Positions 1 to 64,000 of a stretch of DNA of 64,000 bases are shown one piece after another. The notes below the pieces were generated by a model that made no database searches, was not told where the DNA came from, and saw nothing but the letters and a program-made list of their open reading frames with translations. Every line of letters begins with the position of its first letter. Within the stretch, counting starts at the first letter, position 1. The stretch is from the IMG/VR virus record IMGVR_UViG_3300025087_000001, positions 62,001 through 126,000 of that record. The stretch is one strand, 5' to 3'. The translations under genes were made by a program, and so were the position numbers. This stretch comes from a virus.

Positions 1-87
1 ATGTTCGGCAATGGTTCTAAAATCCAATTCATCACTTAATCCAATGGTTTCTGCCGCTTGTACTAATTTTCCGATTTCTTCTTTCAT
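1..87 (-). CDS. Partial unknown protein, N-terminal 29 residues
   Basis: The minus strand is open from an ATG at 87 to the left window edge, so only the first 29 residues (starting [16 protein letters not shown]) are visible. The start overlaps the stop of the release-factor-like gene by four bases (ATGA), which is the usual sign of translational coupling in this genome. The visible part is acidic and helical-looking, with no recognisable family. Confidence 0.6.
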
Positions 88-557
88 TTCTTATCCTTTG
101 TTTGTTGTGATAGTTTTACAAGTTGTTTATATGTGTCTGGTGATATAATTGCACAAATTTGTTTACTGTTCGAGAGCTCTTCAAAAGTTATTGTGGGGAT
201 TTCTATCTTTTCTTCCGACCACTTACCATCTTGCTTAATTTCTATTTTAACTTGTTTCATTTCCTTATCTACTTTCTTTTCAATCTCGGCTAATTGCCCC
301 GTAACTCTAGCCGTCTCAATCCTCATCCAATCCTGGAAGGTTTTGGTCTCAAACATTCTACGAAATGCCTCTTGTTTGTTTTGGTGTTGGCTACGATGGT
401 TTTCACATTGTCCCACTGCACCGCTAGCAATATGTACTATTCTAATTGCCGAATCAGTTTTGTTTCTGTGTTGGCCACCCGCTCCTGAGCCACGATATGG
501 TTGTACTTCACAATCATCTAAGGTTACAGAAAATAGTTTTTCTTTTGGTTTATTCAT
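84..557 (-). CDS. Class I release-factor-like protein with GGQ motif (RF-1 domain only)
   Basis: A 157-residue protein consisting essentially of the catalytic RF-1 domain: [14 protein letters not shown] around residues 23-36, with the GGQ tripeptide at 27-29 that triggers peptidyl-tRNA hydrolysis in the ribosomal peptidyl-transferase centre. After it comes the SGA...[10 protein letters not shown] segment typical of RF-1 domains and a long charged helix. The stop-codon recognition domains of RF1/RF2 are absent, as in ribosome-rescue proteins (ArfB, PrfH) and the short RF-1-domain proteins of phages. The ATG at 557 is chosen because it overlaps the end of the upstream gene; an in-frame ATG at 686 lies deep inside that gene. 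A role in rescuing stalled or damaged ribosomes is inference. Confidence 0.8.
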
Positions 558-813
558 GAATTTTTCCGCAATACATACAGTAAGAGTCTGTATCCCATTT
601 AGGAAATATATTTTGTGCGCTAAATAGTCTATCGAGGTGTTCCCAATAGTGCCAACCTTGAGAGGTTTTTTGCCAATCGAACCCATTACTAATTAATCCT
701 ACCCAAAGACCTTCCACACAAAATTCAGGATCGTAATTTTCCTCAAATTCTTCTAATGCATTGTTTTCTGCTAAAAACAACAACTCGAAAATTATCGCTT
801 CATTGGTTATCAT
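550..813 (-). CDS. Small acidic protein with C-terminal CxxC
   Basis: An 87-residue acidic protein of unknown function, with a predicted helical N-terminus and a CMYC motif eight residues from its end that could form half of a zinc site. The ATG at 813 overlaps the stop of the Thg1-like gene and has a GAGG ribosome site, and its own 3' end overlaps the start of the GGQ protein. It therefore lies inside a coupled operon with two RNA/translation-related enzymes, but no homology is recognised. Confidence 0.7.
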
Positions 814-1541
814 ATGTTATCCTCTATAGTTACATTCATTAAATTACCAATAAAATCCCGATCTTGGGTAAATGTTGGTGGGTCAGATATTGTCCAATAT
901 CCAGACGAATCTTTCACAACACACCTACCTCTTTTTTGTCCAATTGGATAATCATTCCAATTCTGTCCCTTATTAAAAATCATGTCTTGTAATTGTGAAC
1001 AATTTTTACCTTGTAGTTCTTTGTGAGAATATAAACTCTGAGCTACCATTTGAACGCTATTTCTTACGGCATCTTTTTGTCTCCATATAAAATAATTTAT
1101 TACCTCTTCTTTATCTGCAATTGTAAAAGCTCTTGAGTCAAACATTGCTCTTTGGGATTTTTCAGTAATTCTATCATCTTCATTTAACATTTCATTAAAT
1201 ATCATAGTGGCCATGGATGCTGTTATGCTAGTGATTTTCTGAATATTACCATCAAAGAAAGCTTCTGAGGTAATTTTATCGTAATCGGTTAATAATAATG
1301 ATATTTCATCTGATTGAACATATGCGAACTTACATCCTTGAATATTCTCACAAAGATACTCAGCCGTTTCGTTCATTAAGTAAATAAATCTTACATCAAA
1401 GGGTCTATTGAAGTCTTTAGTAAAGGTATGGAACGCTTTTCCATCTAATCTAATTATGGTATTTGTTCGTCTAGGTAACTTAATCCTCGTCCTATTTTCA
1501 TACTGTTCTTTCATTCTAGTACCAAGATCGTCATTTTTCAT
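810..1541 (-). CDS. Thg1-like tRNA 3'-5' polymerase (tRNA-His guanylyltransferase family)
   Basis: A 243-residue protein with the Thg1 catalytic palm: RLDGKAFHTFTK at about 31-42 (metal-binding D33) and QSDEISLLL at 76-84 (D78, E79). Thg1 family enzymes add nucleotides in the 3'-5' direction to tRNA 5' ends, and bacterial Thg1-like proteins repair truncated tRNA 5' ends. Length and motif order fit the family. An AGGAG site precedes the ATG. It sits immediately upstream of a small unknown gene and the GGQ protein. Repair of tRNA damaged by host defence or by infection is a reasonable inference, not shown by the sequence. Confidence 0.85.
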   Translation of the reverse strand: MKNDDLGTRMKEQYENRTRIKLPRRTNTIIRLDGKAFHTFTKDFNRPFDVRFIYLMNETAEYLCENIQGCKFAYVQSDEISLLLTDYDKITSEAFFDGNIQKITSITASMATMIFNEMLNEDDRITEKSQRAMFDSRAFTIADKEEVINYFIWRQKDAVRNSVQMVAQSLYSHKELQGKNCSQLQDMIFNKGQNWNDYPIGQKRGRCVVKDSSGYWTISDPPTFTQDRDFIGNLMNVTIEDNI

Positions 1542-1959
1542 TGAATTGCTCCTGATTTACCCTTACCTCAATCAGCTTAACTTTTTTAATATTATTGAAC
1601 TTCTCTAAGGTCTTTTTGGCTTCCTCATCTGACTCGTCAGATTTATACGCATTCTTAAAATTAGATCTCCATTCTTCTAAGCACCTTAGCTTTAATTGGT
1701 CTAATAAATCCTTCTGAGTTCCCTTAAGACCATCAACATTAATAGATATGGTCTTTAAAGTGAGTGGTATTGGTTTACAAATACGAACTACAAACTTTAT
1801 ACTCATATCGACTATTGGACATCTTAGGTATACAACCTCAAGATAATTAACGTCAAAGAACTTCAATACTGGAGCGTAAAGCCTAGTTACCTCGCAACCG
1901 TCTTCTGCTAAGCCAAGCGCTTCGCTTACCATATCTACAGCTAAATTGTCGTATTTCAT
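1531..1959 (-). CDS. Unknown protein, 142 residues
   Basis: No family recognised. The N-terminal half is mixed hydrophobic with two cysteines; the C-terminal half is charged and probably helical. It starts after a good GGAG site and its end overlaps the start of the Thg1-like gene by 11 bases, so it is the first gene of the Thg1/GGQ operon. The upstream gap (1960-2049) shows no clear promoter. Confidence 0.65.
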   Translation of the reverse strand: MKYDNLAVDMVSEALGLAEDGCEVTRLYAPVLKFFDVNYLEVVYLRCPIVDMSIKFVVRICKPIPLTLKTISINVDGLKGTQKDLLDQLKLRCLEEWRSNFKNAYKSDESDEEAKKTLEKFNNIKKVKLIEVRVNQEQFNEK

Positions 1960-2040
1960 CTATTTCTCCAATATATGACCTTATCACATGGGCATAATGA
2001 ATTGAAAGGGTCGATATCACATATACTATATCCACCCTCA

Positions 2041-2072
2041 GGTACTTTATTACTCAGGTACTTTATTACTGA
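2041..2072. repeat. 16-bp tandem repeat, two copies
   Basis: GGTACTTTATTACTCA is followed directly by the same 16 bases with one change (CTCA to CTGA). The first copy spans the stop codon of the 53-residue gene on the minus strand, giving stop codons in more than one frame. Probably a small local duplication. Confidence 0.6.
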
Positions 2073-2211
2073 GGTATGTTTTTATTGATGAAGTACGCTC
2101 TTCAAACTGTGCTTCTTTTTCGTTATATTCGGTTATTCTATAAACCAAAATAGAAAATGACGTGATTAAGACGGCGATACTAACAATAAGGGCTAATAAT
2201 GTTGTTTTCAT
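2050..2211 (-). CDS. Small single-pass membrane protein, 53 residues
   Basis: Starts MKTTLLALIVSIAVLITS, a strong hydrophobic segment covering about residues 4-24, followed by a charged tail. The ATG overlaps the stop of the 40-residue upstream gene (shared base at 2211). Likely an inner-membrane peptide; function unknown. The hydrophobic stretch and the coupling make it credible despite its size. Confidence 0.55.
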   Translation of the reverse strand: MKTTLLALIVSIAVLITSFSILVYRITEYNEKEAQFEERTSSIKTYLSNKVPE

Positions 2212-2333
2212 TATAGATCCTCCAACTCTTCTTCTGAGAATCCTTTTTTCTCAAGAAACTTTAAGAAATTATCCCACAGCCCGCTTTCACAAACAAAATC
2301 GGTCAAATACATACTTAAATCTTCGTCGTCCAT
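2211..2333 (-). CDS. Small acidic protein, 40 residues
   Basis: A short acidic peptide beginning MDDEDLSMYLTDFVC and ending in an EEELEDL helix-like tail. It has a GAGGAG ribosome site before the ATG, an extended -10 promoter about 45 bp upstream, and a start/stop overlap with the downstream membrane peptide. Function unknown. Confidence 0.55.
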   Translation of the reverse strand: MDDEDLSMYLTDFVCESGLWDNFLKFLEKKGFSEEELEDL

Positions 2334-2375
2334 TTTTACTCCTCAGTTACAAAAAAAGGTTGGGACTATATAACT

Positions 2376-2389
2376 AGATATACCACAAT
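2376..2389 (-). promoter_or_regulatory. Extended -10 promoter for the small genes at 2050-2333
   Basis: Reading the minus strand, AATTGTGGTATATCT contains TGG directly before the hexamer TATATC, the same TGTGG-TATA layout seen before many early-type genes in this window. The -35 region is weak. It lies about 45 bp before the ATG at 2333. Confidence 0.5.
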
Positions 2390-2413
2390 TTTAGATAAAA
2401 TAGATGAATTATT

Positions 2414-3310
2414 TTAGATTAGGCTATGTTTGGCTATTTTTTCTATGTGTTTTAGAAACTCCTCTACGGTCATTGAATTTTTCATACTATTACAGTATTT
2501 ACAGCAAGGCACTGAATTTTCCAAATCATAATTGCCGGAAGAATCTTTACGATCTACCCCTCTACAATTAAGGGAACCACAATATGAACAGTTTTTATTT
2601 ATAATTTCACTGAATTGTTCAAAAGTCAATTGCATTTGGATACCACGTTTTAAGCGATTAGTCCTATTGCAATCGCCAGAATATCTAGAATAAATTCCCT
2701 TATCTGTTACATTATACATTTTGCGATACTCCTCCCTAGTCATATTCTTATAGGGATTATGACACTCTCCACATGCTGGTTTATGATGGAAATTATTCCA
2801 ATATTTTTCCATAACATGACCATTTACACACTCTATATGTAGTTTCTTTTTAGGGGAATATTCTGTATCTAGTATTTTGAAACCAAATTCAATAGCTCTT
2901 AAACATATTTCATCAAATTCCATTTTTCTGCTAGGGTCGCAATATCGACACCTTCTACCTGTTTTAAATTTTTTAAATGAAATATAGCACTTATGCTCAT
3001 TTTTACAGCTCATTTCTAATAGATCAGATTGTCTTTTATATGTCTTAGACAACAAATGATATCCTTCTTTTTCTACAAATTCTTTTACATATTCATATTT
3101 ATGGGTAGGTTTACCTGCTTTCCCAGATAAATAATGACACTTCATACATTTTCCGCCTCCAACTATATCCTTAAACAATTTCTTCTGCACATGTTTGTTG
3201 GGACACATAACAGCAATTGGTTTATTATATCCGGTATATTCGTTGGATAGCATTTTCCATCCTATTTTTTCTAAAAACTCTCTAACATATTCTGTAGTAT
3301 ACTTTAACAT
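2414..3310 (-). CDS. HNH endonuclease with repeated zinc-finger-like units (homing endonuclease type)
   Basis: A 298-residue protein. Three N-terminal units each carry a CxNxH motif followed by a CxxC pair (for example MCPNKH, then CMKC), like DNA-binding treble-clef repeats. The C-terminus has an HNH-type nuclease motif: CSYCG, then GVDRKDSSGNYDLENSVPC and CKYCNSMK. The ATG at 3310 is preferred because GGAG lies 7-8 bases before it; a TTG a few codons upstream would overlap that site. It stands alone between small genes and the baseplate cluster, as free-standing homing endonucleases do in phages. It probably cuts a related intact site in competing genomes. Confidence 0.85.
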   Translation of the reverse strand: MLKYTTEYVREFLEKIGWKMLSNEYTGYNKPIAVMCPNKHVQKKLFKDIVGGGKCMKCHYLSGKAGKPTHKYEYVKEFVEKEGYHLLSKTYKRQSDLLEMSCKNEHKCYISFKKFKTGRRCRYCDPSRKMEFDEICLRAIEFGFKILDTEYSPKKKLHIECVNGHVMEKYWNNFHHKPACGECHNPYKNMTREEYRKMYNVTDKGIYSRYSGDCNRTNRLKRGIQMQLTFEQFSEIINKNCSYCGSLNCRGVDRKDSSGNYDLENSVPCCKYCNSMKNSMTVEEFLKHIEKIAKHSLI

Positions 3311-3369
3311 ATTAATCTCCAATGGTAGATTATCCTACCTATGGTGTATAGATTACTATTGTTGGTCTA

Positions 3370-4461
3370 TTATGCTATGAAGACAGAACTTGACATTGGT
3401 CCGATAGCTGAGCTAACAACTGGTGTTCCGGCGAAACCAATCCCCAAGAACTTCGTCATCATAGTAACGGCAGGTGTTCCACCATTACCTAACATTATCA
3501 TAGAAGCTTGTAATTGTACTTGGGAAGCTTGGATTTGAACCATATCGCCTTGAACCATTAATTGTTTGGTTTTAATCTTAGTGATAGAGTCAGATTCTAA
3601 CTCAATCTGGCCCGCCTTACCTTTAAGGTTTTTAGATATCTCAAAACTCATATCTTTTTTAATGATAATATCGGCTTTACCCTCAGCTTCAAGTAATAAA
3701 TCTTTAGTGGACTTCATTTGAATATTTTCTTTAGCTGTTACTTTAAAACTTCCATTAGTACTAACGCTAACGTCCTTGTCTGCCTTAATACCAATGGTTT
3801 TATTCGTTTTGTCTATTTTAATATTTTCAGTAGCTCCGTCATTAATATCTATAGATCCGGTTTTATCAATCTTTAAATATGTTCCCTTAGCTTTTTCATC
3901 CTTATACTTAACTTTTTGGTTATCAATACTAGATGGGGACTTAAAGGTAATTGTTAGTTCCCCATCCTTATTAACTTGCCAGTTAACTCCATTATACTCA
4001 CCTTCTAAATGCTGGCCAGCTTCTTTAGTTAGTGTAGTTTTTCTGGCTGGGTGTTTACTTGATCCTATGATCATAGCGCTATCTTCATTTCCATTAATAC
4101 ATAACAATAAAACTACAGATCCATCGCTTTTAGCTATTTCACCGTCATATTTTACCTTATCGTTAGAAGATGCTTTTAGCTTAGCCTCATAGAAATTGGC
4201 CACACCGCCAAATCCTTCTAATGAAGGGCATTTCTTAAAAATAACGGGCCCAGTGGCTAAATTACCTTGTGATTCAATTGCAATTACATCATACTCAACA
4301 AAGTTTTTTGATATATTATTTACATCGTCAATATCATATGATTTGAGTATAATTCCAGTTTTCAATGAAAAGTTATTATAGGTAGATTTAAAACCGTCGA
4401 ACTCATCGCCGGCTTGCTCTAATAATGAACTTGGTAGTACTGGGGAATATTTTTCAGCCAT
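3370..4461 (-). CDS. Baseplate spike / puncturing-device protein (gpV / gp5 C-terminal / VgrG-like)
   Basis: 363 residues. The first part looks like an OB-fold baseplate domain; from about residue 150 the protein becomes a string of short alternating beta strands rich in K, D, I and T (KIDKTGSIDIND, IKIDKTNKTIGIKADKDVS), as in the triple-stranded beta-helix needles of gp5, gpV and VgrG. The C-terminal part carries glycine/proline-rich segments (GNGGTPAV, GFAGTPVV). It directly follows the hub gene with overlapping ends (ATG/stop at 4461), the usual tape measure - hub - spike order. It would form the membrane-piercing tip. Confidence 0.75.
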   Translation of the reverse strand: MAEKYSPVLPSSLLEQAGDEFDGFKSTYNNFSLKTGIILKSYDIDDVNNISKNFVEYDVIAIESQGNLATGPVIFKKCPSLEGFGGVANFYEAKLKASSNDKVKYDGEIAKSDGSVVLLLCINGNEDSAMIIGSSKHPARKTTLTKEAGQHLEGEYNGVNWQVNKDGELTITFKSPSSIDNQKVKYKDEKAKGTYLKIDKTGSIDINDGATENIKIDKTNKTIGIKADKDVSVSTNGSFKVTAKENIQMKSTKDLLLEAEGKADIIIKKDMSFEISKNLKGKAGQIELESDSITKIKTKQLMVQGDMVQIQASQVQLQASMIMLGNGGTPAVTMMTKFLGIGFAGTPVVSSAIGPMSSSVFIA

Positions 4462-6356
4462 TATTCATCCTTACTTAATTTATCTTTTTTAACATTATAG
4501 GATAAGCTACTAGCTCTCTCCATACCCTTCTTATCAACACTTCCACCTGTAAACGATTGTTCTTTAGTTTCTTGAACCTCTTCTCCCTGTACTCTACCAG
4601 CAATATCCTGAGTATCCGAAACACCTGGAAGTATTCCTTCATTAGCATTATCTTTAAGTCTTTCTCTATACGAGTCAGTATGTTGCATTTGTGGGTAAAT
4701 TGGTAAATCTTTAGTACTATTTAAATTGGTTCCGAAGGACAATATCAAATTAGTTCTAAATGATAGTTTTCCATCTGGATCTTCTTTCATATTGTGAGTA
4801 ACTTGTTCGATATGATAAACACAATCATCAAACTCTAAATTATCTCCTACAGATATTGGGTGTACTATTCCAACAGAAGATATCGCTCCAGATTCTTTTA
4901 ATTGGCCAGCATTTAGCATGTCAAATAAAAGATAGGCCCAGTTTCTAGATTGGGTTTCTGATATTCCACCTGGGTAATCAAATACACTACTTGCAATAAT
5001 TGGCTTTAAACCATGTCTTTGAACGTCCTTTCCATCATAGAAAAAATTACCCTTACCTACTTGCATGGACCTATTCTCAGCATCACTAGCGGCTAAGCTT
5101 CTACCAAACACTTGAACAAAGTTAACCCTAGCTGCCTCATCTTTACCCAAATCAACCATAAACATCAAATCAGACGATATTTTCCATCTGGGTAATGATA
5201 AAAATTTAGTATATGGTTTGGGTTCTGGTTTAACAGGTGTAGTAACTTGAGGAGACACATAATGCTCTGATGAAAATGGTTTTTGTCTAACTACTACAGT
5301 TGGGTAAACTCGATTGTTATTTTCTGGACTAACCCGATATGTTGTGTACATTTCGTTAACAGTTCCATTCAAATATGATTGTAACACACTCCAAATTTCT
5401 TTTTGATTGAAATTCTCAGCAGCTAAGATTCTCCAACCTTCTATTTCTTTACCGATAGTATAGAAATTAGAATCGTTTTTGTGATACTTAGCATTTGGAT
5501 TAAATCCTTTATATTCTGATCCTTGATCTTCTTTGATTTGCTGAGCTGGATTATCCCATATGCCGAAAATAAAGTTGTAAATATCTGGAATTACTGGCTC
5601 GCTAACTCCTAACGATTGTCTACCTAACAATCTCGCTACAGTACTTGGTACTTTAAAATGTACGTTTTGGGTAGGTGATATTTGAAAGTCGGTATTTTTT
5701 AATCCTGTTCCCAACAATAACTTAAATAGAATAATCATTATTTCTTGAATGTTTTTCTTGTTACTAGCAGAGGTAGCTATTTCGTTCCAATACTTAGCAA
5801 ACTGAGATATAAATAAAACATCTGACTGTTGGAATACCGTACTAATAACTGGATCATAATAAAGTTGAGTTTTCATTTCGGTAAATCCAAAACCATGAAC
5901 TACAAAATAATAACTCTTCAATCCGCTTTCTGGATTAATTTCTATTTTACGCCTAACTGTTTGTACTTTAAATAAGCCTTTAAATCCGTCATGAAATTCA
6001 TTGATAGGTTGGCTCTTGAGGGCTCTTTGGTAAATCTCATAGGCTTTGTCTTGAAAATTAACCATATTGATTAATACATAATCCCCAGGATGAACCGCTG
6101 TTGAGTAATTAATATCTCCAGCCCTAAGTGTTGCTGAAAAAGAAGACGTTACGTTTTGTTTTGTATTTGTTACCTGTAAATCAACACAATCGTTTATTAC
6201 AACCAAAGGCTTTCTAGTTTCAACTTCAGCTTCCTTATAATTAACAGTATCTCGGTTATTCCATCTAACAAAGGTCATTACATAAGCTGGGGAAGTCTGA
6301 TGACTATCTTCCGTATTTTTATAAATATGCCTAATATATGCTTTGCTATTTGACAT
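4461..6356 (-). CDS. Baseplate hub protein (gp27 / gpD-like)
   Basis: A 631-residue protein with no enzyme motif but a beta-rich N-terminal domain (about residues 30-120, with GDYVLINM), typical of hub proteins that bridge tail tube and spike. Start at 6356 is preferred over an ATG two codons earlier because AAGGG then lies nine bases upstream; the start shares one base with the tape-measure stop (TAATG). Position between tape measure and spike is the main evidence. The C-terminal 80 residues are polar and probably flexible. Confidence 0.65.
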   Translation of the reverse strand: MSNSKAYIRHIYKNTEDSHQTSPAYVMTFVRWNNRDTVNYKEAEVETRKPLVVINDCVDLQVTNTKQNVTSSFSATLRAGDINYSTAVHPGDYVLINMVNFQDKAYEIYQRALKSQPINEFHDGFKGLFKVQTVRRKIEINPESGLKSYYFVVHGFGFTEMKTQLYYDPVISTVFQQSDVLFISQFAKYWNEIATSASNKKNIQEIMIILFKLLLGTGLKNTDFQISPTQNVHFKVPSTVARLLGRQSLGVSEPVIPDIYNFIFGIWDNPAQQIKEDQGSEYKGFNPNAKYHKNDSNFYTIGKEIEGWRILAAENFNQKEIWSVLQSYLNGTVNEMYTTYRVSPENNNRVYPTVVVRQKPFSSEHYVSPQVTTPVKPEPKPYTKFLSLPRWKISSDLMFMVDLGKDEAARVNFVQVFGRSLAASDAENRSMQVGKGNFFYDGKDVQRHGLKPIIASSVFDYPGGISETQSRNWAYLLFDMLNAGQLKESGAISSVGIVHPISVGDNLEFDDCVYHIEQVTHNMKEDPDGKLSFRTNLILSFGTNLNSTKDLPIYPQMQHTDSYRERLKDNANEGILPGVSDTQDIAGRVQGEEVQETKEQSFTGGSVDKKGMERASSLSYNVKKDKLSKDE

Positions 6357-8803
6357 TACCATTTACCCTTATTTGATTTCATTGCGGAGTCTTTGCCCAA
6401 ATCTATTATTTGACTTTGTAAATTACCTCTTTTCCAGCTTTCATCTATTGAACCAGTATCGGCAGTTCTTTTAATACTAACCATTATTCCTTGTAACATT
6501 TCTAACGAACTTGCTCCGTTTTCAATTGCTTTTTGAAACAACTTCATTGACTCATCTACATCGCTGGATGAATTTAATAGCATTTTAGTGGATTCAGAGT
6601 ATTTATTAGATATATCAGCAAACTCATCAATGAATTTATTTAATCGATTCATTTGAGATAATTGGTCAGCAGCCTCAGCTTTTTCACCGGCCAAATAAGG
6701 AGATTTTCCACCTCTAGCAGCAATATCTCCTAAAGTAGACTGTTGGCCACCTGTCATATCGCCTCTGGACATTGCTGTTACATATGACATTTGGTCTCTA
6801 AAATTTAAACCCCTAAACTCTGATCCTCGTTCTGTACTTAAAGCACCTGTAATGTTCGTATATAGATCATTTAACCCACCACCACTAACTGCTTTTGTAA
6901 TATCTTGACCCGACATTCCTTCAATTGATTTACCGAATTGTTCTAACTTTTGTAATGTTTCGCCCCTAGGTGTAGATCCTCTTAGTTCAAACTTACGCTT
7001 GATATCTTTTAATTCATTTATATCCTTAGCCCCAGTTTCTTTCATAAAACGTTGGACCATTGGATTATCTTCGGTCATTTGTGATATTGGCATTCCTAAG
7101 AAACTACTGGTCAATTCAAAATTATTGGACATCCCACCTAATGATTTTTGCCCCTCTTCTGTTCCTGAATATGCCCATTTAAAAGCACCCCTAGCCCCTC
7201 CCAAATCTCCAGATTCTTGCTCCCTCATTTGGAAAGCTGTCATAGCCGATTGTAATCCAACTCCAGATGGTGTCATTGTGCCCCTAGCTATTTCTTCTGA
7301 AATTCCACCAGCAGATACACCTTTTTGAGTAGCTAATTGGGTAGTGATATTTAAAAAGTTGCGAGTTTCCTCAACCATTTTAGAATCATTAATACCAGCT
7401 TTCATAGCGTCATACATTATTTTTTCTAAGACCTTTTCTTGTGATTTTTCACCAAAGCCAGATTCTAATCCTTTTATTCTACCAGCTACTTGACCAATAT
7501 TAGTAATGCCGCCCTCTTTTAATAATTGCATTTGTTTTAAATTGTTTAAATCACCAGAACCAGTAGTAATTCCGCTAGCTTGCATTAGTTGGCCACCCAA
7601 CTCCATACCGGTACTTCTGGTCATTCCAGCTCGATTAATTTGACCCAACATTCCTTCTGGATTTGTAGCGTTTTCTTGGCCAAACATTTGTTGGAATTGT
7701 CTATATTGATTACCGCTTCTTCCAAATTCATCGTAAGCCATAGTTCTTTGGAAGTTTTTGAGTTTTTCGGCAGCCTCTACTGACCTAGCTTTTTCTAACC
7801 CTTCTTTAGTTAATGTTGATTGGTATTCTTCTGTTCCTAGAAGTGCGCCACGGGATCTTTTATCTGTCATAGCGGCGCCAGCATAACCTACAGCAGCCCC
7901 AATTGGACCTGCGGCAGCAAAACCAGCAACTCCAGCCCCTATCTTCCCCCAAGTCGGCATTGCAATTCCAGCAATATCCCTTAATCTTTGAGAGCTCATT
8001 TCGTTTCCAGCTACTTCTAATCCTCTTTGTCGTTCTTTAGAAAATATAAGGTTTTCAACACCTCTACCTTGAGCTTGTTCCTGTAAGGAAACAGTTGCCA
8101 TTGATGTAGCTGACCCCTGAGCCATTGCCAAATTACGTTGTTTTTCTGCAAATTCAGTCCAACCAGATAATCCTACTTGACCCGCCGCCATTGCTAAGCC
8201 ACCCGCTCCAGCCAATCCACCTAAAGCCGATAAACCTCTAGATAGTCCAACACCTAATCCTTTTTGTCTTAAAGCCTTGTAATTACGCATTCTTTGTGTG
8301 TAAATAAGTCCAGTTGAGTCGTCGTCTTCTTGACCACCGCCAACACCTTTGAATCCTTCTAATCCAGAGCCTAATGATTTAGCTTGTTGACTAATCATAG
8401 TATTTTGTTGGACTATTTCTTGGCCCCTTTTCTTAATCGTGTCTATTTCTTCCTTTAAAAGAGTTATTCTAGCTTTCTGGATTACATTTAGATTATCTTC
8501 GATCTTTTCTAATTTCTTTAATTCTGATCCTCTGGATAATAGTTCTTTAGATTCATGTTGGAGCTTACGAGCGTTTAAATTGAACATTTCCCTTAACTTA
8601 TCTACGTTATCTTGATTATAATCACCGAAAAAAGCCCTGGTATGTTCACCCATTTTAGACTGTGGGGAATAAGATTGTTGAGCCTGTGAGAAGGTTTTTT
8701 GGGATTGTTGGAGCTGCCTAAGCTTTTGTTCAAGCTTTTGAATCTGAGTATCGAACTCAGTATTATCCATCACGGCTTTTATTAGTATTTTTTTTTCAGT
8801 CAT
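6356..8803 (-). CDS. Tail tape measure protein
   Basis: 815 residues, with a long N-terminal coiled-coil region (about 5-140, rich in Q, L, K and E), then a Gly/Ala-rich hydrophobic segment (about 190-215, ALGGLAGAGGLAMAAG) and another near 290-310, then a long helical, glycine-interrupted tail. This is the classic tape-measure layout, and the gene immediately precedes hub and spike. With the usual rule of about 0.15 nm per residue it would specify a tail of roughly 120 nm. It is preceded by a candidate late promoter at 8849-8863. Confidence 0.8.
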   Translation of the reverse strand: MTEKKILIKAVMDNTEFDTQIQKLEQKLRQLQQSQKTFSQAQQSYSPQSKMGEHTRAFFGDYNQDNVDKLREMFNLNARKLQHESKELLSRGSELKKLEKIEDNLNVIQKARITLLKEEIDTIKKRGQEIVQQNTMISQQAKSLGSGLEGFKGVGGGQEDDDSTGLIYTQRMRNYKALRQKGLGVGLSRGLSALGGLAGAGGLAMAAGQVGLSGWTEFAEKQRNLAMAQGSATSMATVSLQEQAQGRGVENLIFSKERQRGLEVAGNEMSSQRLRDIAGIAMPTWGKIGAGVAGFAAAGPIGAAVGYAGAAMTDKRSRGALLGTEEYQSTLTKEGLEKARSVEAAEKLKNFQRTMAYDEFGRSGNQYRQFQQMFGQENATNPEGMLGQINRAGMTRSTGMELGGQLMQASGITTGSGDLNNLKQMQLLKEGGITNIGQVAGRIKGLESGFGEKSQEKVLEKIMYDAMKAGINDSKMVEETRNFLNITTQLATQKGVSAGGISEEIARGTMTPSGVGLQSAMTAFQMREQESGDLGGARGAFKWAYSGTEEGQKSLGGMSNNFELTSSFLGMPISQMTEDNPMVQRFMKETGAKDINELKDIKRKFELRGSTPRGETLQKLEQFGKSIEGMSGQDITKAVSGGGLNDLYTNITGALSTERGSEFRGLNFRDQMSYVTAMSRGDMTGGQQSTLGDIAARGGKSPYLAGEKAEAADQLSQMNRLNKFIDEFADISNKYSESTKMLLNSSSDVDESMKLFQKAIENGASSLEMLQGIMVSIKRTADTGSIDESWKRGNLQSQIIDLGKDSAMKSNKGKW

Positions 8804-8848
8804 CTATCTATCTCTTATATAAGTAGTTGATTTCTCATAGGGCTGAAT

Positions 8849-8863
8849 TAAAGATTACCATTT
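8849..8863 (-). promoter_or_regulatory. Candidate late promoter before the tape measure
   Basis: Minus-strand AAATGGTAATCTTTA, 46 bp before the tape-measure ATG. It matches the AATCTTTA box found before ten other virion-side genes in this window. Confidence 0.55.
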
Positions 8864-8872
8864 AAATTTATG

Positions 8873-8901
8873 TTGTGTTTTAAGGCGATTTGTGGTAGTA
8901 T
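8873..8901 (+). promoter_or_regulatory. Sigma70-like extended -10 promoter of the first rightward early cluster
   Basis: TTGTGT at 8873-8878, a 17-bp spacer ending TGTGG, and TAGTAT at 8896-8901. It lies 18 bp before the start of the first gene of the cluster, with a GAAAGGAG ribosome site between. Confidence 0.65.
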
Positions 8902-8919
8902 GTTTGAAAGGAGCTCAAA

Positions 8920-9189
8920 ATGAGTTATTTAAAAGCAAGATTTATTGAAGGTATGACAAACTTAGAATATATCCAACAGGTTGTAGAATGCGGCTCACTC
9001 TCAGAATTCTACTCACATTATAAGAAGATTCTGGAAGTGGCCCCATATGAACTGATTGACCTTTTAGATGCCCTTGAAGAATATGATAATGGTAGGATCT
9101 TTATAAAAACAGCTTCTGATAAGTGGAAGGATGAGAAGTTTAAATTTACTAAACTAGACAACTTTAGATCGGTAAGGGGATATAAATGA
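8920..9189 (+). CDS. Unknown early protein, 89 residues
   Basis: First gene of the rightward early cluster, directly behind an extended -10 promoter and a strong AAGGAG site. Mixed charged sequence, probably alpha-helical; no family recognised. The stop overlaps the next start (ATGA). Confidence 0.7.
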   Translation: MSYLKARFIEGMTNLEYIQQVVECGSLSEFYSHYKKILEVAPYELIDLLDALEEYDNGRIFIKTASDKWKDEKFKFTKLDNFRSVRGYK

Positions 9190-9542
9190 AATCTGACTAT
9201 AAAAACACGTTAATTAATAAAATAGTTTACCTATGCCAAAAGGTTAATAAATCAACTAACAATATTAAAGTCCTTAATATGTATAAATCCAACACTTGGT
9301 TTGTTGCCAGTGGTTTAGTTCAAATTGGTGTTATAACCGCTCGCTATGTTATTGTTAAAAAAGGGCTATTTATTAAATATGGACATCAAAAGCTTAGCAA
9401 TGGTAAATATTACGATAGTTTCTGGTTTAACGATCAGAATGTTAAAAAAGATGTTGACAAAATGATCTTAGAGAAGTATAATGAGACTAATTGGAAAGCT
9501 GTTACAGTTGGTAACTATGCCCCTGATGATATAGGGTTTTAA
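9186..9542 (+). CDS. Unknown early protein, 118 residues
   Basis: A basic protein beginning MKSDYKNTLINKIVYLCQKV, with a beta-rich centre (TWFVASGLVQIGVITARYVIVKKG). No family recognised. It is coupled to the preceding gene by an ATGA overlap. Confidence 0.65.
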   Translation: MKSDYKNTLINKIVYLCQKVNKSTNNIKVLNMYKSNTWFVASGLVQIGVITARYVIVKKGLFIKYGHQKLSNGKYYDSFWFNDQNVKKDVDKMILEKYNETNWKAVTVGNYAPDDIGF

Positions 9543-9551
9543 GGGAGGACT

Positions 9552-10031
9552 ATGAAACTAACAGGAAATGAAACCATAGACGAACTTAAAAAGCTAATTG
9601 GAAGACTGTGTTTCTATAATGGTTATTGTGGTGTAATCAGATCTATTGGTGTAAAACAAGGTGCTAATAATATTTTATACAGAACTCTAGTATTCGACGG
9701 TGGCCAATATTTACTTAACGACGGCACCGAAAGAGAAGTTGCCATATACTGTATTGGGGATCATTTTGTAGCTCCCGCAGGTAGATATAGGGTTGTTGAT
9801 ATAAGATATAAAGACAATGTAGGGCTTATATACGATGTTTTACCGTGTTTTGGGGGCTATTCTCACACATGTGCTACCGAATCCCAATTACTATACTACT
9901 CCAGAGCGGTAAGTACCAACATAGAACCCACTTGCTCGTGCTCTCACCCTAATAAACGTGAGGTTCACTTAATAACTAGTAAATATCTATATTGTCCTGA
10001 TTGTAAACAGGATTTAGGAGATGTGAAATGA
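9552..10031 (+). CDS. Early protein with C-terminal zinc ribbon; paralogue of the protein at 18917-19438
   Basis: A 159-residue protein with a beta-rich body and a C-terminal zinc-ribbon-like module (CSCSHPNKREVH, then CPDCKQDLGD). The last 28 residues are almost identical to those of the gene at 18917-19438 in the opposing early cluster, and the DNA of that segment is also very similar, while the rest has diverged. This points to a recent duplication or gene conversion of the C-terminal module. A good GGGAGG site precedes the ATG. Confidence 0.7.
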   Translation: MKLTGNETIDELKKLIGRLCFYNGYCGVIRSIGVKQGANNILYRTLVFDGGQYLLNDGTEREVAIYCIGDHFVAPAGRYRVVDIRYKDNVGLIYDVLPCFGGYSHTCATESQLLYYSRAVSTNIEPTCSCSHPNKREVHLITSKYLYCPDCKQDLGDVK

Positions 10032-10357
10032 AAACAGACAGGGAAATAATACAGGCGTTACTCGATGGGAAGAAATTAAACGCAGTTGGTATGTTCGGTA
10101 TTTATGTGCATATAAACGATAGTGGATATATAGTTACCGACAAGGGTACTTTAACTAATTTAGATTTTAGAAATATAAAATATAGGGTCTACGAACCAGA
10201 AAAACCAAAGAAAAAGCATGTGCTATATAGACACTATTATCTAGACAGAGATGGCGAATTTAGCTGTATCTACTCAAGCCAGACTTGGGAAGATTTAAAT
10301 TGGAAGGGATGTTATAAATTTATAGAAACTGAAATAATTAAAGAGATTGAGGTATAG
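10028..10357 (+). CDS. Unknown early protein, 109 residues
   Basis: Overlaps the preceding stop by four bases. The middle (VYEPEKPKKKHVLYRHYYLDRDGEFS) is basic and aromatic. No family recognised. The C-terminal end runs directly into a GTG-started small membrane gene. Confidence 0.6.
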   Translation: MKTDREIIQALLDGKKLNAVGMFGIYVHINDSGYIVTDKGTLTNLDFRNIKYRVYEPEKPKKKHVLYRHYYLDRDGEFSCIYSSQTWEDLNWKGCYKFIETEIIKEIEV

Positions 10358-10358
10358 T

Positions 10359-10502
10359 GTGAAAGAACTATTTAAAACTATATTTATTTGTGCCACTCTA
10401 GCTGTATTTAGTGTTGCTGTTTTAGTGACTAGCGTATTTTACACTATACCTTTTGTTAGTCATATTCACGAACTAGCTCTTAACTATTGGGGAATCAAAT
10501 GA
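10359..10502 (+). CDS. Small single-pass membrane protein, 47 residues, GTG start
   Basis: Begins with GTG two bases after the previous stop and encodes a hydrophobic segment at about residues 5-30 (TIFICATLAVFSVAVLVTS) followed by a polar tail. GAGATTGAGG upstream can serve as ribosome site. The stop overlaps the next start (ATGA). Probably an inner-membrane peptide; function unknown. Confidence 0.5.
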   Translation: MKELFKTIFICATLAVFSVAVLVTSVFYTIPFVSHIHELALNYWGIK

Positions 10503-10624
10503 ATAAGCTATTGATTATATTGGGCTTATTGCTAACGACTTGGGCAGCCTACATGCTGTTCCTGCTCTATTCAGCCTATATATTTGCTGAAGGATTGTCA
10601 ACTATCTTAAATATTTTTAATTGA
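10499..10624 (+). CDS. Small membrane peptide, 41 residues
   Basis: Almost entirely hydrophobic (MNKLLIILGLLLTTWAAYML, then FLLYSAYIFA), one long or two short membrane segments. Coupled by ATGA overlap to the preceding small membrane gene, so the two may act together. Function unknown. Confidence 0.5.
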   Translation: MNKLLIILGLLLTTWAAYMLFLLYSAYIFAEGLSTILNIFN

Positions 10625-10631
10625 GGTGAGT

Positions 10632-10904
10632 ATGATGGAAGAAGAACCATGTGTTAGATTACCCTTATTTGACGCTACAGATATTATTAACTATATGCTA
10701 AAAATAGGTACTCAATCGACAGCAACTACCGAACCTATCACACTAAATAATGCCGCTAATTTAAGTGACACATCTGGCACTCCACATAGAATCGGCTATC
10801 TACCAGAAAAAGAACCCATAAAAAGACTTGTGGATCTGAAGAAAAAGGTGTATAATAGAAAAAGGAATAAAGCAGCTAAGAAAGCTAGGAGGATAAATAG
10901 ATGA
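10632..10904 (+). CDS. Unknown early protein with basic C-terminus
   Basis: About 90 residues; the last 25 are strongly basic (KKKVYNRKRNKAAKKARRIN), suggesting nucleic-acid binding. GAGGTGAG serves as ribosome site for the ATG at 10632 or the one directly after it; the GTG at 10626 would lie within that site. No family recognised. Confidence 0.6.
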   Translation: MMEEEPCVRLPLFDATDIINYMLKIGTQSTATTEPITLNNAANLSDTSGTPHRIGYLPEKEPIKRLVDLKKKVYNRKRNKAAKKARRINR

Positions 10905-11110
10905 AAAAGAAGGGAAAAGTTCTCTGGTATAGCCAAAAAGATAAAAATGGTATAATCATCGACCCTAAGGGTAATGAGTATTATTTTGATATTTCTGTTG
11001 TATTAGACCGAGTACCCTTCCTGATGTCTGGCGTCCAAGTCTCATTTAATCAAAATAAGTCTATCACAAATTGCCTATGTGCCCGTAACGTAAATGTAGA
11101 TAAGGAGTAA
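10901..11110 (+). CDS. Cold-shock-domain-like protein
   Basis: 69 residues with the pattern of a cold-shock OB fold: GKVLWYSQKDKNGIIIDPKG at the N-terminus (compare G-x-V-K-W-F-N...G-F-G-F-I), NEYYFDISVV where the second RNA-binding motif should be, then GVQVSFNQN near the end. The aromatic RNP motifs are degenerate, so nucleic-acid binding is probable but not certain. Overlaps the preceding stop by four bases. Confidence 0.55.
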   Translation: MKKKGKVLWYSQKDKNGIIIDPKGNEYYFDISVVLDRVPFLMSGVQVSFNQNKSITNCLCARNVNVDKE

Positions 11111-11112
11111 GG

Positions 11113-11682
11113 ATGAAAATACAATATAAAACTTTAGAGCTCATTACCAGAATCAATAACGCCACTAGTGACGACGTAACCAGACCAAATTTACAGGGTG
11201 TTTTCCTCAAAGCTGTAGATAGTAAGGTAAGAATTGCCGCTACCGACGGCTATATGATGGCGGCTTATGAGGTAGAGGAAATCGCATTGGCTAGAGAGCT
11301 CAAAGATCGTGAAATAATCCTAGATAGAGGTTTTATTAAAAAGATCAAGTCCGAAATAAGACCCTTTAAAAAGACCGGCTTTGTTGATTGCACATTAACC
11401 GACGATCAATTCCAAGTAAATAACCTAATCGTTCCGATAATCCAAAAAGACTACGTTCCATATTATAGAGTAATGTGTAGGGAAACCTACTCATCTAAAA
11501 AAGATGTTAAGTCAATCTCTTTTAATCCTAAACAAATGATTAGGTTATTGGAATTACTAGGGGATACTAATTATTGTACTATGCATTTTCGTGACCCGCT
11601 AAAACCAATCGTTATTGTAACTAAAGAAGATGGCCAATTAGAAACCGTTATAATGCCGGTTGTGGGTGAGGTGAAATTATGA
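11113..11682 (+). CDS. DNA polymerase III beta-clamp-like protein, compact
   Basis: 189 residues. RPNLQGVFLKAVDSKVRIAATDGYMMAAYEV (split across residues 24-53) resembles the start of a DnaN domain, where a processivity strand pair ends in ATDL/ATDG; the C-terminal DPLKPIVIVTKEDG followed by VIMPV resembles the last strands of domain III (P-V-x-I...Y-x-V-M-P). Bacterial clamps have three domains and about 370 residues, so this one would have to assemble with more copies or act as a decoy. Family assignment rests on pattern only. Coupled to a small membrane gene downstream. Confidence 0.5.
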   Translation: MKIQYKTLELITRINNATSDDVTRPNLQGVFLKAVDSKVRIAATDGYMMAAYEVEEIALARELKDREIILDRGFIKKIKSEIRPFKKTGFVDCTLTDDQFQVNNLIVPIIQKDYVPYYRVMCRETYSSKKDVKSISFNPKQMIRLLELLGDTNYCTMHFRDPLKPIVIVTKEDGQLETVIMPVVGEVKL

Positions 11683-11888
11683 AACTATCACCCTGGCTAT
11701 CACCCTTAATTGGAAGTGGACTATTCTTAGTTGCTTTCTTTTTAATCTATCTATGTGATATTACATATACTTACCTATCAACATTGGTGGATATAGAAAT
11801 GTTCCTATGTTGGTTGTTTACTTCAATTATAATATGCTCATTTGGATATTCCGTAATATACTTTATCAACAATAGGAGTAAAAAATGA
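11679..11888 (+). CDS. Small membrane protein, two transmembrane segments
   Basis: 69 residues with hydrophobic segments at about 9-31 and 43-62 and a short basic tail (NNRSKK). Overlaps neighbours on both sides by four bases. Function unknown. Confidence 0.6.
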   Translation: MKLSPWLSPLIGSGLFLVAFFLIYLCDITYTYLSTLVDIEMFLCWLFTSIIICSFGYSVIYFINNRSKK

Positions 11889-12100
11889 TAGTAAATTTTA
11901 AAACAAAAGGTGGCCATACGATTACGACCGATATTAATAATATTACCCTATTTCTAGATGAAGACGGTAGGTACGATCCTGATACATACTGGTGTCAGGC
12001 TTTTGATAAAACCTATGAGCTTGATTATAATACTTACCTAAATATCCAATCGGTTATGGAAAAAACAGTTTTATATCACGATTTAACTAAAATCAAGTAG
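11885..12100 (+). CDS. Unknown early protein, 71 residues
   Basis: Acidic protein opening MIVNFKTKGGHTITTDINNI, a likely beta hairpin, then a DEDG turn. The last gene before an internal promoter. No family recognised. Confidence 0.6.
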   Translation: MIVNFKTKGGHTITTDINNITLFLDEDGRYDPDTYWCQAFDKTYELDYNTYLNIQSVMEKTVLYHDLTKIK

Positions 12101-12118
12101 TTACAATAAATAATTATC

Positions 12119-12147
12119 TTGTGGTTTATGTTGAATTGTGGTATTGT
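12119..12147 (+). promoter_or_regulatory. Sigma70-like extended -10 promoter inside the early cluster
   Basis: TTGTGG at 12119-12124, 17-bp spacer ending TGTGG, TATTGT at 12142-12147; 18 bp further is the ATG at 12165 with an AAAGGAG site between. Confidence 0.6.
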
Positions 12148-12164
12148 TTATTAAAGGAGCTAAT

Positions 12165-12332
12165 ATGGCACATCTACTAGATGGTTATGATGATTGGAAA
12201 TTAGAAACTCCTGAATGGGATGAAGATGAATTTTGTTGCTATCGTTGTGGCGATAGTGTTGGCTCTGAGAATATATTAGATGACGATGGTTTATGTCCAC
12301 AATGTAGAAAGGAAGACGAAGAAGATGAATAA
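12165..12332 (+). CDS. Acidic zinc-ribbon protein, 55 residues
   Basis: Two CxxC pairs (CYRCGDS and CPQCRKE) spaced about 20 residues in a highly acidic background make a compact zinc ribbon. The ATG at 12165 follows AGGAG; an upstream in-frame GTG lies inside the promoter. First gene behind the promoter at 12119-12147. Confidence 0.65.
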   Translation: MAHLLDGYDDWKLETPEWDEDEFCCYRCGDSVGSENILDDDGLCPQCRKEDEEDE

Positions 12333-12528
12333 AAACAAAGACTTAGTTAAATGTTCTGATTGTAAATTCTTGGGTAGTGACTTATTACCAAGCTTTGATT
12401 TTCCCTACATCCAGCTATGTTGTTTAAAAGGTAAGTGGGACGGCTGTAATGATAATGATCAATCAGAAGAATTAATCGAATGCGATGAATTTATTAAAAA
12501 GGAGGCATTATGGAACAAAAAAGATTAA
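12325..12528 (+). CDS. Cysteine-rich protein with CxDCKF motif
   Basis: 67 residues, beginning MNKNKDLVKCSDCKFLGSDL and carrying further cysteines (LCCLKGKWDGC). The CSDCKF motif recurs twice in the protein at 13189-13644, so the two are related small zinc-binding proteins. Start at 12325 overlaps the end of the preceding gene. Confidence 0.6.
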   Translation: MNKNKDLVKCSDCKFLGSDLLPSFDFPYIQLCCLKGKWDGCNDNDQSEELIECDEFIKKEALWNKKD

Positions 12529-12839
12529 AAGGATTGGACGAAAAATTCTGCAATGACTGTGGTACTGCGATTAAGATTAAGGCTATGATTTGTCCCCATT
12601 GCGGAGTTAGACAAAAAAGCATTTCAGTTAAGAGCAAGACAACTGCAGCGGTTTTAGCATTTTTTCTAGGTGTGATTGGAGCGCACAAGTTTTATTTAGG
12701 TAAAACAATATTAGGCATAGCTTATCTTTTTTTCTTCTTGTTTTTCTTCTGGACTTTTCTACCACTCTTTATAGTCCTTATAGACTTAATAATTCTTTTA
12801 TGTATGAGCCAAGATAAATTTGAAGAAAAATATTATTAA
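12510..12839 (+). CDS. TM2-domain membrane protein with N-terminal zinc ribbon
   Basis: 109 residues: an N-terminal zinc ribbon (CNDCGTAI, CPHCGVRQ at about 14-34), then a TM2 domain with two membrane segments around 44-61 and 68-99, with the signature GVIGAHKFYLGK between them. TM2 proteins occur in bacteria and phages and sit in the inner membrane; their role is not established. A strong AAGGAGG site precedes the ATG. Confidence 0.8.
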   Translation: MEQKRLKGLDEKFCNDCGTAIKIKAMICPHCGVRQKSISVKSKTTAAVLAFFLGVIGAHKFYLGKTILGIAYLFFFLFFFWTFLPLFIVLIDLIILLCMSQDKFEEKYY

Positions 12840-12895
12840 AAGGATGATATATTGTGGAGAGTAGTAAATAATTACCGCTAAATAAAGGAAAAAAT

Positions 12896-13165
12896 ATGAA
12901 AAGTGTTTTATTAGCATTGATCGTGACAATTGTATTAACAGGGTGTGTCAATTCCAACTCCACTATGAAAGGCGTTCACGAAAAGGTCATAAAACAATTC
13001 CTTAACCAATATAAATTAGCTATAAAAAGCGGAGATAAAATAGAAATATGTGTACAGGCTGGTTTTGTTGTCGCAGCTTATAGTCAAGCTGGTATAGAAA
13101 AAGACTATTTAAAATGGAAGACCATACAAAGGCAAGATTGTGCATATGCAGGGATTAGATTGTAA
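12896..13165 (+). CDS. Small lipoprotein, 89 residues
   Basis: N-terminal signal MKSVLLALIVTIVLTGCVNS with the lipobox LTGC, so the mature chain would start at Cys17 and be anchored in a membrane. The mature part has two more cysteines that may pair. Such phage lipoproteins often act in superinfection exclusion, but nothing here proves that. AAAGG site before ATG. Confidence 0.65.
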   Translation: MKSVLLALIVTIVLTGCVNSNSTMKGVHEKVIKQFLNQYKLAIKSGDKIEICVQAGFVVAAYSQAGIEKDYLKWKTIQRQDCAYAGIRL

Positions 13166-13188
13166 AAATATTGTTAAGGGGGATCATT

Positions 13189-13644
13189 ATGAAAATTTCA
13201 ATAGAAGCCTATTTAAAACTACAAGCTACTGTATTAGGTGGGATTGTGGCTAAAGAAGGGACTAATAATGAGTATATAGACCAAGATTATGGTTTACAGC
13301 ATAGGGCTAAGAAAACAGTTGACAAGCTTCTAGAAATTAACAATGTGGTCGTCGATGTTCCAAAAATAGATGAAGAAACAACACCTTGTGTTTGTTGTGA
13401 TTGTAAGTTTTCTGACAATTCACCTGGCGAAGGTGTATGTGGTTTGTGTATGTGGATTGGTGGTTACACTAAATTTGAGGCTAAAGAAGCTGACGTTCCC
13501 CCAGAAATCACTCCAGAAAAACAATCTCCAAACGATATTCTAAGACTATGTGGTGATTGTAAGTTCGTTCGCTTATCGGCCTATGACAAACCCTGTGCGG
13601 ATTGTTTAAATATAATACTAAAACCCAACTGGATAAGAAAATGA
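13189..13644 (+). CDS. Cysteine-rich protein with two CxDCKF zinc motifs
   Basis: 151 residues. The N-terminal third looks helical; then CVCCDCKF...CGLC and CGDCKF...CADC form two four-cysteine units separated by a proline-rich linker, each resembling the single unit of the protein at 12325-12528. Probably a two-zinc protein of unknown target. The ATG at 13189 follows AAGGGGG; an upstream in-frame TTG lacks such a site. Confidence 0.65.
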   Translation: MKISIEAYLKLQATVLGGIVAKEGTNNEYIDQDYGLQHRAKKTVDKLLEINNVVVDVPKIDEETTPCVCCDCKFSDNSPGEGVCGLCMWIGGYTKFEAKEADVPPEITPEKQSPNDILRLCGDCKFVRLSAYDKPCADCLNIILKPNWIRK

Positions 13645-13859
13645 AAGAATCACAAAATCCAAAACAAGAAAAGAATGTGAGGCGTATTTACCGTAACTTA
13701 TGCAGTGCTTCCTGCTTTAGCACCACAATAACCAAGACGGACCTCGAGGTCCTGTATAGTTGTTTTTCTGATATCTGTATCGTAAATGGAAAGTGCCGAA
13801 AGATACGGTCTGAGGCAATAACTACGGATTTATTTAAAATCTACACCAAGGAGCTCTAA
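13641..13859 (+). CDS. Paralogous early protein A1 (RIYRNLCS family)
   Basis: 72 residues; closely related to the protein at 58853-59056 (shared RIYRNLCS, then SDICI and a C-terminal IYTKEL). Overlaps the previous gene by four bases and the next by one base (TAATG), exactly as its paralogue does at 59056. Function unknown, but a 38-kb-distant duplication preserved with its partner suggests the pair works together. Confidence 0.7.
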   Translation: MKESQNPKQEKNVRRIYRNLCSASCFSTTITKTDLEVLYSCFSDICIVNGKCRKIRSEAITTDLFKIYTKEL

Positions 13860-14020
13860 TGTACTTTCCTATAAGTAATATTTATTGTTTTATTTGGAAC
13901 ACCACTGAATTATTAGGCTCAGTGGGTATTAAATTAACAATTATTCACAAGATGTGTCCCGGCCTTATACCTTGGCTATTTGGCAAGTGTATTGGGTGTG
14001 AAGGTCAAGAGATTAAATAA
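13859..14020 (+). CDS. Paralogous early protein B1 (NIYCFIWNTTELLG family)
   Basis: 53 residues, partner of protein A1. The counterpart at 59056-59214 shares NIYCFIWNTTELLG and the PWLFGKC segment near the C-terminus. The start shares one base with the A1 stop. The conserved Trp, Cys and hydrophobic residues suggest a small folded or membrane-associated peptide. Function unknown. Confidence 0.65.
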   Translation: MYFPISNIYCFIWNTTELLGSVGIKLTIIHKMCPGLIPWLFGKCIGCEGQEIK

Positions 14021-14029
14021 GGAGTAGTT

Positions 14030-14194
14030 ATGAAAATCTACATACATAAAAGAGGCGATGAAATTATAGTAACCGATTACGATTACTACCTAGATACTGG
14101 CTATATCAGATTTAGTGAATATACGGTTCAAGTCTATGATGACCACGATTTCAACAGAATATTAGAGGGTTACGAACTAGTGGGGGAATTATGA
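14030..14194 (+). CDS. Small early protein, tandem paralogue 1
   Basis: 54 residues, beginning MKIYIHKRGDEIIVTDYDYY. The next gene encodes a related protein (KIYVHKIKDEIVCVDYD), so this is a tandem duplication. GGAG site before ATG; ATGA overlap with the copy. Acidic C-terminus. Function unknown. Confidence 0.6.
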   Translation: MKIYIHKRGDEIIVTDYDYYLDTGYIRFSEYTVQVYDDHDFNRILEGYELVGEL

Positions 14195-14361
14195 TTAAAA
14201 TTTATGTGCATAAAATAAAGGACGAGATAGTATGTGTAGATTATGACCCCCAAGATGATTTAGGACTCGTAACGTACAGCGATTGCTGTATATTATACTA
14301 CAATAATAATTTTAAAAAATGGTTGGATGATTATGAATATGTGGGGGATTATGAGTTTTAA
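14191..14361 (+). CDS. Small early protein, tandem paralogue 2
   Basis: 56 residues, beginning MIKIYVHKIKDEIVCVDYDP and ending in a YVGDYEF tail that parallels YELVGEL in the upstream copy. Adjacent cysteines near residue 32 are not shared. Function unknown. Confidence 0.6.
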   Translation: MIKIYVHKIKDEIVCVDYDPQDDLGLVTYSDCCILYYNNNFKKWLDDYEYVGDYEF

Positions 14362-14539
14362 ATGGGCTCCATTAGTTGGATTAGTAGTTTTTGCTGTATT
14401 TCTTGGGATATATCTTCTACTAAGTCTCATACCGGGTGATTTACTATATATGGCCTTTTTAGTAGTGACTATTTTAGTATCTGGTTGGGTATTAGGATAT
14501 GTGGTCATTGATATCTATAACCAGTGGAGGGACTTATGA
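14351..14539 (+). CDS. Small membrane protein, 62 residues
   Basis: Two hydrophobic segments at about 6-27 and 31-52. The ATG at 14351 is chosen because GGGGGA lies just upstream; it overlaps the end of the preceding gene by eleven bases. Function unknown. Confidence 0.6.
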   Translation: MSFKWAPLVGLVVFAVFLGIYLLLSLIPGDLLYMAFLVVTILVSGWVLGYVVIDIYNQWRDL

Positions 14540-14808
14540 AAAATACACATCTTATTAAAAGATACCAAAACCGTAAACTTTACGATACCATTCAAGGTAA
14601 ATATGTGACCCTAGAAGAGATAGGAATATTGATTAAACTAGGCGAAAATATCCAAGTTATTAATGACAGATCTAAAGAAGATATTACCTGTAAAACACTT
14701 GCTACCGTTCTTTGTCACCAAATTATGACAAAAAATGAGTTGAGTATTGAACAACTTCAAAGAGCGATAGTTGATGGTATTTCTAAATATATAAAACTAG
14801 AGGAGTAA
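14536..14808 (+). CDS. PhaR-type (PHB/PHA accumulation regulator) DNA-binding-domain protein
   Basis: 90 residues. LIKRYQNRKLYDTIQGKYVTLEEIGILIK and the following GENIQVINDRSKEDITCKTLATVL match the N-terminal domain of PhaR regulators, which bind DNA and granules in polyhydroxybutyrate-making bacteria. Only this domain is present, with the helical tail. A stand-alone copy in a phage could redirect host carbon storage or serve as a phage transcription regulator; the sequence does not decide. GGAGG site, start overlapping the previous stop. Confidence 0.75.
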   Translation: MKNTHLIKRYQNRKLYDTIQGKYVTLEEIGILIKLGENIQVINDRSKEDITCKTLATVLCHQIMTKNELSIEQLQRAIVDGISKYIKLEE

Positions 14809-14811
14809 TCT

Positions 14812-15027
14812 ATGCTTAAATTTATATCAGAATCGTCAATTTTGCTATTGATCATATTACTTGTAGCCTACTGGGGTAAGATACTTAAAGTTATCGAAGA
14901 TGTTATTCTACACCCAGATAATAGAGTTTTATTGATTTTCTCTATAGTTTTGATATTTAGGGTGTTTAGTTTTGTAGTGATATTGTACCAAGATTATATT
15001 CAAAGAAATGTCTGTAATAAGACGTAG
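14812..15027 (+). CDS. Small membrane protein, 71 residues, last gene of the cluster
   Basis: Two predicted membrane segments (about 5-26 and 38-57) and a polar C-terminus. GAGGAG site. It is the last gene before the roughly 700-bp gene-free stretch. Function unknown. Confidence 0.6.
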   Translation: MLKFISESSILLLIILLVAYWGKILKVIEDVILHPDNRVLLIFSIVLIFRVFSFVVILYQDYIQRNVCNKT

Positions 15028-15228
15028 TTAGGCGCACGAATACAAAATCACGGCTTAAAAGGTGATCTTGCTAAGTAGTTGAAATTAGGTGGAATTTAGC
15101 AAACTAAACTTTTTACCTATATTAGCGATATTGTTAATCTCAGTAAAATCTTTAGTAGTCGTATAATCAACAAGTTAGCTTACTTCGCACTCTGGCCAGG
15201 CTATCTACCTGCATAAACCCCTCATTAC

Positions 15229-15268
15229 CTTACCGCCACTATCCCTTACCTTACCGCTTACTTACCGC
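15229..15268. repeat. Three CTTACCGC direct repeats
   Basis: CTTACCGC starts at 15229, 15250 and 15261, with a partial CTTACC between the first two. Iteron-like, but only three copies with irregular spacing (21 and 11 bp). Confidence 0.5.
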
Positions 15269-15486
15269 TAATGGTTTATAGTTTATAGTTTACTGTAAAC
15301 CTACCTATAGCCCTCATCGTGATTAAACCATATTGTCGAGGTCAACAAAATGCTTTACCTGTTATACCATTTTCGTGATGTCAAGTAAATGGTTCTTTAT
15401 CTAGGCTATCTAAAGATTGTAATTGTAAGCAAGATAATGCTGTTTATTTATAACTATAAGCATTATGATGTATATACATGGCTTAG

Positions 15487-15606
15487 GCATAGTTGTTTAA
15501 ATGTATGTATAATTCCTAAAACCAAATGATTTCCAACTGATACGGTTAACTTAAATTGCTTTTATACATACATAGTATAGGTTTTTAGTCATAACTATGC
15601 TTAAAG
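15487..15606. repeat. Large imperfect dyad with exchanged blocks
   Basis: Left of centre are GGCATAGTT, ATGTATGTATAA and CCTAAAACC; right of centre are TTATACATACAT, AGGTTTTTAG and AACTATGCTT, which are the near-complements of the left blocks, although in a shuffled order. It could form alternative hairpins. Confidence 0.45.
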
Positions 15607-15723
15607 TATAAATTATTAAGTAAAAATTATTAAGTAAAAATAGATGTTAAATATGTTTTTAACGTAAAAAACTTATTTTAGTATGGTAGATTATTTAGTA
15701 GTTTTAGCTAATTATAAGGATTA

Positions 15724-16014
15724 CTATAAAGTTTGTTTATATACTAACTCTCTAGTTCTTATATGTCTTATTACCGTGGGGTAGTGCTGGCCATAGCTAT
15801 CGTCTCTATATTCCTCCCATGTCCAAGTGTTAACTGCCCAGCAATGTGTTGAACCTATATAGTATTCGTGTTCGTAAGCGATAACCTCATTGTTTAATTT
15901 ATTTGCTAGATCAATCATAGATTCTTCTTTAGGCACATTTACTAACCTATCATTTAAATCTTCTACTGTCATTTCTTTAACAGCACTAAGTATTTTCTTT
16001 AGTTTATCTATCAT
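15724..16014 (-). CDS. Unknown protein, 96 residues
   Basis: Last gene of the leftward early cluster. Helical N-terminus, then a segment rich in Trp, Tyr and His (HCWAVNTWTWEEYRDD). The ATG at 16014 follows GAGGAAG at good spacing and lies two bases from the previous stop. No family recognised. Confidence 0.6.
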   Translation of the reverse strand: MIDKLKKILSAVKEMTVEDLNDRLVNVPKEESMIDLANKLNNEVIAYEHEYYIGSTHCWAVNTWTWEEYRDDSYGQHYPTVIRHIRTRELVYKQTL

Positions 16015-16015
16015 C

Positions 16016-16456
16016 TTAAGCTTCCTCATTATCATCATGTTGAGTTAGACGAACAAGCTCCCGCTCTGTGAACCAATACTCTGTAACCTCATCATCTTCT
16101 TTAAAATAAGGCTCCCTTCTTACCAAGTATTCAAAAGTATGAATATTTTTCATCTGTCGGACAGGGTTGCCCACAAATACCTGTCGTATATCCAATACTG
16201 TATAGAGCGTTTTCCCTGTATCCATTACTTCGCCCGGACTAAAAATAGATATTCCCATAATATCGCTAAAATCAATACGACTATCAAGACAAGTTACTAA
16301 TAGTGGATTTGCATAAATTTGAAACGAATCTATCTGTTCCACAGCGTAATTGTCAATTGTCTTGGAGTCTCCATACTCTCTACTTTTACGGAAACAAACG
16401 TATTTTCCTATAAAACACCTTAATTCCATAATATTTGTTGAATATCCTAATTTCAC
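16016..16456 (-). CDS. Unknown protein, 146 residues, GTG start
   Basis: Starts with GTG behind an AAAGGAG site. Mixed beta-rich sequence with several cysteines and an acidic tail; no family recognised. Its layout (pattern of YVCFRK, LYTVLDIRQVF) recalls the proteins at 9552 and 18917 that also discuss no known fold, but the similarity is too weak to claim. Confidence 0.55.
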   Translation of the reverse strand: MKLGYSTNIMELRCFIGKYVCFRKSREYGDSKTIDNYAVEQIDSFQIYANPLLVTCLDSRIDFSDIMGISIFSPGEVMDTGKTLYTVLDIRQVFVGNPVRQMKNIHTFEYLVRREPYFKEDDEVTEYWFTERELVRLTQHDDNEEA

Positions 16457-16471
16457 TTTAATCTCCTTTGT

Positions 16472-16819
16472 TTATAAATTCTGTTCTATCCAATCTCCGC
16501 CCTTCAATAGGATTAAACCGATTATGCAAATAAATAATCCTACTAAAGAAACCTTATTTAACTTAATACTACAAAACAAAAATGGAACTATTATAAATGA
16601 AAGACTTAGTAAAAAGTCCCATATTATTCCACCTACGAATATTTGATTAGATTGGGTTTCTACTTTAGTAAATATTAGCCACATGGCATTTCCTATTAGT
16701 GCTATGAACAAGCATAGGGGTATATAGTAAATACTTGATTTAAAAGAAGTTTGATATCCTAAATAAGAATAAAATCCATATAGTAACGTATTCAGTATTA
16801 CAAATGTCCAAAATAACAT
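16472..16819 (-). CDS. Four-helix membrane protein, 115 residues
   Basis: Four predicted transmembrane segments (about 3-21, 29-51, 63-85, 91-107), a size and layout similar to small multidrug-resistance-type or EmrE-like proteins, but the hallmark membrane-embedded glutamate is not evident, so that comparison is topological only. It overlaps the start of the methyltransferase operon neighbour at 16819 by one base. Confidence 0.6.
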   Translation of the reverse strand: MLFWTFVILNTLLYGFYSYLGYQTSFKSSIYYIPLCLFIALIGNAMWLIFTKVETQSNQIFVGGIIWDFLLSLSFIIVPFLFCSIKLNKVSLVGLFICIIGLILLKGGDWIEQNL

Positions 16820-17607
16820 TACAACTCCAATCTTTGCTTAGCTATGTTATAATAGGTTTCGTCTATTTCAATCCCTATGAAGTTACGATTTAAAATCTTA
16901 CACATCTTACCCGTTGTATTAGATCCCATAAACGGATCCAAAACCAAATCCAATTCATTTGACCAACTTAAGATATGGTCTTGAGCCAGTTTTTCTGGGA
17001 ATATAGCTGGATGCTGGTGCGCTATTTTATCCGTTGAACTTGAGCCACCACTTACCACATATGTCCAGACATTTTGTACTTTAACGTTTTCATTGATTTT
17101 AACGTTCTTTATTTTGAAGGTGCCATCTGATTCTCTATTCATTACCTTAGTTCTATGGGTTCTTTTATCGCAGTGCTTATTTCTTCTTGGCTGTATGATT
17201 GGGTTGAAGGTTTTAGGCTTACCCTTGGAGAATACAAACATGTATTCAAAAGCTGAATAATATCGGTTACTTCCACCTACTGGAGGTGGATTATCTTTAT
17301 GATAAATCATGGTATCGTGTAGATTTAAATTACACTGCTCTTTGAAGAAAATAGCTTGTTTGAAGCTTGAAAGAGTTTCGGTTCCTTTAACTGTAGCATC
17401 TCCAATTACCCATACGATTACACCACCTTGTTTTAGTGTGCGGGTTAACTCTTGGGCTATTTGCTTGAAGAGATCAAAATTCCACATTGACGAATTATTA
17501 TAAGTTCTTAAATTATCGTAAGGCGGTGAGGTAACAACTAAATCTACGGATTCACTAGGAATATCCTTTAATTTTTCTATACAGTCACCATGGATTAGAT
17601 TAATCAT
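16819..17607 (-). CDS. DNA methyltransferase of the N4-cytosine / N6-adenine class (TSPPY type)
   Basis: 262 residues. The catalytic motif TSPPY is at 26-30, and the cofactor-binding DPFMGSNTTG lies near the C-terminus followed by FIGIEID, the permuted beta-type order of motifs IV to I. A central basic stretch (RRNKHCDKRTHRTK) may help recognise the target. Stand-alone phage methyltransferases like this protect phage DNA from host restriction. Whether it makes N4-methylcytosine or N6-methyladenine cannot be decided, although SPPY is more frequent with N4. Confidence 0.88.
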   Translation of the reverse strand: MINLIHGDCIEKLKDIPSESVDLVVTSPPYDNLRTYNNSSMWNFDLFKQIAQELTRTLKQGGVIVWVIGDATVKGTETLSSFKQAIFFKEQCNLNLHDTMIYHKDNPPPVGGSNRYYSAFEYMFVFSKGKPKTFNPIIQPRRNKHCDKRTHRTKVMNRESDGTFKIKNVKINENVKVQNVWTYVVSGGSSSTDKIAHQHPAIFPEKLAQDHILSWSNELDLVLDPFMGSNTTGKMCKILNRNFIGIEIDETYYNIAKQRLEL

Positions 17608-17614
17608 TTTTATC

Positions 17615-17839
17615 CTAACATGCCATACTTTTTATTGAGTTTTTTTCCATTTGGTCTACAGCATCTCTTAATATTTTAAAAACACTTAAGTCGGTAACTG
17701 CGATTTTTAGAACCTCTTTCTTTTCAACAAAATTAGGAACTATATCTCCTACATCTAATTGCTCAGGCAATTCTTCAATAATAAGTGTATTTAGATTTAC
17801 ACTAATAGAATGTTTACCGTCTCCCAATACTATTTTCAT
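17615..17839 (-). CDS. Unknown protein, 74 residues
   Basis: Begins MKIVLGDGKHSISVNLNTLI with alternating strands and ends in a helical, cysteine-terminated tail. A strong AGGAGG site lies within the end of the upstream gene, which it overlaps by 26 bases. No family recognised. Confidence 0.6.
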   Translation of the reverse strand: MKIVLGDGKHSISVNLNTLIIEELPEQLDVGDIVPNFVEKKEVLKIAVTDLSVFKILRDAVDQMEKNSIKSMAC

Positions 17840-18161
17840 TCATCCTCCTAAGTCTCTCACTACAATGTTCACATCTATCTAGTAACAGCTCTAATGACTT
17901 ATCTTTATCAACAGAGCACATATGATTTAAATAATCTACATCAGGTTGGCTATAGGGTGAATTATGGTTATAGCCTCTGTTTATCATTTCATTAACCAAT
18001 TCATCGTGTCTTTGTTTCATGCTTTTGGGTTCAATCTGGCCAGCCCTACCGTTCATATTATATTTCTTAACAAACTGTTTAAAGAACTTGTGTATTTCGC
18101 CGTGTTCCCCTAACAAATGATTTTTACAAAGAATTTTAGGATCAACCATCCACATTCTCAT
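17814..18161 (-). CDS. Pyrimidine-dimer DNA glycosylase (endonuclease V) family protein
   Basis: 115 residues. MRMWMVDPKILCKNHLLGEHGEIHKF at the N-terminus and RHDELVNEMINRGYNHNSPY further on follow the PF03013 pattern (T4 DenV family; compare HLMAEYREL and IELIAECLKRGFN). DenV incises DNA at UV-induced cyclobutane dimers using its N-terminal amine and a glutamate; here a glutamate sits in LGEHGE but the N-terminus is Met-Arg rather than Thr, so catalysis is uncertain. First gene behind a strong sigma70-like promoter; good AGGAG site. Confidence 0.7.
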   Translation of the reverse strand: MRMWMVDPKILCKNHLLGEHGEIHKFFKQFVKKYNMNGRAGQIEPKSMKQRHDELVNEMINRGYNHNSPYSQPDVDYLNHMCSVDKDKSLELLLDRCEHCSERLRRMNENSIGRR

Positions 18162-18182
18162 ATAATCTCCTATGTTATCTTA

Positions 18183-18211
18183 ATAATAACATACGATAAT
18201 TAAGCCGTCAA
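18183..18211 (-). promoter_or_regulatory. Strong sigma70-like promoter
   Basis: On the minus strand TTGACG (18211-18206), 17-bp spacer, TATTAT (18188-18183) with TG one base upstream of the hexamer (extended -10). It drives the glycosylase-methyltransferase-membrane protein operon at 15724-18161. Confidence 0.75.
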
Positions 18212-18399
18212 TGTTTTTTATTATTCAACTTAAATACCTTCCTTCTATAGTAATTCCAAATACTTACACTAATCAAGAGATGATTAAAGTTTTTACAATA
18301 TGTTATTGTAAACCGTAACCTATTTACCTCGATATGAAAAATATTGATTAAGCCGGGGATAGATTTACGGAATAGAACTACTTCTATATTAACCCTCAT
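18208..18399 (-). CDS. Doubtful small basic protein, 63 residues
   Basis: An open frame whose ATG overlaps the end of the gene at 18389-18625. The product is basic with scattered hydrophobic residues and no recognisable motif; its last codons overlap the -35 box of the promoter at 18183-18211. It may be an accidental frame in a 5' spacer. Confidence 0.3.
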   Translation of the reverse strand: MRVNIEVVLFRKSIPGLINIFHIEVNRLRFTITYCKNFNHLLISVSIWNYYRRKVFKLNNKKH

Positions 18400-18625
18400 T
18401 TAAATCCTCAGTGCTTTTATACACTATTCTTTCATTGTCTTCGTACTCTACCTCAAACTCAATTCCAGCATATATAGCTTGAGCTAATAAACATCCTACA
18501 CACCCACCACAGGATTCATTTATAGGTTGGTAGCCCAATGCCCCACTGCACTGCCAGTCAGACATATCCCACTCTTGAAAGGTTTCACCATTATTTATTA
18601 GTTTATATATTTCACGCTTTCCCAT
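18389..18625 (-). CDS. Cysteine-containing acidic protein, 78 residues
   Basis: Contains a GCVGCLLAQA motif preceded by ESCGG, four cysteines in the middle, and an acidic C-terminus. Could bind a metal. AGGATTAAC before ATG. No family recognised. Confidence 0.6.
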   Translation of the reverse strand: MGKREIYKLINNGETFQEWDMSDWQCSGALGYQPINESCGGCVGCLLAQAIYAGIEFEVEYEDNERIVYKSTEDLNEG

Positions 18626-18626
18626 G

Positions 18627-18920
18627 TTAATCCTTAATCCACTCCCTATATTTAAGCCAATAAGCTATTTTATATAGAAATAAACTATCGATCGTCATAT
18701 TAATATACCACAGATCTATGAAGATCAGAGGTACTTCTCCATCTGTTTTATATGGATATGTTTCACATAGATATATTTTAAGTCCATTCGAGCTATTGTA
18801 GATGGAGATAGATTGGCCAAATAGATAGATATCCCATATCATATATTTCCAATACTTAGGGTTGTCTTTGTTTTTAAACACCTCTTCCAGTCCATCCCAT
18901 AGTTCTTTTTGTGTTTTCAT
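18627..18920 (-). CDS. Unknown aromatic-rich protein, 97 residues
   Basis: Very rich in Trp, Tyr and Ile (WKYMIWDIYLFGQSISIY), with a basic/aromatic C-terminus. Could be a small beta-barrel or membrane-associated protein. Good AGGAG site; overlaps the previous gene end by four bases. Confidence 0.6.
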   Translation of the reverse strand: MKTQKELWDGLEEVFKNKDNPKYWKYMIWDIYLFGQSISIYNSSNGLKIYLCETYPYKTDGEVPLIFIDLWYINMTIDSLFLYKIAYWLKYREWIKD

Positions 18921-19438
18921 ATATCTCCTAAATCCTGTTTACAGTCGGGGCAATACAAATATTTACTAGTTATTAAGTGAACTTCACGTTTGTTGGGGTG
19001 AGAACACTGATTATGGCACATAAACAGATCTATCGGAGCCTTACCTCGCTTAATAGTATCGGCTATGTCCTGTGCTGTGTAGGTGGCTACAAACTTACTG
19101 CCGTCTGAGGAATTGGCTTGAATCACCCTATACTCAAAAACATCAAGACCCTTATAAACAACACTCTCTATCGTGGTAATATAGCTATCTGTATGTTCTA
19201 CTATCTGTTCGGGTTTGTAGTCCGATATTAAGCGAATTGATTGTAGAGCAACTATTTTGTTTAATGGTATACTATGTAGGGTAATAAATATATGAAGATC
19301 GTAGCCTATCCATCTTTCTTCAAAATCTTCTATTCTATATGGAATTAGGCCAACTGGTATTAGGGGGTCTGAATATATAGCCACATGTCCAATATATTTC
19401 TTCATTTGTTCCAACGTATGGTTTGCCGTAGGCATCAT
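18917..19438 (-). CDS. Early protein with C-terminal zinc ribbon; paralogue of 9552-10031
   Basis: 173 residues. The C-terminal module (CSHPNKREVH...CPDCKQDLGD) is nearly identical to that of the gene at 9552-10031 in the opposite cluster; the N-terminal bodies share only a general pattern (an IGHVAIYSDP/IGRLCFYNGY opening). Probably a duplication whose zinc module was kept homogeneous. Function unknown. Confidence 0.7.
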   Translation of the reverse strand: MMPTANHTLEQMKKYIGHVAIYSDPLIPVGLIPYRIEDFEERWIGYDLHIFITLHSIPLNKIVALQSIRLISDYKPEQIVEHTDSYITTIESVVYKGLDVFEYRVIQANSSDGSKFVATYTAQDIADTIKRGKAPIDLFMCHNQCSHPNKREVHLITSKYLYCPDCKQDLGDI

Positions 19439-19689
19439 AAGGACTCCTTAGTTTTTCTCTTTTTAAGGGTTACCAGTGTTTTCATTGAATGACTGTCGTA
19501 TTGCATATCTATACATACGTATCTACAACTCATTGCGGCTTTCTCAACAGTATAACAGTCTGGCATTTTATATCCACTTACCCAGACATAGACTTCATCT
19601 TCAGTTGATCTATTCCATTGTAAACAACTATCATTTAAAATATCAAATAATTTGGTGTCATTATCGTCGAATTTGTCTTCTTGTTCCAT
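19435..19689 (-). CDS. Unknown protein, 84 residues
   Basis: Acidic N-terminal half, basic C-terminal end (TLKKRKTKESL). GGAG site before ATG; ATGA overlap with the next gene. No family recognised. Confidence 0.6.
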   Translation of the reverse strand: MEQEDKFDDNDTKLFDILNDSCLQWNRSTEDEVYVWVSGYKMPDCYTVEKAAMSCRYVCIDMQYDSHSMKTLVTLKKRKTKESL

Positions 19690-19697
19690 AAGATCTC

Positions 19698-20063
19698 CTA
19701 TAAATTAATTACTTCACAACTATCTACAACGACTTGGAATCTACAATTAATACCATTTGAAGTTGTTATATAAGTTCCTGGGGTCAAATAAGACAGAAAA
19801 GCCGTGTTATTTGTCGAGTAGACAGCATATACTTTATTGCCTATACAAAGTCCATACTCAGGGAACGATTTTGGATAAACATCTTCTAAATCAGGGCAAA
19901 ACTTAATAGTTTCTAATTGAGCATCTTGACCGTCCTGTCCATTAATGCCATCGATACCATCTTGGCCATTAGTTCCATTTAAGCCATTAATTCCGTTAAT
20001 TCCTTGCTGTTGTCCACAAGATACCATAAGTAATAATAAAGCAATTGTAGTTAATTTCATCAT
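19698..20063 (-). CDS. Lipoprotein with collagen-like Gly-x-x repeats
   Basis: 121 residues. Signal MMKLTTIALLLLMVSCGQQQ with lipobox MVSC, so a lipid-anchored mature protein. Residues 20-46 form nine or so Gly-x-x triplets (GINGINGLNGTNGQDG, then IDGINGQDGQDA) able to make a short collagen-like trimer stalk; a C-terminal domain of about 70 residues follows with four cysteines. This layout fits a cell-surface lipoprotein made during infection. GGAGG site before the start. Confidence 0.7.
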   Translation of the reverse strand: MMKLTTIALLLLMVSCGQQQGINGINGLNGTNGQDGIDGINGQDGQDAQLETIKFCPDLEDVYPKSFPEYGLCIGNKVYAVYSTNNTAFLSYLTPGTYITTSNGINCRFQVVVDSCEVINL

Positions 20064-20082
20064 ACGTTCCTCCTATTAACTA

Positions 20083-20229
20083 TTACGCTGCTTTCAATTC
20101 TTCTTCTAGTTTTTCAACCAATTGATTGATGGTTTCAACATCCCTAGGTAATGCATCTTTAACTACCATAAGAACTTGTTTGTTTTTAAAATCTACTACA
20201 TAAACGATATTTTCTTGATTTTCTTTCAT
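20083..20229 (-). CDS. Small protein, 48 residues
   Basis: Begins MKENQENIVYVVDFKNKQVL, a beta hairpin pattern, then a charged helix ending LEEELKAA. It has its own sigma70-like promoter (20247-20275) and an ACGGAG site. Function unknown. Confidence 0.6.
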   Translation of the reverse strand: MKENQENIVYVVDFKNKQVLMVVKDALPRDVETINQLVEKLEEELKAA

Positions 20230-20246
20230 ATTGACTCCGTTATTTA

Positions 20247-20275
20247 ATACTAACCGAAATCAATAAAAAAGTCAA
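20247..20275 (-). promoter_or_regulatory. Sigma70-like promoter overlapping the end of the C5 methyltransferase gene
   Basis: Minus strand TTGACT (20275-20270), 17-bp spacer, TAGTAT (20252-20247). The -35 box overlaps the methyltransferase stop codon. It serves the 48-residue protein and the lipoprotein downstream. Confidence 0.65.
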
Positions 20276-21162
20276 GAAATATTTTTAAGAATATGTGGGG
20301 GAATATTTGCTACAATAGAATTTCCAAGCATTTTATACCGATTTATTTCTGATATTTCAACGATCTTTAAATCCGGCGTTAAGCCAAACTTAGTCCATTC
20401 AATTGGAAGTGTCATTAGTAGTTCACATTCTTCTGTATTCAACAGTCTGATTTTACTACCTTCTACAACATAATTGCAGGTACTTTGTCCTCTACCTCCT
20501 ATTCCTTTAGTTAGAGTATTTATATATCCGTCTTCACGAATTCTAGCGTCCAAGTGATCTATTCTATTAGATTTAGAAACGGCAACTATTTTCTTATTTT
20601 TAATTTGCTTAGGCTCTTCGTAATCATGTAAAGTGCGATATAATCTAACTTGTTCAAGGTCTTTTCTGGTTCCCAATATAAACACTCGCTCCCTTGCTTG
20701 TCTTGTTCCAAAATGTACTGAGTTGAATAACTCACAATCGATTTCATATCCGGCATCTCTAAGTTCTCTTTGGACGATTTCATAATCTTTTCCTCCGTTT
20801 ACGGTAATCAATCCCTTAACGTTTTCTAATAAAAAATACTTGGGCTGAATTAATTTTAATAGCCTAACAATCTCGTAAAATAGCTTGGTCTCAACATTAT
20901 CTAGTCCTAGCCTAGACCCTTGATAACTATTCCCCGAACATGGCCAACCCCCTGTAATCATATCGATTTTAGGAATATTGGACAGAGATTTCTCATCAAT
21001 TTTAGTTATATCTCCAAGGTTAGGGACTTGGGTATAGTTGTACTTTAGAACGGAAATAGCCGGTGCCCATATTTCAGAAAAAGCCACTACCTTAAACTTA
21101 TCTTTAGGTAAATTACAAGTAGTTCCCTCTATACCAGAAAATAAAGAAAGTATATTTATCAT
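20272..21162 (-). CDS. C5-cytosine DNA methyltransferase
   Basis: 296 residues. Motif I LSLFSGIEG at 5-13, catalytic Pro-Cys in GGWPCSGNSYQG (C75), ENV motif at 113-115, an RQARERVFILGT motif near 150-165, and a C-terminal NSIVANI (motif X). The order is that of Dcm/M.HhaI-like enzymes that methylate cytosine C5; the target-recognition region (about 190-240) is short. It probably protects phage DNA against restriction. ATGA overlap with the gene upstream. Confidence 0.9.
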   Translation of the reverse strand: MINILSLFSGIEGTTCNLPKDKFKVVAFSEIWAPAISVLKYNYTQVPNLGDITKIDEKSLSNIPKIDMITGGWPCSGNSYQGSRLGLDNVETKLFYEIVRLLKLIQPKYFLLENVKGLITVNGGKDYEIVQRELRDAGYEIDCELFNSVHFGTRQARERVFILGTRKDLEQVRLYRTLHDYEEPKQIKNKKIVAVSKSNRIDHLDARIREDGYINTLTKGIGGRGQSTCNYVVEGSKIRLLNTEECELLMTLPIEWTKFGLTPDLKIVEISEINRYKMLGNSIVANIPPHILKNIS

Positions 21163-21437
21163 GAGCAGACCTTCCTTCCTGTTTTCATATATTCCAATAA
21201 CTTATCCTCGTTCCAAACCCTAACAACTTCTGTTTTATATATCTGACCAACTTCGGTTTCAAGAAAATATGATTCTCCAATAATATCTTTGAAACCTCTG
21301 TTTCTATAGGTTCTTTGATTATTAGACTCACAAATAAGTTTCTCGAAAATTTCGTTAGAAATAACTATCTCAGAAAAATACTCGCCTTCTTTCATTTTCT
21401 TCATACCAACACGAAACAAATAAGATTCATTACTCAT
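21159..21437 (-). CDS. Unknown protein, 92 residues
   Basis: Charged protein between the C5 methyltransferase and two larger unknown proteins. The pattern SYLFRVGMKKMKEGEYFSEI and a central GFKDIIGESYFLET recall ASCH-like folds only vaguely. Overlaps both neighbours. Confidence 0.6.
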   Translation of the reverse strand: MSNESYLFRVGMKKMKEGEYFSEIVISNEIFEKLICESNNQRTYRNRGFKDIIGESYFLETEVGQIYKTEVVRVWNEDKLLEYMKTGRKVCS

Positions 21438-21822
21438 CTAAATCTTCCTCCTCAAAATCAATATTATACTCAGGTACTTTCAATTCCTTTTTGTTTTTCC
21501 TATTGAGAGTTCTTTCTTGTTCGTCAGCTAAAGAATCTGCAAAATCTTGCAATTCCTCTTCAATTTCGGTAGCTAATTCTGGAATATAAGTTTGTATAGC
21601 TAAATCGTAAATCTTATTATAATCAGAACTCTCAACCTGATTTTGATAATACTGTTGTAATAAATGTGGCCAACTCAAATTAAATGTATCCGAAAATGAT
21701 ATTCCTAGGGTAGATGCGTACCACCTACGAACCTTACCTTCAAGTGTAATATCGGAACTATTTAACTTATGGTAAATAGCTTCCAACTGAGAGGCATAAA
21801 AAATGTCAAAACTCTTACTCAT
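21430..21822 (-). CDS. Unknown acidic protein, 130 residues
   Basis: Helical with an aromatic centre (LSWPHLLQQYYQNQV) and a long acidic C-terminus (YNIDFEEEDLDE). It overlaps the upstream gene by eight bases. The pair with the next gene has the order and size of tail assembly chaperone genes, but its place far from the tape measure argues against that; unassigned. Confidence 0.6.
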   Translation of the reverse strand: MSKSFDIFYASQLEAIYHKLNSSDITLEGKVRRWYASTLGISFSDTFNLSWPHLLQQYYQNQVESSDYNKIYDLAIQTYIPELATEIEEELQDFADSLADEQERTLNRKNKKELKVPEYNIDFEEEDLDE

Positions 21823-22258
21823 CGCCAGTATCTTCCTTAGCTATTTTGCCGTTTCTTATACTATCTGTTAAAGATTTCTGCATATCTTCAACTTCCCTTT
21901 CTTTACTTTTTACAAACTCGTCTTGGGCCATGAATGATAGCTCTAAAACTTCTGATAAAACGTTATTATCTTTTATATGTCCACCGCCAATCTCTTTATT
22001 TTCCCAAAAGGGAGGACATTTAATAACTCTTTGTTGTAATTGGGCGAACGCAAAACTAGTACTTCTAGCTACTGAATGAGCATTCTGTAAATCTGGGCCC
22101 AGTAAATCTCTATAAAGCTTATCGGCCTTTACAAACTCTAAAGGGGATAAAAAACACTTTACAGTAAATGTACCTAAGTATGTTTCTTTAGAATTTTCAC
22201 CAACTACATTGATATAAAACGTTGCAGTTCCATCGTCATTTAAGGAAATTTTCGACAT
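21815..22258 (-). CDS. Unknown protein, 147 residues, first gene of the leftward cluster
   Basis: Beta-rich N-terminus (DDGTATFYINVVGENSKETY) followed by a helical region and a charged coiled-coil-like tail. The ATG at 22258 has a perfect GGAGGAA site; an in-frame start thirty bases upstream lies in the promoter leader. It follows an extended -10 promoter. SPLEFVKADKLYRDLLG resembles segments in tail assembly or single-stranded-DNA-binding proteins, too weak for a call. Confidence 0.65.
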   Translation of the reverse strand: MSKISLNDDGTATFYINVVGENSKETYLGTFTVKCFLSPLEFVKADKLYRDLLGPDLQNAHSVARSTSFAFAQLQQRVIKCPPFWENKEIGGGHIKDNNVLSEVLELSFMAQDEFVKSKEREVEDMQKSLTDSIRNGKIAKEDTGDE

Positions 22259-22275
22259 AATTCCTCCATATACAT

Positions 22276-22287
22276 CTATATACCACA
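22276..22287 (-). promoter_or_regulatory. Extended -10 promoter of the leftward cluster
   Basis: Minus strand TGTGGTATATAG, with TGG directly before TATATA; the -35 region is weak. It faces left from the candidate origin, mirroring the rightward promoter at 22565. Confidence 0.55.
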
Positions 22288-22377
22288 AAAATTAGTAAAA
22301 TAGATATACAATAAGATTTATTGAGAACCATCGTTAATTAATGTAAGACTTCAAAGAAGAAATGGAACACAATTTTA

Positions 22378-22465
22378 GGTAGACATCTGGGTAGACATCT
22401 GGGTAGACTATTTGGTAGAAGAAAAAGTGTGAGTTGGGTAGAAGAAAAAGTGTTGATTTGGTAGA
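22378..22465 (+). repeat. Phased GGTAGA iteron array, six copies
   Basis: GGTAGA begins at 22378, 22390, 22402, 22414, 22437 and 22460: steps of 12, 12, 12, 23 and 23 bp. The first units are 12-mers of the form GGTAGACATCTG; the later ones are 23-mers beginning GGTAGAAGAAAAAGTGT. Steps of one or two helical turns would place a bound protein on one face of the DNA. Confidence 0.75.
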
Positions 22466-22485
22466 CGATTTTGTTCATGTTACTT

Positions 22486-22562
22486 TACTTACTTTACTTT
22501 ATATATATTTATACTTTATTTTAATTTACTTACTTTATGTAAAAAATTAAAAACTTTGTAAA
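22486..22562. other. A+T-rich unwinding-type tract
   Basis: Repeated TTTACTTACTTTACTTTA-type sequence almost without G, ending just before the rightward promoter. Adjacent to the iteron array, this is where a DNA unwinding element would be expected. Confidence 0.5.
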
Positions 22563-22564
22563 TT

Positions 22565-22575
22565 TGTGGTATATT
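22565..22575 (+). promoter_or_regulatory. Extended -10 promoter rightward from the iteron region
   Basis: TGTGG followed by TATATT (22570-22575); a 17-bp upstream position gives only TTAAAA as -35. AAGGGG ribosome site follows before the ATG at 22593. Confidence 0.6.
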
Positions 22576-22592
22576 AGTTTGAAAGGGGTTTT

Positions 22593-23156
22593 ATGTTCAC
22601 ATACACCGATATTTTTGGAGACTTTTTAGACAAGACCAATTCTTTGTTACTTAAATACACAACTAAATTGTCTGAAATTAAAGATCCAGAGCTTATGTTG
22701 ATTTTAAAAGAAGCTTATTCATCAGACAATGTAGATGGAAGATTATTAGCAACCCTACTAAACTCTATCTTTACCCAAAAAAGTATGACCTTTGTTTTAT
22801 CACAAAGAGGGTTTATTAAGCTTTTAAAAGAAGACACTAATGGAAGAGGCGATAAAATATCCGGTAGCAAATATATTGACTTTAAAAGTAAATTACATCA
22901 GTCTCAGTATATTGAAACTCTTAGGGAACCTACTAATAGAAAAGGTGGTGTTTATAAGTTAATTCACCCAAATACCGTAGAAATTTTAAATAAAAAGTGT
23001 TCTAGGGATTTTTTCAAAGCTCAGGAAGATAAGGTATTGGCTTATTATGACACCGGATTGTCTTACGCTAAAAAAACTAATAAAACCAAAAAGACGACCG
23101 CTACTGAAAAGTGGAAAAAAGTTAAGGAAGAGTTAAGGAATAAAAAAGATGAGTAA
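22593..23156 (+). CDS. Unknown basic protein next to the iterons, possible initiator or winged-helix protein
   Basis: 187 residues. The middle (SMTFVLSQRGFIKLLKE...GRGDKISGSKYIDFKSKL...YIETLREPTNRKGGVYKLIHP) has the helix-helix-hairpin rhythm of a winged-helix domain, and the C-terminus is very basic (KKTNKTKKTTATEKWKKVKE). Position immediately beside the repeat array is the main reason to suspect a replication initiator or repressor acting there. No family recognised. Overlaps the next gene by eight bases. Confidence 0.6.
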   Translation: MFTYTDIFGDFLDKTNSLLLKYTTKLSEIKDPELMLILKEAYSSDNVDGRLLATLLNSIFTQKSMTFVLSQRGFIKLLKEDTNGRGDKISGSKYIDFKSKLHQSQYIETLREPTNRKGGVYKLIHPNTVEILNKKCSRDFFKAQEDKVLAYYDTGLSYAKKTNKTKKTTATEKWKKVKEELRNKKDE

Positions 23157-23658
23157 GTATACCTCCGACCAATTATTTGATTTATGGCTTAATTATGTTA
23201 GAGAAAATGATAACATTCGGTATATCCATAAAGAAAGGCTTGAAATAGTAGGAGAATTAGCTTCTAGTTTTAAGTCTGGCGATATTTCCTACGAAGAAGC
23301 CCTATCTTATTTAAAAAAAGTTGTCTTAGCCCTTACAACAGAAGAAGGGAGAAAAGGAAAAGGAAAACATGCCGGATGGAAAGAATGTGTTGAAGACGAC
23401 TATCGAGGGGCCTTAGCAAGTGAATATGTTGAATTAGATTCTCCCAAAAAAGAAGAACAAGTGCAAGAATCTAATATTTTATTGATCGAAGATCCTTGGA
23501 TTGACAATTGGCTTAAAGCTAAGTTTGGAAAAGTTCCTAGTGAGATTACTAAATTGGCCCATACCCCAGGTTCTTATTTGAATGTTCAATTCTTAATTGA
23601 GACGTTTTCTAGTAAATGGATTTTTGAAGCAAAAGAGCCAAATTGGAGGCGAATTTGA
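23149..23658 (+). CDS. Unknown protein, 169 residues, coupled to the possible initiator
   Basis: Helical, with a GRKGKGKHAGW glycine/lysine loop near residue 65 and a C-terminal half resembling a small helical DNA-binding or loader domain. The gene pair order (putative initiator, then this) would suit a helicase loader, but no AAA+ motif is present. Its 3' end overlaps the -35 box of the next promoter. Confidence 0.55.
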   Translation: MSKYTSDQLFDLWLNYVRENDNIRYIHKERLEIVGELASSFKSGDISYEEALSYLKKVVLALTTEEGRKGKGKHAGWKECVEDDYRGALASEYVELDSPKKEEQVQESNILLIEDPWIDNWLKAKFGKVPSEITKLAHTPGSYLNVQFLIETFSSKWIFEAKEPNWRRI

Positions 23659-23683
23659 CTAAATTACTTTTGTGTGGTAAGAT
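23655..23683 (+). promoter_or_regulatory. Sigma70-like extended -10 promoter
   Basis: TTGACT at 23655-23660, 17-bp spacer ending TGTGG, TAAGAT at 23678-23683. One of the best matches to the early consensus; it starts inside the end of the preceding gene. Confidence 0.75.
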
Positions 23684-23696
23684 CTCCGTAAGGAGA
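23683..23696 (+). promoter_or_regulatory. Hairpin covering the ribosome binding site
   Basis: TCTCC-GTAA-GGAGA: a perfect five-base stem with a GNRA-type GTAA loop whose right arm is the Shine-Dalgarno GGAGA for the ATG at 23703. It would lie at the extreme 5' end of the mRNA from the promoter just upstream. Confidence 0.5.
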
Positions 23697-23702
23697 GATT
23701 GT

Positions 23703-23912
23703 ATGAAAGATGAAAAATGGACTAAAATTGAGCTTCTAGAAGGCCAGGCTAGGTCATACATGCTTATAGCCAAAGCAATGCAAAATAAGGGTTGTTTTGA
23801 TATCGCAGTGACTTATATTAATCAGGGCATAGAGTGTTGTAATCTAGCTATTAGCATGAAAGAAAAAGAAAATGAAAGAACTAGTACTTTTCAATATGAT
23901 TTGGTAGCCTAA
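23703..23912 (+). CDS. Small helical protein, 69 residues
   Basis: Predicted two-helix protein with a TPR-like segment (SYMLIAKAMQNKGCFDIAVTYINQGIECC). The ATG at 23703 is set by the GGAGAG site; its ribosome site is partly hidden in a hairpin. First gene of a unit that continues into membrane proteins. Function unknown. Confidence 0.6.
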   Translation: MKDEKWTKIELLEGQARSYMLIAKAMQNKGCFDIAVTYINQGIECCNLAISMKEKENERTSTFQYDLVA

Positions 23913-23923
23913 AGGAGATAAAA

Positions 23924-24169
23924 ATGAGCTTACCTTTAATTAAAGATTCTAAGGGAGATCCTTCTGTAACCATGACAGCTTTTGTTTTAGGATTTATTGT
24001 GGTCTGTATTAAATTGTTATTATCTGGATTAACCATCAAGGGTTTTTCTTTTGCGGTCTTTACTGGAGTAGACTTCTCAGCATCGGTATGTGCCTTAGGT
24101 GGGGTATACGTTTTAAGAAGAAATACCGATCCAACAAATAAACAGGATAGTACTAATGTTAAACCTTAA
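23924..24169 (+). CDS. Two-pass membrane protein, possible holin
   Basis: 81 residues with two hydrophobic segments at about 17-37 and 44-65 and a polar, charged C-terminus (NTDPTNKQDSTNVKP). Size, topology and neighbours (another membrane protein and a spanin-like gene) fit a holin, but no holin family is recognised. AAGGAG site. Confidence 0.5.
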   Translation: MSLPLIKDSKGDPSVTMTAFVLGFIVVCIKLLLSGLTIKGFSFAVFTGVDFSASVCALGGVYVLRRNTDPTNKQDSTNVKP

Positions 24170-24179
24170 GGAGTAAATT

Positions 24180-24464
24180 ATGATAGAGTGGTTAACAAAT
24201 TTATGGAATAAAAATAGAGTTTTGTTTTATGTTTTTTTACCCTTAGTAGCTTTTGGTTTTATTGTTAAGTTAGTGTTAGATTATAATTCAGGTAAAGCTA
24301 CTGATACTATTAATAATACCCAACAGACAGATAACACGTTGGCTCAACAACAAGCTTCGGCTACTGGAGCCGCAAGTGTACATCAAGAAAACGCTCAAGG
24401 TATTCAAAATCAAATAAACAGTAGTAATAATTCAGAAGGAGATGTAAATTGGCACAAAAAATAG
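24180..24464 (+). CDS. Single-pass membrane protein with Gln/Asn-rich tail
   Basis: 94 residues: a membrane segment at about 15-33, then a flexible tail rich in N, Q, T and S. Coupled to the holin-like gene upstream; its 3' end contains the ribosome site of the TTG-started gene that follows. May be an accessory lysis or virion membrane protein. Confidence 0.55.
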   Translation: MIEWLTNLWNKNRVLFYVFLPLVAFGFIVKLVLDYNSGKATDTINNTQQTDNTLAQQQASATGAASVHQENAQGIQNQINSSNNSEGDVNWHKK

Positions 24465-25096
24465 GCAGAATATGGCTTAGTTCTGATTTGCACGAAAAAC
24501 ACAAAAATATTTTGAAGTACTGTCCTAACCGTAAGTTTAGTACTATAGAAGAAATGGACAAAGCAATTAGGGATCATTGGTTTAAAATCGTAAAACCAGA
24601 AGATACAATCATAATTGTAGGGGACTTTACTTTTGGTTCTAGCGATTATCCAGATATTCACGATAGGCCAGGAAAAAAAATACTTGTGAGGGGTAATCAT
24701 GATAGATCATCTAGCAGAATGTTATCCTTAGGTTTCGATTGGGTTTGTGAAGAAATGACAATTAAAATACAGGGCCGTTTGGTTAAAATTAGTCATTTGC
24801 CTTATCTCAAGTACTATATCAATATGAAAACTACGCCCGAATTAGAAGGGGCTTTTGATTTAGATAAGGTAAGGTTTAAAGATTTAATGCCCATAGATAA
24901 TGGCAATATATTGATTCACGGTCATGTTCATTCTTTAGAAAAAGTAAAAGACAATATGATCCATGTGGGGTGGGATGCTTGGGGAAGATTTGTTAGTGAA
25001 GATGAGGTAGCTAGTTTAATCTCAAAAATAGAAAATAAGGAGAAAGAAAATGAAAAAAATAATAATAGTATTATTAACAATGTTTCTGAGTTTTAA
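24449..25096 (+). CDS. Metallophosphoesterase, TTG start
   Basis: 215 residues with the calcineurin-like metal-binding series: SSDLHEKH (D13, H15), GDFTFG, RGNHD, and GHVHS near 160. It would hydrolyse phosphomonoester or phosphodiester bonds with two metal ions; the substrate is not evident. A phage enzyme of this kind could degrade signalling nucleotides or nucleic-acid ends. TTG at 24449 is the only start that keeps the first motif intact and is seven bases behind AAGGAG. The C-terminus is a charged tail (KEKENEKNNN). Confidence 0.85.
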   Translation: MAQKIGRIWLSSDLHEKHKNILKYCPNRKFSTIEEMDKAIRDHWFKIVKPEDTIIIVGDFTFGSSDYPDIHDRPGKKILVRGNHDRSSSRMLSLGFDWVCEEMTIKIQGRLVKISHLPYLKYYINMKTTPELEGAFDLDKVRFKDLMPIDNGNILIHGHVHSLEKVKDNMIHVGWDAWGRFVSEDEVASLISKIENKEKENEKNNNSIINNVSEF

Positions 25097-25430
25097 TTGC
25101 TTAGCTGAGTGTCAATGGTCAGCAATAGTAGAAACAAAAGACGGGTTTCTTTATCCCAAAAACTGTCATTTGAAGGTGGGTAAACTTGTTGAAGAAAGTA
25201 AGCTAAGGGAACAACAGGTTCAAGAACTTAATAAGTCCATAGAATTAAAGGACTTGACTATTAAAATAGCCGACGAAAGAATTAAGAACTGGAGAGATAC
25301 TAGTTATGAATTAGAAGAAAGAGTTATGAAACAAAAACGTTGGTCAACCTACAATGATTATCTATACTTTGGTGGTGGGGTTGTTTTAACAATTTTAAGT
25401 GGTTGGGCTATTGGCCAAGCCGCTAAATAA
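25050..25430 (+). CDS. Possible unimolecular spanin: N-terminal signal, coiled coil, C-terminal transmembrane segment
   Basis: 126 residues. N-terminal signal sequence MKKIIIVLLTMFLSFNC with Cys17 in a poor lipobox, a periplasmic coiled-coil region (about 48-85), and a C-terminal transmembrane segment at about 103-122. This topology is that of u-spanins, which link outer and inner membranes and fuse them at lysis. The weak lipobox makes the call tentative. It overlaps the end of the metallophosphoesterase gene and meets the leftward virion cluster tail to tail (8-base overlap). Confidence 0.5.
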   Translation: MKKIIIVLLTMFLSFNCLAECQWSAIVETKDGFLYPKNCHLKVGKLVEESKLREQQVQELNKSIELKDLTIKIADERIKNWRDTSYELEERVMKQKRWSTYNDYLYFGGGVVLTILSGWAIGQAAK

Positions 25431-25917
25431 GGTCGTTGTTTTGGAGTGTTTTTAAAACGATATAAACATCTTTTGGCTGTATTATATCCAATGGCTTGTC
25501 AAAAACAAGTCCTTTAAATTTTTCTAAAATATCTCCTGCCAATTCAGAACAAACAAATCCTTCATCTCCGTCTAGTAATTTTTCGCTTCTAAAAACATTG
25601 GCAAGTATATTTTTTATACTATACGGTTTTCCAGCATTATCCACCATATATTGCATCATTTTAAGGTATTGCTCGTCACTGATTTCTATTTCAAATTCCT
25701 CAACAACATGAACGTGCTTATAAAATAAAACACTACCGATATAGTTAACCTGTGTTCCACTAGCCTGATATATAATCTCTCTTTGGATAGATAATGAAGA
25801 GAATTTTACATACACATGAGAATATCGAGTAAATCCCTGTTTAGCCCTTATTACCCAACTAAACCAAGGAAAAGCTTTTCCCTTAGGTCTTGAGAATCCT
25901 ATTATCATTTTTTTCAT
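25423..25917 (-). CDS. YiiX-like permuted NlpC/P60-type cysteine peptidase
   Basis: 164 residues. RYSHVYVKF places the catalytic histidine at H34 and GDEGFVCSEL places the cysteine at C123, the reversed His-then-Cys order of permuted NlpC/P60 (YiiX/LRAT-like) enzymes. In such families the target is an amide, thioester or lipid-linked bond; in a virion cluster it could be a cell-wall-active protein or a fibre processing factor. The ATG at 25917 has an AAGGA site; the gene follows the fibre-linked protein. Confidence 0.7.
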   Translation of the reverse strand: MKKMIIGFSRPKGKAFPWFSWVIRAKQGFTRYSHVYVKFSSLSIQREIIYQASGTQVNYIGSVLFYKHVHVVEEFEIEISDEQYLKMMQYMVDNAGKPYSIKNILANVFRSEKLLDGDEGFVCSELAGDILEKFKGLVFDKPLDIIQPKDVYIVLKTLQNNDLI

Positions 25918-25919
25918 AA

Positions 25920-26309
25920 TTATCCTTGTAAGTATTTCAAAATCTTGGATTTCCAAGAATCAATAAGACCTTGCGTTACAAACCCTTCAGGTTGTTTTTG
26001 GCACAATCTATAATAAGCTGTTGGAAAAGCGCCTTCTTTTATTCTAGTTAATACATCTGCATAATCATCAAACATCTGATCTGATTGTTCTAATGTAATT
26101 CCTGCTGTGGTATTTGTAGAATATAAATCTATTAACAATGGGGTAGCTACAGATTGAAAGTATTGGATTCTATCATTTATCTTTAGTGTAATTTCTTCTA
26201 ATTCCTTACAATAACACATTCTCAAACAGTCTTTATTTGGATTATCCATATCAACAATAATTTGTTCTAAATGTGTAGGAGATAATATGGTGATCCCATT
26301 TACAATCAT
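25920..26309 (-). CDS. Unknown virion-cluster protein directly after the tail fibre
   Basis: 129 residues, helical with several cysteines early (CLRMCYC). Start shares a base with the fibre stop (TAATG) behind GGAAGG. Position suggests a fibre assembly or adhesin-associated protein, but no family is recognised. Confidence 0.55.
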   Translation of the reverse strand: MIVNGITILSPTHLEQIIVDMDNPNKDCLRMCYCKELEEITLKINDRIQYFQSVATPLLIDLYSTNTTAGITLEQSDQMFDDYADVLTRIKEGAFPTAYYRLCQKQPEGFVTQGLIDSWKSKILKYLQG

Positions 26310-29300
26310 TAAGCTACCTTCCATAACTGAAATACAGAATTTGTTTGAACAGTAATTGCACCGCCAGTTTCACTTCTAAATTGTATAGCAATAGTACCTG
26401 GAGAGGAAATAGTAAATACACCATCTCCAATAACTATTTGATTAGTATTAGCTGCTGGAAAAGTAGTAGAAGAAACATCGTCTGTCGGTGAAGTTTGGTC
26501 ATAAACATATGCTTGATCTGTGCCATTTCCTGACTGTGGAAGGTGCCATTTTGCTCCTACTGAGCCTATACTAGCCGTACCTACTCCTAATCTAAAACCA
26601 CTACCTGTTTGTGTTGCAACGCTTTGTGCTATTACAATAGCTTTGAATGTGTATGTCCCTATAGCAAGAGATGGGGTGGTAAGTTGAACTATACTTTCAT
26701 AAGTAATTACTGTAGATGCTTGCGTTGTAGATGTAACCAATGCTTGCATATTATCAAGTTTTGTCTTGTCAGTACTAGACATAAAACCATTAGCACTTGT
26801 AGTGGCAACAGCATGGTGAGTAGTAACTGTTTGGTCTCCATGATTATGTACATGATCAGAAAGAGCAAAACTAGCAGCACTTCCTTTAGCGTTTGCGGAA
26901 CCTACGGAGCTTACAGTAGCAGTGGGAATATTATGAATATGATCTGCCCTAGCTATATTGGCGCTAGAACCTTCTGCATTGGCTTGATCTGGAATCTGAC
27001 TAGATACAACACCAGCGGTTAAGGCATGAGAGTGGTTTGATCTCGCCAATGAATTTGCATTACCCTCTCCATTAGTGGTAGATAAGGTTAAATTTGTTGT
27101 TGGAGCTGCTGTAGTTAAGGGATCTCCACCATTAGGAAGGTGTCTGGATTGGTGTGTTTCAATGGTAACACCGTTAACTGTTCCAGCATTAGTGATATTA
27201 TTAGTTCCCATGTCTAAAGTACCAGCCATAGCCCTACCACCAGAGACTAAGAAATAATGAGTATGGTCATCGGCTGTCAAACCAGTTAAATCACCATGAT
27301 TCGATACTGCACTTAAATTACTAGGTTTAAAACCTAATCTAGGTCTCTCATCAGAAATTTGCTCTAAATTTACTTCTCCGCCTTGAGTAATTATTGTAGC
27401 TATTAAGACTATAGAGTCTGTTATGTGAGATGGGGGTATAGGAATACCAGCGTTTGTAGCTAAAACTAAACTTGCGTATTTATTTTGAGAATAAACAAAA
27501 AGATATTTTTCATTAACCCCATCCCCAACCAAGTATAATGAATGTTTGGCAAATTCACCAGCACCCAAATCAGCTAAAGTACCACTACCGTCATCGTACT
27601 TATCATTAATTGTAGTTACATTATCAATATGGTGATACCCAGTTGTTGCTGTTTTATAATATTGAATGAAAGGTACAGATGTACCTCCAGAAGGGTTAAA
27701 AGTTAATGTTCCAAAATAATATTGACCATTAGATACATCTAATTGTCTTGGAGTTGTGGTGTTTTCAGAGACAATACTACCAGAAACAAAGATACCGCCA
27801 AATGCAATCCTTAGCATATCCTCAACATTATTGCTCATTTGTTTCATAATTATGGGAGACTGAGCAACGATGTCAAAATCTGTAGTATCAGACAACACTC
27901 TTCCTAAAAAAATGTTATTCAAGGTATTAGGCTGACTAGATGATTGAGAAACAACTGAGTTTGTATTGATATATATATAAGATTCTGATAAAGCTGGTAC
28001 TATAAGCGTAGTATCCTCCCACATAATCTCTTTAATAAAATTGCCAGTAGAATCAATTAAAAATCCTGATCCAGCAGCAATATCTACCTCTCTTTCTCCA
28101 CTTCCAACTGTTAATTCTCCTCCATATATTAAACCAACAGTAGCCTCTTCACGAACCAATTTACTTAAATTAATAAGTCTATCGTATCTATCTCCTTGAT
28201 ATATGCTTTGTAATACAACCTGTCCAGCATCGTTTCCACCAGAAATATTTAAAGCAAAACTTGAACTTTCATCAACTGATATTTTCTCTTTGTGAGCAGA
28301 GCCAGAGCCAAATCCTGTTGTACCAGGATGATCTATTAAATAATCATATGAAATGCAATTTATATCTCCTAAAAACTGAATTACAGGGGCACTACCTTGA
28401 TTTAATGTATTAATTCCTATATTAAAACCTTCTACGCCTATACCACTACTCCTTAAAACAGCACCATCAGATACTTTAGCAAAAGTACCTAAACCACTAT
28501 ATTGTGCTGATAACGCCGTAGATAAAATGAATTGAACACCTAAGCCAGAAATATCAATACCAACTGGTGATCCACTTGTATTAGTATTACTCATATTTGT
28601 ATTAATAACACTTATAATAGAAGGATATGCTGGATTTCCAGCCCCAACAATTTTAAAGCAAGTTGTCCAATCTGTTCCAAAGGTACAATCATTGAATAAT
28701 AATTGACCAACACCACCTAAACTAGAATCTAAATTTACTAAAGTTTCTCCACTATCAATTGTGCATCGGGATATCGTCATCGAATCAAAAGAAGCTGAGC
28801 CATAAAGTTGTATTAATTTTCCACCTACACCTGAAGTTCCAGTAAGTGTCAAATTAGAAATGTAACCTCTGGGGATACCTGTAATTGCCGTACCCGTAGA
28901 TGTATTGCAAGAAATTATTGTATTTTTTTCGCCCGCACCTTCTAAGCTTATACCTTCTTTAAAAATCAAGGGATTTTCTGTAAAAGTTCCTGGCCCAATA
29001 GTGATAAGATACCTATTTGAATTAGATGAGTCTACTATCGCATCTAAAGCATCTTCTATAGAAATAAAATCTCCACCTTTTTTTGCAACCGTAACTATCT
29101 TAGTATCTCGATTGGTTATGAAAAATACAGAGTCCGAATCAATATTTGCTTTACTATATTCCATATAGCCGGAATAGTATCCAACTGTATTTGCGTTATC
29201 TATATCTAAATTCAATGTGCAATTACGAAATTGAGTTCCGGTTAGTATTATACTAGCCCCAGTTCCAGAAGTGTCCGAGCAGACACCCTTATCACAATTA

Positions 29301-30100
29301 TTGAATACTATTGAGTTTCCAAATAGCGAAGCACCATCTGTAACTAATATTCCACAATTGTTTGTGTTGCCCGATATGGCAGCCCCTATGATCTCTAATG
29401 AAGAGTTAACGCCCTCTAAATGTATTTCTGGGCTAGTTCCGGTTCCGGTAGGATAAGTATAAAAATTCTCTAGATTACAAAACGCATAATTTCCACCAGA
29501 AGATGTGATTTTTACAGCATTTGTATAAGAACCACTCATATCTACATATTCTAAATAAAATTCTTGATCTCCACCACTAGCATCAATTAGAACCCCAATA
29601 TCACAATTATAAAAAGATATTTTGTGTATTAGTGCCCATTCAGAATTTCCAGTACGAATAACACCGGCATATCCAGAGGCAGTATTTTTTATAGATAAAA
29701 ACGATAGGGATGCTCTTTGACCTTGTAAGTCAAACACACTATGTGCCCCACCATCACTCACAACTATTGTAGATATATTATCAAATCCAGTAACCACTAC
29801 TCCGTCTGGAACAACCAACAAAGGTTCTACGAATTCCCCAGGACCAACCATAACGACATATGGATTAGTAATGCTTGAATCTATTATAGAGTCTAAAGCT
29901 GCTGAGATTGTAGTAAATTCTCCGCCAACTTTAGCAACAGTGATTACTTTAGGGTCGTTAATATTAGCGCCATAGTAAGATACTAAGCCGTTCTCATCAA
30001 TAGAGGCTAACTGTTTTGTAGTAGAGTCTACAAAAACCTTTGTTTTCCCTAAAGCAGCAGCACTAGGTGGAATTTTATTTCTAAATCTAATTTCGCTCAT
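26309..30100 (-). CDS. Tail fibre / adhesin with two beta-helix domains and HxH metal sites
   Basis: 1263 residues. Two related pectate-lyase-like right-handed beta-helix segments begin near residues 55 (VAKVGGEFTTISAALDSIID) and 337 (VAKKGGDFISIEDALDAIVD), so the domain is internally duplicated. The middle resembles a fibre shaft. Towards the C-terminus are SNHSHAL, ADHIHNI and SDHVHNH repeats, the HxH pattern that binds iron in the needle-like tip of long tail fibres, followed by GFMSSTDKTKLDNM, common in fibre proteins. It probably recognises the host surface; the beta helices may be polysaccharide-binding or degrading. GGAG site before ATG. Confidence 0.85.
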   Translation of the reverse strand: MSEIRFRNKIPPSAAALGKTKVFVDSTTKQLASIDENGLVSYYGANINDPKVITVAKVGGEFTTISAALDSIIDSSITNPYVVMVGPGEFVEPLLVVPDGVVVTGFDNISTIVVSDGGAHSVFDLQGQRASLSFLSIKNTASGYAGVIRTGNSEWALIHKISFYNCDIGVLIDASGGDQEFYLEYVDMSGSYTNAVKITSSGGNYAFCNLENFYTYPTGTGTSPEIHLEGVNSSLEIIGAAISGNTNNCGILVTDGASLFGNSIVFNNCDKGVCSDTSGTGASIILTGTQFRNCTLNLDIDNANTVGYYSGYMEYSKANIDSDSVFFITNRDTKIVTVAKKGGDFISIEDALDAIVDSSNSNRYLITIGPGTFTENPLIFKEGISLEGAGEKNTIISCNTSTGTAITGIPRGYISNLTLTGTSGVGGKLIQLYGSASFDSMTISRCTIDSGETLVNLDSSLGGVGQLLFNDCTFGTDWTTCFKIVGAGNPAYPSIISVINTNMSNTNTSGSPVGIDISGLGVQFILSTALSAQYSGLGTFAKVSDGAVLRSSGIGVEGFNIGINTLNQGSAPVIQFLGDINCISYDYLIDHPGTTGFGSGSAHKEKISVDESSSFALNISGGNDAGQVVLQSIYQGDRYDRLINLSKLVREEATVGLIYGGELTVGSGEREVDIAAGSGFLIDSTGNFIKEIMWEDTTLIVPALSESYIYINTNSVVSQSSSQPNTLNNIFLGRVLSDTTDFDIVAQSPIIMKQMSNNVEDMLRIAFGGIFVSGSIVSENTTTPRQLDVSNGQYYFGTLTFNPSGGTSVPFIQYYKTATTGYHHIDNVTTINDKYDDGSGTLADLGAGEFAKHSLYLVGDGVNEKYLFVYSQNKYASLVLATNAGIPIPPSHITDSIVLIATIITQGGEVNLEQISDERPRLGFKPSNLSAVSNHGDLTGLTADDHTHYFLVSGGRAMAGTLDMGTNNITNAGTVNGVTIETHQSRHLPNGGDPLTTAAPTTNLTLSTTNGEGNANSLARSNHSHALTAGVVSSQIPDQANAEGSSANIARADHIHNIPTATVSSVGSANAKGSAASFALSDHVHNHGDQTVTTHHAVATTSANGFMSSTDKTKLDNMQALVTSTTQASTVITYESIVQLTTPSLAIGTYTFKAIVIAQSVATQTGSGFRLGVGTASIGSVGAKWHLPQSGNGTDQAYVYDQTSPTDDVSSTTFPAANTNQIVIGDGVFTISSPGTIAIQFRSETGGAITVQTNSVFQLWKVA

Positions 30101-30101
30101 C

Positions 30102-30353
30102 TTATTCTCCTAAAATCACACATTTACCTTCAATATCTAACACACCTTCAATATCTATAGCCTCATCCACTATCATTTGTTGGCCAGCAGGTATAGTAAT
30201 AATACTATCTTCATCAACAACGTCATAAGAAAAATTATCTATCGACGCCTCTTCTATAGCATCTTGAACGTTATCTGACTCCATACCGTTTGTACTATTA
30301 TCAAAAGGGGTCTCAATAGCTGTTTGTATTTTTTGTTTTCCACCTGTTTTCAT
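30102..30353 (-). CDS. Small fibre-associated virion protein
   Basis: 83 residues. Contains ESDNVQDAIEE, a motif that marks junctions in many phage fibre proteins, followed by a beta-rich end. Lies between the large fibre gene and another virion protein with one-base gaps. Probably a fibre network component. Confidence 0.6.
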   Translation of the reverse strand: MKTGGKQKIQTAIETPFDNSTNGMESDNVQDAIEEASIDNFSYDVVDEDSIITIPAGQQMIVDEAIDIEGVLDIEGKCVILGE

Positions 30354-30354
30354 A

Positions 30355-31065
30355 TTATCCCCAAATTATAATTCTATAACTAGTATTTGCCAAATTAGTC
30401 ATAAGTTTTATATTGGTGCAATTAGCTGGTAAAAAAATACTCTCTCCGCTCATTAAAGCTAAATAAACCACCCCATCCAAACTATATTTAATTGCGTCAT
30501 TAATTCCATTTGGTAAATCAGGATCTCTAGTACTAGGACATTCTAAGAAAAAGAATCTAATATTATTTCCTGAAGTGTGTGATATATTAACAACAGTAAT
30601 ATTGCTTATTATTAGTCCGGTATATGATTCGGATATGGAGTTATCTACGACTGGATTGACTGATATTGGATTGTTATTGTTATAAAATCTACCCCACTCA
30701 TCAACTTGGATAACTCTTTTAGCAACAGTAGGCTCTTGCTCATAGATTGCAGCTTCACGATCATTTAAAACTGGTGTAGATTTTCTTTGTTCTTCTGCGC
30801 TAATAGAACTAAACTTAGCTAATGTATAATTAGTTAAATCAGTTCTGGTATTGAAATCTTTATCTCTAGGTCCAACTAAAAGTGTGGTAGGCGATAAGAC
30901 TCTTTTAACTTCAAGAGTTAGTGTGGTTTCACCAATTGCTGTAATTTTAACGGTTTGCTTTACTTTGAAGCCACTAGTGGAAGATATTATGACGGTTCCG
31001 TTGGCGTTTCCATCTACTATAAATACTTGAGGCCCCACTTGAAGCCAAGTCTTTTCAAACGCCAT
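30355..31065 (-). CDS. Virion protein, possible baseplate or fibre connector
   Basis: 236 residues, beta-rich with an N-terminal domain (about 1-85) and a C-terminal domain (about 140-236) that looks like a receptor-binding or fibre attachment jelly-roll. Starts behind AGAGG. No family recognised by name. Between the holin-like coiled-coil gene and the fibre genes. Confidence 0.6.
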   Translation of the reverse strand: MAFEKTWLQVGPQVFIVDGNANGTVIISSTSGFKVKQTVKITAIGETTLTLEVKRVLSPTTLLVGPRDKDFNTRTDLTNYTLAKFSSISAEEQRKSTPVLNDREAAIYEQEPTVAKRVIQVDEWGRFYNNNNPISVNPVVDNSISESYTGLIISNITVVNISHTSGNNIRFFFLECPSTRDPDLPNGINDAIKYSLDGVVYLALMSGESIFLPANCTNIKLMTNLANTSYRIIIWG

Positions 31066-31096
31066 CCCAAACCTCTAAGAACTGACCCTTCAGTTC
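31066..31096. other. Second hairpin in the spacer
   Basis: GAACTGA-AGGG-TCAGTTC on the minus strand, a perfect 7-bp stem, lies just downstream of the terminator and before the next gene. It may protect the mRNA 5' end. Confidence 0.4.
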
Positions 31097-31122
31097 CGAA
31101 AAAAGCCCTACTTAAAGGGCTT
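31097..31122 (-). terminator. Rho-independent terminator
   Basis: Minus strand AAGCCC-TTTAAGTA-GGGCTT followed by a run of T. The left arm overlaps the stop codon of the coiled-coil gene at 31121. Confidence 0.75.
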
Positions 31123-31486
31123 AAATTACTTTAAAATAAGATAGAACTTTAAATATACCGGCTATGACCCCTGTCGTAACTGTTATAATACCAGCTATTT
31201 TAACATACTTACCGTACATCCAACTTTTAAATTTATCTGGTTCTTTTAATTTATCTATTTCTGAATCTATTTCTTTTTTAGACTTTTCAAAATCTTCTTT
31301 CAATATCCTTAATGCTTCACGATTTTGGATAACCCCTTCTTTATGTTCTTTAAGATCTACCGTATTTACTTTAACTTCTTCACGAATAAAATTCAAAGCA
31401 GCACTCTGATAACTTAACTCATCGCCGTGTCGTCTTTGTTCGTCTCTAACTTCTTTCAGTAAATCGTAAAGCACTTGGTTATCCAT
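31121..31486 (-). CDS. Coiled-coil protein with C-terminal membrane segment (XhlA-like)
   Basis: 121 residues: charged coiled coil over about 5-85 and a hydrophobic segment at about 97-117 with a short tail. This layout resembles XhlA-type hemolysin/holin partners. The ATG at 31486 follows AGGTGG. It lies between tube and fibre genes and ends in a terminator, so it may be a virion-side or lysis-regulating protein. Confidence 0.55.
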   Translation of the reverse strand: MDNQVLYDLLKEVRDEQRRHGDELSYQSAALNFIREEVKVNTVDLKEHKEGVIQNREALRILKEDFEKSKKEIDSEIDKLKEPDKFKSWMYGKYVKIAGIITVTTGVIAGIFKVLSYFKVI

Positions 31487-31507
31487 TTTATCCACCTATA
31501 AATATAA

Positions 31508-31963
31508 TTATGGAAGATTAGATGCGCCAGCAGATTCGTCTTGGGAATCCGAGCTTTCGTCGAAGTGCTTTAGGCCCAAATAAGTAACTTGAATTCTAGA
31601 CGTTGCTTTTGCATTTACCCCAGTAGCGTAATTAACAGGTACACAACCAATAACGGTCATAATGGGTTTTTCTGGGTGCTGTCTATCAACTATAGAAATA
31701 GTTACACCTTCTAAGTTTAGAAGATCTTGAAGTTTCGGTACTTTAGGAAGTATATGACCACCATTGCCAACTATTCTAAATCCAGAACAATTAACAGTAA
31801 TAGCTTCGTAACTTGTCAGAGCAATCTCAGCAGGACTAAATCTACCTAAAATATGAATTGCCTCTGCACCGTGATTAACCGCCCAATTACAACTATCAAA
31901 AAGACCTACGGTTACGTTATCAACTTTTATTACAGCCGATGGTCCAACTAATACTTTACCCAT
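31508..31963 (-). CDS. Tail tube protein
   Basis: 151 residues. VLVGPSAVIKVDNVTVGLFDSCNWAVNHG at the N-terminus and the beta-rich rhythm through PEKPIMTVIGCVP fit tail tube proteins that line the myovirus tail. Sits downstream of the sheath gene (with an endonuclease between), as expected, behind its own candidate late promoter and a GGAG site. Confidence 0.7.
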   Translation of the reverse strand: MGKVLVGPSAVIKVDNVTVGLFDSCNWAVNHGAEAIHILGRFSPAEIALTSYEAITVNCSGFRIVGNGGHILPKVPKLQDLLNLEGVTISIVDRQHPEKPIMTVIGCVPVNYATGVNAKATSRIQVTYLGLKHFDESSDSQDESAGASNLP

Positions 31964-31988
31964 ATCTAAACTCCTTAAAATATTAAGT

Positions 31989-32003
31989 TAAAGATTGTTA
32001 TTT
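31989..32003 (-). promoter_or_regulatory. Candidate late promoter before the tail tube gene
   Basis: Minus strand AAATAACAATCTTTA, 26 bp before the tube ATG. It separates the tube from the inserted GIY-YIG endonuclease gene, so tube expression does not depend on reading through it. Confidence 0.6.
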
Positions 32004-32051
32004 AAAGTCAATTATACGTTTAAGATTACCTTTCTTAGTTGTTTTTGTTAA

Positions 32052-33020
32052 TTAATCAATATATTCAAACATATAGCCCTTGCGATGTATTCTTCGACCA
32101 GACAAACAATCTTTCACATATCCCTTATTAATATTGATTGATTTGGAACACTCATCTACACTTAGCCATTCGCCAACAAATTGTCCTTTGGAGTATACTG
32201 CTTTATTTTTAACAGTTGGTTTAACTAGTAATAACGATTTAAACACCCTAACTTTTTTATCTGAGTGTTTGTTTACATATTTTTTAGACTGTTCTAATTT
32301 TTCTACCAAAACTTGCTCGAAATTAGGCGTGTTGGAGTATATAAATATGTAATTATGGTAAAAACCAATATTATTGGTCATTACCTCGGATAATTCAGAT
32401 AAGCAAATTTTTAAATAATTGGCACATCTACTAATATTAGACCACTCTCCGATAAAATTCTTATTAGAATCAAACACTTTGAATTTTCTGTGCCTAGCTT
32501 TTAACATCGTACTTTTAATACTATGTTCTATTTTTTCCTTATCTTCTATATATGAAAAAATATACCTACCACAATAAGGCTGTTTTTTATTTAGATTTAA
32601 GTAAATCCCATTTTGTTGGACATTATATTTTCTAGCAGCTTCTGACTGATTTCTCATCATATTTATAATATGTCCCGTTTCTAAAGACCATATGTTAAAC
32701 CACCTACACTTCCTCCATTTTAAAGCAATATCAGATGAACGATCGTTGGGCCCGATAGATATATTATATCCATTAGGAATAGTACTATTAAATAAATTAG
32801 TATAATATATTTCACGATGGTTCATCATTTCTTTACTGTCGCATTTTGATATTTGGCTTATTTTAAAAACATGGGTTCCATATCTTCTCATAGCCCGATA
32901 GAGGGGGTATTTAGATTTTAATGCACATTTCAAGTGAGCTTTCCACCTCATCTTTAAGTTGACGGTTTGACCAATATAGATCTTACCATTGATAGTGTTT
33001 GTAATTTTATATATTACCAT
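32052..33020 (-). CDS. GIY-YIG homing endonuclease
   Basis: 322 residues. N-terminal GIY-YIG nuclease: IYKITNTINGKIYIGQT, then RMKWKAH with the conserved Arg, and NHREIYYTNLF containing the catalytic Glu. The C-terminal two thirds contain several NUMOD/IENR-type DNA-binding units (for example NIWSLETG...SEAARKYNVQQNGIYLNL and WSNISRCANYLKI). Inserted between the sheath terminator and the tube promoter, without disrupting either. A selfish free-standing gene. Confidence 0.9.
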   Translation of the reverse strand: MVIYKITNTINGKIYIGQTVNLKMRWKAHLKCALKSKYPLYRAMRRYGTHVFKISQISKCDSKEMMNHREIYYTNLFNSTIPNGYNISIGPNDRSSDIALKWRKCRWFNIWSLETGHIINMMRNQSEAARKYNVQQNGIYLNLNKKQPYCGRYIFSYIEDKEKIEHSIKSTMLKARHRKFKVFDSNKNFIGEWSNISRCANYLKICLSELSEVMTNNIGFYHNYIFIYSNTPNFEQVLVEKLEQSKKYVNKHSDKKVRVFKSLLLVKPTVKNKAVYSKGQFVGEWLSVDECSKSININKGYVKDCLSGRRIHRKGYMFEYID

Positions 33021-33026
33021 ATTTTA

Positions 33027-33052
33027 TCAAAAAATAGGGGCCGAAGCCCCTT
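33027..33052 (-). terminator. Strong terminator with UUCG loop after the tail sheath
   Basis: Minus strand GGGGC-TTCG-GCCCC followed by TATTTTTT: a perfect stem with the stable UUCG tetraloop, two bases after the sheath stop. Confidence 0.85.
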
Positions 33053-33055
33053 ATA

Positions 33056-35641
33056 TTACGCTTCTGCGCTACTTGATATTTGACTAATATCTAAATTAAT
33101 AGGAATAAAATATATCGCTGTTGCCAATTTTATCTCAACAGAAACTCTTAAAATTGGCCCAACAGACTCAACCTTAGCATTTTTAAAACCCAATGGAGCA
33201 TCACTACTTGCGGCTATAAGTTTTTGTTTTTTATAACTATCCATTTTATAGGCTAAAAATGAAAGTCCAGTTGCAGCATCTACATCTGCTAGTGATTGAC
33301 CAACAAAAGCGGCTCCAAAACTTTCTACTAAATCTAGAGAAACTAAATCAGCAGCATAAACGGCTTGGATACTATTGTACACAAAGTTTGTATCAACACC
33401 GTAGGTGGTCTGATCACTTACGAATTTATTCCCAACAACAGCTTTTTCAAGAACTAAAAGTCCAGCATCCAAAGCGTCTTCTAAATCACTTGGATTTCCA
33501 CTATCAAAACCGGTTGGGTCTTCAAAGCTAATTACGTTAGCAAATTTATTAACAATTGCCTTGTAGAAACCGCCAGCTTGCATTCCAGCAGCTATACATG
33601 CAGTATGCCACGGTAAATAGCTAACTACTGTTCCAAAACTATTAACTTGACTGGTTTTTTGCATACAAACCGCAGCTCTATAATGTGCTAATGAGCTAGA
33701 TTTAGCTTTAGCGTCTGCATAAGATCCCCAGAAAGACAAGAAAGCTTGTCGATATTTTTTAATCTTAGGAGTAGACATTTTTAACACATGGGATTTAACC
33801 AATGCGTTAATAGCATCGATAGAGTATGTAGATGCGGAATCCGTCAATCCATCAGCAATATCATCAGAAGCGTCTCTTGAGAACAGTGGAATTACAAAGT
33901 TAGCTTTAATACCTTCCAAATCAGCTATTGCAGAAACTATATTAGAGGCAGAAGTAGCACCTTTTTCTCCATCTTCTAAGTAAGAAACAGAAGATTTCTT
34001 TAAAGGTAATCCTTTTACGGCTATAGCCACAAAATCCAATACAGAAGACTCACCGACTTTAGATTCAAAATTATAAAGAGCTCGTTTAATTCTACCAGCT
34101 TCATCCCCACAAATTCCTACAGCAGAAACCTGATCTAATGCAGATGGAGATTTTTGTGTTGAAGATTCTACCACAGAAGCGGTATAGTCGGTTTGTGAAT
34201 TGATAAAATCAGCCAAATCTTTAATAGTATTAAATTGAGAAAGAATAATGTTTAAATTGGCCCCAGCTCCGCCAACTACAGTAGTGGTTAAATTCGTACT
34301 ATTAATAGTACAAGTAGCGGTAGTTCCAGCATATCCAATTTTCATAGCTATTTCAGCAGCTACCAAATATTGTTCATTAGTATTATTGTCTTTTCTGTTA
34401 ATATCTAATTGAATTTCAGGTTCTTGACTAGATACTACTAATCCAGCGGCTAATTCTATAGCGGCCAAATCACCAAGTGAAGAATCGATTAATTCAAAAC
34501 TTCTTCCATATCCTAGAACGTTTGCTTGATCGTCAGTTAAAGTATCTAAAGCAAATACCAATTGGTTTCCAGAAGCAACGCATGAAATACCAGAAGGAAG
34601 CAATGCATCTATTTCAGAAGCTAATTCGGCTACAGTATCGTGAGCAGATTCAACACTACTTAAGGTAACCACGGTAATTGCACCGCCATTAACTCTTACT
34701 GAAAAAGATAGTCCGTTAAAAATTGAGCCGTCTGCACTATCACCAGTTTGTGAAGCAACATAAGCTACTGCACATGCGCCAACAGAAGCGCCACTGACAG
34801 AATCGTTATCATCATAAGCATTTGGTAATTCTGCAACAACACCAGCAACTATTTGATTAATTCCAATTACAGCGGAGGTATTATCTACAAGAGTTACTTT
34901 AGCCGTAAAACTAGTAAGTCCATTAAAAGCACCAATAATAGCAGTTGCTAAATCGGCGTCCGTTCCAATACTTGAAACATCTAAAACTACTTTATGGGTA
35001 GCAGCAACATAATGTGCGCCGGTAGGAACTACAAGGGCTCCACCAGTAGTATCTAAAGCAACGGCATATTTAGTGCCATCTTGAGCTGCAATATAAAAAT
35101 AATCCCCATCAGCCATTCCTGCTTGATCTACAGAAATACTTCCTTCTTCTTCCGTAGCATTAAAAGTAATGGCGTCTGAAGTAATAGAGGGGGCGACTTC
35201 TGATTTTGTTTGGGTTACATTGTAGTAATATTTATTACCATCAATTCCGTAATTTTTATCAGTAAGTGTTCCATAACTAGCGTCCATAAGTGCGGAAGCC
35301 TGTTCGCCTTGATTGGTTTTAGCGATATAAATTTTATTAGCCGATCCACTAATGTTGGCGTCTGAGCTAGGAGAAGCTAAAGCCATAAAAGCATCTACGA
35401 TTGGGCCACTAATATATTTACGAATAACCCTATCGGCTTGAGTTGGTGTAAAGTAATTATCTTTTAAGATATCTCCATTTACACTATCAATTCCTTTACA
35501 AACAGCTCCACCAGAAGCCTCACCAATAATAACAATATTACCAGAACTAGAGACTCCAACTGGTGTCGATTTTACTTTTGGGTCAATATATGAACCGGGT
35601 AAATTCGTATTTACAAAAGATTCTGTTAAGCGTTGTGACAT
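33056..35641 (-). CDS. Tail sheath protein
   Basis: 861 residues. N-terminal LPGSYIDPKVKS...VGVSSSGNIVIIGEASGG is characteristic of contractile sheath proteins, and the C-terminal region (about 590-861, with FWGSYADAK and IPINLDISQ) forms the conserved core. The middle (about 160-480) is a large, serine/valine/alanine-rich insertion of Ig-like or bacterial-surface-like strands that makes the protein longer than most sheaths. GGAG site before ATG; ends at a strong terminator. Confidence 0.85.
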   Translation of the reverse strand: MSQRLTESFVNTNLPGSYIDPKVKSTPVGVSSSGNIVIIGEASGGAVCKGIDSVNGDILKDNYFTPTQADRVIRKYISGPIVDAFMALASPSSDANISGSANKIYIAKTNQGEQASALMDASYGTLTDKNYGIDGNKYYYNVTQTKSEVAPSITSDAITFNATEEEGSISVDQAGMADGDYFYIAAQDGTKYAVALDTTGGALVVPTGAHYVAATHKVVLDVSSIGTDADLATAIIGAFNGLTSFTAKVTLVDNTSAVIGINQIVAGVVAELPNAYDDNDSVSGASVGACAVAYVASQTGDSADGSIFNGLSFSVRVNGGAITVVTLSSVESAHDTVAELASEIDALLPSGISCVASGNQLVFALDTLTDDQANVLGYGRSFELIDSSLGDLAAIELAAGLVVSSQEPEIQLDINRKDNNTNEQYLVAAEIAMKIGYAGTTATCTINSTNLTTTVVGGAGANLNIILSQFNTIKDLADFINSQTDYTASVVESSTQKSPSALDQVSAVGICGDEAGRIKRALYNFESKVGESSVLDFVAIAVKGLPLKKSSVSYLEDGEKGATSASNIVSAIADLEGIKANFVIPLFSRDASDDIADGLTDSASTYSIDAINALVKSHVLKMSTPKIKKYRQAFLSFWGSYADAKAKSSSLAHYRAAVCMQKTSQVNSFGTVVSYLPWHTACIAAGMQAGGFYKAIVNKFANVISFEDPTGFDSGNPSDLEDALDAGLLVLEKAVVGNKFVSDQTTYGVDTNFVYNSIQAVYAADLVSLDLVESFGAAFVGQSLADVDAATGLSFLAYKMDSYKKQKLIAASSDAPLGFKNAKVESVGPILRVSVEIKLATAIYFIPINLDISQISSSAEA

Positions 35642-35659
35642 ATTATATCTCCTTATTAA

Positions 35660-35944
35660 TTATATTTTGTACCCAAAATGACATAAACCTTCGTTAAACT
35701 TACTTGAACTATCAAAACCCATAGCTTTAAAGTGTAGCCAGATTATTTCTTCTAGTTCGTTAGAAAGTTTTAATTGTCTTTTAACTTTGCTAAAATACTT
35801 TCTAAACTCTTCTCTAACATTTTCTTCAACTTGCTTAATAGTTAGACCAGCTTTTCTAATCCTTCTATCTCTAGCTATCTTTACTTTATCTTCAGGACTC
35901 ATAATATTTTCCTCAATTTTCTCTATTTTTCTTATTTTTGCCAT
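35660..35944 (-). CDS. Basic helical protein, 94 residues
   Basis: Highly basic helical N-terminus (AKIRKIEKIEENIM, then VKIARDRRIRKAG). Between the sheath and the large charged protein in the virion cluster. Possibly a chaperone or DNA-binding capsid protein. No family recognised. Confidence 0.6.
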   Translation of the reverse strand: MAKIRKIEKIEENIMSPEDKVKIARDRRIRKAGLTIKQVEENVREEFRKYFSKVKRQLKLSNELEEIIWLHFKAMGFDSSSKFNEGLCHFGYKI

Positions 35945-35945
35945 A

Positions 35946-37247
35946 TTAATACCCTTCGTTTACTTTAGGTGGTTTTGGGGTTTCTGGTTTCTTATAAGCA
36001 TCTTTGGGGTTACCAGAATTGCTAGGTAAATTACTCATCCCTAACATTTTTTCCACTTTCTTAGTGGCTACCACTTTTCTTGATTGTTTATTACCCCTTT
36101 CTTTATCTACAATAACTACTTTTTTAGCAGCTTTCTTTTTATTATTGGCAATTCTCATTTGTTGGATAGGGTCTTTGCCAGCTTCTCTTTGTTCTTTAAA
36201 TTTATCCCTATCTTGTAATCTTTTTTCAGAAATATGTTTAATATCCTTACTTGGCTTATTAGCTGGCTTAGCTTTTTCTAAACTAGCCTCTTCTGACTTA
36301 GGAAGGTTGGGTTTTTTCATTTGTTTTTGTTCATTTATTTTTAATTTAACCTCATCCTTGGCAGATTCTTGTGTTGCACGTCTAATCGCAGGAACTTCTT
36401 TATATTTCCTAGAAAATCTGGTTTTTTCACCTACGTTTGAAGATCCTTCTCCATGGTACGGCTTATGAACACCTTTATCTCTACCAAAAACTTTCTGAGA
36501 ACCAACAACTATTCTATCGTTTCCTCTTTTTATTCTATCTTCTCTTTTTTTATCATCGGACTTGCCCTCGTCAACTATAGCTTTCTTTAATTCCCTCTTT
36601 TTTAAAAAAGAACCTAATTTAGGGGACTTTAATCCACAAGCTTTATCTACTTCGGCTTTCATAAAAGCTGGTTTTTTGTCCTTAGTTACTTTATCAATTA
36701 TTTTTTCGCCGTCTTTTTTTTCATCTTTTTCATTGTCTTCCACTTCGGATTCTAATTTTTCATGTTCTTCTACGTTCTCGTCACCCTCTTGTTGTTCTGG
36801 AGACTCACTTTCCTCTTCAATATCGTCGTCGTCATATTCGTCTCTTTCGTGAGCTTCCGCATCTGCTTGCTGTTCTAATTCTTCTTCGTCACTTTCGGAC
36901 TCGGTAGAGTCATGAATTTCTTTTTCCTCAGGAGATAAGCCTTGCTCATGATCTGGAATCTCTTCACCATCTTCTGACTCAACATCTTCATTATCAATGT
37001 CTTCTGACTCACCATCTAATTCAGTATTTCCACTATCATTATGTTTTTTCTTAGCAGATTTAAGTGATTTACTAGCAGCTAATTGCTCGGGACATTCAGT
37101 ATTTTGAGTAACGGGCTCCGATCCAGCTTCAATTTCATGAGCAGTATTTGATTTTTTTAAGTTACTATTTTGATACATTTTTTTAACATGGTCTAAAATC
37201 TTAATAGCCGCTTCTGCTGCTGTATACTTTTTGTTAATATTTTCCAT
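35946..37247 (-). CDS. Large highly charged virion-cluster protein
   Basis: 433 residues of very biased composition: an acidic block at about 40-190 followed by a basic block at about 190-420. The N-terminus, NKKYTAAEAAIKILDHVKKMY, resembles the start of the next gene (KKTYTPLEVALELKKSLYK), suggesting a shared targeting or assembly segment. Probably disordered internal or scaffold-like protein. Preceded by a candidate late promoter. Confidence 0.6.
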   Translation of the reverse strand: MENINKKYTAAEAAIKILDHVKKMYQNSNLKKSNTAHEIEAGSEPVTQNTECPEQLAASKSLKSAKKKHNDSGNTELDGESEDIDNEDVESEDGEEIPDHEQGLSPEEKEIHDSTESESDEEELEQQADAEAHERDEYDDDDIEEESESPEQQEGDENVEEHEKLESEVEDNEKDEKKDGEKIIDKVTKDKKPAFMKAEVDKACGLKSPKLGSFLKKRELKKAIVDEGKSDDKKREDRIKRGNDRIVVGSQKVFGRDKGVHKPYHGEGSSNVGEKTRFSRKYKEVPAIRRATQESAKDEVKLKINEQKQMKKPNLPKSEEASLEKAKPANKPSKDIKHISEKRLQDRDKFKEQREAGKDPIQQMRIANNKKKAAKKVVIVDKERGNKQSRKVVATKKVEKMLGMSNLPSNSGNPKDAYKKPETPKPPKVNEGY

Positions 37248-37273
37248 ACTTTATCCTCGTTATTTGTAACTTC

Positions 37274-37555
37274 CTAAAGATTACTATTATTTTGACTTTT
37301 CTTGATTTTTATATTGTTTTTAAACTTCTTAAGCTTACCAATTCCTTTGTTTTTCCACAAAACACCTTCTTTGGAAGGTGGAACATCACTAGCTGGGGCT
37401 TCCGCTACAAAATCAGGATCTAGAACATCGGCTACCACATCTTTAGTTTTTTCTTTATAGCCTTCCTTAGAATTTAGGGCTTTTTTAACAGATTTATATA
37501 GGCTTTTTTTGAGTTCTAAAGCGACTTCTAACGGTGTATAGGTTTTTTTATCCAT
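37274..37555 (-). CDS. Basic virion-cluster protein, 93 residues
   Basis: N-terminal helix KKTYTPLEVALELKKSLYKS shared with the neighbouring 433-residue protein, then a basic C-terminal tail (KGIGKLKKFKNNIKIKKSQ). Likely a capsid-internal or DNA-associated protein. Has its own candidate late promoter. Confidence 0.55.
   Translation of the reverse strand: MDKKTYTPLEVALELKKSLYKSVKKALNSKEGYKEKTKDVVADVLDPDFVAEAPASDVPPSKEGVLWKNKGIGKLKKFKNNIKIKKSQNNSNL
37275..37289 (-). promoter_or_regulatory. Candidate late promoter before 35946-37247
   Basis: Minus strand TAATAGTAATCTTTA, 28 bp before the ATG at 37247. It overlaps the end of the upstream gene. Confidence 0.5.
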
Positions 37556-37599
37556 AAATTCAACCAGTTACCTTATTATTTTCGTAAATAAATATAAAT

Positions 37600-37614
37600 T
37601 AAAGATTATTATTC
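37600..37614 (-). promoter_or_regulatory. Candidate late promoter before 37274-37555
   Basis: Minus strand GAATAATAATCTTTA, 45 bp before the ATG at 37555; partly overlaps the end of the upstream gene. Confidence 0.5.
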
Positions 37615-38607
37615 CTCATCGTCGTCAATTGTAATCCAAGTTTGATCGTCCCCACTATATTCTTCTGGAGCATCTTGACTTAATATCTTAATACCCTTAT
37701 CTAAAACGACTTCGTTAATTCCAATATTTTCAGAAAGATCAACAGCCTCAATTATTCTCTTGGGCCCTTTAATCCAAGACTCTTCTGTTTGGCCTCTTAA
37801 CACTATGTATCTAGAAAATACATTTTCTACTCCAAAAGCTTCATTTGGAACCATATCCGTACAAGATATTGAAGATAATTGAAAATTCTCTCTTTCCAAT
37901 AAAGACTCTCGATATCTCAACAATCCGTATTTTACGACAGAATATAGAAAAATCAAAGAACTGGGATCACCATGAGCATGACATCCAATGTTATAGGATT
38001 CTTTGGAAATTATTCTTTCTCTTCTAGCCCTATATAGTTGATATTGCGGAATAATTCCCATTTTACTGCTTTTTAAATCAGACCCGGCAGCTATTTGTAA
38101 TCCATTAGTTCCTGCTTTATCTAGTACTGTAAATCCCTCACCAGTATTTGGGTCAACTAAAATCATTCCCGCACCAATATATCTATATTCTTCAATAGAT
38201 TCAGGTACTTCAACAATTCCATTGTCTTTATCGTAAGAAACGATATTAAACGGAGGAACTATAAATCTAATGGACTTGTTAATATTGCTAGGTAGTAAAT
38301 CAACAACTTCATCGGATAAATCACCCAAAGTAGCTAAAGAGTCCATTTCTTCACTAGACCCAATAGATAGGGTTATGCAAGGGAATTCCTCTTTATCTAT
38401 ACGGCCTTTTAAATATACCGGTATTTTATTATTTAAAATAAATTCTTTGGCTCTATTGATTTCGGCTAATCCGTATTTTTCTTTTAAAAATGGGTTTTCT
38501 ATTAATGAGCTGAAAATATCCTCAATAAGCCAAGGATTTTTACGCATGTCCTCAATAGCAAGTTCGATTGCTGTTTTTACGATAAGATCTCCGGCAAAAA
38601 TAGACAT
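37609..38607 (-). CDS. Virion structural protein, neck or head-tail joining candidate
   Basis: 332 residues, mixed alpha/beta. Helical N-terminus (VKTAIELAIEDMRKNPWLIEDIF), a central beta domain and an acidic C-terminus (TWITIDDDEE). Between the HK97-gp10-like protein and the charged proteins in the head-tail region; it probably belongs to the neck. No family name recognised. Confidence 0.55.
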   Translation of the reverse strand: MSIFAGDLIVKTAIELAIEDMRKNPWLIEDIFSSLIENPFLKEKYGLAEINRAKEFILNNKIPVYLKGRIDKEEFPCITLSIGSSEEMDSLATLGDLSDEVVDLLPSNINKSIRFIVPPFNIVSYDKDNGIVEVPESIEEYRYIGAGMILVDPNTGEGFTVLDKAGTNGLQIAAGSDLKSSKMGIIPQYQLYRARRERIISKESYNIGCHAHGDPSSLIFLYSVVKYGLLRYRESLLERENFQLSSISCTDMVPNEAFGVENVFSRYIVLRGQTEESWIKGPKRIIEAVDLSENIGINEVVLDKGIKILSQDAPEEYSGDDQTWITIDDDEE

Positions 38608-38626
38608 TCTAATCCCTTTGTTTTGT

Positions 38627-38641
38627 TAAAGATTGCTATTT
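38627..38641 (-). promoter_or_regulatory. Candidate late promoter before 37609-38607
   Basis: Minus strand AAATAGCAATCTTTA, 20 bp before the ATG at 38607, overlapping the stop of the upstream gene by a few bases. Confidence 0.55.
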
Positions 38642-39391
38642 GTAGTCTTTTAAGATAGACGGTAGGATGGTTTGTTCCCACTGCTCACACGCCCATGAAA
38701 ACACCGAATCCATAAAATTCTTCGCCTCTAGACCAGGATGGACCCATTTCCCCTGAGATTGGTGAGATTCGTGTATAATTCTAAAAACCATATGTTGTCT
38801 TTTAATACTTCCATCACTCATTTTATGTTGATAAATAGAAAGTCCCTTCAATGCCGGATCTTTAGCCATCGGACTAGGCCTAGCAGAGTCTATATCAAAT
38901 TTATGGAGTAATCCAAGTCTAGGACTACCATCTTGATTATGTTCTATTTTCTTATAACTAACACCTTGCTGCTTTAAAAAAGCTTTGATTTGATTGGTTA
39001 AGTCCTGGGCTTTTGGTGTTTGTTCCGATGGATTTTTAGACATCTCGAATGGGATAATAGCATATTTTTTTCCATCTTTACTTGTTTTAGCAGATTTACC
39101 ATTAAGTAATTCAGACATCCATCCACTTTTCCTCCCCGACTCAATAAACATAGCTTCTTCTTTTAGTGAAACTATCCATAGATTAGCCTCAGGGTTGGTA
39201 AATTCTATAGCATCTTGGTATTTTTTTCTAAGGGATTTTAAACCGTCTCTTGACACCTCATAAAGTCGTGCGTTTGTCATCGAAGCCAACGCTTGTACCC
39301 CCTGCACCAACTCAGCTTCAACCTGTTTCTTAACTTCTTTGAAGTCTTTTACAATAGATTCAATATCAATATCAAGTTTTAAATTAGACAT
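38636..39391 (-). CDS. Tail completion / HK97 gp10-like protein
   Basis: 251 residues. The C-terminal WVHPGLEAKNFMDSVFSWACEQW resembles the conserved end of gp10-like minor tail proteins (W-x-HPG...F...A...W). N-terminal 60 residues helical. Immediately downstream of the frameshift extension of the cyclase-like protein. Start overlaps the GAGGAA site in the upstream gene end. Confidence 0.55.
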   Translation of the reverse strand: MSNLKLDIDIESIVKDFKEVKKQVEAELVQGVQALASMTNARLYEVSRDGLKSLRKKYQDAIEFTNPEANLWIVSLKEEAMFIESGRKSGWMSELLNGKSAKTSKDGKKYAIIPFEMSKNPSEQTPKAQDLTNQIKAFLKQQGVSYKKIEHNQDGSPRLGLLHKFDIDSARPSPMAKDPALKGLSIYQHKMSDGSIKRQHMVFRIIHESHQSQGKWVHPGLEAKNFMDSVFSWACEQWEQTILPSILKDYK

Positions 39392-39394
39392 CTT

Positions 39395-39700
39395 CTATTG
39401 TTCCTCTGGCCCTTCTTTAGTATCCCTATATCCCATATGAGGAACCGACCCTCTACGCTTCCCACCTTCGTGGGCAGAATGGTGAGGAGCTTTTTTCATT
39501 TGGGATTTATTGTAGTTTTTAGAGGTAGGATCAGAATCAAAATCACGCAGAATTCCACGCCTCACGCCTCTCCAGGATTCACGCCCCGTTGTACCATCAA
39601 CCACTTTCATTTTACCGTCTTTTTCAGCACCTACTGGAGATTGTGGTATAGGAATGTGTTTAGTTGGATTGTCTGGAAGTGAACTTATTGATTTAAGGGG
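39395..39700 (-). CDS. -1 frame extension of the mCpol-like protein (101 residues)
   Basis: Open in the -1 frame from the slippery A9 tract at 39701-39709 to a stop at 39395, without any stop codon in between. The product starts PLKSISSLPDNPTKHIPIPQ and continues into a basic region (GRESWRGVRRGILRDF, KKAPHHSAHEGGKRRG). An ATG at 39610 lies within it but has no ribosome binding site. Most simply it is the C-terminus of a 567-residue fusion made by -1 frameshifting or transcriptional slippage; a sequencing error in the homopolymer would also give a single gene. Confidence 0.6.
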   Translation of the reverse strand, partial: PLKSISSLPDNPTKHIPIPQSPVGAEKDGKMKVVDGTTGRESWRGVRRGILRDFDSDPTSKNYNKSQMKKAPHHSAHEGGKRRGSVPHMGYRDTKEGPEEQ

Positions 39701-41097
39701 TTTTTTTTTACGTCATCTGGGTTTTGTAAAGCATCTTCTGGCATTTCAGAATCATCTTGAAACTCCCCAGCATGAGGTAAACTTTCTTCAATCTCACTAC
39801 GACCATCGGCATCTTGCATATCTTCTTCTGGATCATAACCATTTAGTTGTTTGGCCATTTGAATCATAGACCTAAGCATAGTAATGAGAGATTGATATAA
39901 TTCTGGATTATTTTCTTTAGCGTCTTCTAACATAGCCTTATTTTGCTTAAAACCCTGCAATGCATTGAAAATATCTTGTTTTAATTCAGAACTATTATCT
40001 TCTTGACCGTCTTGCATATCTTCAGGTATTTCTTCGCCTTCTGACATTTCTTCGGATTCATTAGGGTCTTGTTGGTCAGATAAATGGCCATGTATCATAT
40101 TAGATAACATATCATATCTATCGCCACCTTCTTCTGAATTTTCTTCAGGCATCTCTTCACCCTCAGAGTCTCCCTCTAAACCATCCTCATCTTGTGGGCC
40201 AACATAGTCCTCTTCGTCTTTTGAATTTTCTTGTTGATCGCCTTGATATGTTAAGTCACCATTAGCAACGTGTTCGGGTTTTAATTCTTCTATTTCGTCT
40301 GGATTTATATCGAAATAATTCTCGTCATCTTCGGATAATTCTGGAGCTTCTTCAGATATATCTTCTAAATTTTCCTCTGAATTTTCTTCACCTTCCTCGG
40401 ACACATCCTCTTCAGGCATTTCTTCGCCTTCTGTGGACTCATCAATATTGTCAATTTCTGGTTCCGTAGATTCCTCGTCAAAACCAGTTTCCTTAACTTC
40501 ATCTTCTGGAACAGTATCACCTTCGGACATATCTTCTTCAGAGACTTCTTCAGAGACTTCTTCGCTTGCTGGAATATTATCTTCCTCAGGTATACCTTCT
40601 AAATCACTATCTTCTGACTCTTCTGGAACATCGGAGTCGTCCTCAATTGAGGAATCTGCATTTTCCTGAATATTTTCATCTTCTGGAATTTCAGAATCTT
40701 CATCTACATTGTTTTCTGCTAAAAATTTATCTACTTCTGGTGAATACTCAACAATTTGGTTCTTTCCATTCATCTTACCGTAGATTAAAGCCTTGGAAGA
40801 CTCGCTCATTGTTGAACCAACGCCAATAGTTAAACTATGGCCAGACATCTCTTTATATCTATCACGAATTCCTTCTAATTCTTGAGCAGCTTCAATTGGA
40901 ATCTCAAATATTGATTCGTCCCCAGACGACACTATCACTCGACCTTGTTTAGATTCAACCCATTGGTCTATTTCAGAATGGTTATCTTTAATTGATTGGG
41001 ATAATTTGCCCAGACCTTCGTGATCGTCAGAAGCAATAGCTTGGCCAAGTTCAGAACCGATATTATCACCATTAATACTAACATAAATTTTATCCAT
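39685..41097 (-). CDS. mCpol/GGDEF-like nucleotide-cyclase-fold protein with long acidic tail
   Basis: 470 residues. N-terminal domain, about residues 1-115: IYVSINGDNIGSEL (4-17), VIVSSGDESIFEI (54-66), LTIGVG (79-84) and ALIYGKMNGKNQIVEY (93-108). This order of strands (GDxIG; GDE; L-T-I-G-V-G; A-L-x-x-x-K-x-x-G-K-N) is that of minimal CRISPR polymerase (mCpol) and GGDEF nucleotidyl cyclases, which make cyclic oligonucleotides or cyclic di-GMP. The first metal-binding aspartate of the D-G-D motif is Asn9 here, while D11 and D60 are present, so activity is uncertain. Residues 130-470 are extremely acidic, with SEEM/PEE repeats. Preceded by its own operon neighbours in the virion cluster. Confidence 0.65.
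   Translation of the reverse strand: MDKIYVSINGDNIGSELGQAIASDDHEGLGKLSQSIKDNHSEIDQWVESKQGRVIVSSGDESIFEIPIEAAQELEGIRDRYKEMSGHSLTIGVGSTMSESSKALIYGKMNGKNQIVEYSPEVDKFLAENNVDEDSEIPEDENIQENADSSIEDDSDVPEESEDSDLEGIPEEDNIPASEEVSEEVSEEDMSEGDTVPEDEVKETGFDEESTEPEIDNIDESTEGEEMPEEDVSEEGEENSEENLEDISEEAPELSEDDENYFDINPDEIEELKPEHVANGDLTYQGDQQENSKDEEDYVGPQDEDGLEGDSEGEEMPEENSEEGGDRYDMLSNMIHGHLSDQQDPNESEEMSEGEEIPEDMQDGQEDNSSELKQDIFNALQGFKQNKAMLEDAKENNPELYQSLITMLRSMIQMAKQLNGYDPEEDMQDADGRSEIEESLPHAGEFQDDSEMPEDALQNPDDVKKNPLNQ
39700..39710 (-). other. Slippery site A AAA AAC in an A9 tract
   Basis: Minus strand GTA AAA AAA AAC CCC: the heptamer A_AAA_AAC lies in the zero frame. Shifting -1 gives CCC CTT AAA as the next codons and opens the 101-residue extension. 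No strong hairpin or pseudoknot was found by eye directly downstream. Confidence 0.6.
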
Positions 41098-41107
41098 ATA
41101 TCGATCC

Positions 41108-42001
41108 TTATTTATTTTTTAAAGCTTCAAGTAACATCTCAATATTTTCAGCACCAAAATCTTTGGGGAATTTTATTTTTACCCTACCGTTTTCTATTTT
41201 TTTTACCTTTATCTCTTTACCCATATTTTCACCAAAGCAAATACAGGGACTTATCTTATCATCGCCCTTACATAAAATCCCACCACAATCAGGACATTTA
41301 ATTTCTTTCTTGTCCATTTCAATAGATTCTTCTTTTACTGGAGCCCTATTTACTCTATCTTCTAAGAATTGTTTTAACTTACTTTTCTTATCAGGCTCTG
41401 GCTCTTCAGGTTGTGGAGCAATTGTTATTTGAGGTCTAAATAACTCAGAAGTAATCCTTTGATGAATTAAATCTTTTATAGCTTCTCTTTCTGAAATCTT
41501 CTTATCAACAACACTATGAACCAAATCGTATAGCTTAAGTCTTTCATCTATTAGATTTTGTAAACTTTCAGCCTTATCGGATTGATAGTCGGCAGGTCCC
41601 AATCTGTTAAGCTGATCAGTATCATATAGTTCCAAACTGGACATTAAGATCAAACCAATAGATGGCAATGATCTATATTTAAATTCTGCTATTTTCTTAC
41701 CCTCTTTAACTAAATCGCCACTATAATTATCAGGAGATAGTTTATTAATATGTAGCTTAGCTTCAGCAAATGGCAAGTCCAAATCAATAATATCGCCTAT
41801 TTGTTTATCTTTTAAGTTCATAAACAGATAGCTTAAAACAGATCTAGGTACGATTTGTAAGGCTATTTTAATATCGTTAGGGTCGGTAACTGTATTTGTA
41901 TTAAGCTTAAGAATACCACCAGAAATTTCAGATTTCTCCAATTTGTCTAGGATATCCTCTCCTAAGAGTCTTTTAATTAGATTTCTTTCTTTTTCTTTCA
42001 T
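41108..42001 (-). CDS. Virion-cluster protein with zinc ribbon
   Basis: 297 residues, helical, with a C-terminal CPDCGGILCKGDDKISPCICFG region (four or five cysteines) that should bind zinc. A linker rich in P and E precedes it (APQPEEPEPDK). Adjacent to the mCpol-like gene and coupled to the next by TAATG. No family recognised. Confidence 0.6.
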   Translation of the reverse strand: MKEKERNLIKRLLGEDILDKLEKSEISGGILKLNTNTVTDPNDIKIALQIVPRSVLSYLFMNLKDKQIGDIIDLDLPFAEAKLHINKLSPDNYSGDLVKEGKKIAEFKYRSLPSIGLILMSSLELYDTDQLNRLGPADYQSDKAESLQNLIDERLKLYDLVHSVVDKKISEREAIKDLIHQRITSELFRPQITIAPQPEEPEPDKKSKLKQFLEDRVNRAPVKEESIEMDKKEIKCPDCGGILCKGDDKISPCICFGENMGKEIKVKKIENGRVKIKFPKDFGAENIEMLLEALKNK

Positions 42002-42417
42002 TATGGTGTATTTATTATATAAGTATCGTCTTCAATTATAAAAACTTTAATATCGGCAGAGCTTGTAATAATATAGTCATAAGTGTAGGTGTTAAGGTAT
42101 ATCCAATGTTCCGCCATTACTGGAATCCCTACAAATCCATTGGCGTCCGTAACCCCAGTAGCTAATATAGCGACAGTTGAGTCGCCAATAGTTACACTTC
42201 CGTCTGCTACACCAAAAATAGCTAGAGAAATGCCTTTCCCAACTTTAGTTTTTGTAGAACAGTCAGTAGTAAAGGTGGTAGCCCCTGTTTTAATAGGCTT
42301 TAGGTGGTGGCCGACTTCTATAGTTTTTCTAGCCCCAGCAGCATCGTTGTAACTATTTGAATCTACACTAGATGGGTCATAATTATTGTTGGCTTTTCTT
42401 CTGTTTTTTAGCTTCAT
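42001..42417 (-). CDS. Small beta-rich virion protein, possible head decoration
   Basis: 138 residues: basic N-terminal tail, then alternating strands (GKGISLAIFGVADGSVTIGDS...VAILATGVTD). Resembles decoration or head fibre proteins in style. Behind a late promoter and a GGAG site. Confidence 0.55.
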   Translation of the reverse strand: MKLKNRRKANNNYDPSSVDSNSYNDAAGARKTIEVGHHLKPIKTGATTFTTDCSTKTKVGKGISLAIFGVADGSVTIGDSTVAILATGVTDANGFVGIPVMAEHWIYLNTYTYDYIITSSADIKVFIIEDDTYIINTP

Positions 42418-42448
42418 AGTTATGTTAACTCCATTATTTTTACTATTC

Positions 42449-42463
42449 TAAAGATTAGTATTA
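42449..42463 (-). promoter_or_regulatory. Candidate late promoter before 42001-42417
   Basis: Minus strand GAATAATACTAATCTTTA, 32 bp before the ATG at 42417. The box begins at 42463 in the end of the next gene. Confidence 0.5.
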
Positions 42464-43336
42464 TTCCTCAAACTGCCCCATATCAACCTTTACATCATAT
42501 TTATTAGGATCTAAAGAATCGTCCGGTTTAACTTGCGTTCTACTTTTCGGCTGTTCTTTGGTTGAATTGATATTTTCCGTTGCCTTTCTAATTGCGTTAT
42601 GGTAAACATACTCTCTTTGAATCATACATTGATAAGGGAGCCTAACTGGATTTACACCATCATTAGTAACTCTAATTTCGTTTATTAGTTGGGAAACATA
42701 CCAATATGCTAAATATGTATATCTAATAGAATAAACCCTACCTTTTCCTGTAGAAATATCAATACCTGGATTTCGATTACCAGATATCCACTGAATATTA
42801 CCATACTGGTCGGTCGTGAAATCGACATTGTATATGTACTCAATATTTTGAGAATCTATTAAGTAACTTACACATTTAGCTGGAAATTGTAGATAGTCAT
42901 TATGTTTAACACCATATTCAGCTCTTTGATAGTTATCTACTTTTAATTCTATATTTTTGGCATAAATACGATCGCCAGGCAATAGAGATATTTCTTTTTT
43001 GTCTGGGCCATTAATATGACATTGATAATATTTAGGCAATACTAATCTAGCCGTTGAATTATCGTAAATTCCACCGTCTGTGTTGGTATTGTGTTTACTA
43101 TTACTAACAATAGTACCCTTAAATTCACCTACTTTTTTATAGATAAACCCGTTTTCAGAAACAACGTCTAGTTCGCCAGATCTTCGATAGTCACCCCTAT
43201 CTTTTAAACCAATAGGAGAAGGTATAGCTACCCAATGCTCAAGTAAAATTCCCTTGTCTGTAGCAAACTGCTCTTGAGCCTCAAAAGTGAAGCCGATATC
43301 TGGTATTTCGATTGGAAGTACGTTAATCTTACTCAT
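42461..43336 (-). CDS. Virion structural protein, neck or head-proximal tail
   Basis: 291 residues of mixed alpha/beta, with a well-conserved-looking block (GNRNPGIDISTGKGRVYSIRYTYLAYWYVSQLINEIRVTN). Common in large myophages as an unnamed structural protein. Overlaps the small coiled-coil gene upstream. Confidence 0.6.
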   Translation of the reverse strand: MSKINVLPIEIPDIGFTFEAQEQFATDKGILLEHWVAIPSPIGLKDRGDYRRSGELDVVSENGFIYKKVGEFKGTIVSNSKHNTNTDGGIYDNSTARLVLPKYYQCHINGPDKKEISLLPGDRIYAKNIELKVDNYQRAEYGVKHNDYLQFPAKCVSYLIDSQNIEYIYNVDFTTDQYGNIQWISGNRNPGIDISTGKGRVYSIRYTYLAYWYVSQLINEIRVTNDGVNPVRLPYQCMIQREYVYHNAIRKATENINSTKEQPKSRTQVKPDDSLDPNKYDVKVDMGQFEE

Positions 43337-43589
43337 CTTCTTTTAGTCTATCTGCTAATTTTTTAAGTTTTTTACAATCATGTTGTAATTCTTGCCAGGC
43401 CTCTCTTAGCTTTTTTTGATTATCTCTTAGAAGGTTTTCTAGAACCGCACACCTATTATGTGGATTATCACCGGCTTTTTCCAATTCTTTATCAATAAAT
43501 TCCTGATAATATTTCATCTCAGGTCTTTGTTCTAGCAACTCATTTAGTTGCTCTCTAAGTTCATAGATCTTTTTAAAATCAACCGCCAT
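43329..43589 (-). CDS. Small coiled-coil protein, 86 residues
   Basis: Nearly all helix (LREQLNELLEQRPEMKYY...KKLADRLKEDE). May be a chaperone or assembly linker. ATG behind GCAAATA; overlaps the next gene by 8 bases. Confidence 0.6.
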   Translation of the reverse strand: MAVDFKKIYELREQLNELLEQRPEMKYYQEFIDKELEKAGDNPHNRCAVLENLLRDNQKKLREAWQELQHDCKKLKKLADRLKEDE

Positions 43590-43590
43590 A

Positions 43591-44118
43591 TTATTTGCCT
43601 TTAATTAAATCCAGCTTATTTATGTTTAATTCCGTACACTTATCGTTCATAATGGATGCTAAGTTTTTTTGTAATTCGGGATAATTCTTAGCGATATCGT
43701 TACTACTATGTTTAGAAAAAGATAAACAGTTATTGCTAATTTCAGCCTCGTACTTAACAATATCCAAATTAAACCTAGAAACTATAAAGTTAATTTTGTT
43801 ATTTTCAGATAAGATAAAAGCTTCAAATCCTTTATTTACAATAGTAGGGTCAAGCTTAGAGGTAACCTCCTCAACAATAGTATTTGTATGCTCTGACTTC
43901 TGCAAGGCTGGTTTAAAAGATTCAAACTCCTTACATAATTGATGAGATACTAAGGCTGGATGACTACCTGCGGCCAATACTTCGGGGCTTTTTTGACCTT
44001 TCTTTTTATTGCCAACTGCTAGGAAATAGCCACCAAAGGTTTTTATGATTTTTACGTTTTCATCATTTAGTTCACCTAAAACGTCAATTTTTTCTATATC
44101 TGCTGGTTTAATATCCAT
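43591..44118 (-). CDS. Virion-cluster protein, 175 residues
   Basis: Alpha/beta protein with a FGGYFLAVGNKKKGQ segment and a helical C-terminus. No family recognised. Behind a late promoter and a GGAG site. Confidence 0.55.
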   Translation of the reverse strand: MDIKPADIEKIDVLGELNDENVKIIKTFGGYFLAVGNKKKGQKSPEVLAAGSHPALVSHQLCKEFESFKPALQKSEHTNTIVEEVTSKLDPTIVNKGFEAFILSENNKINFIVSRFNLDIVKYEAEISNNCLSFSKHSSNDIAKNYPELQKNLASIMNDKCTELNINKLDLIKGK

Positions 44119-44135
44119 TATTATCTCCTTAACGC

Positions 44136-44150
44136 TAAAGATTGTCTTTT
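44136..44150 (-). promoter_or_regulatory. Candidate late promoter before 43591-44118
   Basis: Minus strand AAAAGACAATCTTTA, 18 bp before the ATG at 44118. Confidence 0.6.
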
Positions 44151-44176
44151 AACCGTATTTATTTGATTCTTAAGGA

Positions 44177-44428
44177 TTATAGGTCGAAATCGTCGCCATA
44201 AGGAAACTCAAATTCAGGCACTTTCCATTGGCCAGAAGTTTCCAGTATTCTGTGATATTTAACAGATTCATAAATATAAATTGTTTTAAGTATTAGTTTT
44301 AAGTTCCCTTCTATTTCACCAGACTGTATCTTATCTGATTCTATTTCTAATTTAATAATAGAATGGGCAAGATCGTCCCAATCCATAGAGATAGCTTTAT
44401 CCACAATAGCTTGATCTTTTTTGTTCAT
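44177..44428 (-). CDS. Small acidic helical protein, 83 residues
   Basis: Helical with an aromatic C-terminus (WKVPEFEFPYGDDFDL). Start overlaps the stop of the transglycosylase (TAATG). No family recognised. May be a small virion chaperone. Confidence 0.55.
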   Translation of the reverse strand: MNKKDQAIVDKAISMDWDDLAHSIIKLEIESDKIQSGEIEGNLKLILKTIYIYESVKYHRILETSGQWKVPEFEFPYGDDFDL

Positions 44429-44910
44429 TAAAAATACCTTTTAACTAGTTTTTCATACTCCAGTCTTTTATGTTTACTTGACGCATTATATCTTGACCAC
44501 CAACGCTTTTCAGTTTTTTTGTATCTTTTAAAATCTGCCAACACCATAGCACCGGCCCAAATCGAATAGTCTAAGTCTTTCAGTAATTTAGACCTATCTA
44601 GGTTGTAGCTTTTCGCTGTTCTATGGTTAATTTGGCTAATCCCAAAATCAGTACACTTCTTAATACACCTTTTAGCGCCCAATTTATACCCACTTTCTTG
44701 CATTAATATGGCGGTATAGATATGGGCTGGTATCTTATGTTTTATGCTATGTCTATCAATAAGTTTAGCTAATTTAGTCGCATATTTCTTATCTATATTG
44801 GGCTTATTTTTTAAGATCTGTCTGTAGGTTCGTTTTGGGTTATCGTTTTCCCCAAAAGTACATATTGTAACTAATAATAAGGCGGTGGTTAAAAAATATT
44901 TAAATCCCAT
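44428..44910 (-). CDS. Lytic transglycosylase (SLT family), leaderless start
   Basis: 160 residues: N-terminal signal-like segment MGFKYFLTTALLLVTICTFG, then an SLT domain with the catalytic glutamate at E72 in AILMQESGYKLGA and DFGISQINHRTA afterwards. It cleaves the glycan strands of peptidoglycan by forming 1,6-anhydro ends. The ATG at 44910 lies 5 nt after a TAATAT hexamer, so no ribosome site is available upstream. Secreted, it could support entry or lysis. Confidence 0.85.
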   Translation of the reverse strand: MGFKYFLTTALLLVTICTFGENDNPKRTYRQILKNKPNIDKKYATKLAKLIDRHSIKHKIPAHIYTAILMQESGYKLGAKRCIKKCTDFGISQINHRTAKSYNLDRSKLLKDLDYSIWAGAMVLADFKRYKKTEKRWWSRYNASSKHKRLEYEKLVKRYF

Positions 44911-44915
44911 ACTAT

Positions 44916-44926
44916 ATATTACCACA
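44916..44926 (-). promoter_or_regulatory. Extended -10 promoter giving a leaderless transglycosylase mRNA
   Basis: Minus strand TGTGG then TAATAT (44921-44916), five bases (ATAGT), then ATG at 44910. Distance leaves no room for a 5' leader. Confidence 0.6.
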
Positions 44927-44945
44927 GAAGCTAATTCAAATCAAA

Positions 44946-47900
44946 CTATTTTTTAAGATTCTTAATGATTTTGGACACATAGAAGTGATTATTAAAATTA
45001 GAATCACCTCCCTTAAGTTGGCTTTCCTGTCTGGTATTCTCTGGATTTTGATACCAAGCATGGGCTATATGGTCAGGTTTGTTTCCAAACTCACTCTGTA
45101 AATTATGCCAATGAGAATCTGCCAATTGATGGTCTAAATTAGGATCGTTTTTTAGTTGTTGATCTAATTCATTGGGGGAAAGTTTTAATAAATGGCCATA
45201 CCTTTCACCTAATGTTTGGTTTTTATTAAAAACACTTTTAATAGCGTTTTGAGACAGGCTATATTGTCCAAACCTACCTTTAGGTAAAACATTGTTTTCA
45301 ACAATAGGATTATTCTTAATATTATGTAACATGTCAGATTTTAAACCATGGTCTGGGGCAATTTTTACTTGGTTTATTTGAGACTGATCAACAGAAGAAG
45401 GTTGCCTGCCAGGTTCTTTGTTTTGACCCATATTGTGGGCTCCCACTAACATTGTTGATAGGGCGGCTCCTGTTGCAATAGCTTTTCTCCAACTTTTCTG
45501 TAAAATACCGTTTCTTTTATGCCATTTAGTTTGGGATTTATCTAAAGATGGACTACAATATCCATCAATCCTTTCTTCGTCACCACAAATAATACATCTT
45601 GGGTGTCCATTTGGGTGCGTCCACTGAGCAGCTTTAAATTTGTGTTTTCTTTTGGCCTCAGCTTTTTCTTTATTTTTCTTAATTATTTCACCTTCTTCAT
45701 CTGCGTTAATTTTAGATTTAGTCAAATCATTTTCTATATTTTCGCCGGCTGCCAGCCTACCCCCTTTACCATATATTCGCTGTTTCCAGTTTATCTTACG
45801 ATCAAGTCCTTCTTTGTTAGGTAATTTTTGCCAATTAGCATGTAAAAAATTATGTGGCTTAACGATGTACTCCTGCTCTCTCGGGATTAACTCATCGTAT
45901 TCTTTAATATCTCTATCAATTGAATTCGGTATGTAATTATGAATAGCACTTTCTGGTATCCAAGCAGAATGAACTGTACTTTTCGTACCATCGTCGTCAA
46001 TACTGTCGGCAAAATCATTAGCTATATTGTAGTTTGGCGTCCAAGATGATAGTGATGTATTGTGTGTGTCCGAATCAGTCTCAGTACCCCTATGCATTAA
46101 AAACATTCTCTCCCCAGTTTTAGGATGTTTTTTTACTTCTGTTTGAGAATGTAGCTTATGAAAAAACCTCTGTTTGGCTTTATTGGTGGCTTCTGGGATA
46201 TTTTCCCTAGGTTGCTGCTCTGATACCCAATTGATCATAGTATTAGTCTCTTGAGGTCTTAATTGTTTTTTGGGATTACCCATTTTACTTTGAAGACTTC
46301 CTTTCTGCAAATCGTTTTCTAAATCCATAGCCTTCTTAATATGATCTGATTTTTTCAATTCTTCAAAAAATTTATCGAAATATGGTGCCAATTTTTCTTT
46401 TTGTTCCTTGGTACACCACATTAAACCTTCGCTGCCACCAGATAAATATGTATTTTCTCTGTCTTTGGATTTTAATTTATAACTAATATATCCTTCAAAA
46501 GCTCTGGCGAATAATTCCTTAGGTGACATCCAATAGCTAGGCTTTTCCTTAATTCCGTGTTTAGCTAAATCATTAAGAGCATCACGGGTAGAGTCTTTAA
46601 AGCTTTTCCAAGCATCTGATTTAACCAATTCTTTCATAGATTCTTGAACCGGAGATTTATCACCCATATTCCAAACAGCAGATTCGGATAAGAATTGATT
46701 TTCTGGGTGAGCATTTACACCATGAGTTTTGGATAAAATATTGTCTAAAAAATGGCCCCATTCATGAGCCAATGATCCGACACCTTTCGACCTAGTTAAA
46801 TTAATAGCAATTTCTTTTGGTTCATAATGAGCTAAAGCAGTTCCGTGGCCTCTGGCTCCAATTGCTAACCCTAACCTACCATTAAATGAAATCATTTTTT
46901 CGGGTAAGTCTAATATATCTGCCAAATCCTTAAAGGCTTCGGAAGACATTTTCAAATGGTGTTTTCTTTCTTCGTCAGTAACACTATTTCCCCACTGTAA
47001 ACCCTTCATTTCACAGGATTTTATAATAAAATTAGCTTGGTCTTCTTCGGTAGTTAATTTAGTATCTGGGCCAGTTCTTTTAGCGTCTTGAGTATAGATC
47101 TCGGCTACAGAAAACTTTTTAGATTTTTTACCTTCTGAGACTATTTCAAAAACTTTACTTAAAGACTTTCCTTCCACCAAGTCTTTTATTTTTCTTACGC
47201 CCTCTTCGGTATAAAATTCAGCCATAGCAGCTTGTCTAGTTTCCTTAAGCATATAACCAACACTTAACCCATCCTGATCGGATTCAGGTAGTGTTCTAGC
47301 AAAAGCATTTACTAAATCCTCAACGTCTTGACCAACAGAGCCCTTTGTTTTTCTAAAATTTAAGGTTTTATTTACATAGGGAACTAAGAAGTCGTCGGAA
47401 CCTCTTACATAGTTTTCAGAAGCCCTGTTTTCTTTAATCTTAGCAACAATTTCTTTTTGGATAGCTGAAATAACGTCGGTAAATAATAAGTCTTTTTGTT
47501 TAGACAGCTCTTGAACTCTATTTCTAACATATTCAAAAGTTTCCAAATACATTTCTTTTTGAACTTCGTGTTTTGGACTAGCAGGAAATCTATTTAAAAT
47601 TTGGTTGGCTACATAGGGGATAATTGGATTGTCCTTAGCTACATCGTCTATTAGATTGATAGGGAATTGTTTCAATAGGTTTTTAACGGTAATATCGGAT
47701 ATTTCGGCAGTTCCCATATCTTTAATAGAGCTATATTGTCTTTTATGTCTAGCTGAGCCTTTTATATCTTTACCCAAGTTAGAAACCTTGGATTTACGAG
47801 CGTTTACATATTCTTCTTGTTTTTCTTCTGAGGTTTCGGAAATTTCTTGTCTTGGTGACTCAACAACTTCTTTCGTTTGTTCTGTTTCTTCCTGGGGCTT

Positions 47901-48188
47901 TGATACTTGAGGCTCTGGAGATTTTACTTCATGAGGAGTTTTAATATCTGAAACTGGTTTTTGAACTTCTGGAGGTTGTTTAGGCTGCTCATTAGTTTTT
48001 GGCTCATGCCCCTGAGCAACATAGTCCCAACCATCTTGGGTTTTGATATAGTCTTTTCCATCCCAAGTTCTGGTTTCGCCGATATTAGCTTTTTTACCAC
48101 CTTTGAAGAGATCGGAAATATGTTGTTTCTGAAGATCTTGCTCTATTACTTCTTCTATTTTTTCTAGTAAATCCTGTAACTTATCCAT
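44946..48188 (-). CDS. Polyvalent virion protein: zinc-peptidase motif plus possible ADP-ribosyltransferase
   Basis: 1080 residues. N-terminal GETRTWDGKDYIKTQDGW (37-54) resembles a segment found in many phage head and injected proteins. HEWGH at 475-479 with following helices (SPKELFARAFEGYI) is a zinc-metallopeptidase signature. About 695-775: FLMHRGTE, SLSSWTPNYNIAND and PREQEYIV follow the R / S-T-S / E-x-E order of ADP-ribosyltransferases. A CxxC pair near 865 suggests a zinc knuckle, and the C-terminal 100 residues may be a binding domain. Probably packaged and injected to modify host proteins; individual activities are inference. Confidence 0.7.
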   Translation of the reverse strand: MDKLQDLLEKIEEVIEQDLQKQHISDLFKGGKKANIGETRTWDGKDYIKTQDGWDYVAQGHEPKTNEQPKQPPEVQKPVSDIKTPHEVKSPEPQVSKPQEETEQTKEVVESPRQEISETSEEKQEEYVNARKSKVSNLGKDIKGSARHKRQYSSIKDMGTAEISDITVKNLLKQFPINLIDDVAKDNPIIPYVANQILNRFPASPKHEVQKEMYLETFEYVRNRVQELSKQKDLLFTDVISAIQKEIVAKIKENRASENYVRGSDDFLVPYVNKTLNFRKTKGSVGQDVEDLVNAFARTLPESDQDGLSVGYMLKETRQAAMAEFYTEEGVRKIKDLVEGKSLSKVFEIVSEGKKSKKFSVAEIYTQDAKRTGPDTKLTTEEDQANFIIKSCEMKGLQWGNSVTDEERKHHLKMSSEAFKDLADILDLPEKMISFNGRLGLAIGARGHGTALAHYEPKEIAINLTRSKGVGSLAHEWGHFLDNILSKTHGVNAHPENQFLSESAVWNMGDKSPVQESMKELVKSDAWKSFKDSTRDALNDLAKHGIKEKPSYWMSPKELFARAFEGYISYKLKSKDRENTYLSGGSEGLMWCTKEQKEKLAPYFDKFFEELKKSDHIKKAMDLENDLQKGSLQSKMGNPKKQLRPQETNTMINWVSEQQPRENIPEATNKAKQRFFHKLHSQTEVKKHPKTGERMFLMHRGTETDSDTHNTSLSSWTPNYNIANDFADSIDDDGTKSTVHSAWIPESAIHNYIPNSIDRDIKEYDELIPREQEYIVKPHNFLHANWQKLPNKEGLDRKINWKQRIYGKGGRLAAGENIENDLTKSKINADEEGEIIKKNKEKAEAKRKHKFKAAQWTHPNGHPRCIICGDEERIDGYCSPSLDKSQTKWHKRNGILQKSWRKAIATGAALSTMLVGAHNMGQNKEPGRQPSSVDQSQINQVKIAPDHGLKSDMLHNIKNNPIVENNVLPKGRFGQYSLSQNAIKSVFNKNQTLGERYGHLLKLSPNELDQQLKNDPNLDHQLADSHWHNLQSEFGNKPDHIAHAWYQNPENTRQESQLKGGDSNFNNHFYVSKIIKNLKK

Positions 48189-48211
48189 TTTAATAAATCC
48201 TCACAATAGAT

Positions 48212-48226
48212 TATAGATTAAGATTT
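48212..48226 (-). promoter_or_regulatory. Candidate late promoter before 44946-48188
   Basis: Variant box, minus strand AAATCTTAATCTATA, 24 bp before the ATG at 48188 (T to A at one core position). Confidence 0.45.
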
Positions 48227-48235
48227 AATAGATAG

Positions 48236-51043
48236 CTAATAACCTAAGCTCTTCCTTAATTCTACCACATTCTTAAGCAAATGGTTAACTTCTAAATTCT
48301 TTTGTTTGCCTAAGAAGTAAGCTAATTCCGTTTTTAACAATAAATCAGCTATTTGCATAGTTTTTTGCATTATTTTAGGTCTTAGGTCAAGGGTATGGGC
48401 TGGGTGAGATTCGGCTACAATAGGTTTGTTTTCTAATAGGAGGTCATGACTATGGCTCTCTACCTTATTAGCAGATAGATTTTCGTCAGCCCTGTTTTTA
48501 TATTCACCAGCATATGGCTTTGAGTTAAAACTAATAGCTTCGGGTTTTAATTGATTTTTTAAACTATTGTATTTAATAGTAGGATCAATTTGTCGCATCC
48601 TATCTAAATGCTGAGTAGCTAATGTTTTATGGCTATTTGCTAAACTAAATCTAGTACCCATATGAGGATCGTCAAAAGCACCTTGATCTAGATTATTACT
48701 ATGGTGAGCGTGGTACATATTATTGTGAAAATTAAAAGCATTTTGGTGATTTTCAAAATCATCTGCATTTCCCTTCTTACTCATGAAAACTTCCCTACCT
48801 TCGTCATCTAATGGTAAGCTATCAGCTTTAGATGGTAAAAAACCCATCTTACGAGGTACTTTCTTGTAACTATCATTGTAGACAGAATGGGCTTTATCGG
48901 CTCCAGTATGGGCGGCTTTACTTTCAGGAGAATGGGTAGATACCTTCTCAACACCGTGTTTTTTAGCTTCTTTGATAACTAAATTTAATAAATTTTCACG
49001 CCAATCTTTATGGTGTTGAATTATCTTATCCATGTGTCCAGCCTTATCATGGGCTCCTTCTCTTTTTAAATAATCCCTAGCAGTGGACCCGAAGTCGCTT
49101 TGTAATTCATCTGTAAGCCAGTGTTTTGGATTACTTGTGTCAACCCGAGCCCATCCAATAGTATTTAAGTTAGTTGGGTGACCGCTTCTTTGAGAAACCT
49201 CTTGTACTTTCTTAAAAGTATCGTACAATTCAGGATCTTCCTTTAGCTTAGATAAAGATTCTGGACTATGGTCTAATCTAAAAACCACCTGCTCATTACC
49301 ATTGGTTCTCTGCATTCCATCCCAATTCCGATAGGATACGTTGTATTTGGTTTTAGGAATTTGGTCTATCTTTTCTTGAATTTCCTTAGAAGAAAGCTTC
49401 CCTTGGTTTCCAAATATTTGCTTCCAAGTATCTTTTAAATTAGGAAACATTTTGTGCATTTTACCTACATCAATAGAACCACCGTTTTGATCTGCATAAT
49501 CCTTAAGCATTTCATGTTGGTGTAGATTTTCGCCGTATTCATGTTCGTGAGTTCTTTTTGGTACAGACTGGTCCAAAAAGTCTTTATTGTTATCCTCTTC
49601 TTCTTGGGCCTGTTCTAGGGCTTTATTATCTTCCCTAGCTCTTCTTTTTTCTCTAAGCTGCTTTACAATCGGTGAGTGTTCTTTAATATGATTGGGAATA
49701 TAATCTTCGTTTTCTAAAGAATTATCAAAATGATCGTCCATAATGCCGTCTATATAATCCTGAGCTCTTTCGTCTATAACTTGATCATAGCCCTCATAGA
49801 CATGATCTGGGAGATTCCCATTTTCTTCATATTCCGCAATATCCTCATCACTCATACCATCGTTTCTATTATCACTAAGATATTCACCTATCGAATAATC
49901 ATTCCTAGCTTTTTCAGTACCCTCTTCAAAAGAATCTTCCCAAACAAAATCTCTATTTTCTTCTTTTAAAAAATCCTTCAAATGTTCTGAGTCATAACCA
50001 TGATGACTATCGTCGTTATACCATTTTTCCAACATTTTAGAGCCATATTTAGGATCTATTTTTTCATTGTGGTACAGTTTGATCTTAGAGTCAGTATCTC
50101 CATGTCTCATAATATGGTCTATTTGATGGTCTTTTAATTTATCGTAACCAGCAAATTTAGCACTTAATTGTGGGCTATGATTAATTCCATCTCTCCATGC
50201 GTCCCAATTATCATCCTCATTCCAATTATCCTTAGCCTTCTGAATATCTTCTTCACTTACCCCACCCTCTCTCAGGCTTTCTTCATCAAATTCGTCATTG
50301 TGGTGTCCACCAGTTATACCTAAGGTTTTATCGATAAATTCGTGACGTTCGTTTTCAGGTATTTTATCTAATAACCTCCCTGCCGTCTCACTACTAATCT
50401 GATGGGTAGGCGAACTTTCTAAGATTTTTAAAGCATCTCCACCGTGTAAATTTGGATTAGCGGCCAGTTTTGAAATAACACCACTATCTAAACCACCTAG
50501 AGATTTGTTATTGTGGAGTAAATGGTTTTTAATTAAATTATCGTCAAAATGTTGATGGTCAATATAATCACTTAACTTATCAGGATGTTTAGCTGCGATT
50601 TTATATAGGTGCTCTTTTTCCAAGCTATCTGGATTTATCTCCGATACTTGAGGTGTCCAGTACTTATCTTTAGGATTACTTCCAAAAGACTTTGGATTCT
50701 CAATAAACTTATGTATAGTGGAACTAGGTAGCTTATATCGCCTAATTAGTTTATTGATATTTTCTGAATTAGGGTTCCCATATTCAGACTTTTTACCGCT
50801 ATTTTTTAATCTTTTTAGATACTTGTTTAAAACCTTTGCGTTGTTTTCTGGTGTATTGTGTTTGTTTTTTAAATATGGCTCTGGAACCGCATCGGCAGTA
50901 AGGTCGTCATGATAATGCCCAGAAAGCATATTGACATATTCCTCGGGAGTAAACAGGTCGGATTTAATATGTTTCCTAACTTTTGTATGGTTAATAGATT
51001 TATCGGGATTCAATATAGGGTGTTTTATTTTTCTAACTGCCAT
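48236..51043 (-). CDS. Large polyvalent virion protein, 935 residues
   Basis: Highly polar (D, H, K, N) with long, probably helical repeats over the first 560 residues. Around 645-665 IGWARVDTSNPKHWLTDELQSDF matches a block recurring in large phage internal proteins (DE-x-QSD). Towards the C-terminus KVPRKMGFLP and FNFHNNMYH. Probably an injected virion protein. Coupled by a two-base gap to the next gene. Confidence 0.6.
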   Translation of the reverse strand: MAVRKIKHPILNPDKSINHTKVRKHIKSDLFTPEEYVNMLSGHYHDDLTADAVPEPYLKNKHNTPENNAKVLNKYLKRLKNSGKKSEYGNPNSENINKLIRRYKLPSSTIHKFIENPKSFGSNPKDKYWTPQVSEINPDSLEKEHLYKIAAKHPDKLSDYIDHQHFDDNLIKNHLLHNNKSLGGLDSGVISKLAANPNLHGGDALKILESSPTHQISSETAGRLLDKIPENERHEFIDKTLGITGGHHNDEFDEESLREGGVSEEDIQKAKDNWNEDDNWDAWRDGINHSPQLSAKFAGYDKLKDHQIDHIMRHGDTDSKIKLYHNEKIDPKYGSKMLEKWYNDDSHHGYDSEHLKDFLKEENRDFVWEDSFEEGTEKARNDYSIGEYLSDNRNDGMSDEDIAEYEENGNLPDHVYEGYDQVIDERAQDYIDGIMDDHFDNSLENEDYIPNHIKEHSPIVKQLREKRRAREDNKALEQAQEEEDNNKDFLDQSVPKRTHEHEYGENLHQHEMLKDYADQNGGSIDVGKMHKMFPNLKDTWKQIFGNQGKLSSKEIQEKIDQIPKTKYNVSYRNWDGMQRTNGNEQVVFRLDHSPESLSKLKEDPELYDTFKKVQEVSQRSGHPTNLNTIGWARVDTSNPKHWLTDELQSDFGSTARDYLKREGAHDKAGHMDKIIQHHKDWRENLLNLVIKEAKKHGVEKVSTHSPESKAAHTGADKAHSVYNDSYKKVPRKMGFLPSKADSLPLDDEGREVFMSKKGNADDFENHQNAFNFHNNMYHAHHSNNLDQGAFDDPHMGTRFSLANSHKTLATQHLDRMRQIDPTIKYNSLKNQLKPEAISFNSKPYAGEYKNRADENLSANKVESHSHDLLLENKPIVAESHPAHTLDLRPKIMQKTMQIADLLLKTELAYFLGKQKNLEVNHLLKNVVELRKSLGY

Positions 51044-51045
51044 AA

Positions 51046-52257
51046 CTACCTCAAGGACATTTTCAATTTTGCCAAAAACTTAGGATCGTGGTGTCCAAAT
51101 TCATTAGCGTATTGTTCTGCACTACTGTGAATCTGTTTATTACTGTTGTGATCAAAACTAGTAGTTCTTTTAAAATCCATCGGATGCATTGGAACTTCTT
51201 TTTCAATTGGCATTTTTTCAAACATCCCGACCACATTTTTCATGGTATCGCCTAAGCTAGAATTATAGATTCCATGGTAACCAGCATTTCTAATAGCATT
51301 GTGGAAATCTTCTTTTCTAACTACACCAGGATTGGTCTGTCTTTTCTGAGCAATTTCTTCAGCTTGACTCCACAAATTATGACTATCTTTGCCAATATCA
51401 TAAAGTTTTTTACTACCTAAAGAAGTAATGTATTTACTTTTAGATCCAGATGTTACAATATGTTCTGGCTCAGTATTTTCTAAATAAAAGAAAGACATTG
51501 GATGTTCCGGTTTACCTTGTTTAGCTTCGGAACCTATTCCCCTGACCCCGTGATGTTCTGGATCCAATTCGGTTAATCCTTGTTGGGGGGAGTAGTGGAT
51601 CAATTTAGTATCTGGATTATGGTCTTCTAAAGGATGCTTATCCTGATTTTTACATAAATAAAATCCATTTTTAGCATAAAACTCTGATTTGTTAATCTTA
51701 GTAGGTTTCATTTTTAACATAGATTCGGACATCGGATATAGATTTTCGTGATCCATGTTGTGTTGGAAAACCATACCGTCTTTTGTTTCGGAATAATTAT
51801 CATTTGGCTTAACTTTAGGAATATCTGTTCCAGTTCCTTTCATATGTTGACCGGCATTTGGGCCTGAATGGAAGTGAAGTTCGCTGTTTAGTCCTGAAGA
51901 ATATAGGCTTGATTCTTGTCCAAGTGCTTGAACTAATTGGTGTAAATGAGGTATTGATCTAATATGTGGATTGTGAATTAAAATACTTTTTTCTTTATCT
52001 CCATATTTTCCCTCAATCTCATCCACCCCATACATTTCGTGAGCATCATAACCCTTGTCTCTCAAAAGATCTAAGACATCCTCATGAGTCATTTTGGTTT
52101 TAGTAGGGTATCTGGGATTTTCAGTGGAAAATATAAAGTGAGGTTGTCGATTTAAAATAGCATTGGGTTTTTCACCAATACTTTTATGTAAATTGTTGAT
52201 AAAATTGAGTTTATCTTCTTTTTGCTTTTCGATTGTTTTAAGTAGTAGTTTGTACAT
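51046..52257 (-). CDS. Polyvalent virion protein, 403 residues
   Basis: Histidine-rich. TKLIHYSPQQGLTELDPEHHGVRGIGSE followed by SFFYLE and IVTSGSKSKY resembles a domain found in large phage polyvalent proteins, and RNAGYHGIYNSSLGDTMKNV another. Its 5' end overlaps the EDxHD homing endonuclease by 20 bases. Probably injected with the genome. Confidence 0.55.
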   Translation of the reverse strand: MYKLLLKTIEKQKEDKLNFINNLHKSIGEKPNAILNRQPHFIFSTENPRYPTKTKMTHEDVLDLLRDKGYDAHEMYGVDEIEGKYGDKEKSILIHNPHIRSIPHLHQLVQALGQESSLYSSGLNSELHFHSGPNAGQHMKGTGTDIPKVKPNDNYSETKDGMVFQHNMDHENLYPMSESMLKMKPTKINKSEFYAKNGFYLCKNQDKHPLEDHNPDTKLIHYSPQQGLTELDPEHHGVRGIGSEAKQGKPEHPMSFFYLENTEPEHIVTSGSKSKYITSLGSKKLYDIGKDSHNLWSQAEEIAQKRQTNPGVVRKEDFHNAIRNAGYHGIYNSSLGDTMKNVVGMFEKMPIEKEVPMHPMDFKRTTSFDHNSNKQIHSSAEQYANEFGHHDPKFLAKLKMSLR

Positions 52258-54106
52258 ATTTCCTCACAAATAACCTCTGACCAGCATCGTAAATCTTATA
52301 CCATTTTAATTCATTGGCATATTCACGTTCTTTAAGCTTCCTCTCATCCATATTAGCCCGACACCTTCTACGATTAAAGGTATCAAACTTATCCGTCCAT
52401 TCCCAACCTAAAGTATCGTGAGAGTGTTGGAATCCCAATTGCTCTAAAAATTTACCAGTTCCATACTTTAAATCAACCCAATAATAAACTTCTTTAAAAC
52501 TCTCATTTCTTTCTAAATATTTTAATAACTTAGAGAACCCACCAATAATTCTAGTATTCAAATCTGTACAGAATCTTTCAACTTTAAGGGTGTTTTTATC
52601 GTAAATCTTATAACTTAGCACACTCTTAAGATTGCCATTATAATACAGACCTATGTGTTTTCCCGAAAAATAGCCCTTTAAATGGCACCTAGTTAGGAAT
52701 TCTTTAGCGTCCTCAGTTTTTACTTCTTTAATTTCAGTTTTACGACCGTAGATAGTTGCAATATTAGTATTTGTCTTATTATTCACAATAGACTTGACTA
52801 TTTCAGGATTTTTATAAATATCGTTTTCACGGAATTGGAGAATTTGCAGACCTAACTCCTCATATTTTTGTCTCATGGTAAAATGATAGTAACTATCGTC
52901 CACCTCTTTTTCACAGTGCCAATACAAACCATCAACGTTTAAATATAAAATGTCACTTATTTTGAAATCCGGCTTATAGTTTAATGTGAGGTGTGCTTTT
53001 TGATTATAATTCTCTAGCCCCAAAAGCTTATTGGTATACAGTTCTAAACTAGTAAATCTATCTATACTGATTTTAGCCAAAAAAGAGTGTAATTCTTCAT
53101 AGGTGGAGAAGGAATTCCTCTTAAACAAAGACCAAGTAAAAGAATGTGATAATTTGTATTGTTCCGCCAATTCATCGATCGTTTGCCCAAAAATACAAGT
53201 CTGGTTCCCCCTGCTTATATTAGTTTCTATCCTAAGCTTTCTTTTGAGCGCATGGCTTTTGTGTAGGTTAAACTTATGAATATAATATTCAACCAACCAC
53301 ATACTAATATTTTCCTGTTCGGCTATTTCGATAATTCTAGTATTCTCTACAATATACTTTTGATATAGCCATTCTTTATCTTTAACATTACTGTTATTTT
53401 TTTGTAAAAAACTACCCTTCTGCTCGGTACTCTTTTTAAAACCATACTTAATCCGATAAAGCCTAGCCATTCTAATGGTTGACCCAGCCTCCTTAGCAAC
53501 CTCAATTATAGTCTTGTTTTCTGAAATATATTTTTGGTAAAACCATTCTGGATTTTTTAGTAAATCCCATTGCGTGTCTTTATTAGTATTTAACTTAGTC
53601 CACATTTCTTTCGTTTTCTTTGTGCCTATTTTATCCATACACTTTCTAATTTTAAATTCACTTATTTTAAGAATATTTGCCACCTCTAAAGCTGTCTTAT
53701 TTTGATTAATATACAATTCAATAATATCTTTATAGGGAATATTGTCGTCGGCTACTTTTTTTCGGTATTGCCTATATCGATCGTCCACATCAACATTGTG
53801 ATCGGACAATATCCTTGCAACAGACGATACATTGGTGTTATATTTTTTAGCTATTTCAGGAGTAAGCATTTTATTAACCAAATAGTCGTCAATTAACTTT
53901 TGATGATCTATTCTTCGATTTGATCTCGAAACATTTTGGTGTTTTAACTCTAAGGGTTTAGTAATATTGTATTTCTTGAGATATCTTATAATACTAGTGT
54001 GGCCACAATTCAATTCCTTAGCTGTTTCGGGTATAGTCTTGTTTTGGTTTAGATATAAATCTATTAGTCGGTCTTTATCTATTAGTATTTTGATTCCCCT
54101 ACCCAT
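52238..54106 (-). CDS. Homing endonuclease with helix-turn-helix array and EDxHD/Vsr-type nuclease
   Basis: 622 residues. The N-terminal half has at least five related helix-turn-helix units (each a DxxxLYxxQNKTxxEVAxxLxxSxxxI pattern), a DNA-reading array. At about 385-445 KPDFKISDILYLNVDGLYWHCEK...YYHFTMRQKYEELGLQILQFRENDI fits the Vsr-like EDxHD nuclease of I-Bth0305I and Hef-like enzymes. A GNAT-like domain follows (VLSYKIYDKNTLKVERFC). It has its own promoter, so it is expressed independently of its neighbours. Selfish gene in the virion cluster. Confidence 0.8.
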   Translation of the reverse strand: MGRGIKILIDKDRLIDLYLNQNKTIPETAKELNCGHTSIIRYLKKYNITKPLELKHQNVSRSNRRIDHQKLIDDYLVNKMLTPEIAKKYNTNVSSVARILSDHNVDVDDRYRQYRKKVADDNIPYKDIIELYINQNKTALEVANILKISEFKIRKCMDKIGTKKTKEMWTKLNTNKDTQWDLLKNPEWFYQKYISENKTIIEVAKEAGSTIRMARLYRIKYGFKKSTEQKGSFLQKNNSNVKDKEWLYQKYIVENTRIIEIAEQENISMWLVEYYIHKFNLHKSHALKRKLRIETNISRGNQTCIFGQTIDELAEQYKLSHSFTWSLFKRNSFSTYEELHSFLAKISIDRFTSLELYTNKLLGLENYNQKAHLTLNYKPDFKISDILYLNVDGLYWHCEKEVDDSYYHFTMRQKYEELGLQILQFRENDIYKNPEIVKSIVNNKTNTNIATIYGRKTEIKEVKTEDAKEFLTRCHLKGYFSGKHIGLYYNGNLKSVLSYKIYDKNTLKVERFCTDLNTRIIGGFSKLLKYLERNESFKEVYYWVDLKYGTGKFLEQLGFQHSHDTLGWEWTDKFDTFNRRRCRANMDERKLKEREYANELKWYKIYDAGQRLFVRKYVQTTT

Positions 54107-54111
54107 ACCTT

Positions 54112-54120
54112 ATTATACCA
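54112..54120 (-). promoter_or_regulatory. Perfect extended -10 promoter, leaderless start of the homing endonuclease
   Basis: Minus strand TGG then TATAAT (54117-54112), five bases (AAGGT), then ATG at 54106. A consensus -10 hexamer with TG element, and no space for a 5' leader except those five bases. Confidence 0.65.
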
Positions 54121-54166
54121 TACTTTACGAATAAGTCCACATATTTATACTATAAATAAAATTACT

Positions 54167-54985
54167 TTATACGTTTGAAAGGTAATATTTTTGAAAAAAC
54201 TTAGCCTTAACTTGACCCATCATTTTAGCTTTCTTTTCTTCTAACATTTGAATTCTGGGTTGGTAGGTTTGGTTACCGGGCCCACTTGAAGATTGTGCAA
54301 GAGAATCTTGGCTAATACTCGTACTGTTGTATTTTATTTGGGCTTGTTTTGCGCTTAAAATATCGATAGCCGCTATCATACCTATAATTTCATTAACTAT
54401 TTTAGGAACCTGGCCTTCTATGTGACTTAATCCAACCGTGTAGGTAACTGTCCAGAAAGCAGGAAGCCAAGAGAATCCATTTATAGCTTGTAAAAAAACT
54501 AACCCGGCGTTATTTTGACTTCCATCTACAAGAGAATTAGCGCCTAATAAGGCTAAAATAGGTAGTAAATTCAATTGCCGCCTATGTGACTGACCCATAT
54601 CTACCCACGAAGCTGGTAATCTAAATATATTCTCACCATTACTTGAAACTACCGATAAATCTTCAACTGAAATTATGGGCCCATGTTGGGTTTTCATATA
54701 GAGAAACTTTGCATAAAGTGCTCGGTCGTATGGAATCCTTTCTTTCATCTGTACTTTATTTACAAAAAGCTTACTTTCTGATTCAAAAGTATTTACAGCA
54801 TATTCGATAAGTATTTTTAAATCATCCGAAGAGTAATCTGAAAGATCAATTCCCTTCAAATAAAGCAATTTTAATTTATCCGGTGTTATTAAGGGCTCAC
54901 ACCTACCCAATAAATCAGACGTAGCCGAACTGATAACGGGATAAACATTATTTGTAATTTCCTTAGAAATAGTATAGTCAGCCAT
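54167..54985 (-). CDS. Virion protein of the head-tail region
   Basis: 272 residues, mainly helical, with a polar C-terminal segment (SISQDSLAQSSSGPGNQTYQ) and a final coiled coil. The ATG at 54985 follows GGAGGGTGTT. Coupled to the small beta-rich gene upstream. No family name recognised; probably structural. Confidence 0.55.
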   Translation of the reverse strand: MADYTISKEITNNVYPVISSATSDLLGRCEPLITPDKLKLLYLKGIDLSDYSSDDLKILIEYAVNTFESESKLFVNKVQMKERIPYDRALYAKFLYMKTQHGPIISVEDLSVVSSNGENIFRLPASWVDMGQSHRRQLNLLPILALLGANSLVDGSQNNAGLVFLQAINGFSWLPAFWTVTYTVGLSHIEGQVPKIVNEIIGMIAAIDILSAKQAQIKYNSTSISQDSLAQSSSGPGNQTYQPRIQMLEEKKAKMMGQVKAKFFQKYYLSNV

Positions 54986-54986
54986 C

Positions 54987-55394
54987 TTAACACCCTCCAA
55001 CATTCAATAATTCCGCTACTATAGCAGATTTTACCAAAAATGTTTTAGATGTTCCGTTTTCGGTTAAAATAAGAATTAAATTACCAGTTCTAGGAAATTG
55101 AGTTGACGGAATATCAATTTTAAATATTGATTTATCATCAGCAAAAGGTTTAGTTGCTACTATGGTAAATTCTTTGGCTGAATCTACAGATGAAAACTTA
55201 GCCGATAAAGAAAAAGTAGCCGACGTTGGTGAATATCTCATTGGAAATTCCGAACTAGCTTGAATTGGCTTAGATAAATCAACTAGTTGTAAGTAAATAG
55301 TATTGGCTTGGCCCTCATAAACATAAGCTTCATTAGCATAATTCCAATGATTTATACTAGATACATTTTCCAATATTTTAGCCGATAATCTCAT
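54987..55394 (-). CDS. Small beta-rich virion protein
   Basis: 135 residues with an Ig-like rhythm of strands (ATFSLSAKFSSVDSAKEFTIVATKP) and a C-terminal cysteine. Behind a late promoter. Structural protein of unknown place. Confidence 0.55.
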   Translation of the reverse strand: MRLSAKILENVSSINHWNYANEAYVYEGQANTIYLQLVDLSKPIQASSEFPMRYSPTSATFSLSAKFSSVDSAKEFTIVATKPFADDKSIFKIDIPSTQFPRTGNLILILTENGTSKTFLVKSAIVAELLNVGGC

Positions 55395-55424
55395 TTTATC
55401 TCCTTAATTTTATATATATCTGGT

Positions 55425-55439
55425 TAAAGATTGTCTTTT
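55425..55439 (-). promoter_or_regulatory. Candidate late promoter before 54987-55394
   Basis: Minus strand AAAAGACAATCTTTA, 31 bp before the ATG at 55394; back to back with the early-type promoter at 55450-55460. Confidence 0.6.
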
Positions 55440-55449
55440 TAGGGTAAAT

Positions 55450-55460
55450 TGTGGTAATAT
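55450..55460 (+). promoter_or_regulatory. Extended -10 promoter giving a leaderless kinase-like mRNA
   Basis: TTGTGG then TAATAT at 55455-55460, five bases (AAAGT), then ATG at 55466. TTGTCT with an 18-bp spacer could be a -35. Confidence 0.6.
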
Positions 55461-55465
55461 AAAGT

Positions 55466-56032
55466 ATGAAGATTAATGAAAGGCTAATTTCCATTGACGG
55501 GCTGAGCGGGGTTGGTGTCTCTACTCAAATTCGATTATTGCGATTAGAATTGCAAAAATCAGGATACAAAGTAATGGTTTTTGGCCATGGAGAAATTAAC
55601 GAATCTATCCAGGATTATATTTTGATTCGTGATTTATTATCTATACATCCTGACTTAATTGTTTTGTGGGACAAGACTTTTATAAAATCAATGATTTACG
55701 ACTTAACTCAAGGAAGTACTGACCAAATGGTTTTAGAAAAATACAAAGATTGTCTATATAGATACAGGGTTTTACTTCATGAGTTTCAATCATTACATTT
55801 AGTATTGTTACCTAATAATCTGAAAACATGTCGGGTAAATTTATTGGGACGACACTCTATAATCCCTAATATATTGTTTTGGGACTTTCAAGAACAGAAA
55901 ACAATAATGGATATGTATAAAATTGTTAATTCTCACATATTAAGTAGTGGGATTAACATAGAGCATATGGAAGTCTTTTGTGAAGAAAAAGCCTTAGATG
56001 TTCATAGTAAAATACTGAAATTACTAAAATAA
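55466..56032 (+). CDS. Thymidylate-kinase-like P-loop protein with altered Walker A
   Basis: 188 residues. ISIDGLSGVGVSTQIRLLRLEL at the N-terminus has the position and pattern of the thymidylate kinase P-loop (E/D-G-x-x-G-x-G-K-S-T-Q), but the invariant lysine is Val18. HPDLIVLWDK, DLTQGS and LLGRHSI are further pieces in place of the usual DR(Y/W) and LID. Without the lysine, nucleotide phosphoryl transfer is doubtful; a binding or regulatory role is possible. It has its own leaderless promoter between virion genes. Confidence 0.65.
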   Translation: MKINERLISIDGLSGVGVSTQIRLLRLELQKSGYKVMVFGHGEINESIQDYILIRDLLSIHPDLIVLWDKTFIKSMIYDLTQGSTDQMVLEKYKDCLYRYRVLLHEFQSLHLVLLPNNLKTCRVNLLGRHSIIPNILFWDFQEQKTIMDMYKIVNSHILSSGINIEHMEVFCEEKALDVHSKILKLLK

Positions 56033-56056
56033 AGCCCTCCATTTAGAAGGGCTTCC
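56033..56056 (-). terminator. Hairpin terminator for the alanine-rich virion gene
   Basis: AAGCCCT-CCATTTAG-AGGGCTT stem; on the minus strand it is followed by TTTATTTT. It may also slow the rightward transcript of the kinase-like gene. Confidence 0.6.
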
Positions 56057-56087
56057 CTACAACCTAAATACTTGAAATTATTAAATA

Positions 56088-56492
56088 CTATGCAGACGCC
56101 ATAACTCCAGCAGCTTTTAACGAAGTTAAAACAGCATTGATTTTGGTTTCAATAGCGTCTAGTCTTCCTTCGGCCTCTGTTCTAAGGGTTTCTAAATCTG
56201 CATTATCAGCCTTAATATCAACTACGGCTTTTACCTTAGCGGTAGCTTCGTCAATGGCGGTGTCTATTTCGGCACCAGTTGGCTCAGCGGCATTAACAAA
56301 TGTACCAGCAGATGCTGTAAAGGTAGTTGCAGCAACTACAGCGGCGGTCATGTTGGTAGAACTAATAGCAGCTACTACAGTAGCTACACTTGCGACTGAA
56401 GCGGCGTCAATTGCATCCGCTACTTCATTAGCCTTGGCTCTATTGGCCATTGCTACAATTAGAATGTCTCTTGCTTCTCTTGATAGACTCAT
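56088..56492 (-). CDS. Alanine/valine-rich virion protein
   Basis: 134 residues; the first 75 are a low-complexity, hydrophobic-leaning helix-forming stretch rich in A, V and T (SVASVATVVAAISST, then MTAAVVAATTFTASAG), and the rest a coiled coil (AKVKAVVDIKADNADLETLRTE). Could be a trimeric whisker or head protein. GGAGG site before ATG; variant late promoter upstream. Confidence 0.55.
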   Translation of the reverse strand: MSLSREARDILIVAMANRAKANEVADAIDAASVASVATVVAAISSTNMTAAVVAATTFTASAGTFVNAAEPTGAEIDTAIDEATAKVKAVVDIKADNADLETLRTEAEGRLDAIETKINAVLTSLKAAGVMASA

Positions 56493-56552
56493 TTTTTCCT
56501 CCTGTGGAAAAATGGACGCTCAGTTAATCTGAGGACTATCCTGTTGATAACA

Positions 56553-56567
56553 TATAGATTATTATTT
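56553..56567 (-). promoter_or_regulatory. Candidate late promoter, variant, before 56088-56492
   Basis: Minus strand AAATAATAATCTATA, 61 bp before the ATG at 56492; one core base differs. Confidence 0.4.
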
Positions 56568-56569
56568 AC

Positions 56570-56598
56570 TTGCAATATTAAATGAGGTATGGTATATT
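56570..56598 (+). promoter_or_regulatory. Sigma70-like extended -10 promoter
   Basis: TTGCAA at 56570-56575, 17-bp spacer ending TATGG, TATATT at 56593-56598. The leader after it (TTAATTAACACA..AAAAGGAG) is almost the same as at 58240-58262. Confidence 0.7.
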
Positions 56599-56625
56599 TA
56601 ATTAACACATAAAAGGAGAATTAAA

Positions 56626-57621
56626 ATGAAAATAATTACGATTAAAACACAAAAAGACTTAGACAATTTACCCTTAACTTTCAAAGAATTTACTGAAATA
56701 GAGATTAGAAGCTCAGAAGTTATTGAAATCAGAAAAGCTTGCGATAACTCAACGGTTACAGCTTACGGTAACTCAACGGTTAGAGCTTGCGATAACTCAA
56801 CGGTTACAGCTTACGATAACTCAACGGTTACAGCTTACGGTAACTCAACGGTTAGAGCTTGCGATAACTCAACGGTTAGAGCTTGCGATAACTCAACGGT
56901 TACAGCTTACGGTAACTCAACGGTTACAGCTTACGGTAACTCAACGGTTACAGCTTACGGTAACTCAACGGTTAGAGCTTGCGATAACTCAACGGTTACA
57001 GCTTACGGTAACTCAACGGTTACAGCTTACGGTAACTCAACGGTTACAGCTTACGGTAACTCAACGGTTACAGCTTACGGTAACTCAACGGTTACAGCTT
57101 ACGGTAACTCAACGGTTAGAGCTTGCGATAACTCAACGGTTACAGCTACCGAAATGAGTATTATTACCGTAGAATCAACATCTGTTAAACTAGAAGCTAG
57201 TTTAAACTCTGTAATAATATTACGACAAAATATTAAATTTAAAAAAGTAAAAACGGTTACTGTCGTTAGACAAAAACAAGTAGAGCATAATTTAAAAACC
57301 TTTAAAGAGGTTTACCCAGAAAACGTAGTAGACGGTGAAATAATTCTCTATAAATCGGTTAGCCCAACTAACCTAACAGACTTTAAAACAGGTAAAATTA
57401 AATATGAAATTGGTAAAACAATTGATTGCCCAGATTTTGACCCAGATAAAAACAGAGAATGTGGCGGTGGCTTGCACTTATCTCCAACCCCAGAATTAGC
57501 ACTTAACTACAATCAGGGTAAGTTGTTGAAGTGTAGGGTAAAAGTAAAAGACATGGTAATTTACAGTAAGTGTATTACAAAAGTAAGGTGCAGAAAGGTT
57601 TTTGTAGAGGGCGAGGTTTAA
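56626..57621 (+). CDS. 8-residue-repeat protein with DUF7666-like C-terminal domain
   Basis: 331 residues. Residues about 40-175 are 17 tandem copies of an eight-residue unit of form (G/D)NSTV(T/R)A(Y/C), built from a 24-bp DNA repeat, likely forming a regular beta structure with alternating Tyr and Cys. The C-terminal 120 residues (VDGEIILYKSVSPTNLTDFKTGKIKYEIGKTID...ECGGGLHLSPTPELAL...KVRCRKVFV) match a domain often found in phage proteins of unknown role. Leading gene of a rightward early cluster behind a strong promoter. Confidence 0.7.
   Translation: MKIITIKTQKDLDNLPLTFKEFTEIEIRSSEVIEIRKACDNSTVTAYGNSTVRACDNSTVTAYDNSTVTAYGNSTVRACDNSTVRACDNSTVTAYGNSTVTAYGNSTVTAYGNSTVRACDNSTVTAYGNSTVTAYGNSTVTAYGNSTVTAYGNSTVTAYGNSTVRACDNSTVTATEMSIITVESTSVKLEASLNSVIILRQNIKFKKVKTVTVVRQKQVEHNLKTFKEVYPENVVDGEIILYKSVSPTNLTDFKTGKIKYEIGKTIDCPDFDPDKNRECGGGLHLSPTPELALNYNQGKLLKCRVKVKDMVIYSKCITKVRCRKVFVEGEV
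56743..57150 (+). repeat. 24-bp tandem repeat, 17 copies
   Basis: Unit GATAACTCAACGGTTACAGC plus TTAC, or the GG/AGAGCTTGC variant. Copies differ only in three linked positions, so the array is recent or kept uniform by recombination. It encodes the repeat region of the protein at 56626-57621. Confidence 0.9.
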
Positions 57622-57622
57622 T

Positions 57623-57877
57623 GTGGATACTAAAAGAATAATACAAAATTGTAAAGATGGAGAATTCGACAATAGCCCATCTCTATTCAGGTTTGTTGTT
57701 GAGGATTATTTTGATATAGAAACTTGGCCAAGAGAGATGACCGATAAGGTATTTATAATGGCTAATTATAATAGTCAAAGTAGAAATAGATACGATATGT
57801 ATAGTGTTTTTAAAGAATATTTTAACCTAGTAGAATTGGCTAGGATTGCTTATAATTGCGGTAAACAGACAACTTAG
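57623..57877 (+). CDS. Unknown early protein, 84 residues, GTG start
   Basis: GTG at 57623 follows GAGG at suitable spacing. Aromatic and acidic; FVVEDYFDIETWPREMTDKV. No family recognised. Confidence 0.6.
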   Translation: MDTKRIIQNCKDGEFDNSPSLFRFVVEDYFDIETWPREMTDKVFIMANYNSQSRNRYDMYSVFKEYFNLVELARIAYNCGKQTT

Positions 57878-57886
57878 GAGACTTAT

Positions 57887-58015
57887 ATGAATAAATTTGA
57901 TAAACTATTTTTTCTATTTTTCTTAACTATCTTTGTGGTCGCCATAATTCAATTCCTTAAGCTAGACTATCAAAATGCGCTAGAAGGAATTAAGTGGTTT
58001 GCAGGTGCGAGGTAA
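57887..58015 (+). CDS. Small membrane peptide, 42 residues
   Basis: Starts MNKFDKLFFLFFLTIFVVAI, one membrane segment at about 6-25, and a short polar tail. AGGAG site. Function unknown. Confidence 0.55.
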   Translation: MNKFDKLFFLFFLTIFVVAIIQFLKLDYQNALEGIKWFAGAR

Positions 58016-58020
58016 TCAAT

Positions 58021-58209
58021 ATGGAATCTGTAAAACATTCTTTAGTCAAGCAAAAACAGTTGATGGAAATAGAACTTTGTGGCGACAAGATACATTGTAG
58101 TGATTATTACAAAAAACTATCTGTAGTCCATAAGGTAGTTACTTGGACAATAAAAGTGATAGATTCAATGATTTTAGATATTTACAAAGATAGTTCTTTG
58201 GAACAATAA
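58021..58209 (+). CDS. Unknown early protein, 62 residues
   Basis: Helical, with two cysteines (CGDKIHC). GAGG site; the start lies five bases after the preceding stop. No family recognised. Confidence 0.55.
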   Translation: MESVKHSLVKQKQLMEIELCGDKIHCSDYYKKLSVVHKVVTWTIKVIDSMILDIYKDSSLEQ

Positions 58210-58211
58210 TA

Positions 58212-58240
58212 TTGACTTGAACTGCGCCTTGTGGTATATT
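58212..58240 (+). promoter_or_regulatory. Best-consensus sigma70-like promoter of the window
   Basis: TTGACT at 58212-58217, 17-bp spacer ending TTGTGG, TATATT at 58235-58240, then the same TTAATTAACACA leader as the promoter at 56570. Confidence 0.8.
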
Positions 58241-58266
58241 TAATTAACACAATAAAGGAGTTAAAA

Positions 58267-58560
58267 ATGAGTAACTTATTGACCGAAACCCAAAAGAAAT
58301 TTTTAGAACTTAGCCAAAGATATGAGCAATTGAAGGAAGAGATGAAAAAGATCAATCCAGAATTGAATCAACTAATGGAACAAATTGGCATTGGAACGTA
58401 TTTTCAAGATCCTGCTACTAAGTTGGTATATAAAATATCACAACCTACTGGAACTTTTGTAGAGTATAAAAAGATAGACTACGACCGTACAAAGAAAGAA
58501 TCTGAGTCAAAAGGCTCGCTCAGTAAAACTGAAGCGGAAAAACAAGGCTTTGATTTATAA
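58267..58560 (+). CDS. Coiled-coil early protein, 97 residues
   Basis: Helical N-terminal half (TETQKKFLELSQRYEQLKEEM), then a short beta-rich part and a charged tail. Strong AAAGGAG site for the ATG at 58267. Function unknown. Confidence 0.65.
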   Translation: MSNLLTETQKKFLELSQRYEQLKEEMKKINPELNQLMEQIGIGTYFQDPATKLVYKISQPTGTFVEYKKIDYDRTKKESESKGSLSKTEAEKQGFDL

Positions 58561-58569
58561 GGAGTTACT

Positions 58570-58851
58570 ATGGGAACCGACGACTTAATGGTATTAAGGG
58601 AGATGCTTAACAAAAGAGGAATTGCCTTTACATTGGGCAACCAAACGGTAACGATTCCGCCTGTACATAAACACTACGTAAAAGACGGTTATTGGAAATC
58701 AGAGGAAATAGAGCCAGAAAGGAATTACCGACAGATAGTGCTGACCATTGCCACCCTAGATACTTTAGATTGTGGGTGTACTACGGTATTTAATTTCACC
58801 GAAGACGGTGGTTTAATAAATATTAGCTCGTATAATTACGGAGATTACTAA
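58570..58851 (+). CDS. Early protein, paralogue of 59450-59731
   Basis: 93 residues; shares with the gene at 59450 the endings TTVFNFTEDGGLINISSYNYGDY versus TTVFRFTESGKL..SYNWGDY and a GYW segment in the middle. AAGGAG site; overlaps A2 by a small gap. Function unknown. Confidence 0.65.
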   Translation: MGTDDLMVLREMLNKRGIAFTLGNQTVTIPPVHKHYVKDGYWKSEEIEPERNYRQIVLTIATLDTLDCGCTTVFNFTEDGGLINISSYNYGDY

Positions 58852-58852
58852 A

Positions 58853-59056
58853 ATGAAAGAATGTGAAACTCCAGCAGACAGAATATATAGAAACCTATGC
58901 TCTATCCCTTCGTTTAATACCACTGTAACAAGGTGTGAGCTGATGATAATTTTTGAGCGTTATTCCGATATCTGCATAATAAGGGGAAAATTTAGAAAAA
59001 TACAAGTTACCGAAATCACCAATGGTTTTTATAATATTTACACCAAGGAGTTATAA
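58853..59056 (+). CDS. Paralogous early protein A2 (RIYRNLCS family)
   Basis: 67 residues, copy of the protein at 13641-13859 (RIYRNLCS...SDICI...IYTKEL), followed by B2 with the same TAATG junction. The N-terminus is shorter than A1's. Function unknown. Confidence 0.7.
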   Translation: MKECETPADRIYRNLCSIPSFNTTVTRCELMIIFERYSDICIIRGKFRKIQVTEITNGFYNIYTKEL

Positions 59057-59214
59057 TGTATCTCCCTATAAATAATATATATTGTTTTATTTGGAACACT
59101 ACGGAACTATTAGGGGAATACCTTAAATTACCCGTACATTTAATAACACCTAAGGGGTTCGCACCATGGTTATTTGGTAAGTGCATGGGAATCAAAGGAG
59201 AGCGAATAAGATGA
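59056..59214 (+). CDS. Paralogous early protein B2 (NIYCFIWNTTELLG family)
   Basis: 52 residues, copy of the gene at 13859-14020, sharing NIYCFIWNTTELLG and WLFGKC. The middle differs (EYLKLPVHLITPKGF versus GSVGIKLTIIHKMCPG), so the outer segments are under constraint. Confidence 0.65.
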   Translation: MYLPINNIYCFIWNTTELLGEYLKLPVHLITPKGFAPWLFGKCMGIKGERIR

Positions 59215-59453
59215 AGAAACTAAAGGTTTTCGTCGGAATAGACGGAAGATGGGTATTGTGTGAAAAATTTCCAGATGACGAGGAACACGGTGGGTTAGAA
59301 GAAATGTTAACTGATCTAATATCAGAATGTATTGAGGTAGAAGAAAAAATGGGATTTTATCTAATGTCTTTTAAAATGGCTTACTGGGATAATCCAGAAG
59401 ATGGAGGATACCTAGATATAGATAAGTTAGAAAAAAATAAGGAGTCACCATGA
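59211..59453 (+). CDS. Unknown acidic early protein, 80 residues
   Basis: MKKLKVFVGIDGRWVLCEKF, then acidic. Overlaps B2's stop by four bases and the next start. No family recognised. Confidence 0.6.
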   Translation: MKKLKVFVGIDGRWVLCEKFPDDEEHGGLEEMLTDLISECIEVEEKMGFYLMSFKMAYWDNPEDGGYLDIDKLEKNKESP

Positions 59454-59731
59454 AAACTGACTTAGAAATATTAAAAAATCTATTCAATCAAAGAAATATT
59501 CAATTCATAATCGAAAACAAAACCGTTGAGCATTCTGCAATATGCTCGGCGCCCTATATATCTACCAATGGATATTGGACGCAAGATACTGTATATCCAG
59601 CCAACACAGTAACTGAAATCATATTAACTATAGTCGAAAATAACAACTGTGACGATGCAACTACTGTATTTAGATTTACCGAAAGTGGTAAGTTAAAAGG
59701 TATTGATTCTTATAATTGGGGAGACTATTAA
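59450..59731 (+). CDS. Early protein, paralogue of 58570-58851
   Basis: 93 residues of the same length as its paralogue and with the shared C-terminal motif SYNWGDY; about 900 bp apart, on both sides of the A2/B2 pair. Function unknown. Confidence 0.65.
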   Translation: MKTDLEILKNLFNQRNIQFIIENKTVEHSAICSAPYISTNGYWTQDTVYPANTVTEIILTIVENNNCDDATTVFRFTESGKLKGIDSYNWGDY

Positions 59732-59732
59732 T

Positions 59733-59909
59733 ATGAAATTTGCAACATTAAGGGATCTTGTAAAAATACTGAATGATCTGCCCGACAATGTTTTGGACAA
59801 GGAAATACACTATATAGATATTAGTTATTGTGTAAAAGAAGAATATGAAGAGGCGTTTCTAAGATTACTTAATGACGATGAGAAGGGTATTGAACTTTGT
59901 TGTAATTAA
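59733..59909 (+). CDS. Unknown early protein, 58 residues
   Basis: Helical (LRDLVKILNDLPDNVLDKEIH) with a C-terminal Cys pair. GGGGAGA site; meets the Nudix gene tail to tail with a four-base overlap. Function unknown. Confidence 0.55.
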   Translation: MKFATLRDLVKILNDLPDNVLDKEIHYIDISYCVKEEYEEAFLRLLNDDEKGIELCCN

Positions 59910-60307
59910 CTCTCCATCCAATATTGCATAACAGCATTCCTTTCTAAAGGAACGTGTAGATCTTCTTTAATATCGTTAGGGTCACAGTATTTTAGGGTGG
60001 AAAATTCTTTATCCGGGTCACCAGATGTGTCTATATCTTGTTCTATACCAACTTTAGCTTCAAACAAATAAACCAATATTTTCCCGTATTTATGCATTTT
60101 AATTAGTTTTAACTCAACAGCGTCTAGCCCAGTTTCTTCTTTAAGTTCCCTTAGCGCTCCTTCAAAATACTGTTCGCCAACTTTCAAATGACCGCCAGGA
60201 TTAGCCCAACCACTACCATCGTTCCTTTGGCCCATTAATATATTGTCCAGACAGTCTCTAATTAAAATAGCAGCAACTCGATTAGAATCCCTTCCTTCCT
60301 TAGCCAT
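59906..60307 (-). CDS. Nudix hydrolase
   Basis: 133 residues. Nudix box GGHLKVGEQYFEGALRELKEETGL (38-61) matches G-x5-E-x7-R-E-U-x-E-E-x-G-U. Nudix enzymes cleave nucleoside diphosphates linked to another moiety; this one lies beside the head genes, so it may clean nucleotide pools, remove modified nucleotides or act on NAD-like cofactors. Substrate not predictable. No ribosome site better than GGAATAATT. Confidence 0.9.
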   Translation of the reverse strand: MAKEGRDSNRVAAILIRDCLDNILMGQRNDGSGWANPGGHLKVGEQYFEGALRELKEETGLDAVELKLIKMHKYGKILVYLFEAKVGIEQDIDTSGDPDKEFSTLKYCDPNDIKEDLHVPLERNAVMQYWMES

Positions 60308-60309
60308 AA

Positions 60310-61464
60310 TTATTCCTTAATCATTTCGGATAATTTCAATTCGTTCTTTTTTTCCTTAATATAGGCTACAGCCTTAGCGATAGCTAAAACCTCGTTTTCA
60401 TTAAGTTTTGGTAACTTTTCCGAAATAAACTTAACTAAATCTTCTTTTTTGTCCAACCTTTCAAAAGCACTGTCTGACAGTGTTTTAAAAATTTTATCAA
60501 GTTGTTTTTTACCGAAACATTCTTTAGTTAGAGCCGACATACCTGTTAAGTTAGATGGGGCAGAGTCACTACAGCTAGCTATTAAGGCCTTTTGAATATT
60601 AGACATATAGAATTTTTTCTTTTTTCCTTCAGATTTCCAAGTATTAGGATTACTATAAATATCCTTACCAGTTTTTGGTTTAGTGGTTTTTGACGGAACT
60701 ATCCTGTCTCCTAACTTCCATTCTTTATTTGATTGAGAGGATATTGTTCTTTTAGGTATTATAGGTTTGCCCTCTTTTGCCGGGGTAGACATAGGGGTTA
60801 GTGGCTTAAAATTTTCTTTAGGTGAAATTGTTGGCTTTAGTTTAAACGATAGTTTACTTTTAAATTTGGGTTGAGTGTCGGATTTGTTTAAATTACTTTC
60901 CACTTCCTCACATTTCTTAAAAATGTCAAATAATGACTCTTTCGATATAAGTTTGGTTTTTGACGGTTTCTCTAGTAATTCCGCTATACACATTTTATTA
61001 CATGCAGCGGTGGTTACAGTTATTTTTCTCATTATACATTTTTCTATCCAAATACCTTTCTTATCTAGTCTAGAACCTTCAATACTAAAATTAACAACAT
61101 GTTTGGTATTTTTCTTATCAGTTAACTGATCGAACTTTAACATAGCTGCTATACTGATAGCTCCGGGGTGATTGAACTTGTCGAACAATACTCCTGCAAC
61201 ATATAGATAGGGCCTTTCACCGGCTTTTTTCCAAAAATACTCATGGTGTTCATTTTCACAATCGTCTTTTTTCAATATTTTTTTAACCTCAAGGATCTTC
61301 CCAACAATCTGCGATGGCTCTTCGGACTTATGCTCAAAGTTTATCGTTCCATCCTGTGTAGCTGAAGATATATCAATTCCTTCTATTTTAACTCTTTCAC
61401 CACTTGAATCCAAATCGGTAGTAGACCCAATGCCATGCAAATAAGTACCTAATAAAGTATCCAT
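60310..61464 (-). CDS. Prohead protease with C-terminal scaffold-like tail
   Basis: 384 residues. N-terminal about 180 residues form the protease: INFEHKSEEP (likely catalytic His45) and VNFSIEGS (S127 region), as in prohead proteases of large myophages. The rest is basic, P/K-rich and helical, suited to an internal core or delivery segment that is cut away during maturation. Separated from its late promoter by a decayed endonuclease. Confidence 0.75.
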   Translation of the reverse strand: MDTLLGTYLHGIGSTTDLDSSGERVKIEGIDISSATQDGTINFEHKSEEPSQIVGKILEVKKILKKDDCENEHHEYFWKKAGERPYLYVAGVLFDKFNHPGAISIAAMLKFDQLTDKKNTKHVVNFSIEGSRLDKKGIWIEKCIMRKITVTTAACNKMCIAELLEKPSKTKLISKESLFDIFKKCEEVESNLNKSDTQPKFKSKLSFKLKPTISPKENFKPLTPMSTPAKEGKPIIPKRTISSQSNKEWKLGDRIVPSKTTKPKTGKDIYSNPNTWKSEGKKKKFYMSNIQKALIASCSDSAPSNLTGMSALTKECFGKKQLDKIFKTLSDSAFERLDKKEDLVKFISEKLPKLNENEVLAIAKAVAYIKEKKNELKLSEMIKE

Positions 61465-61477
61465 TGTTTTCCTCTTA

Positions 61478-61712
61478 TTATATATTTTTTATAAAAGAAT
61501 ATTTTTTAGCCGTCTTTTGTCTACCAGAAATACAACCATATATATCTGAAGTCCTGATGTTTAAAACCCTAGAACAATATGCGACCGATTCAAACTCTAT
61601 TGTTTTACCGGTTTCGATGTTTTTAGCAAACACAGAACTTCCCCCATTAGATCTTTCCATTAATCATATTAGTGATTTTATATATTTTCCCATCTATTTC
61701 TTGACATTTCAT
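61478..61712 (-). pseudogene. Remnant of a GIY-YIG homing endonuclease
   Basis: On the minus strand from 61712 the frame reads MKCQEIDGKIYKITNMINGK then a stop; KIYKITNMINGK is the start of a GIY-YIG domain (compare VIYKITNTINGK at 33020). In another frame 61660-61478 encodes SVFAKNIETGKTIEFESVAY...YGCISGRQKTAKKYSF, a NUMOD/IENR unit of the same protein family. The nuclease core between them is missing, so the gene has suffered a deletion and frameshift. It lies between the late promoter at 61717 and the prohead protease, without a function needed. Confidence 0.75.
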
Positions 61713-61716
61713 AGAT

Positions 61717-61731
61717 TAAAGATTGTCATTA
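61717..61731 (-). promoter_or_regulatory. Candidate late promoter upstream of the prohead protease
   Basis: Minus strand TAATGACAATCTTTA. Its downstream gene is now the GIY-YIG remnant, followed by the protease; the intended target was probably the protease. Confidence 0.5.
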
Positions 61732-61899
61732 CCTATTTTCACGTCGCAATTTATTGAAATCACAACTAGTCTCATTTCATTTATTACTTATAACTACTTG
61801 AAATTGTTTAATTATTAACAAAAATGGTAATCAGTAATATATTGTAAACAAATATACAATTTCTTGTATATTAATCAACTTTTTATAAAGGAGTCAAGT
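61732..61899. other. Divergent spacer between head genes
   Basis: About 170 bp. It contains an AATGGTAATC sequence near 61825 resembling the first half of the late box on the plus strand, and the palindrome at 61851-61872. No gene. Confidence 0.5.
61851..61872. promoter_or_regulatory. Perfect palindrome, operator candidate
   Basis: AATATACAA-TTTC-TTGTATATT: nine-base arms, four-base loop, 28 bp before the start of the next gene. The right arm includes a TATATT hexamer that could be a -10. Confidence 0.55.
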
Positions 61900-62286
61900 A
61901 TGAAAAGTACCGCTAAAGCTTATGCTTGGGCAAGAGATCTTAAAGACAAGTTGGTAATTCGAGGCATGACAATCGTTGAATCAAAAGATGCTAATGCATG
62001 GCCAGAATTAACAATTAACACAGATCAAGCCTACATTCAAATCGAAGCTGTCAATAATGTGAGCAAAGATATCTTCGGCCAAGACCTCATTGCTTTCGCA
62101 CCCCATAAGTTAGTTCTTGCTTATGATAATGGAATTGATGCTGGTGTTTTGGCAAAAATTTATGCCGAAGTCGTAAAACTTGGTATTAAAATGTATGTTT
62201 CTACAGATGCTACATTAGCAGATGCCAAAGTTGCCGCCGCTACTGAAGTTGAAGCCGATATTCAGTGGCCAACTAAAGGAATGTAA
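61900..62286 (+). CDS. Head-cluster protein, 128 residues
   Basis: Alpha/beta protein with an N-terminal helix (AYAWARDLKDKLVIRG) and a C-terminal region ending VEADIQWPTKGM. First gene of the capsid transcript; AAAGGAG site. May be a capsid decoration or assembly protein. No family recognised. Confidence 0.6.
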   Translation: MKSTAKAYAWARDLKDKLVIRGMTIVESKDANAWPELTINTDQAYIQIEAVNNVSKDIFGQDLIAFAPHKLVLAYDNGIDAGVLAKIYAEVVKLGIKMYVSTDATLADAKVAAATEVEADIQWPTKGM

Positions 62287-62319
62287 TCTACCCATTAACT
62301 TTTAACAAAGGAGTCGCCC

Positions 62320-62982
62320 GTGAAATATTCAGAACAAGAAATGGCAGCTCTCATTAGTGAGGTAGAAACTCAATTTGCTGAATCTTTAGCTAAAGCCGAA
62401 CAAGAGGCTAAAATAGAAGAACCTAAAACTGAAGAAGTTAAAGTTCAAAAAACAGAAGAAGTAGCTAAACAAGAAAGTGAATTTGATTATGACGAAGAGG
62501 ATTTTGCCGAAATGGACAAACTCTACCAATCAATGAGCAAAGCTGAGCAAGACGCACACTATCAAGCTATTAAAAAGACTATATTTGGATCTGACACTAT
62601 CAATAAAACTGAAGAAGTAAAGGAAGTTAAAATTGAAAAGAAAGAAGACAAATTAGCCAAAGCTGAGATAGAGTCTCTTAAAGAAGAAAACACTGAGCTT
62701 AAGAAAAATTTGGAAAAACTGACCGAAGCTTTTACAAAATTTATTAAGAAAGAAGCTCCACAAAGAAAAGCAATTACTAAAATTGAATACATCAAAAAGA
62801 CCGAAGCTGAAGCTACCGTAGCTCCTACTAAAAAAGATGCAAGTCAATTAAGTCAGAAAGAAATTTCAAACATTCTTTGTGAAAAAATCAGATCTGAAAA
62901 GTTAGAGAAGAAAGACAGAGAAGCTATTGATACTTATTATAATAACACTCAATCAATTGAATTAATAAAACATCTTTTATAG
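62320..62982 (+). CDS. Prohead scaffold-like protein, GTG start
   Basis: 220 residues, highly charged (E, K) and almost entirely helical, with a coiled coil at about 115-145, just upstream of the capsid gene. That position and composition are typical of scaffolding proteins. GTG at 62320 behind AAAGGAG. Confidence 0.65.
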   Translation: MKYSEQEMAALISEVETQFAESLAKAEQEAKIEEPKTEEVKVQKTEEVAKQESEFDYDEEDFAEMDKLYQSMSKAEQDAHYQAIKKTIFGSDTINKTEEVKEVKIEKKEDKLAKAEIESLKEENTELKKNLEKLTEAFTKFIKKEAPQRKAITKIEYIKKTEAEATVAPTKKDASQLSQKEISNILCEKIRSEKLEKKDREAIDTYYNNTQSIELIKHLL

Positions 62983-62991
62983 GAGGATTAC

Positions 62992-64000
62992 ATGGTAAAC
63001 CAATTGAATGACCTTATGAAAGCCTTGGAAGCTGGTAGTTACAACGCAGCACCAAGTTCTTTACAACAAGGATCGGCTCTTCAGATTGAAGATCTATCCC
63101 CAGTTATGGAAAATGTTTGTTTTGACGACAAACAAATTAAATTGCAAAAAATGTTCTCAGTTAAAGACGCAAAAGGTACTTTGGTACAATTTAACCGTCA
63201 ATTAGATTACGGAATTTTCGGCGGATCTGCTCAGTATGAGGGTGGAATTGGCGAAGAGGATACTTCTAATTATTCAAGAATCACCATACCTATGGCTTAT
63301 TATTCTACAGTTCGTAGAGTAAGTGTTGCTGCTAATTTAGTTGCCGCATTTGATGGCCAAAAAGCTGAAACCAGAGCCGGAAACGACGCTGCTATAAAAC
63401 TATCTGCTGATATCGAATTTGACGGTTTTAGAGGACAAGCTGATTTTTCTAACTCAGGTGTTTTCGATGGAAACCCTGCTGTAATCGCTGACGTACCTGG
63501 AATGCAAGGCGTCGATATGCAAGTTAGACTTTCAGATTCTCTTTCTAACACTCAAGACCTTATGTTTGCAGAATACGGATCAAACCAAACAGTAGTTATC
63601 GCAGTTAACGGTACTTTGACCGAATCGTTTATCGAGGACGGAGCTGTTAAAAGTGCTATGAATCATGGTTCTGCTGATAAATTGATGCTAGACCCGATTT
63701 CTCTTTCTGCTTATAATAAAATTGCTCACGCAAAAGAAAGAATCATGCTTGCTGGTTCTGCTCAGGAAGCTATGGGCGCTAACCTAAGAACCCAATGGAC
63801 ATCCAACGGTACAATTAGTTTAGAACCTTCAAGATTTCTTTCTGGTAAAACCGCTCCTGCTAGAAGTAGAGCCGGCTCACCTGCTGCCCCTGCTACAGTA
63901 ACTCCTACCGCAGCTAACGATGCAGCTTCTATTTTGGCTGCTGGAGATTATTACTATAAAGCTACCGCTTGTAACGAAAGAGGCGAGAGTGTTTCTACAT
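62992..64000 (+). CDS. Major capsid protein, partial at right edge
   Basis: Open from an ATG behind AGGAGG to the window end, 336 codons visible. DKQIKLQKMFSVKDAKGTLV and GGSAQYEGGIGEEDTSNYSR fit HK97-fold capsid proteins of large phages; near the visible end GSPAAPATVTPTA and AGDYYYKATACNERGES look like the start of an Ig/fibronectin-like extra domain, seen at the C-terminus of some such proteins. Position after protease and scaffold supports the call. Confidence 0.85.
   Translation, partial: MVNQLNDLMKALEAGSYNAAPSSLQQGSALQIEDLSPVMENVCFDDKQIKLQKMFSVKDAKGTLVQFNRQLDYGIFGGSAQYEGGIGEEDTSNYSRITIPMAYYSTVRRVSVAANLVAAFDGQKAETRAGNDAAIKLSADIEFDGFRGQADFSNSGVFDGNPAVIADVPGMQGVDMQVRLSDSLSNTQDLMFAEYGSNQTVVIAVNGTLTESFIEDGAVKSAMNHGSADKLMLDPISLSAYNKIAHAKERIMLAGSAQEAMGANLRTQWTSNGTISLEPSRFLSGKTAPARSRAGSPAAPATVTPTAANDAASILAAGDYYYKATACNERGESVST

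Follow-up and report, generated by a model that had tools for sequence, protein, structure and literature searches.

A probable mCpol-fold pseudo-cyclase with an exchangeable N-terminal domain and a predicted frameshifted tail in a phage neck/tail module

Why would a phage keep a nucleotide-cyclase palm among its head and tail genes? The question is raised by one gene in a window of 64,000 nucleotides (the whole stretch analysed, positions 62,001 to 126,000 of IMG/VR virus record IMGVR_UViG_3300025087_000001). A sequence-only reading had described the product as an mCpol/GGDEF-like palm fused to a long acidic tail and placed in a virion cluster. The matter goes beyond one phage. Work from 2025 identified mCpol enzymes as guards of nucleotide-signal immunity in bacteria. 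That a separate, conserved clade of phage mCpols lies within a virion module, with the active site intact in most members, raises the possibility that phages themselves are a source of immune-type signals.

The open reading frame is real (Table 1), and NGDNIG, SGDESIFEI, LTIGVG and ALIYGKMNGKN occur in it in the order that had been noted. The first 118 residues match the whole Pfam mCpol profile (PF18182, positions 1-114) with 59 bits and E 7.2e-16, the curated cut-off being 26.4 bits. The only good sequence matches in the PDB are the OptS/mCpol chains 9nwn and 9mnr, at E 1.3e-7 for the single sequence and 1e-15 when a profile is used. An AlphaFold2 model of the palm, built on an 11-sequence alignment, has a mean pLDDT of 91.9 and a pTM of 0.85. 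The PDB structure that Foldseek ranks first for this model is OptS 9mnr (E 1.5e-8, TM 0.80/0.89, rmsd 1.5 A), followed by GGDEF domains and Cas10/Csm1. The profile search and the Foldseek comparison of an AlphaFold model, both proposed as checks in the sequence-only reading, thus found the palm with OptS as best match. Pfam, AlphaFold2 and Foldseek all give a palm, so the outcome that would have refuted the reading, the lack of a palm fold, did not occur. In Pfam the Cas10 palm profile (PF22335) reaches 21 bits, under its cut-off of 27, and no other Cas10 domain gave a match in the protein. There is no GGDEF Pfam match in the protein or anywhere in this phage genome, and PHROGs has no family for it. 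The domain has the profile score and the palm fold with central sheet of an mCpol, while of the catalytic pair (OptS D6 and D57) it keeps only D57. Since fold and profile place the domain in mCpol and the catalytic pair is incomplete, the protein should on sequence grounds be called an mCpol-fold pseudo-cyclase rather than an mCpol enzyme.

Table 1. Features of the mCpol-fold locus and its module, in window coordinates.
Feature	Position	Strand	Basis or remark
mCpol-fold gene, zero-frame (short) product, 470 aa	39685..41097	minus	ORF, ATG at 41097; Pfam PF18182; conserved position
mCpol palm domain, residues about 3-118	40744..41091	minus	Pfam, AlphaFold, Foldseek, residue alignment
Acidic linker, not conserved in sequence	39976..40737	minus	Net charge about -25 per 60 aa
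Conserved C-terminal helix FNALQGFKQNKAMLEDAKENNPELYQSLITMLRSMIQMAKQL, about residues 375-419, weakly charged	39841..39975	minus	Kept even where mCpol is replaced
Slippery heptamer A_AAA_AAC inside a run of nine A, predicted -1 frameshift	39700..39706	minus	No downstream hairpin in this phage
-1-frame extension, 101 codons + stop, PLKSISSLPDNPTKHIP...KVVDGTTGRESW...	39395..39699	minus	Fused in frame in other phages
Zinc-ribbon protein, 297 aa, CPDCG...CICFG	41108..42001	minus	Directly upstream in nearly all relatives, including where mCpol is replaced
Conserved small protein of the module, 138 aa	42001..42417	minus	Conserved gene order
Neck protein, SPO1 gp6.4 homologue (phrog_1004, head and packaging)	42461..43336	minus	PHROGs, profile comparison
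SPO1 gp7.1 homologue (phrog_16819)	38636..39391	minus	PHROGs, conserved order, profile comparison
Tail-terminator-like protein, SPO1 gp7.2-like	37609..38607	minus	Weak PF23932 match below cut-off
Tail sheath protein, Mx1 and SPO1 gp9.1 homologue	33056..35641	minus	Homology
Tail tube protein, SPO1 gp10.1 homologue	31508..31963	minus	Homology

The next clue is where the gene lies. Among annotated phage records only Myxococcus phage Mx1, an isolated phage, has a close relative of the gene (25% identity; product WNM70340.1, annotated hypothetical), and there the C-terminal tail described below is fused. A scan of IMG/VR with an alignment of the adjoining neck protein gathered 46 contigs, 43 of which carry an mCpol domain; the contigs in this and later counts are related rather than independent samples, and expected values overstate their independence. 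In those 43 contigs, in the window and in Mx1 the position is fixed, with a neck protein like SPO1 gp6.4 on one side and a gp7.1-like protein on the other. The order shared by the window and its relatives is p175, neck, p138, zinc ribbon, mCpol, gp7.1-like, terminator and then, further on, sheath and tube; only in a few divergent contigs do some of its members go undetected. A scan of the species-genome collection with the phage mCpol alignment found no relative, so no prophage form was seen.

Profiles of the neck, gp7.1-like, sheath and tube proteins are matched by SPO1 gp6.4, gp7.1, gp9.1 and gp10.1 respectively. What had been called a virion cluster can thus be specified, by homology of the flanking genes, as a neck/tail module. 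The module of SPO1 (gp6.4-gp7.1-gp7.2-gp9.1-gp10.1) has the same order but, unlike that of the window, is without a zinc-ribbon protein and an mCpol gene. Because gp6.4 adjoins gp7.1 in SPO1 with no gene between them, the zinc-ribbon and mCpol genes are additions to a SPO1-like neck module and not core neck genes. It is this position that suggests that the mCpol-fold protein is present in the virion. The zinc-ribbon neighbour was considered as an effector and dropped, its AlphaFold2 model being of low confidence (pTM 0.39) and without a significant PDB match by Foldseek.

The protein beyond the palm falls into two parts. A 340-residue acidic tail had been described. The stretch is acidic only from about residue 121 to about residue 360 (net -22 to -28 per 60 aa) and then gives way to the conserved, weakly charged helix. 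A pattern of about 43 residues, L..F+.N+..LE......P.LY..LI..L..MI.MAK.L, recurs in this helix across members from Mx1 to the window. At three loci (L064, L066 and L067) a CxxC-rich array stands instead of mCpol, at the same gene position and with the helix retained. When the helix was taken as the starting point of a separate scan, nearly all the complete ORFs recovered had mCpol, and the others were of the CxxC type. As mCpol can be swapped for a CxxC domain with the helix kept, the N-terminal domain appears to be exchangeable, whereas the helix and the position do not. Such exchange would favour a carrier-plus-payload design and argues against the palm being required for assembly.

Some details of these proteins may be recorded here. 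The CxxC arrays that precede the same helix and tail (L064:12287-13726, L066:12300-13739, L067:6222-7550 and L083, which is cut) consist of CKYC, CQYC and CPYC repeats, six in 150 aa. The linkers of L005, L006 and L002 (e.g., L005:9983-12574) contain DUF5661 (PF18905), DxDxDG calcium-loop-like repeats and a Cys-containing basic motif, SFCA.S..KM...G.DCR. A lytic-transglycosylase fusion suspected by eye in L075 was dropped, as Pfam gave no support.

Is the palm an enzyme? Alignment to KpOptS bears out the earlier reading of the residues, with Asn9 (codon AAT) at the position of the first catalytic aspartate, D6, and D11 and D60 kept at those of D8 and D57. S33 corresponds to S30, K37 to N34, and K108 and K112 to K105 and K109 (OptS numbering is used below). 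The D6N change abolishes synthesis by KpOptS (PMC12657218), and S30 and N34 confer ATP selectivity in OptS (PMC12657230). The window copy carries naturally the very change tested in the laboratory, and it is therefore probably not an OptS-type cyclase. Signal synthesis, which had been suggested for it, finds no support in this copy. Some metal binding or altered catalysis would be possible despite N6, because D8 and E58 are kept.

The sister phages present another picture. The 37 distinct phage domains comprise 24 with D6, D8 and D57, seven with N6 and D8 (the clade of the window, itself included) and six in which the site is lost (Mx1, L010 and four remote ones). Mapped on the tree, the states form clusters that need three changes, the minimum possible; some forks are weak. 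The 24 intact sequences share just 14 invariant columns, and a literal GGDE motif is present in many sister copies. Since D6, D8, S30, D57, K105 and K109 all sit in these columns, the enzymatic reading is well supported for the sister phages, where the pattern points to purifying selection on an enzyme site. The invariant positions of the N6 clade are N6, D8, S55-G56-D57-E58, K105 and K109. At position 34 the window and the majority of its clade have K, and two clade members have T at position 30. One mCpol gene of the clade (L054:6885-8162) is broken at the SGDE/D57 region; the copy may be decaying, or the break may be a sequencing error. In a tree with 12 bacterial mCpol and Cas10-type domains, a sample and not all bacterial mCpols, the phage mCpols fall into a single clade (92/88), separate from OptS and the other bacterial mCpols. 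The six intact N6 domains form a clade with support 92/92, and every standalone bacterial mCpol copy on that tree keeps D6. Ready-made test pairs thus exist in nature, as some sister copies have the catalytic aspartate and others lack it.

What if the palm were a mere dimer or tetramer scaffold in neck/head assembly, with the acidic region also acting in assembly? A purely structural factor of this kind would agree with the fixed neck-module position, with the conserved helix and with the six site-lost copies, in which the protein persists without any active site. However, it leaves unexplained why 24 members that diverge from one another strictly keep the catalytic residues, why the whole domain is swapped for a CxxC domain and why the SPO1 neck module has no such gene. 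We regard it as rather unlikely.

A second possibility, and an unlikely one, is that the pseudo-cyclase pocket serves as a nucleotide sponge that would bind and hide host cyclic dinucleotides at a dimer interface, like Acb2/Acb4. The loss of one catalytic Asp with the remaining pocket kept clade-wide has the look of a binding-only domain, and the OptS pockets do form between two protomers (PMC12657218). Against this, the base-recognition positions 30 and 34 are variable in the window clade, and a low-copy neck protein would serve poorly as a sponge.

It is more improbable that the window phage too has an active virion-borne cyclase, in which D8 and E58 replace D6 in the metal role. Its cyclic dinucleotide would be made early, and the product could be, for example, a decoy that silences Panoptes-type effectors or occupies CBASS receptors. 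The rest of the pocket is kept (D8, SGDE and two lysines), the full site is found in the 24 sister copies, and immune effectors are regulated by mCpol products (PMC12657218; PMC12657230). However, D6N by itself is enough to stop KpOptS, the adenine-recognition residue N34 is replaced in most of the clade and S30 in two members, and an adjoining effector gene was not identified.

The other end of the protein holds a further surprise. The zero-frame stop is probably not the protein's only end, since the -1-frame extension runs on to 39395 and predicts a long product of 466 + 101 = 567 aa. A conserved tail, LP.K.TxH...P..PxG......KV.D..TG...W.....G, is fused in frame in many relatives. In the unfused loci, window included, it occupies the -1 frame, which stays open past the zero-frame stop, and mostly no start codon precedes the conserved part of the tail. 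In the window, too, this part begins before any start codon is reached, and an ATG occurs inside the tail ORF. A slippery heptamer is present in 17 of the 18 unfused loci, where about 2.3 would be expected from equal-length windows near the gene end. The heptamers in the overlap are A_AAA_AAG (nine loci), C_CCA_AAG (six), A_AAA_AAA (one) and that of the window; in L030 the overlap of the frames is exactly the heptamer's seven bases. The combination of heptamer and -1 frame occurs in 23/42 mCpol genes and in 6/319 genes of eight neighbouring families.

A hairpin about 6 nt downstream of the heptamer is predicted in nearly every locus except the window (mean z -2.31; control positions, -0.69 and 0.04). 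Its stem, in nine aligned sequences, has 13 two-sided compensatory cells, a number reached by 0/500 shuffles, and the signal collapses when the stem is slid. In the window there is no stimulatory structure 5-9 nt downstream of the heptamer, in contrast to the covarying one of the relatives, and because the site lacks a hairpin the long form may be rare in this phage. The mCpol-fold protein thus appears, from comparative sequence evidence, to be made in two lengths via -1 ribosomal frameshifting. RNA polymerase slippage on the A run would yield the same fusion. That the tail is instead a separate gene, a dead remnant or a poly-A assembly error is very unlikely. The window's nine-A run without a hairpin and its internal ATG would suit such a reading. 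Against it speak the -1 offset shared by nearly all unfused loci, whose heptamers are of two unrelated types (A_AAA_AAG/C and C_CCA_AAG), the missing start codons in most loci, the covarying hairpin elsewhere and the in-frame fusions in other phages. In a single unfused relative (L055:12301-13600) the tail is in the +1 frame instead of the -1 frame, and this locus has no slippery heptamer.

Phage tail-assembly chaperones of the lambda G/GT type are known for a programmed -1 frameshift, with a heptamer at the end of a late gene and a minor, C-terminally extended form. The mCpol gene resembles them in the placement of its slippery heptamer. However, it is a different gene, upstream of the sheath, and its extension is a conserved tail for which other phages have an in-frame fusion.

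The explanation that we prefer, and place just on the probable side, is that of a late neck/tail-module protein with an exchangeable payload, an acidic linker, a helix and a frameshifted tail, the palm being a synthase in the sister phages and a pseudo-cyclase in the clade of the window. It starts from what can be read by sequence comparison and prediction, namely the mCpol fold, the fixed position, the residue states, the helix, the payload replacement, the -1-frame tail with its heptamers and the covarying hairpin elsewhere. The N-terminal payload, here the mCpol palm, would be joined through the long linker to the conserved helix, and -1 ribosomal frameshifting would add the conserved C-terminal tail to a fraction of the molecules. 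The helix and/or the tail would link the protein to the particle or to particle assembly, with the frameshift setting the share of extended copies. In sister phages (GGDE/GSDE) the palm would be an active synthase of a cyclic dinucleotide that, made late or delivered with the virion, may interfere with nucleotide-signal immunity (CBASS, Panoptes). In the window clade the fixed D6N change would leave a pseudo-cyclase, at most binding nucleotide via the kept D8, SGDE and lysines.

A bolder reading, which we consider doubtful, extends this to a whole clade of large contractile phages. In it a Panoptes-type cyclic-dinucleotide synthase is an exchangeable neck-module payload that, whether delivered or made late, counters nucleotide-signal immunity, the frameshift sets the virion-anchored share, and the window lineage carries a binding-only decoy. 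The exchangeable N-terminal domain and the frameshifted tail hint at a possible general way in which phages mount payloads on the virion.

How does the preferred explanation, a payload carried by a late neck/tail-module protein, compare with known systems? OptS/mCpol of Panoptes (PF18182; PDB 9mnr, 9pd0 and 9nwn) shares with the window palm the fold over the whole domain, about 25% identity, the motif order and the positions of D8, D57, S30 and the lysines. In contrast, the window palm has N for D6, continues into an acidic linker, a helix and a frameshifted tail, and belongs to a separate phage clade with its gene in a neck module. No OptE (S-2TMbeta) effector is found among the mCpol neighbours, which are neck/tail genes, and there is no effector-family match among the families scanned. 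Because no OptE was identified among these neighbours, the window locus does not appear to be a Panoptes system. GGDEF diguanylate cyclases and the Cas10 palm belong to the same superfamily as the window palm, with Foldseek matches to DosC, GcbC and Csm1, but the likeness is weaker (TMq about 0.5-0.75).

GGDEF domains in polyvalent phage proteins have been proposed to make signals, phages deploying GGDEF-type enzymes in virion-linked proteins (PMC5512222). The broad idea of phage signal enzymes in such proteins thus has a precedent, one that does not name mCpol. Like the mCpol-fold protein, these are late phage proteins of a virion neighbourhood. However, polyvalent proteins are multi-domain, whereas the window protein has one recognisable (enzyme) domain plus helix and frameshift and so falls outside that class. 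A literature search with subscription papers mostly outside its scope found no precedent for the phage mCpol clade, the neck position, the payload exchange or the frameshift. The earlier impression that the architecture has no described relative is thus upheld for PHROGs and for the literature searched; the exchangeable N-terminal domain, the conserved helix and the frameshift are additions to that reading.

Several other genes were noticed. The Mx1 record (L012) has a separate GGDEF-domain gene at 17173-17904 (NGGDEF; PF00990 E 1.3e-9), between the prohead protease and the major capsid protein, giving its virion region two palm-fold genes in total; no second phage record has this gene. In the window, homologues of Mx1 proteins are the prohead protease (60310-61464, minus), a scaffold-like protein (62320-62982, plus) and the major capsid protein (62992-64000, plus). 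APSxLxxGSAL is common to the protease and the capsid protein, perhaps as a cleavage or targeting signal. As a packaging signal it was rejected, being present in the window only in these two proteins and absent from the mCpol protein. Homing-endonuclease-like genes lie among the structural genes at 52238-54106 (minus, HNH/HTH type) and 32052-33020 (minus, GIY-YIG type). Near the neck genes, 44428-44925 (minus) encodes an SLT transglycosylase-domain protein (PF01464 E 4e-7), likely a virion or lysis enzyme. The 1080-aa protein at 44946-48188 (minus), with LPD1 (PF18796) and phrog_616, looks like a polyvalent protein; by eye it has a HEWGH metallopeptidase-like motif and an ADP-ribosyltransferase-like stretch, HRGT...SSWT...EQEYIV.

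Follow-up and report, generated by a model that had tools for sequence, protein, structure and literature searches.

In the window, the 64,000-nucleotide stretch of viral DNA analyzed here, an ORF predicted to encode an acidic 470-residue protein (positions 39685 to 41097, minus strand) ends just past a run of nine A residues, behind which the -1 frame remains open. The question raised by this locus is whether the run serves as a programmed -1 frameshift site that appends a basic domain to the acidic protein, as had originally been predicted from a single sequence, and by which route such a fusion would be made.

Slip site and reading frames

The zero-frame ORF comprised an mCpol (minimal CRISPR polymerase) domain, a long acidic region, and a conserved helical segment. 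By direct reading, the minus strand at the slip site was GAC GTA AAA AAA AAC CCC TTA AAT CAA TAA. The A9 run (39701 to 39709, minus strand) contained two overlapping in-phase heptamers, A AAA AAA (39709 to 39703) and A AAA AAC (39706 to 39700), and was directly followed by four C residues (39700 to 39697). The zero-frame tail, CCC TTA AAT CAA TAA (39685 to 39699, minus strand), carried the stop codon at 39687 to 39685, and the predicted termination four codons past the slip site was confirmed by this reading. The -1 frame extension, delimited by direct reading and by homologues (39395 to 39700, minus strand), opened with CCC at 39700 and closed with TAG at 39397 to 39395; the sequence thus agreed with the prediction of an in-phase A AAA AAC and a -1 frame open for 101 codons, plus a stop, to 39395. 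The two products also differed in charge as anticipated for an acidic protein joined to a basic extension (ORF, -125 and pI 4.1; extension, +6 and pI 9.8).

Across the window, 32 in-phase A AAA AAN sites were found in 59 ATG-initiated ORFs of at least 100 amino acids. Only the two overlapping sites of the A9 run fell close to the 3' limit of their ORF and were followed by an extended open -1 frame, and the A9 site was therefore considered more than a chance occurrence. Asp-N digestion is predicted to release DVKKNPLKSISSLP if the ribosome slips at A AAA AAC, DVKKKPLKSISSLP if slipping occurs at A AAA AAA or the mRNA is A10, and DVKKNPLNQ from the unshifted end.

Slip site and extension among relatives

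A search of viral contigs with the N-terminal domain produced 14 loci, to which an alignment of the extension added further loci. Collapsing near-copies left 12 distinct frameshift-type loci besides the window, with L012, a single-frame locus, kept apart. Every one of the 13 distinct loci, the window included, had an acidic ORF ending at an in-phase A AAA AA(G/C) and a basic domain encoded in the -1 frame. The heptamer was A AAA AAG in all 12 non-window loci, where the stop codon followed 0 to 1 codons on (four in the window).

Extension homologues in these 12 loci were 36 to 52% identical to the basic domain of the window, and 11 columns were invariant among 14 aligned sequences. Pairwise dN/dS values of the extension ranged from 0.08 to 0.49 among pairs with estimable dS, no ratio being given for several saturated pairs; the extension is under purifying selection. 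In every locus measured, the zero-frame product had a pI of 4.1 to 4.3 and the extension a pI of 9.8 to 10.8. A helical-looking segment (ELKQDIFNALQ...MAKQLN; 39841 to 39987, minus strand), recognized by eye in translations, recurred in homologues, including that of Myxococcus phage Mx1. Detection of the extension required alignments, as a lone single-sequence query with it returned no match in viral contigs or INPHARED, and GTDB species genomes contained no match to the mCpol or extension alignments. The structure model of the extension was too poor for a fold search (pLDDT 67); the alignment behind one structure model left out the Mx1 row.

Two relatives carried the domain in frame. In Mx1 (WNM70340.1), both parts were encoded in one frame with the basic domain at the C terminus, and the profile matching this protein was built without Mx1. 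In L012, a sister of L007, the extension was in frame at an A9 run (L012:2131-2139). A run of eight in L012 would yield the stop pattern of L007 and L020, so the L012 fusion could reflect a difference in A-run length. These two relatives imply that a ratio of two products is not universally required. For L012, translation would terminate a few codons on after a -1 slip or from an A8 message, and the roles of normal and shifted reading may be reversed there.

Downstream hairpin

A hairpin was found in 11 of the 13 distinct loci, with the first paired base about 3 to 7 nt past the heptamer; the hairpin of L007 was weak, and the window copy had none. The 3' arm encodes a conserved Leu-Pro. The free third base of the Leu codon varied (A, G, or U) with a facing base that was always complementary, and the base at the first position of that codon (C or U) was likewise matched, giving compensatory pairs at codon position 3 (U-A, C-G, and A-U) and position 1 (G-C and A-U). 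Mean duplex energy was -10.75 kcal/mol for arms of the same locus and -5.99 kcal/mol for arms swapped between loci, and none of 200,000 arm-swap permutations equaled the real pairing, figures that are uncorrected for shared ancestry and would be lowered by such correction. Hairpin energies were below those of dinucleotide shuffles (Stouffer z, -8.3) and of synonymous recodings (Stouffer z, -6.5), both values being uncorrected for relatedness. Compensation at the third codon position, which spans three Watson-Crick types, is regarded as a stronger point for a conserved hairpin than the energy and permutation figures.

A stimulatory 3' structure, a common but not obligatory component of frameshift sites, was a property of the family and not of the window copy. 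No hairpin was found in the 60 nt 3' of the window slip site (minimum free energy, 0.0), and long-range folds, which appeared only over at least 100 nt, were judged not meaningful. The earlier report of no stimulatory structure therefore held for the window copy but not for most relatives. The proposed -1 recoding itself was supported by comparison of homologues, with the heptamer and -1 domain in 12 other loci and 11 covarying hairpins. From these comparative patterns, programmed -1 frameshifting is likely conserved in this family of large tailed phages, distant relatives included.

Possible routes to the predicted fusion in the window copy

The window copy was atypical in both its heptamer, which ends in AAC and not AAG, and its missing hairpin. 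In Escherichia coli, A_AAA_AAC is reported to be much less shifty than A_AAA_AAG, and A_AAA_AAA likewise less shifty; bacterial RNA polymerase slips efficiently on a run of nine, such as that used by Thermus dnaX (PMC5009743). With AAC and no hairpin, any fusion produced from the window copy must depend on its A9 run, through either ribosome or polymerase. A homopolymer of about nine or more, as expected for transcriptional slippage, was present in the window, L007, and L020.

It is conceivable, though rated somewhat improbable, that the window fusion arises mainly by transcriptional slippage, in which the polymerase adds an A and the resulting A10 messages are read in one frame. The run has the length at which bacterial polymerase slips efficiently (PMC5009743), and of the A9 loci the window lacks a hairpin and L007, which resembles it, has only a weak one. 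Against this, several homologues combine a strong hairpin with an AAG-ending run no longer than A6 or A7, a ribosomal design, and L020 has both A9 and a hairpin, which argues that A9 is not a general substitute for the hairpin.

An error in the run length itself is improbable. If the true run were A10, the window gene would be one uninterrupted ORF leading straight into the extension, as the original prediction had noted; the same had been claimed for A8, which instead reads GTA AAA AAA ACC CCT TAA and stops. The missing window hairpin and the in-frame domains of Mx1 and L012 are compatible with A10, but the -1 arrangement in 12 other loci makes A9 the expected state. Homopolymers of 9 to 10 are usually right in short-read calls. 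A second assembly of the exact window locus, sought for the length of the A run, was not found, and a search for a phage tRNA-Lys found no tRNA within the 64-kb window.

Programmed frameshifting remains the preferred reading for the family. In the window, production of the fusion probably continues, whether through unstimulated ribosomes slipping on A AAA AAA or A AAA AAC, through RNA polymerase slipping on A9, or through both.

Gene neighborhood and the downstream frame

The next gene, predicted to encode a 251-residue protein of phrog_16819 (38636 to 39391, minus strand), was syntenic in homologues, and its start abutted the extension stop. Gene order was phrog_1004 head protein, mCpol gene, phrog_16819, a PF23932-like protein (phage termination family; sub-threshold match), and tail sheath, the last of which matched the annotated sheath of Mx1. 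Synteny was kept on both sides of the gene, Mx1 included, and the gene matched no PHROG family. Its position in a head-neck module suggests a virion or assembly protein produced in two forms.

In most loci, the extension stop overlapped or abutted the start of the next gene, and translation of the two may be coupled. That the main purpose of the shift is to link or adjust downstream translation, with the fusion protein incidental, is highly improbable: this overlap speaks for it, but the extension has 11 invariant columns, evolves under purifying selection, and is in frame in Mx1, and the next gene appeared by eye to have its own Shine-Dalgarno (SD) sequence in several loci.

The chance that the extension is expressed independently, from a start codon of its own or by reinitiation, is close to nil. 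The window has an ATG at 39610, and some homologues have an ATG or TTG near the beginning of the conserved part, but four (L011, L013, L020, and L022) lacked ATG, GTG, and TTG in the -1 frame ahead of the conserved residues, and the start codons of the remaining loci were unconserved and without a good SD sequence, which makes a separate gene very unlikely for the family. The window ATG had an SD match of just 3 nt, in keeping with the original prediction of an internal ATG without a ribosome site, and starting there would remove the conserved LPD and VGA motifs. Missing starts, the missing SD sequence, and the in-frame Mx1 domain largely refuted this possibility and upheld the earlier view that the frame is unlikely to be a gene of its own.

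Further features of interest were found in other ORFs. A neighboring acidic/basic gene ended at an A run with a -1 extension in L034:10374-10898, L010:11404-11922, and L012:4822-5334. The -1 tail was of the "EKFLGLGGT" type, and a similar tail was in frame in L007, L006, L009, and the window (homologue at 35946 to 37247); this gene is a possible second recoding site. PNLPKSE and KSE motifs recurred near acidic-basic junctions of two genes (window 35946 to 37247 and acidic ORFs of L005, L010, L011, and L026) and are possibly protease sites. A 331-residue ORF of the window (56626 to 57621) contained many near-identical NSTVTAYG/NSTVRACD repeats.

Amino-terminal mCpol domain

Residues 5 to 118 of the window protein (40744 to 41085, minus strand) were assigned to an mCpol palm domain by both Pfam and structure matching. 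The match to PF18182 exceeded the curated cutoff (E = 7.2e-16). The domain was modeled with a pLDDT of 93.5, and the closest Foldseek match of the model was Panoptes OptS (PDB 9mnr; TM score, 0.79; 25% identity), with additional support from PDB 9nwn and from a search of the phage's own genome. OptS requires D6 and D57, and replacement of either with Asn abolishes synthesis (PMC12657218). In the window protein, these positions were Asn9 and Asp60; all 10 phage sequences in the alignment had Asn at the D6 position and retained the D57 residue. The pair of catalytic aspartates expected of an active cyclase was accordingly incomplete, and both mCpol motifs were lost in the Mx1 protein. Because the catalytic D6 is replaced by Asn throughout, the phage mCpol domain is probably catalytically dead. 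The original description of the protein as cyclase-like was thus apt for its fold (Pfam; TM score, 0.79) but probably not for activity. The same mCpol fold was also found in a 365-residue phage protein in BFVD (A0A6J5L1I5; TM score, 0.92), so phage mCpol proteins may extend beyond this family.

Comparison with known systems

The phage relatives share A AAA AAG with E. coli dnaX, and 11 of the loci have a hairpin a few nucleotides downstream, as dnaX does; unlike here, the dnaX shift gives the shorter product. E. coli dnaX also has an upstream SD-like stimulator. The resemblance to the lambda G/GT tail assembly chaperones lies in a morphogenesis gene whose first ORF, close to its 3' end, would be extended by a C-terminal domain in a minority -1 fusion. 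Unlike G/GT, the mCpol gene is flanked by head genes on one side and tail-terminator/sheath genes on the other, with the sheath downstream of it, and does not adjoin the likely tape measure gene (window 6356 to 8803), a candidate chosen on length and sequence. Identification as a tail assembly chaperone was rejected, as the gene did not lie between tail tube and tape measure.

Phage structural proteins of two lengths are produced by frameshifting in T3/T7 gp10, A2, and A118/A500/PSA (PMC5009743). As in these phages, one gene is predicted here to yield a main product and a version lengthened at its C terminus, with relatives that are in frame or shifted; in contrast, the known cases involve major capsid or tail proteins, many of them bearing Ig-like tails, and not an acidic mCpol protein with a basic domain. 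The hairpin-less window copy has a run of nine, as in Thermus thermophilus dnaX slippage, whereas the phage family overall has a ribosomal design. With Panoptes OptS (PDB 9mnr/9pd0/9nwn), the phage protein shares the fold and the GDDVG motif but differs in being encoded by a phage, in its fused acidic region, and in the Asn at catalytic D6.

Proposed mechanism and implications

In the proposed mechanism, most ribosomes would stop and release the acidic mCpol-headed protein, and a minority would slip -1 to make an acidic-basic fusion with a tail of about 100 residues, so that one message would yield two proteins sharing an N-terminal part. Judging from gene position and charge, the acidic form would be an assembly or virion component that multimerizes via its catalytically inactive mCpol palm domain, and the rarer fusion may use its basic tail to anchor this assembly to DNA or an adjacent virion protein. 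A more speculative proposal, to which we assign a low probability, is that this lineage co-opted an mCpol signaling domain, with loss of catalysis, as the multimerizing head of a two-form virion protein, and that the dead domain may still bind nucleotide and thereby interfere with host cyclic-nucleotide immunity.

The mechanism is canonical, and the gene is new as a case of frameshifting; no earlier report of a frameshift in this gene was found in a literature search that covered few subscription journals. The mCpol literature found concerns bacterial defense and not a gene of a virion module. Few morphogenesis-region genes are known to have conserved programmed frameshifting, and the finding adds one more phage gene to them, supported comparatively by the slip site, the covarying hairpin, the missing start codon, and the in-frame counterpart. 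Automatic annotation will truncate the protein at the stop codon and lose the extension. Within one family, the states represented include A6 to A7 with a hairpin, A9 without a hairpin, and in-frame fusion, a range that allows tests of how recoding signals are acquired and lost.
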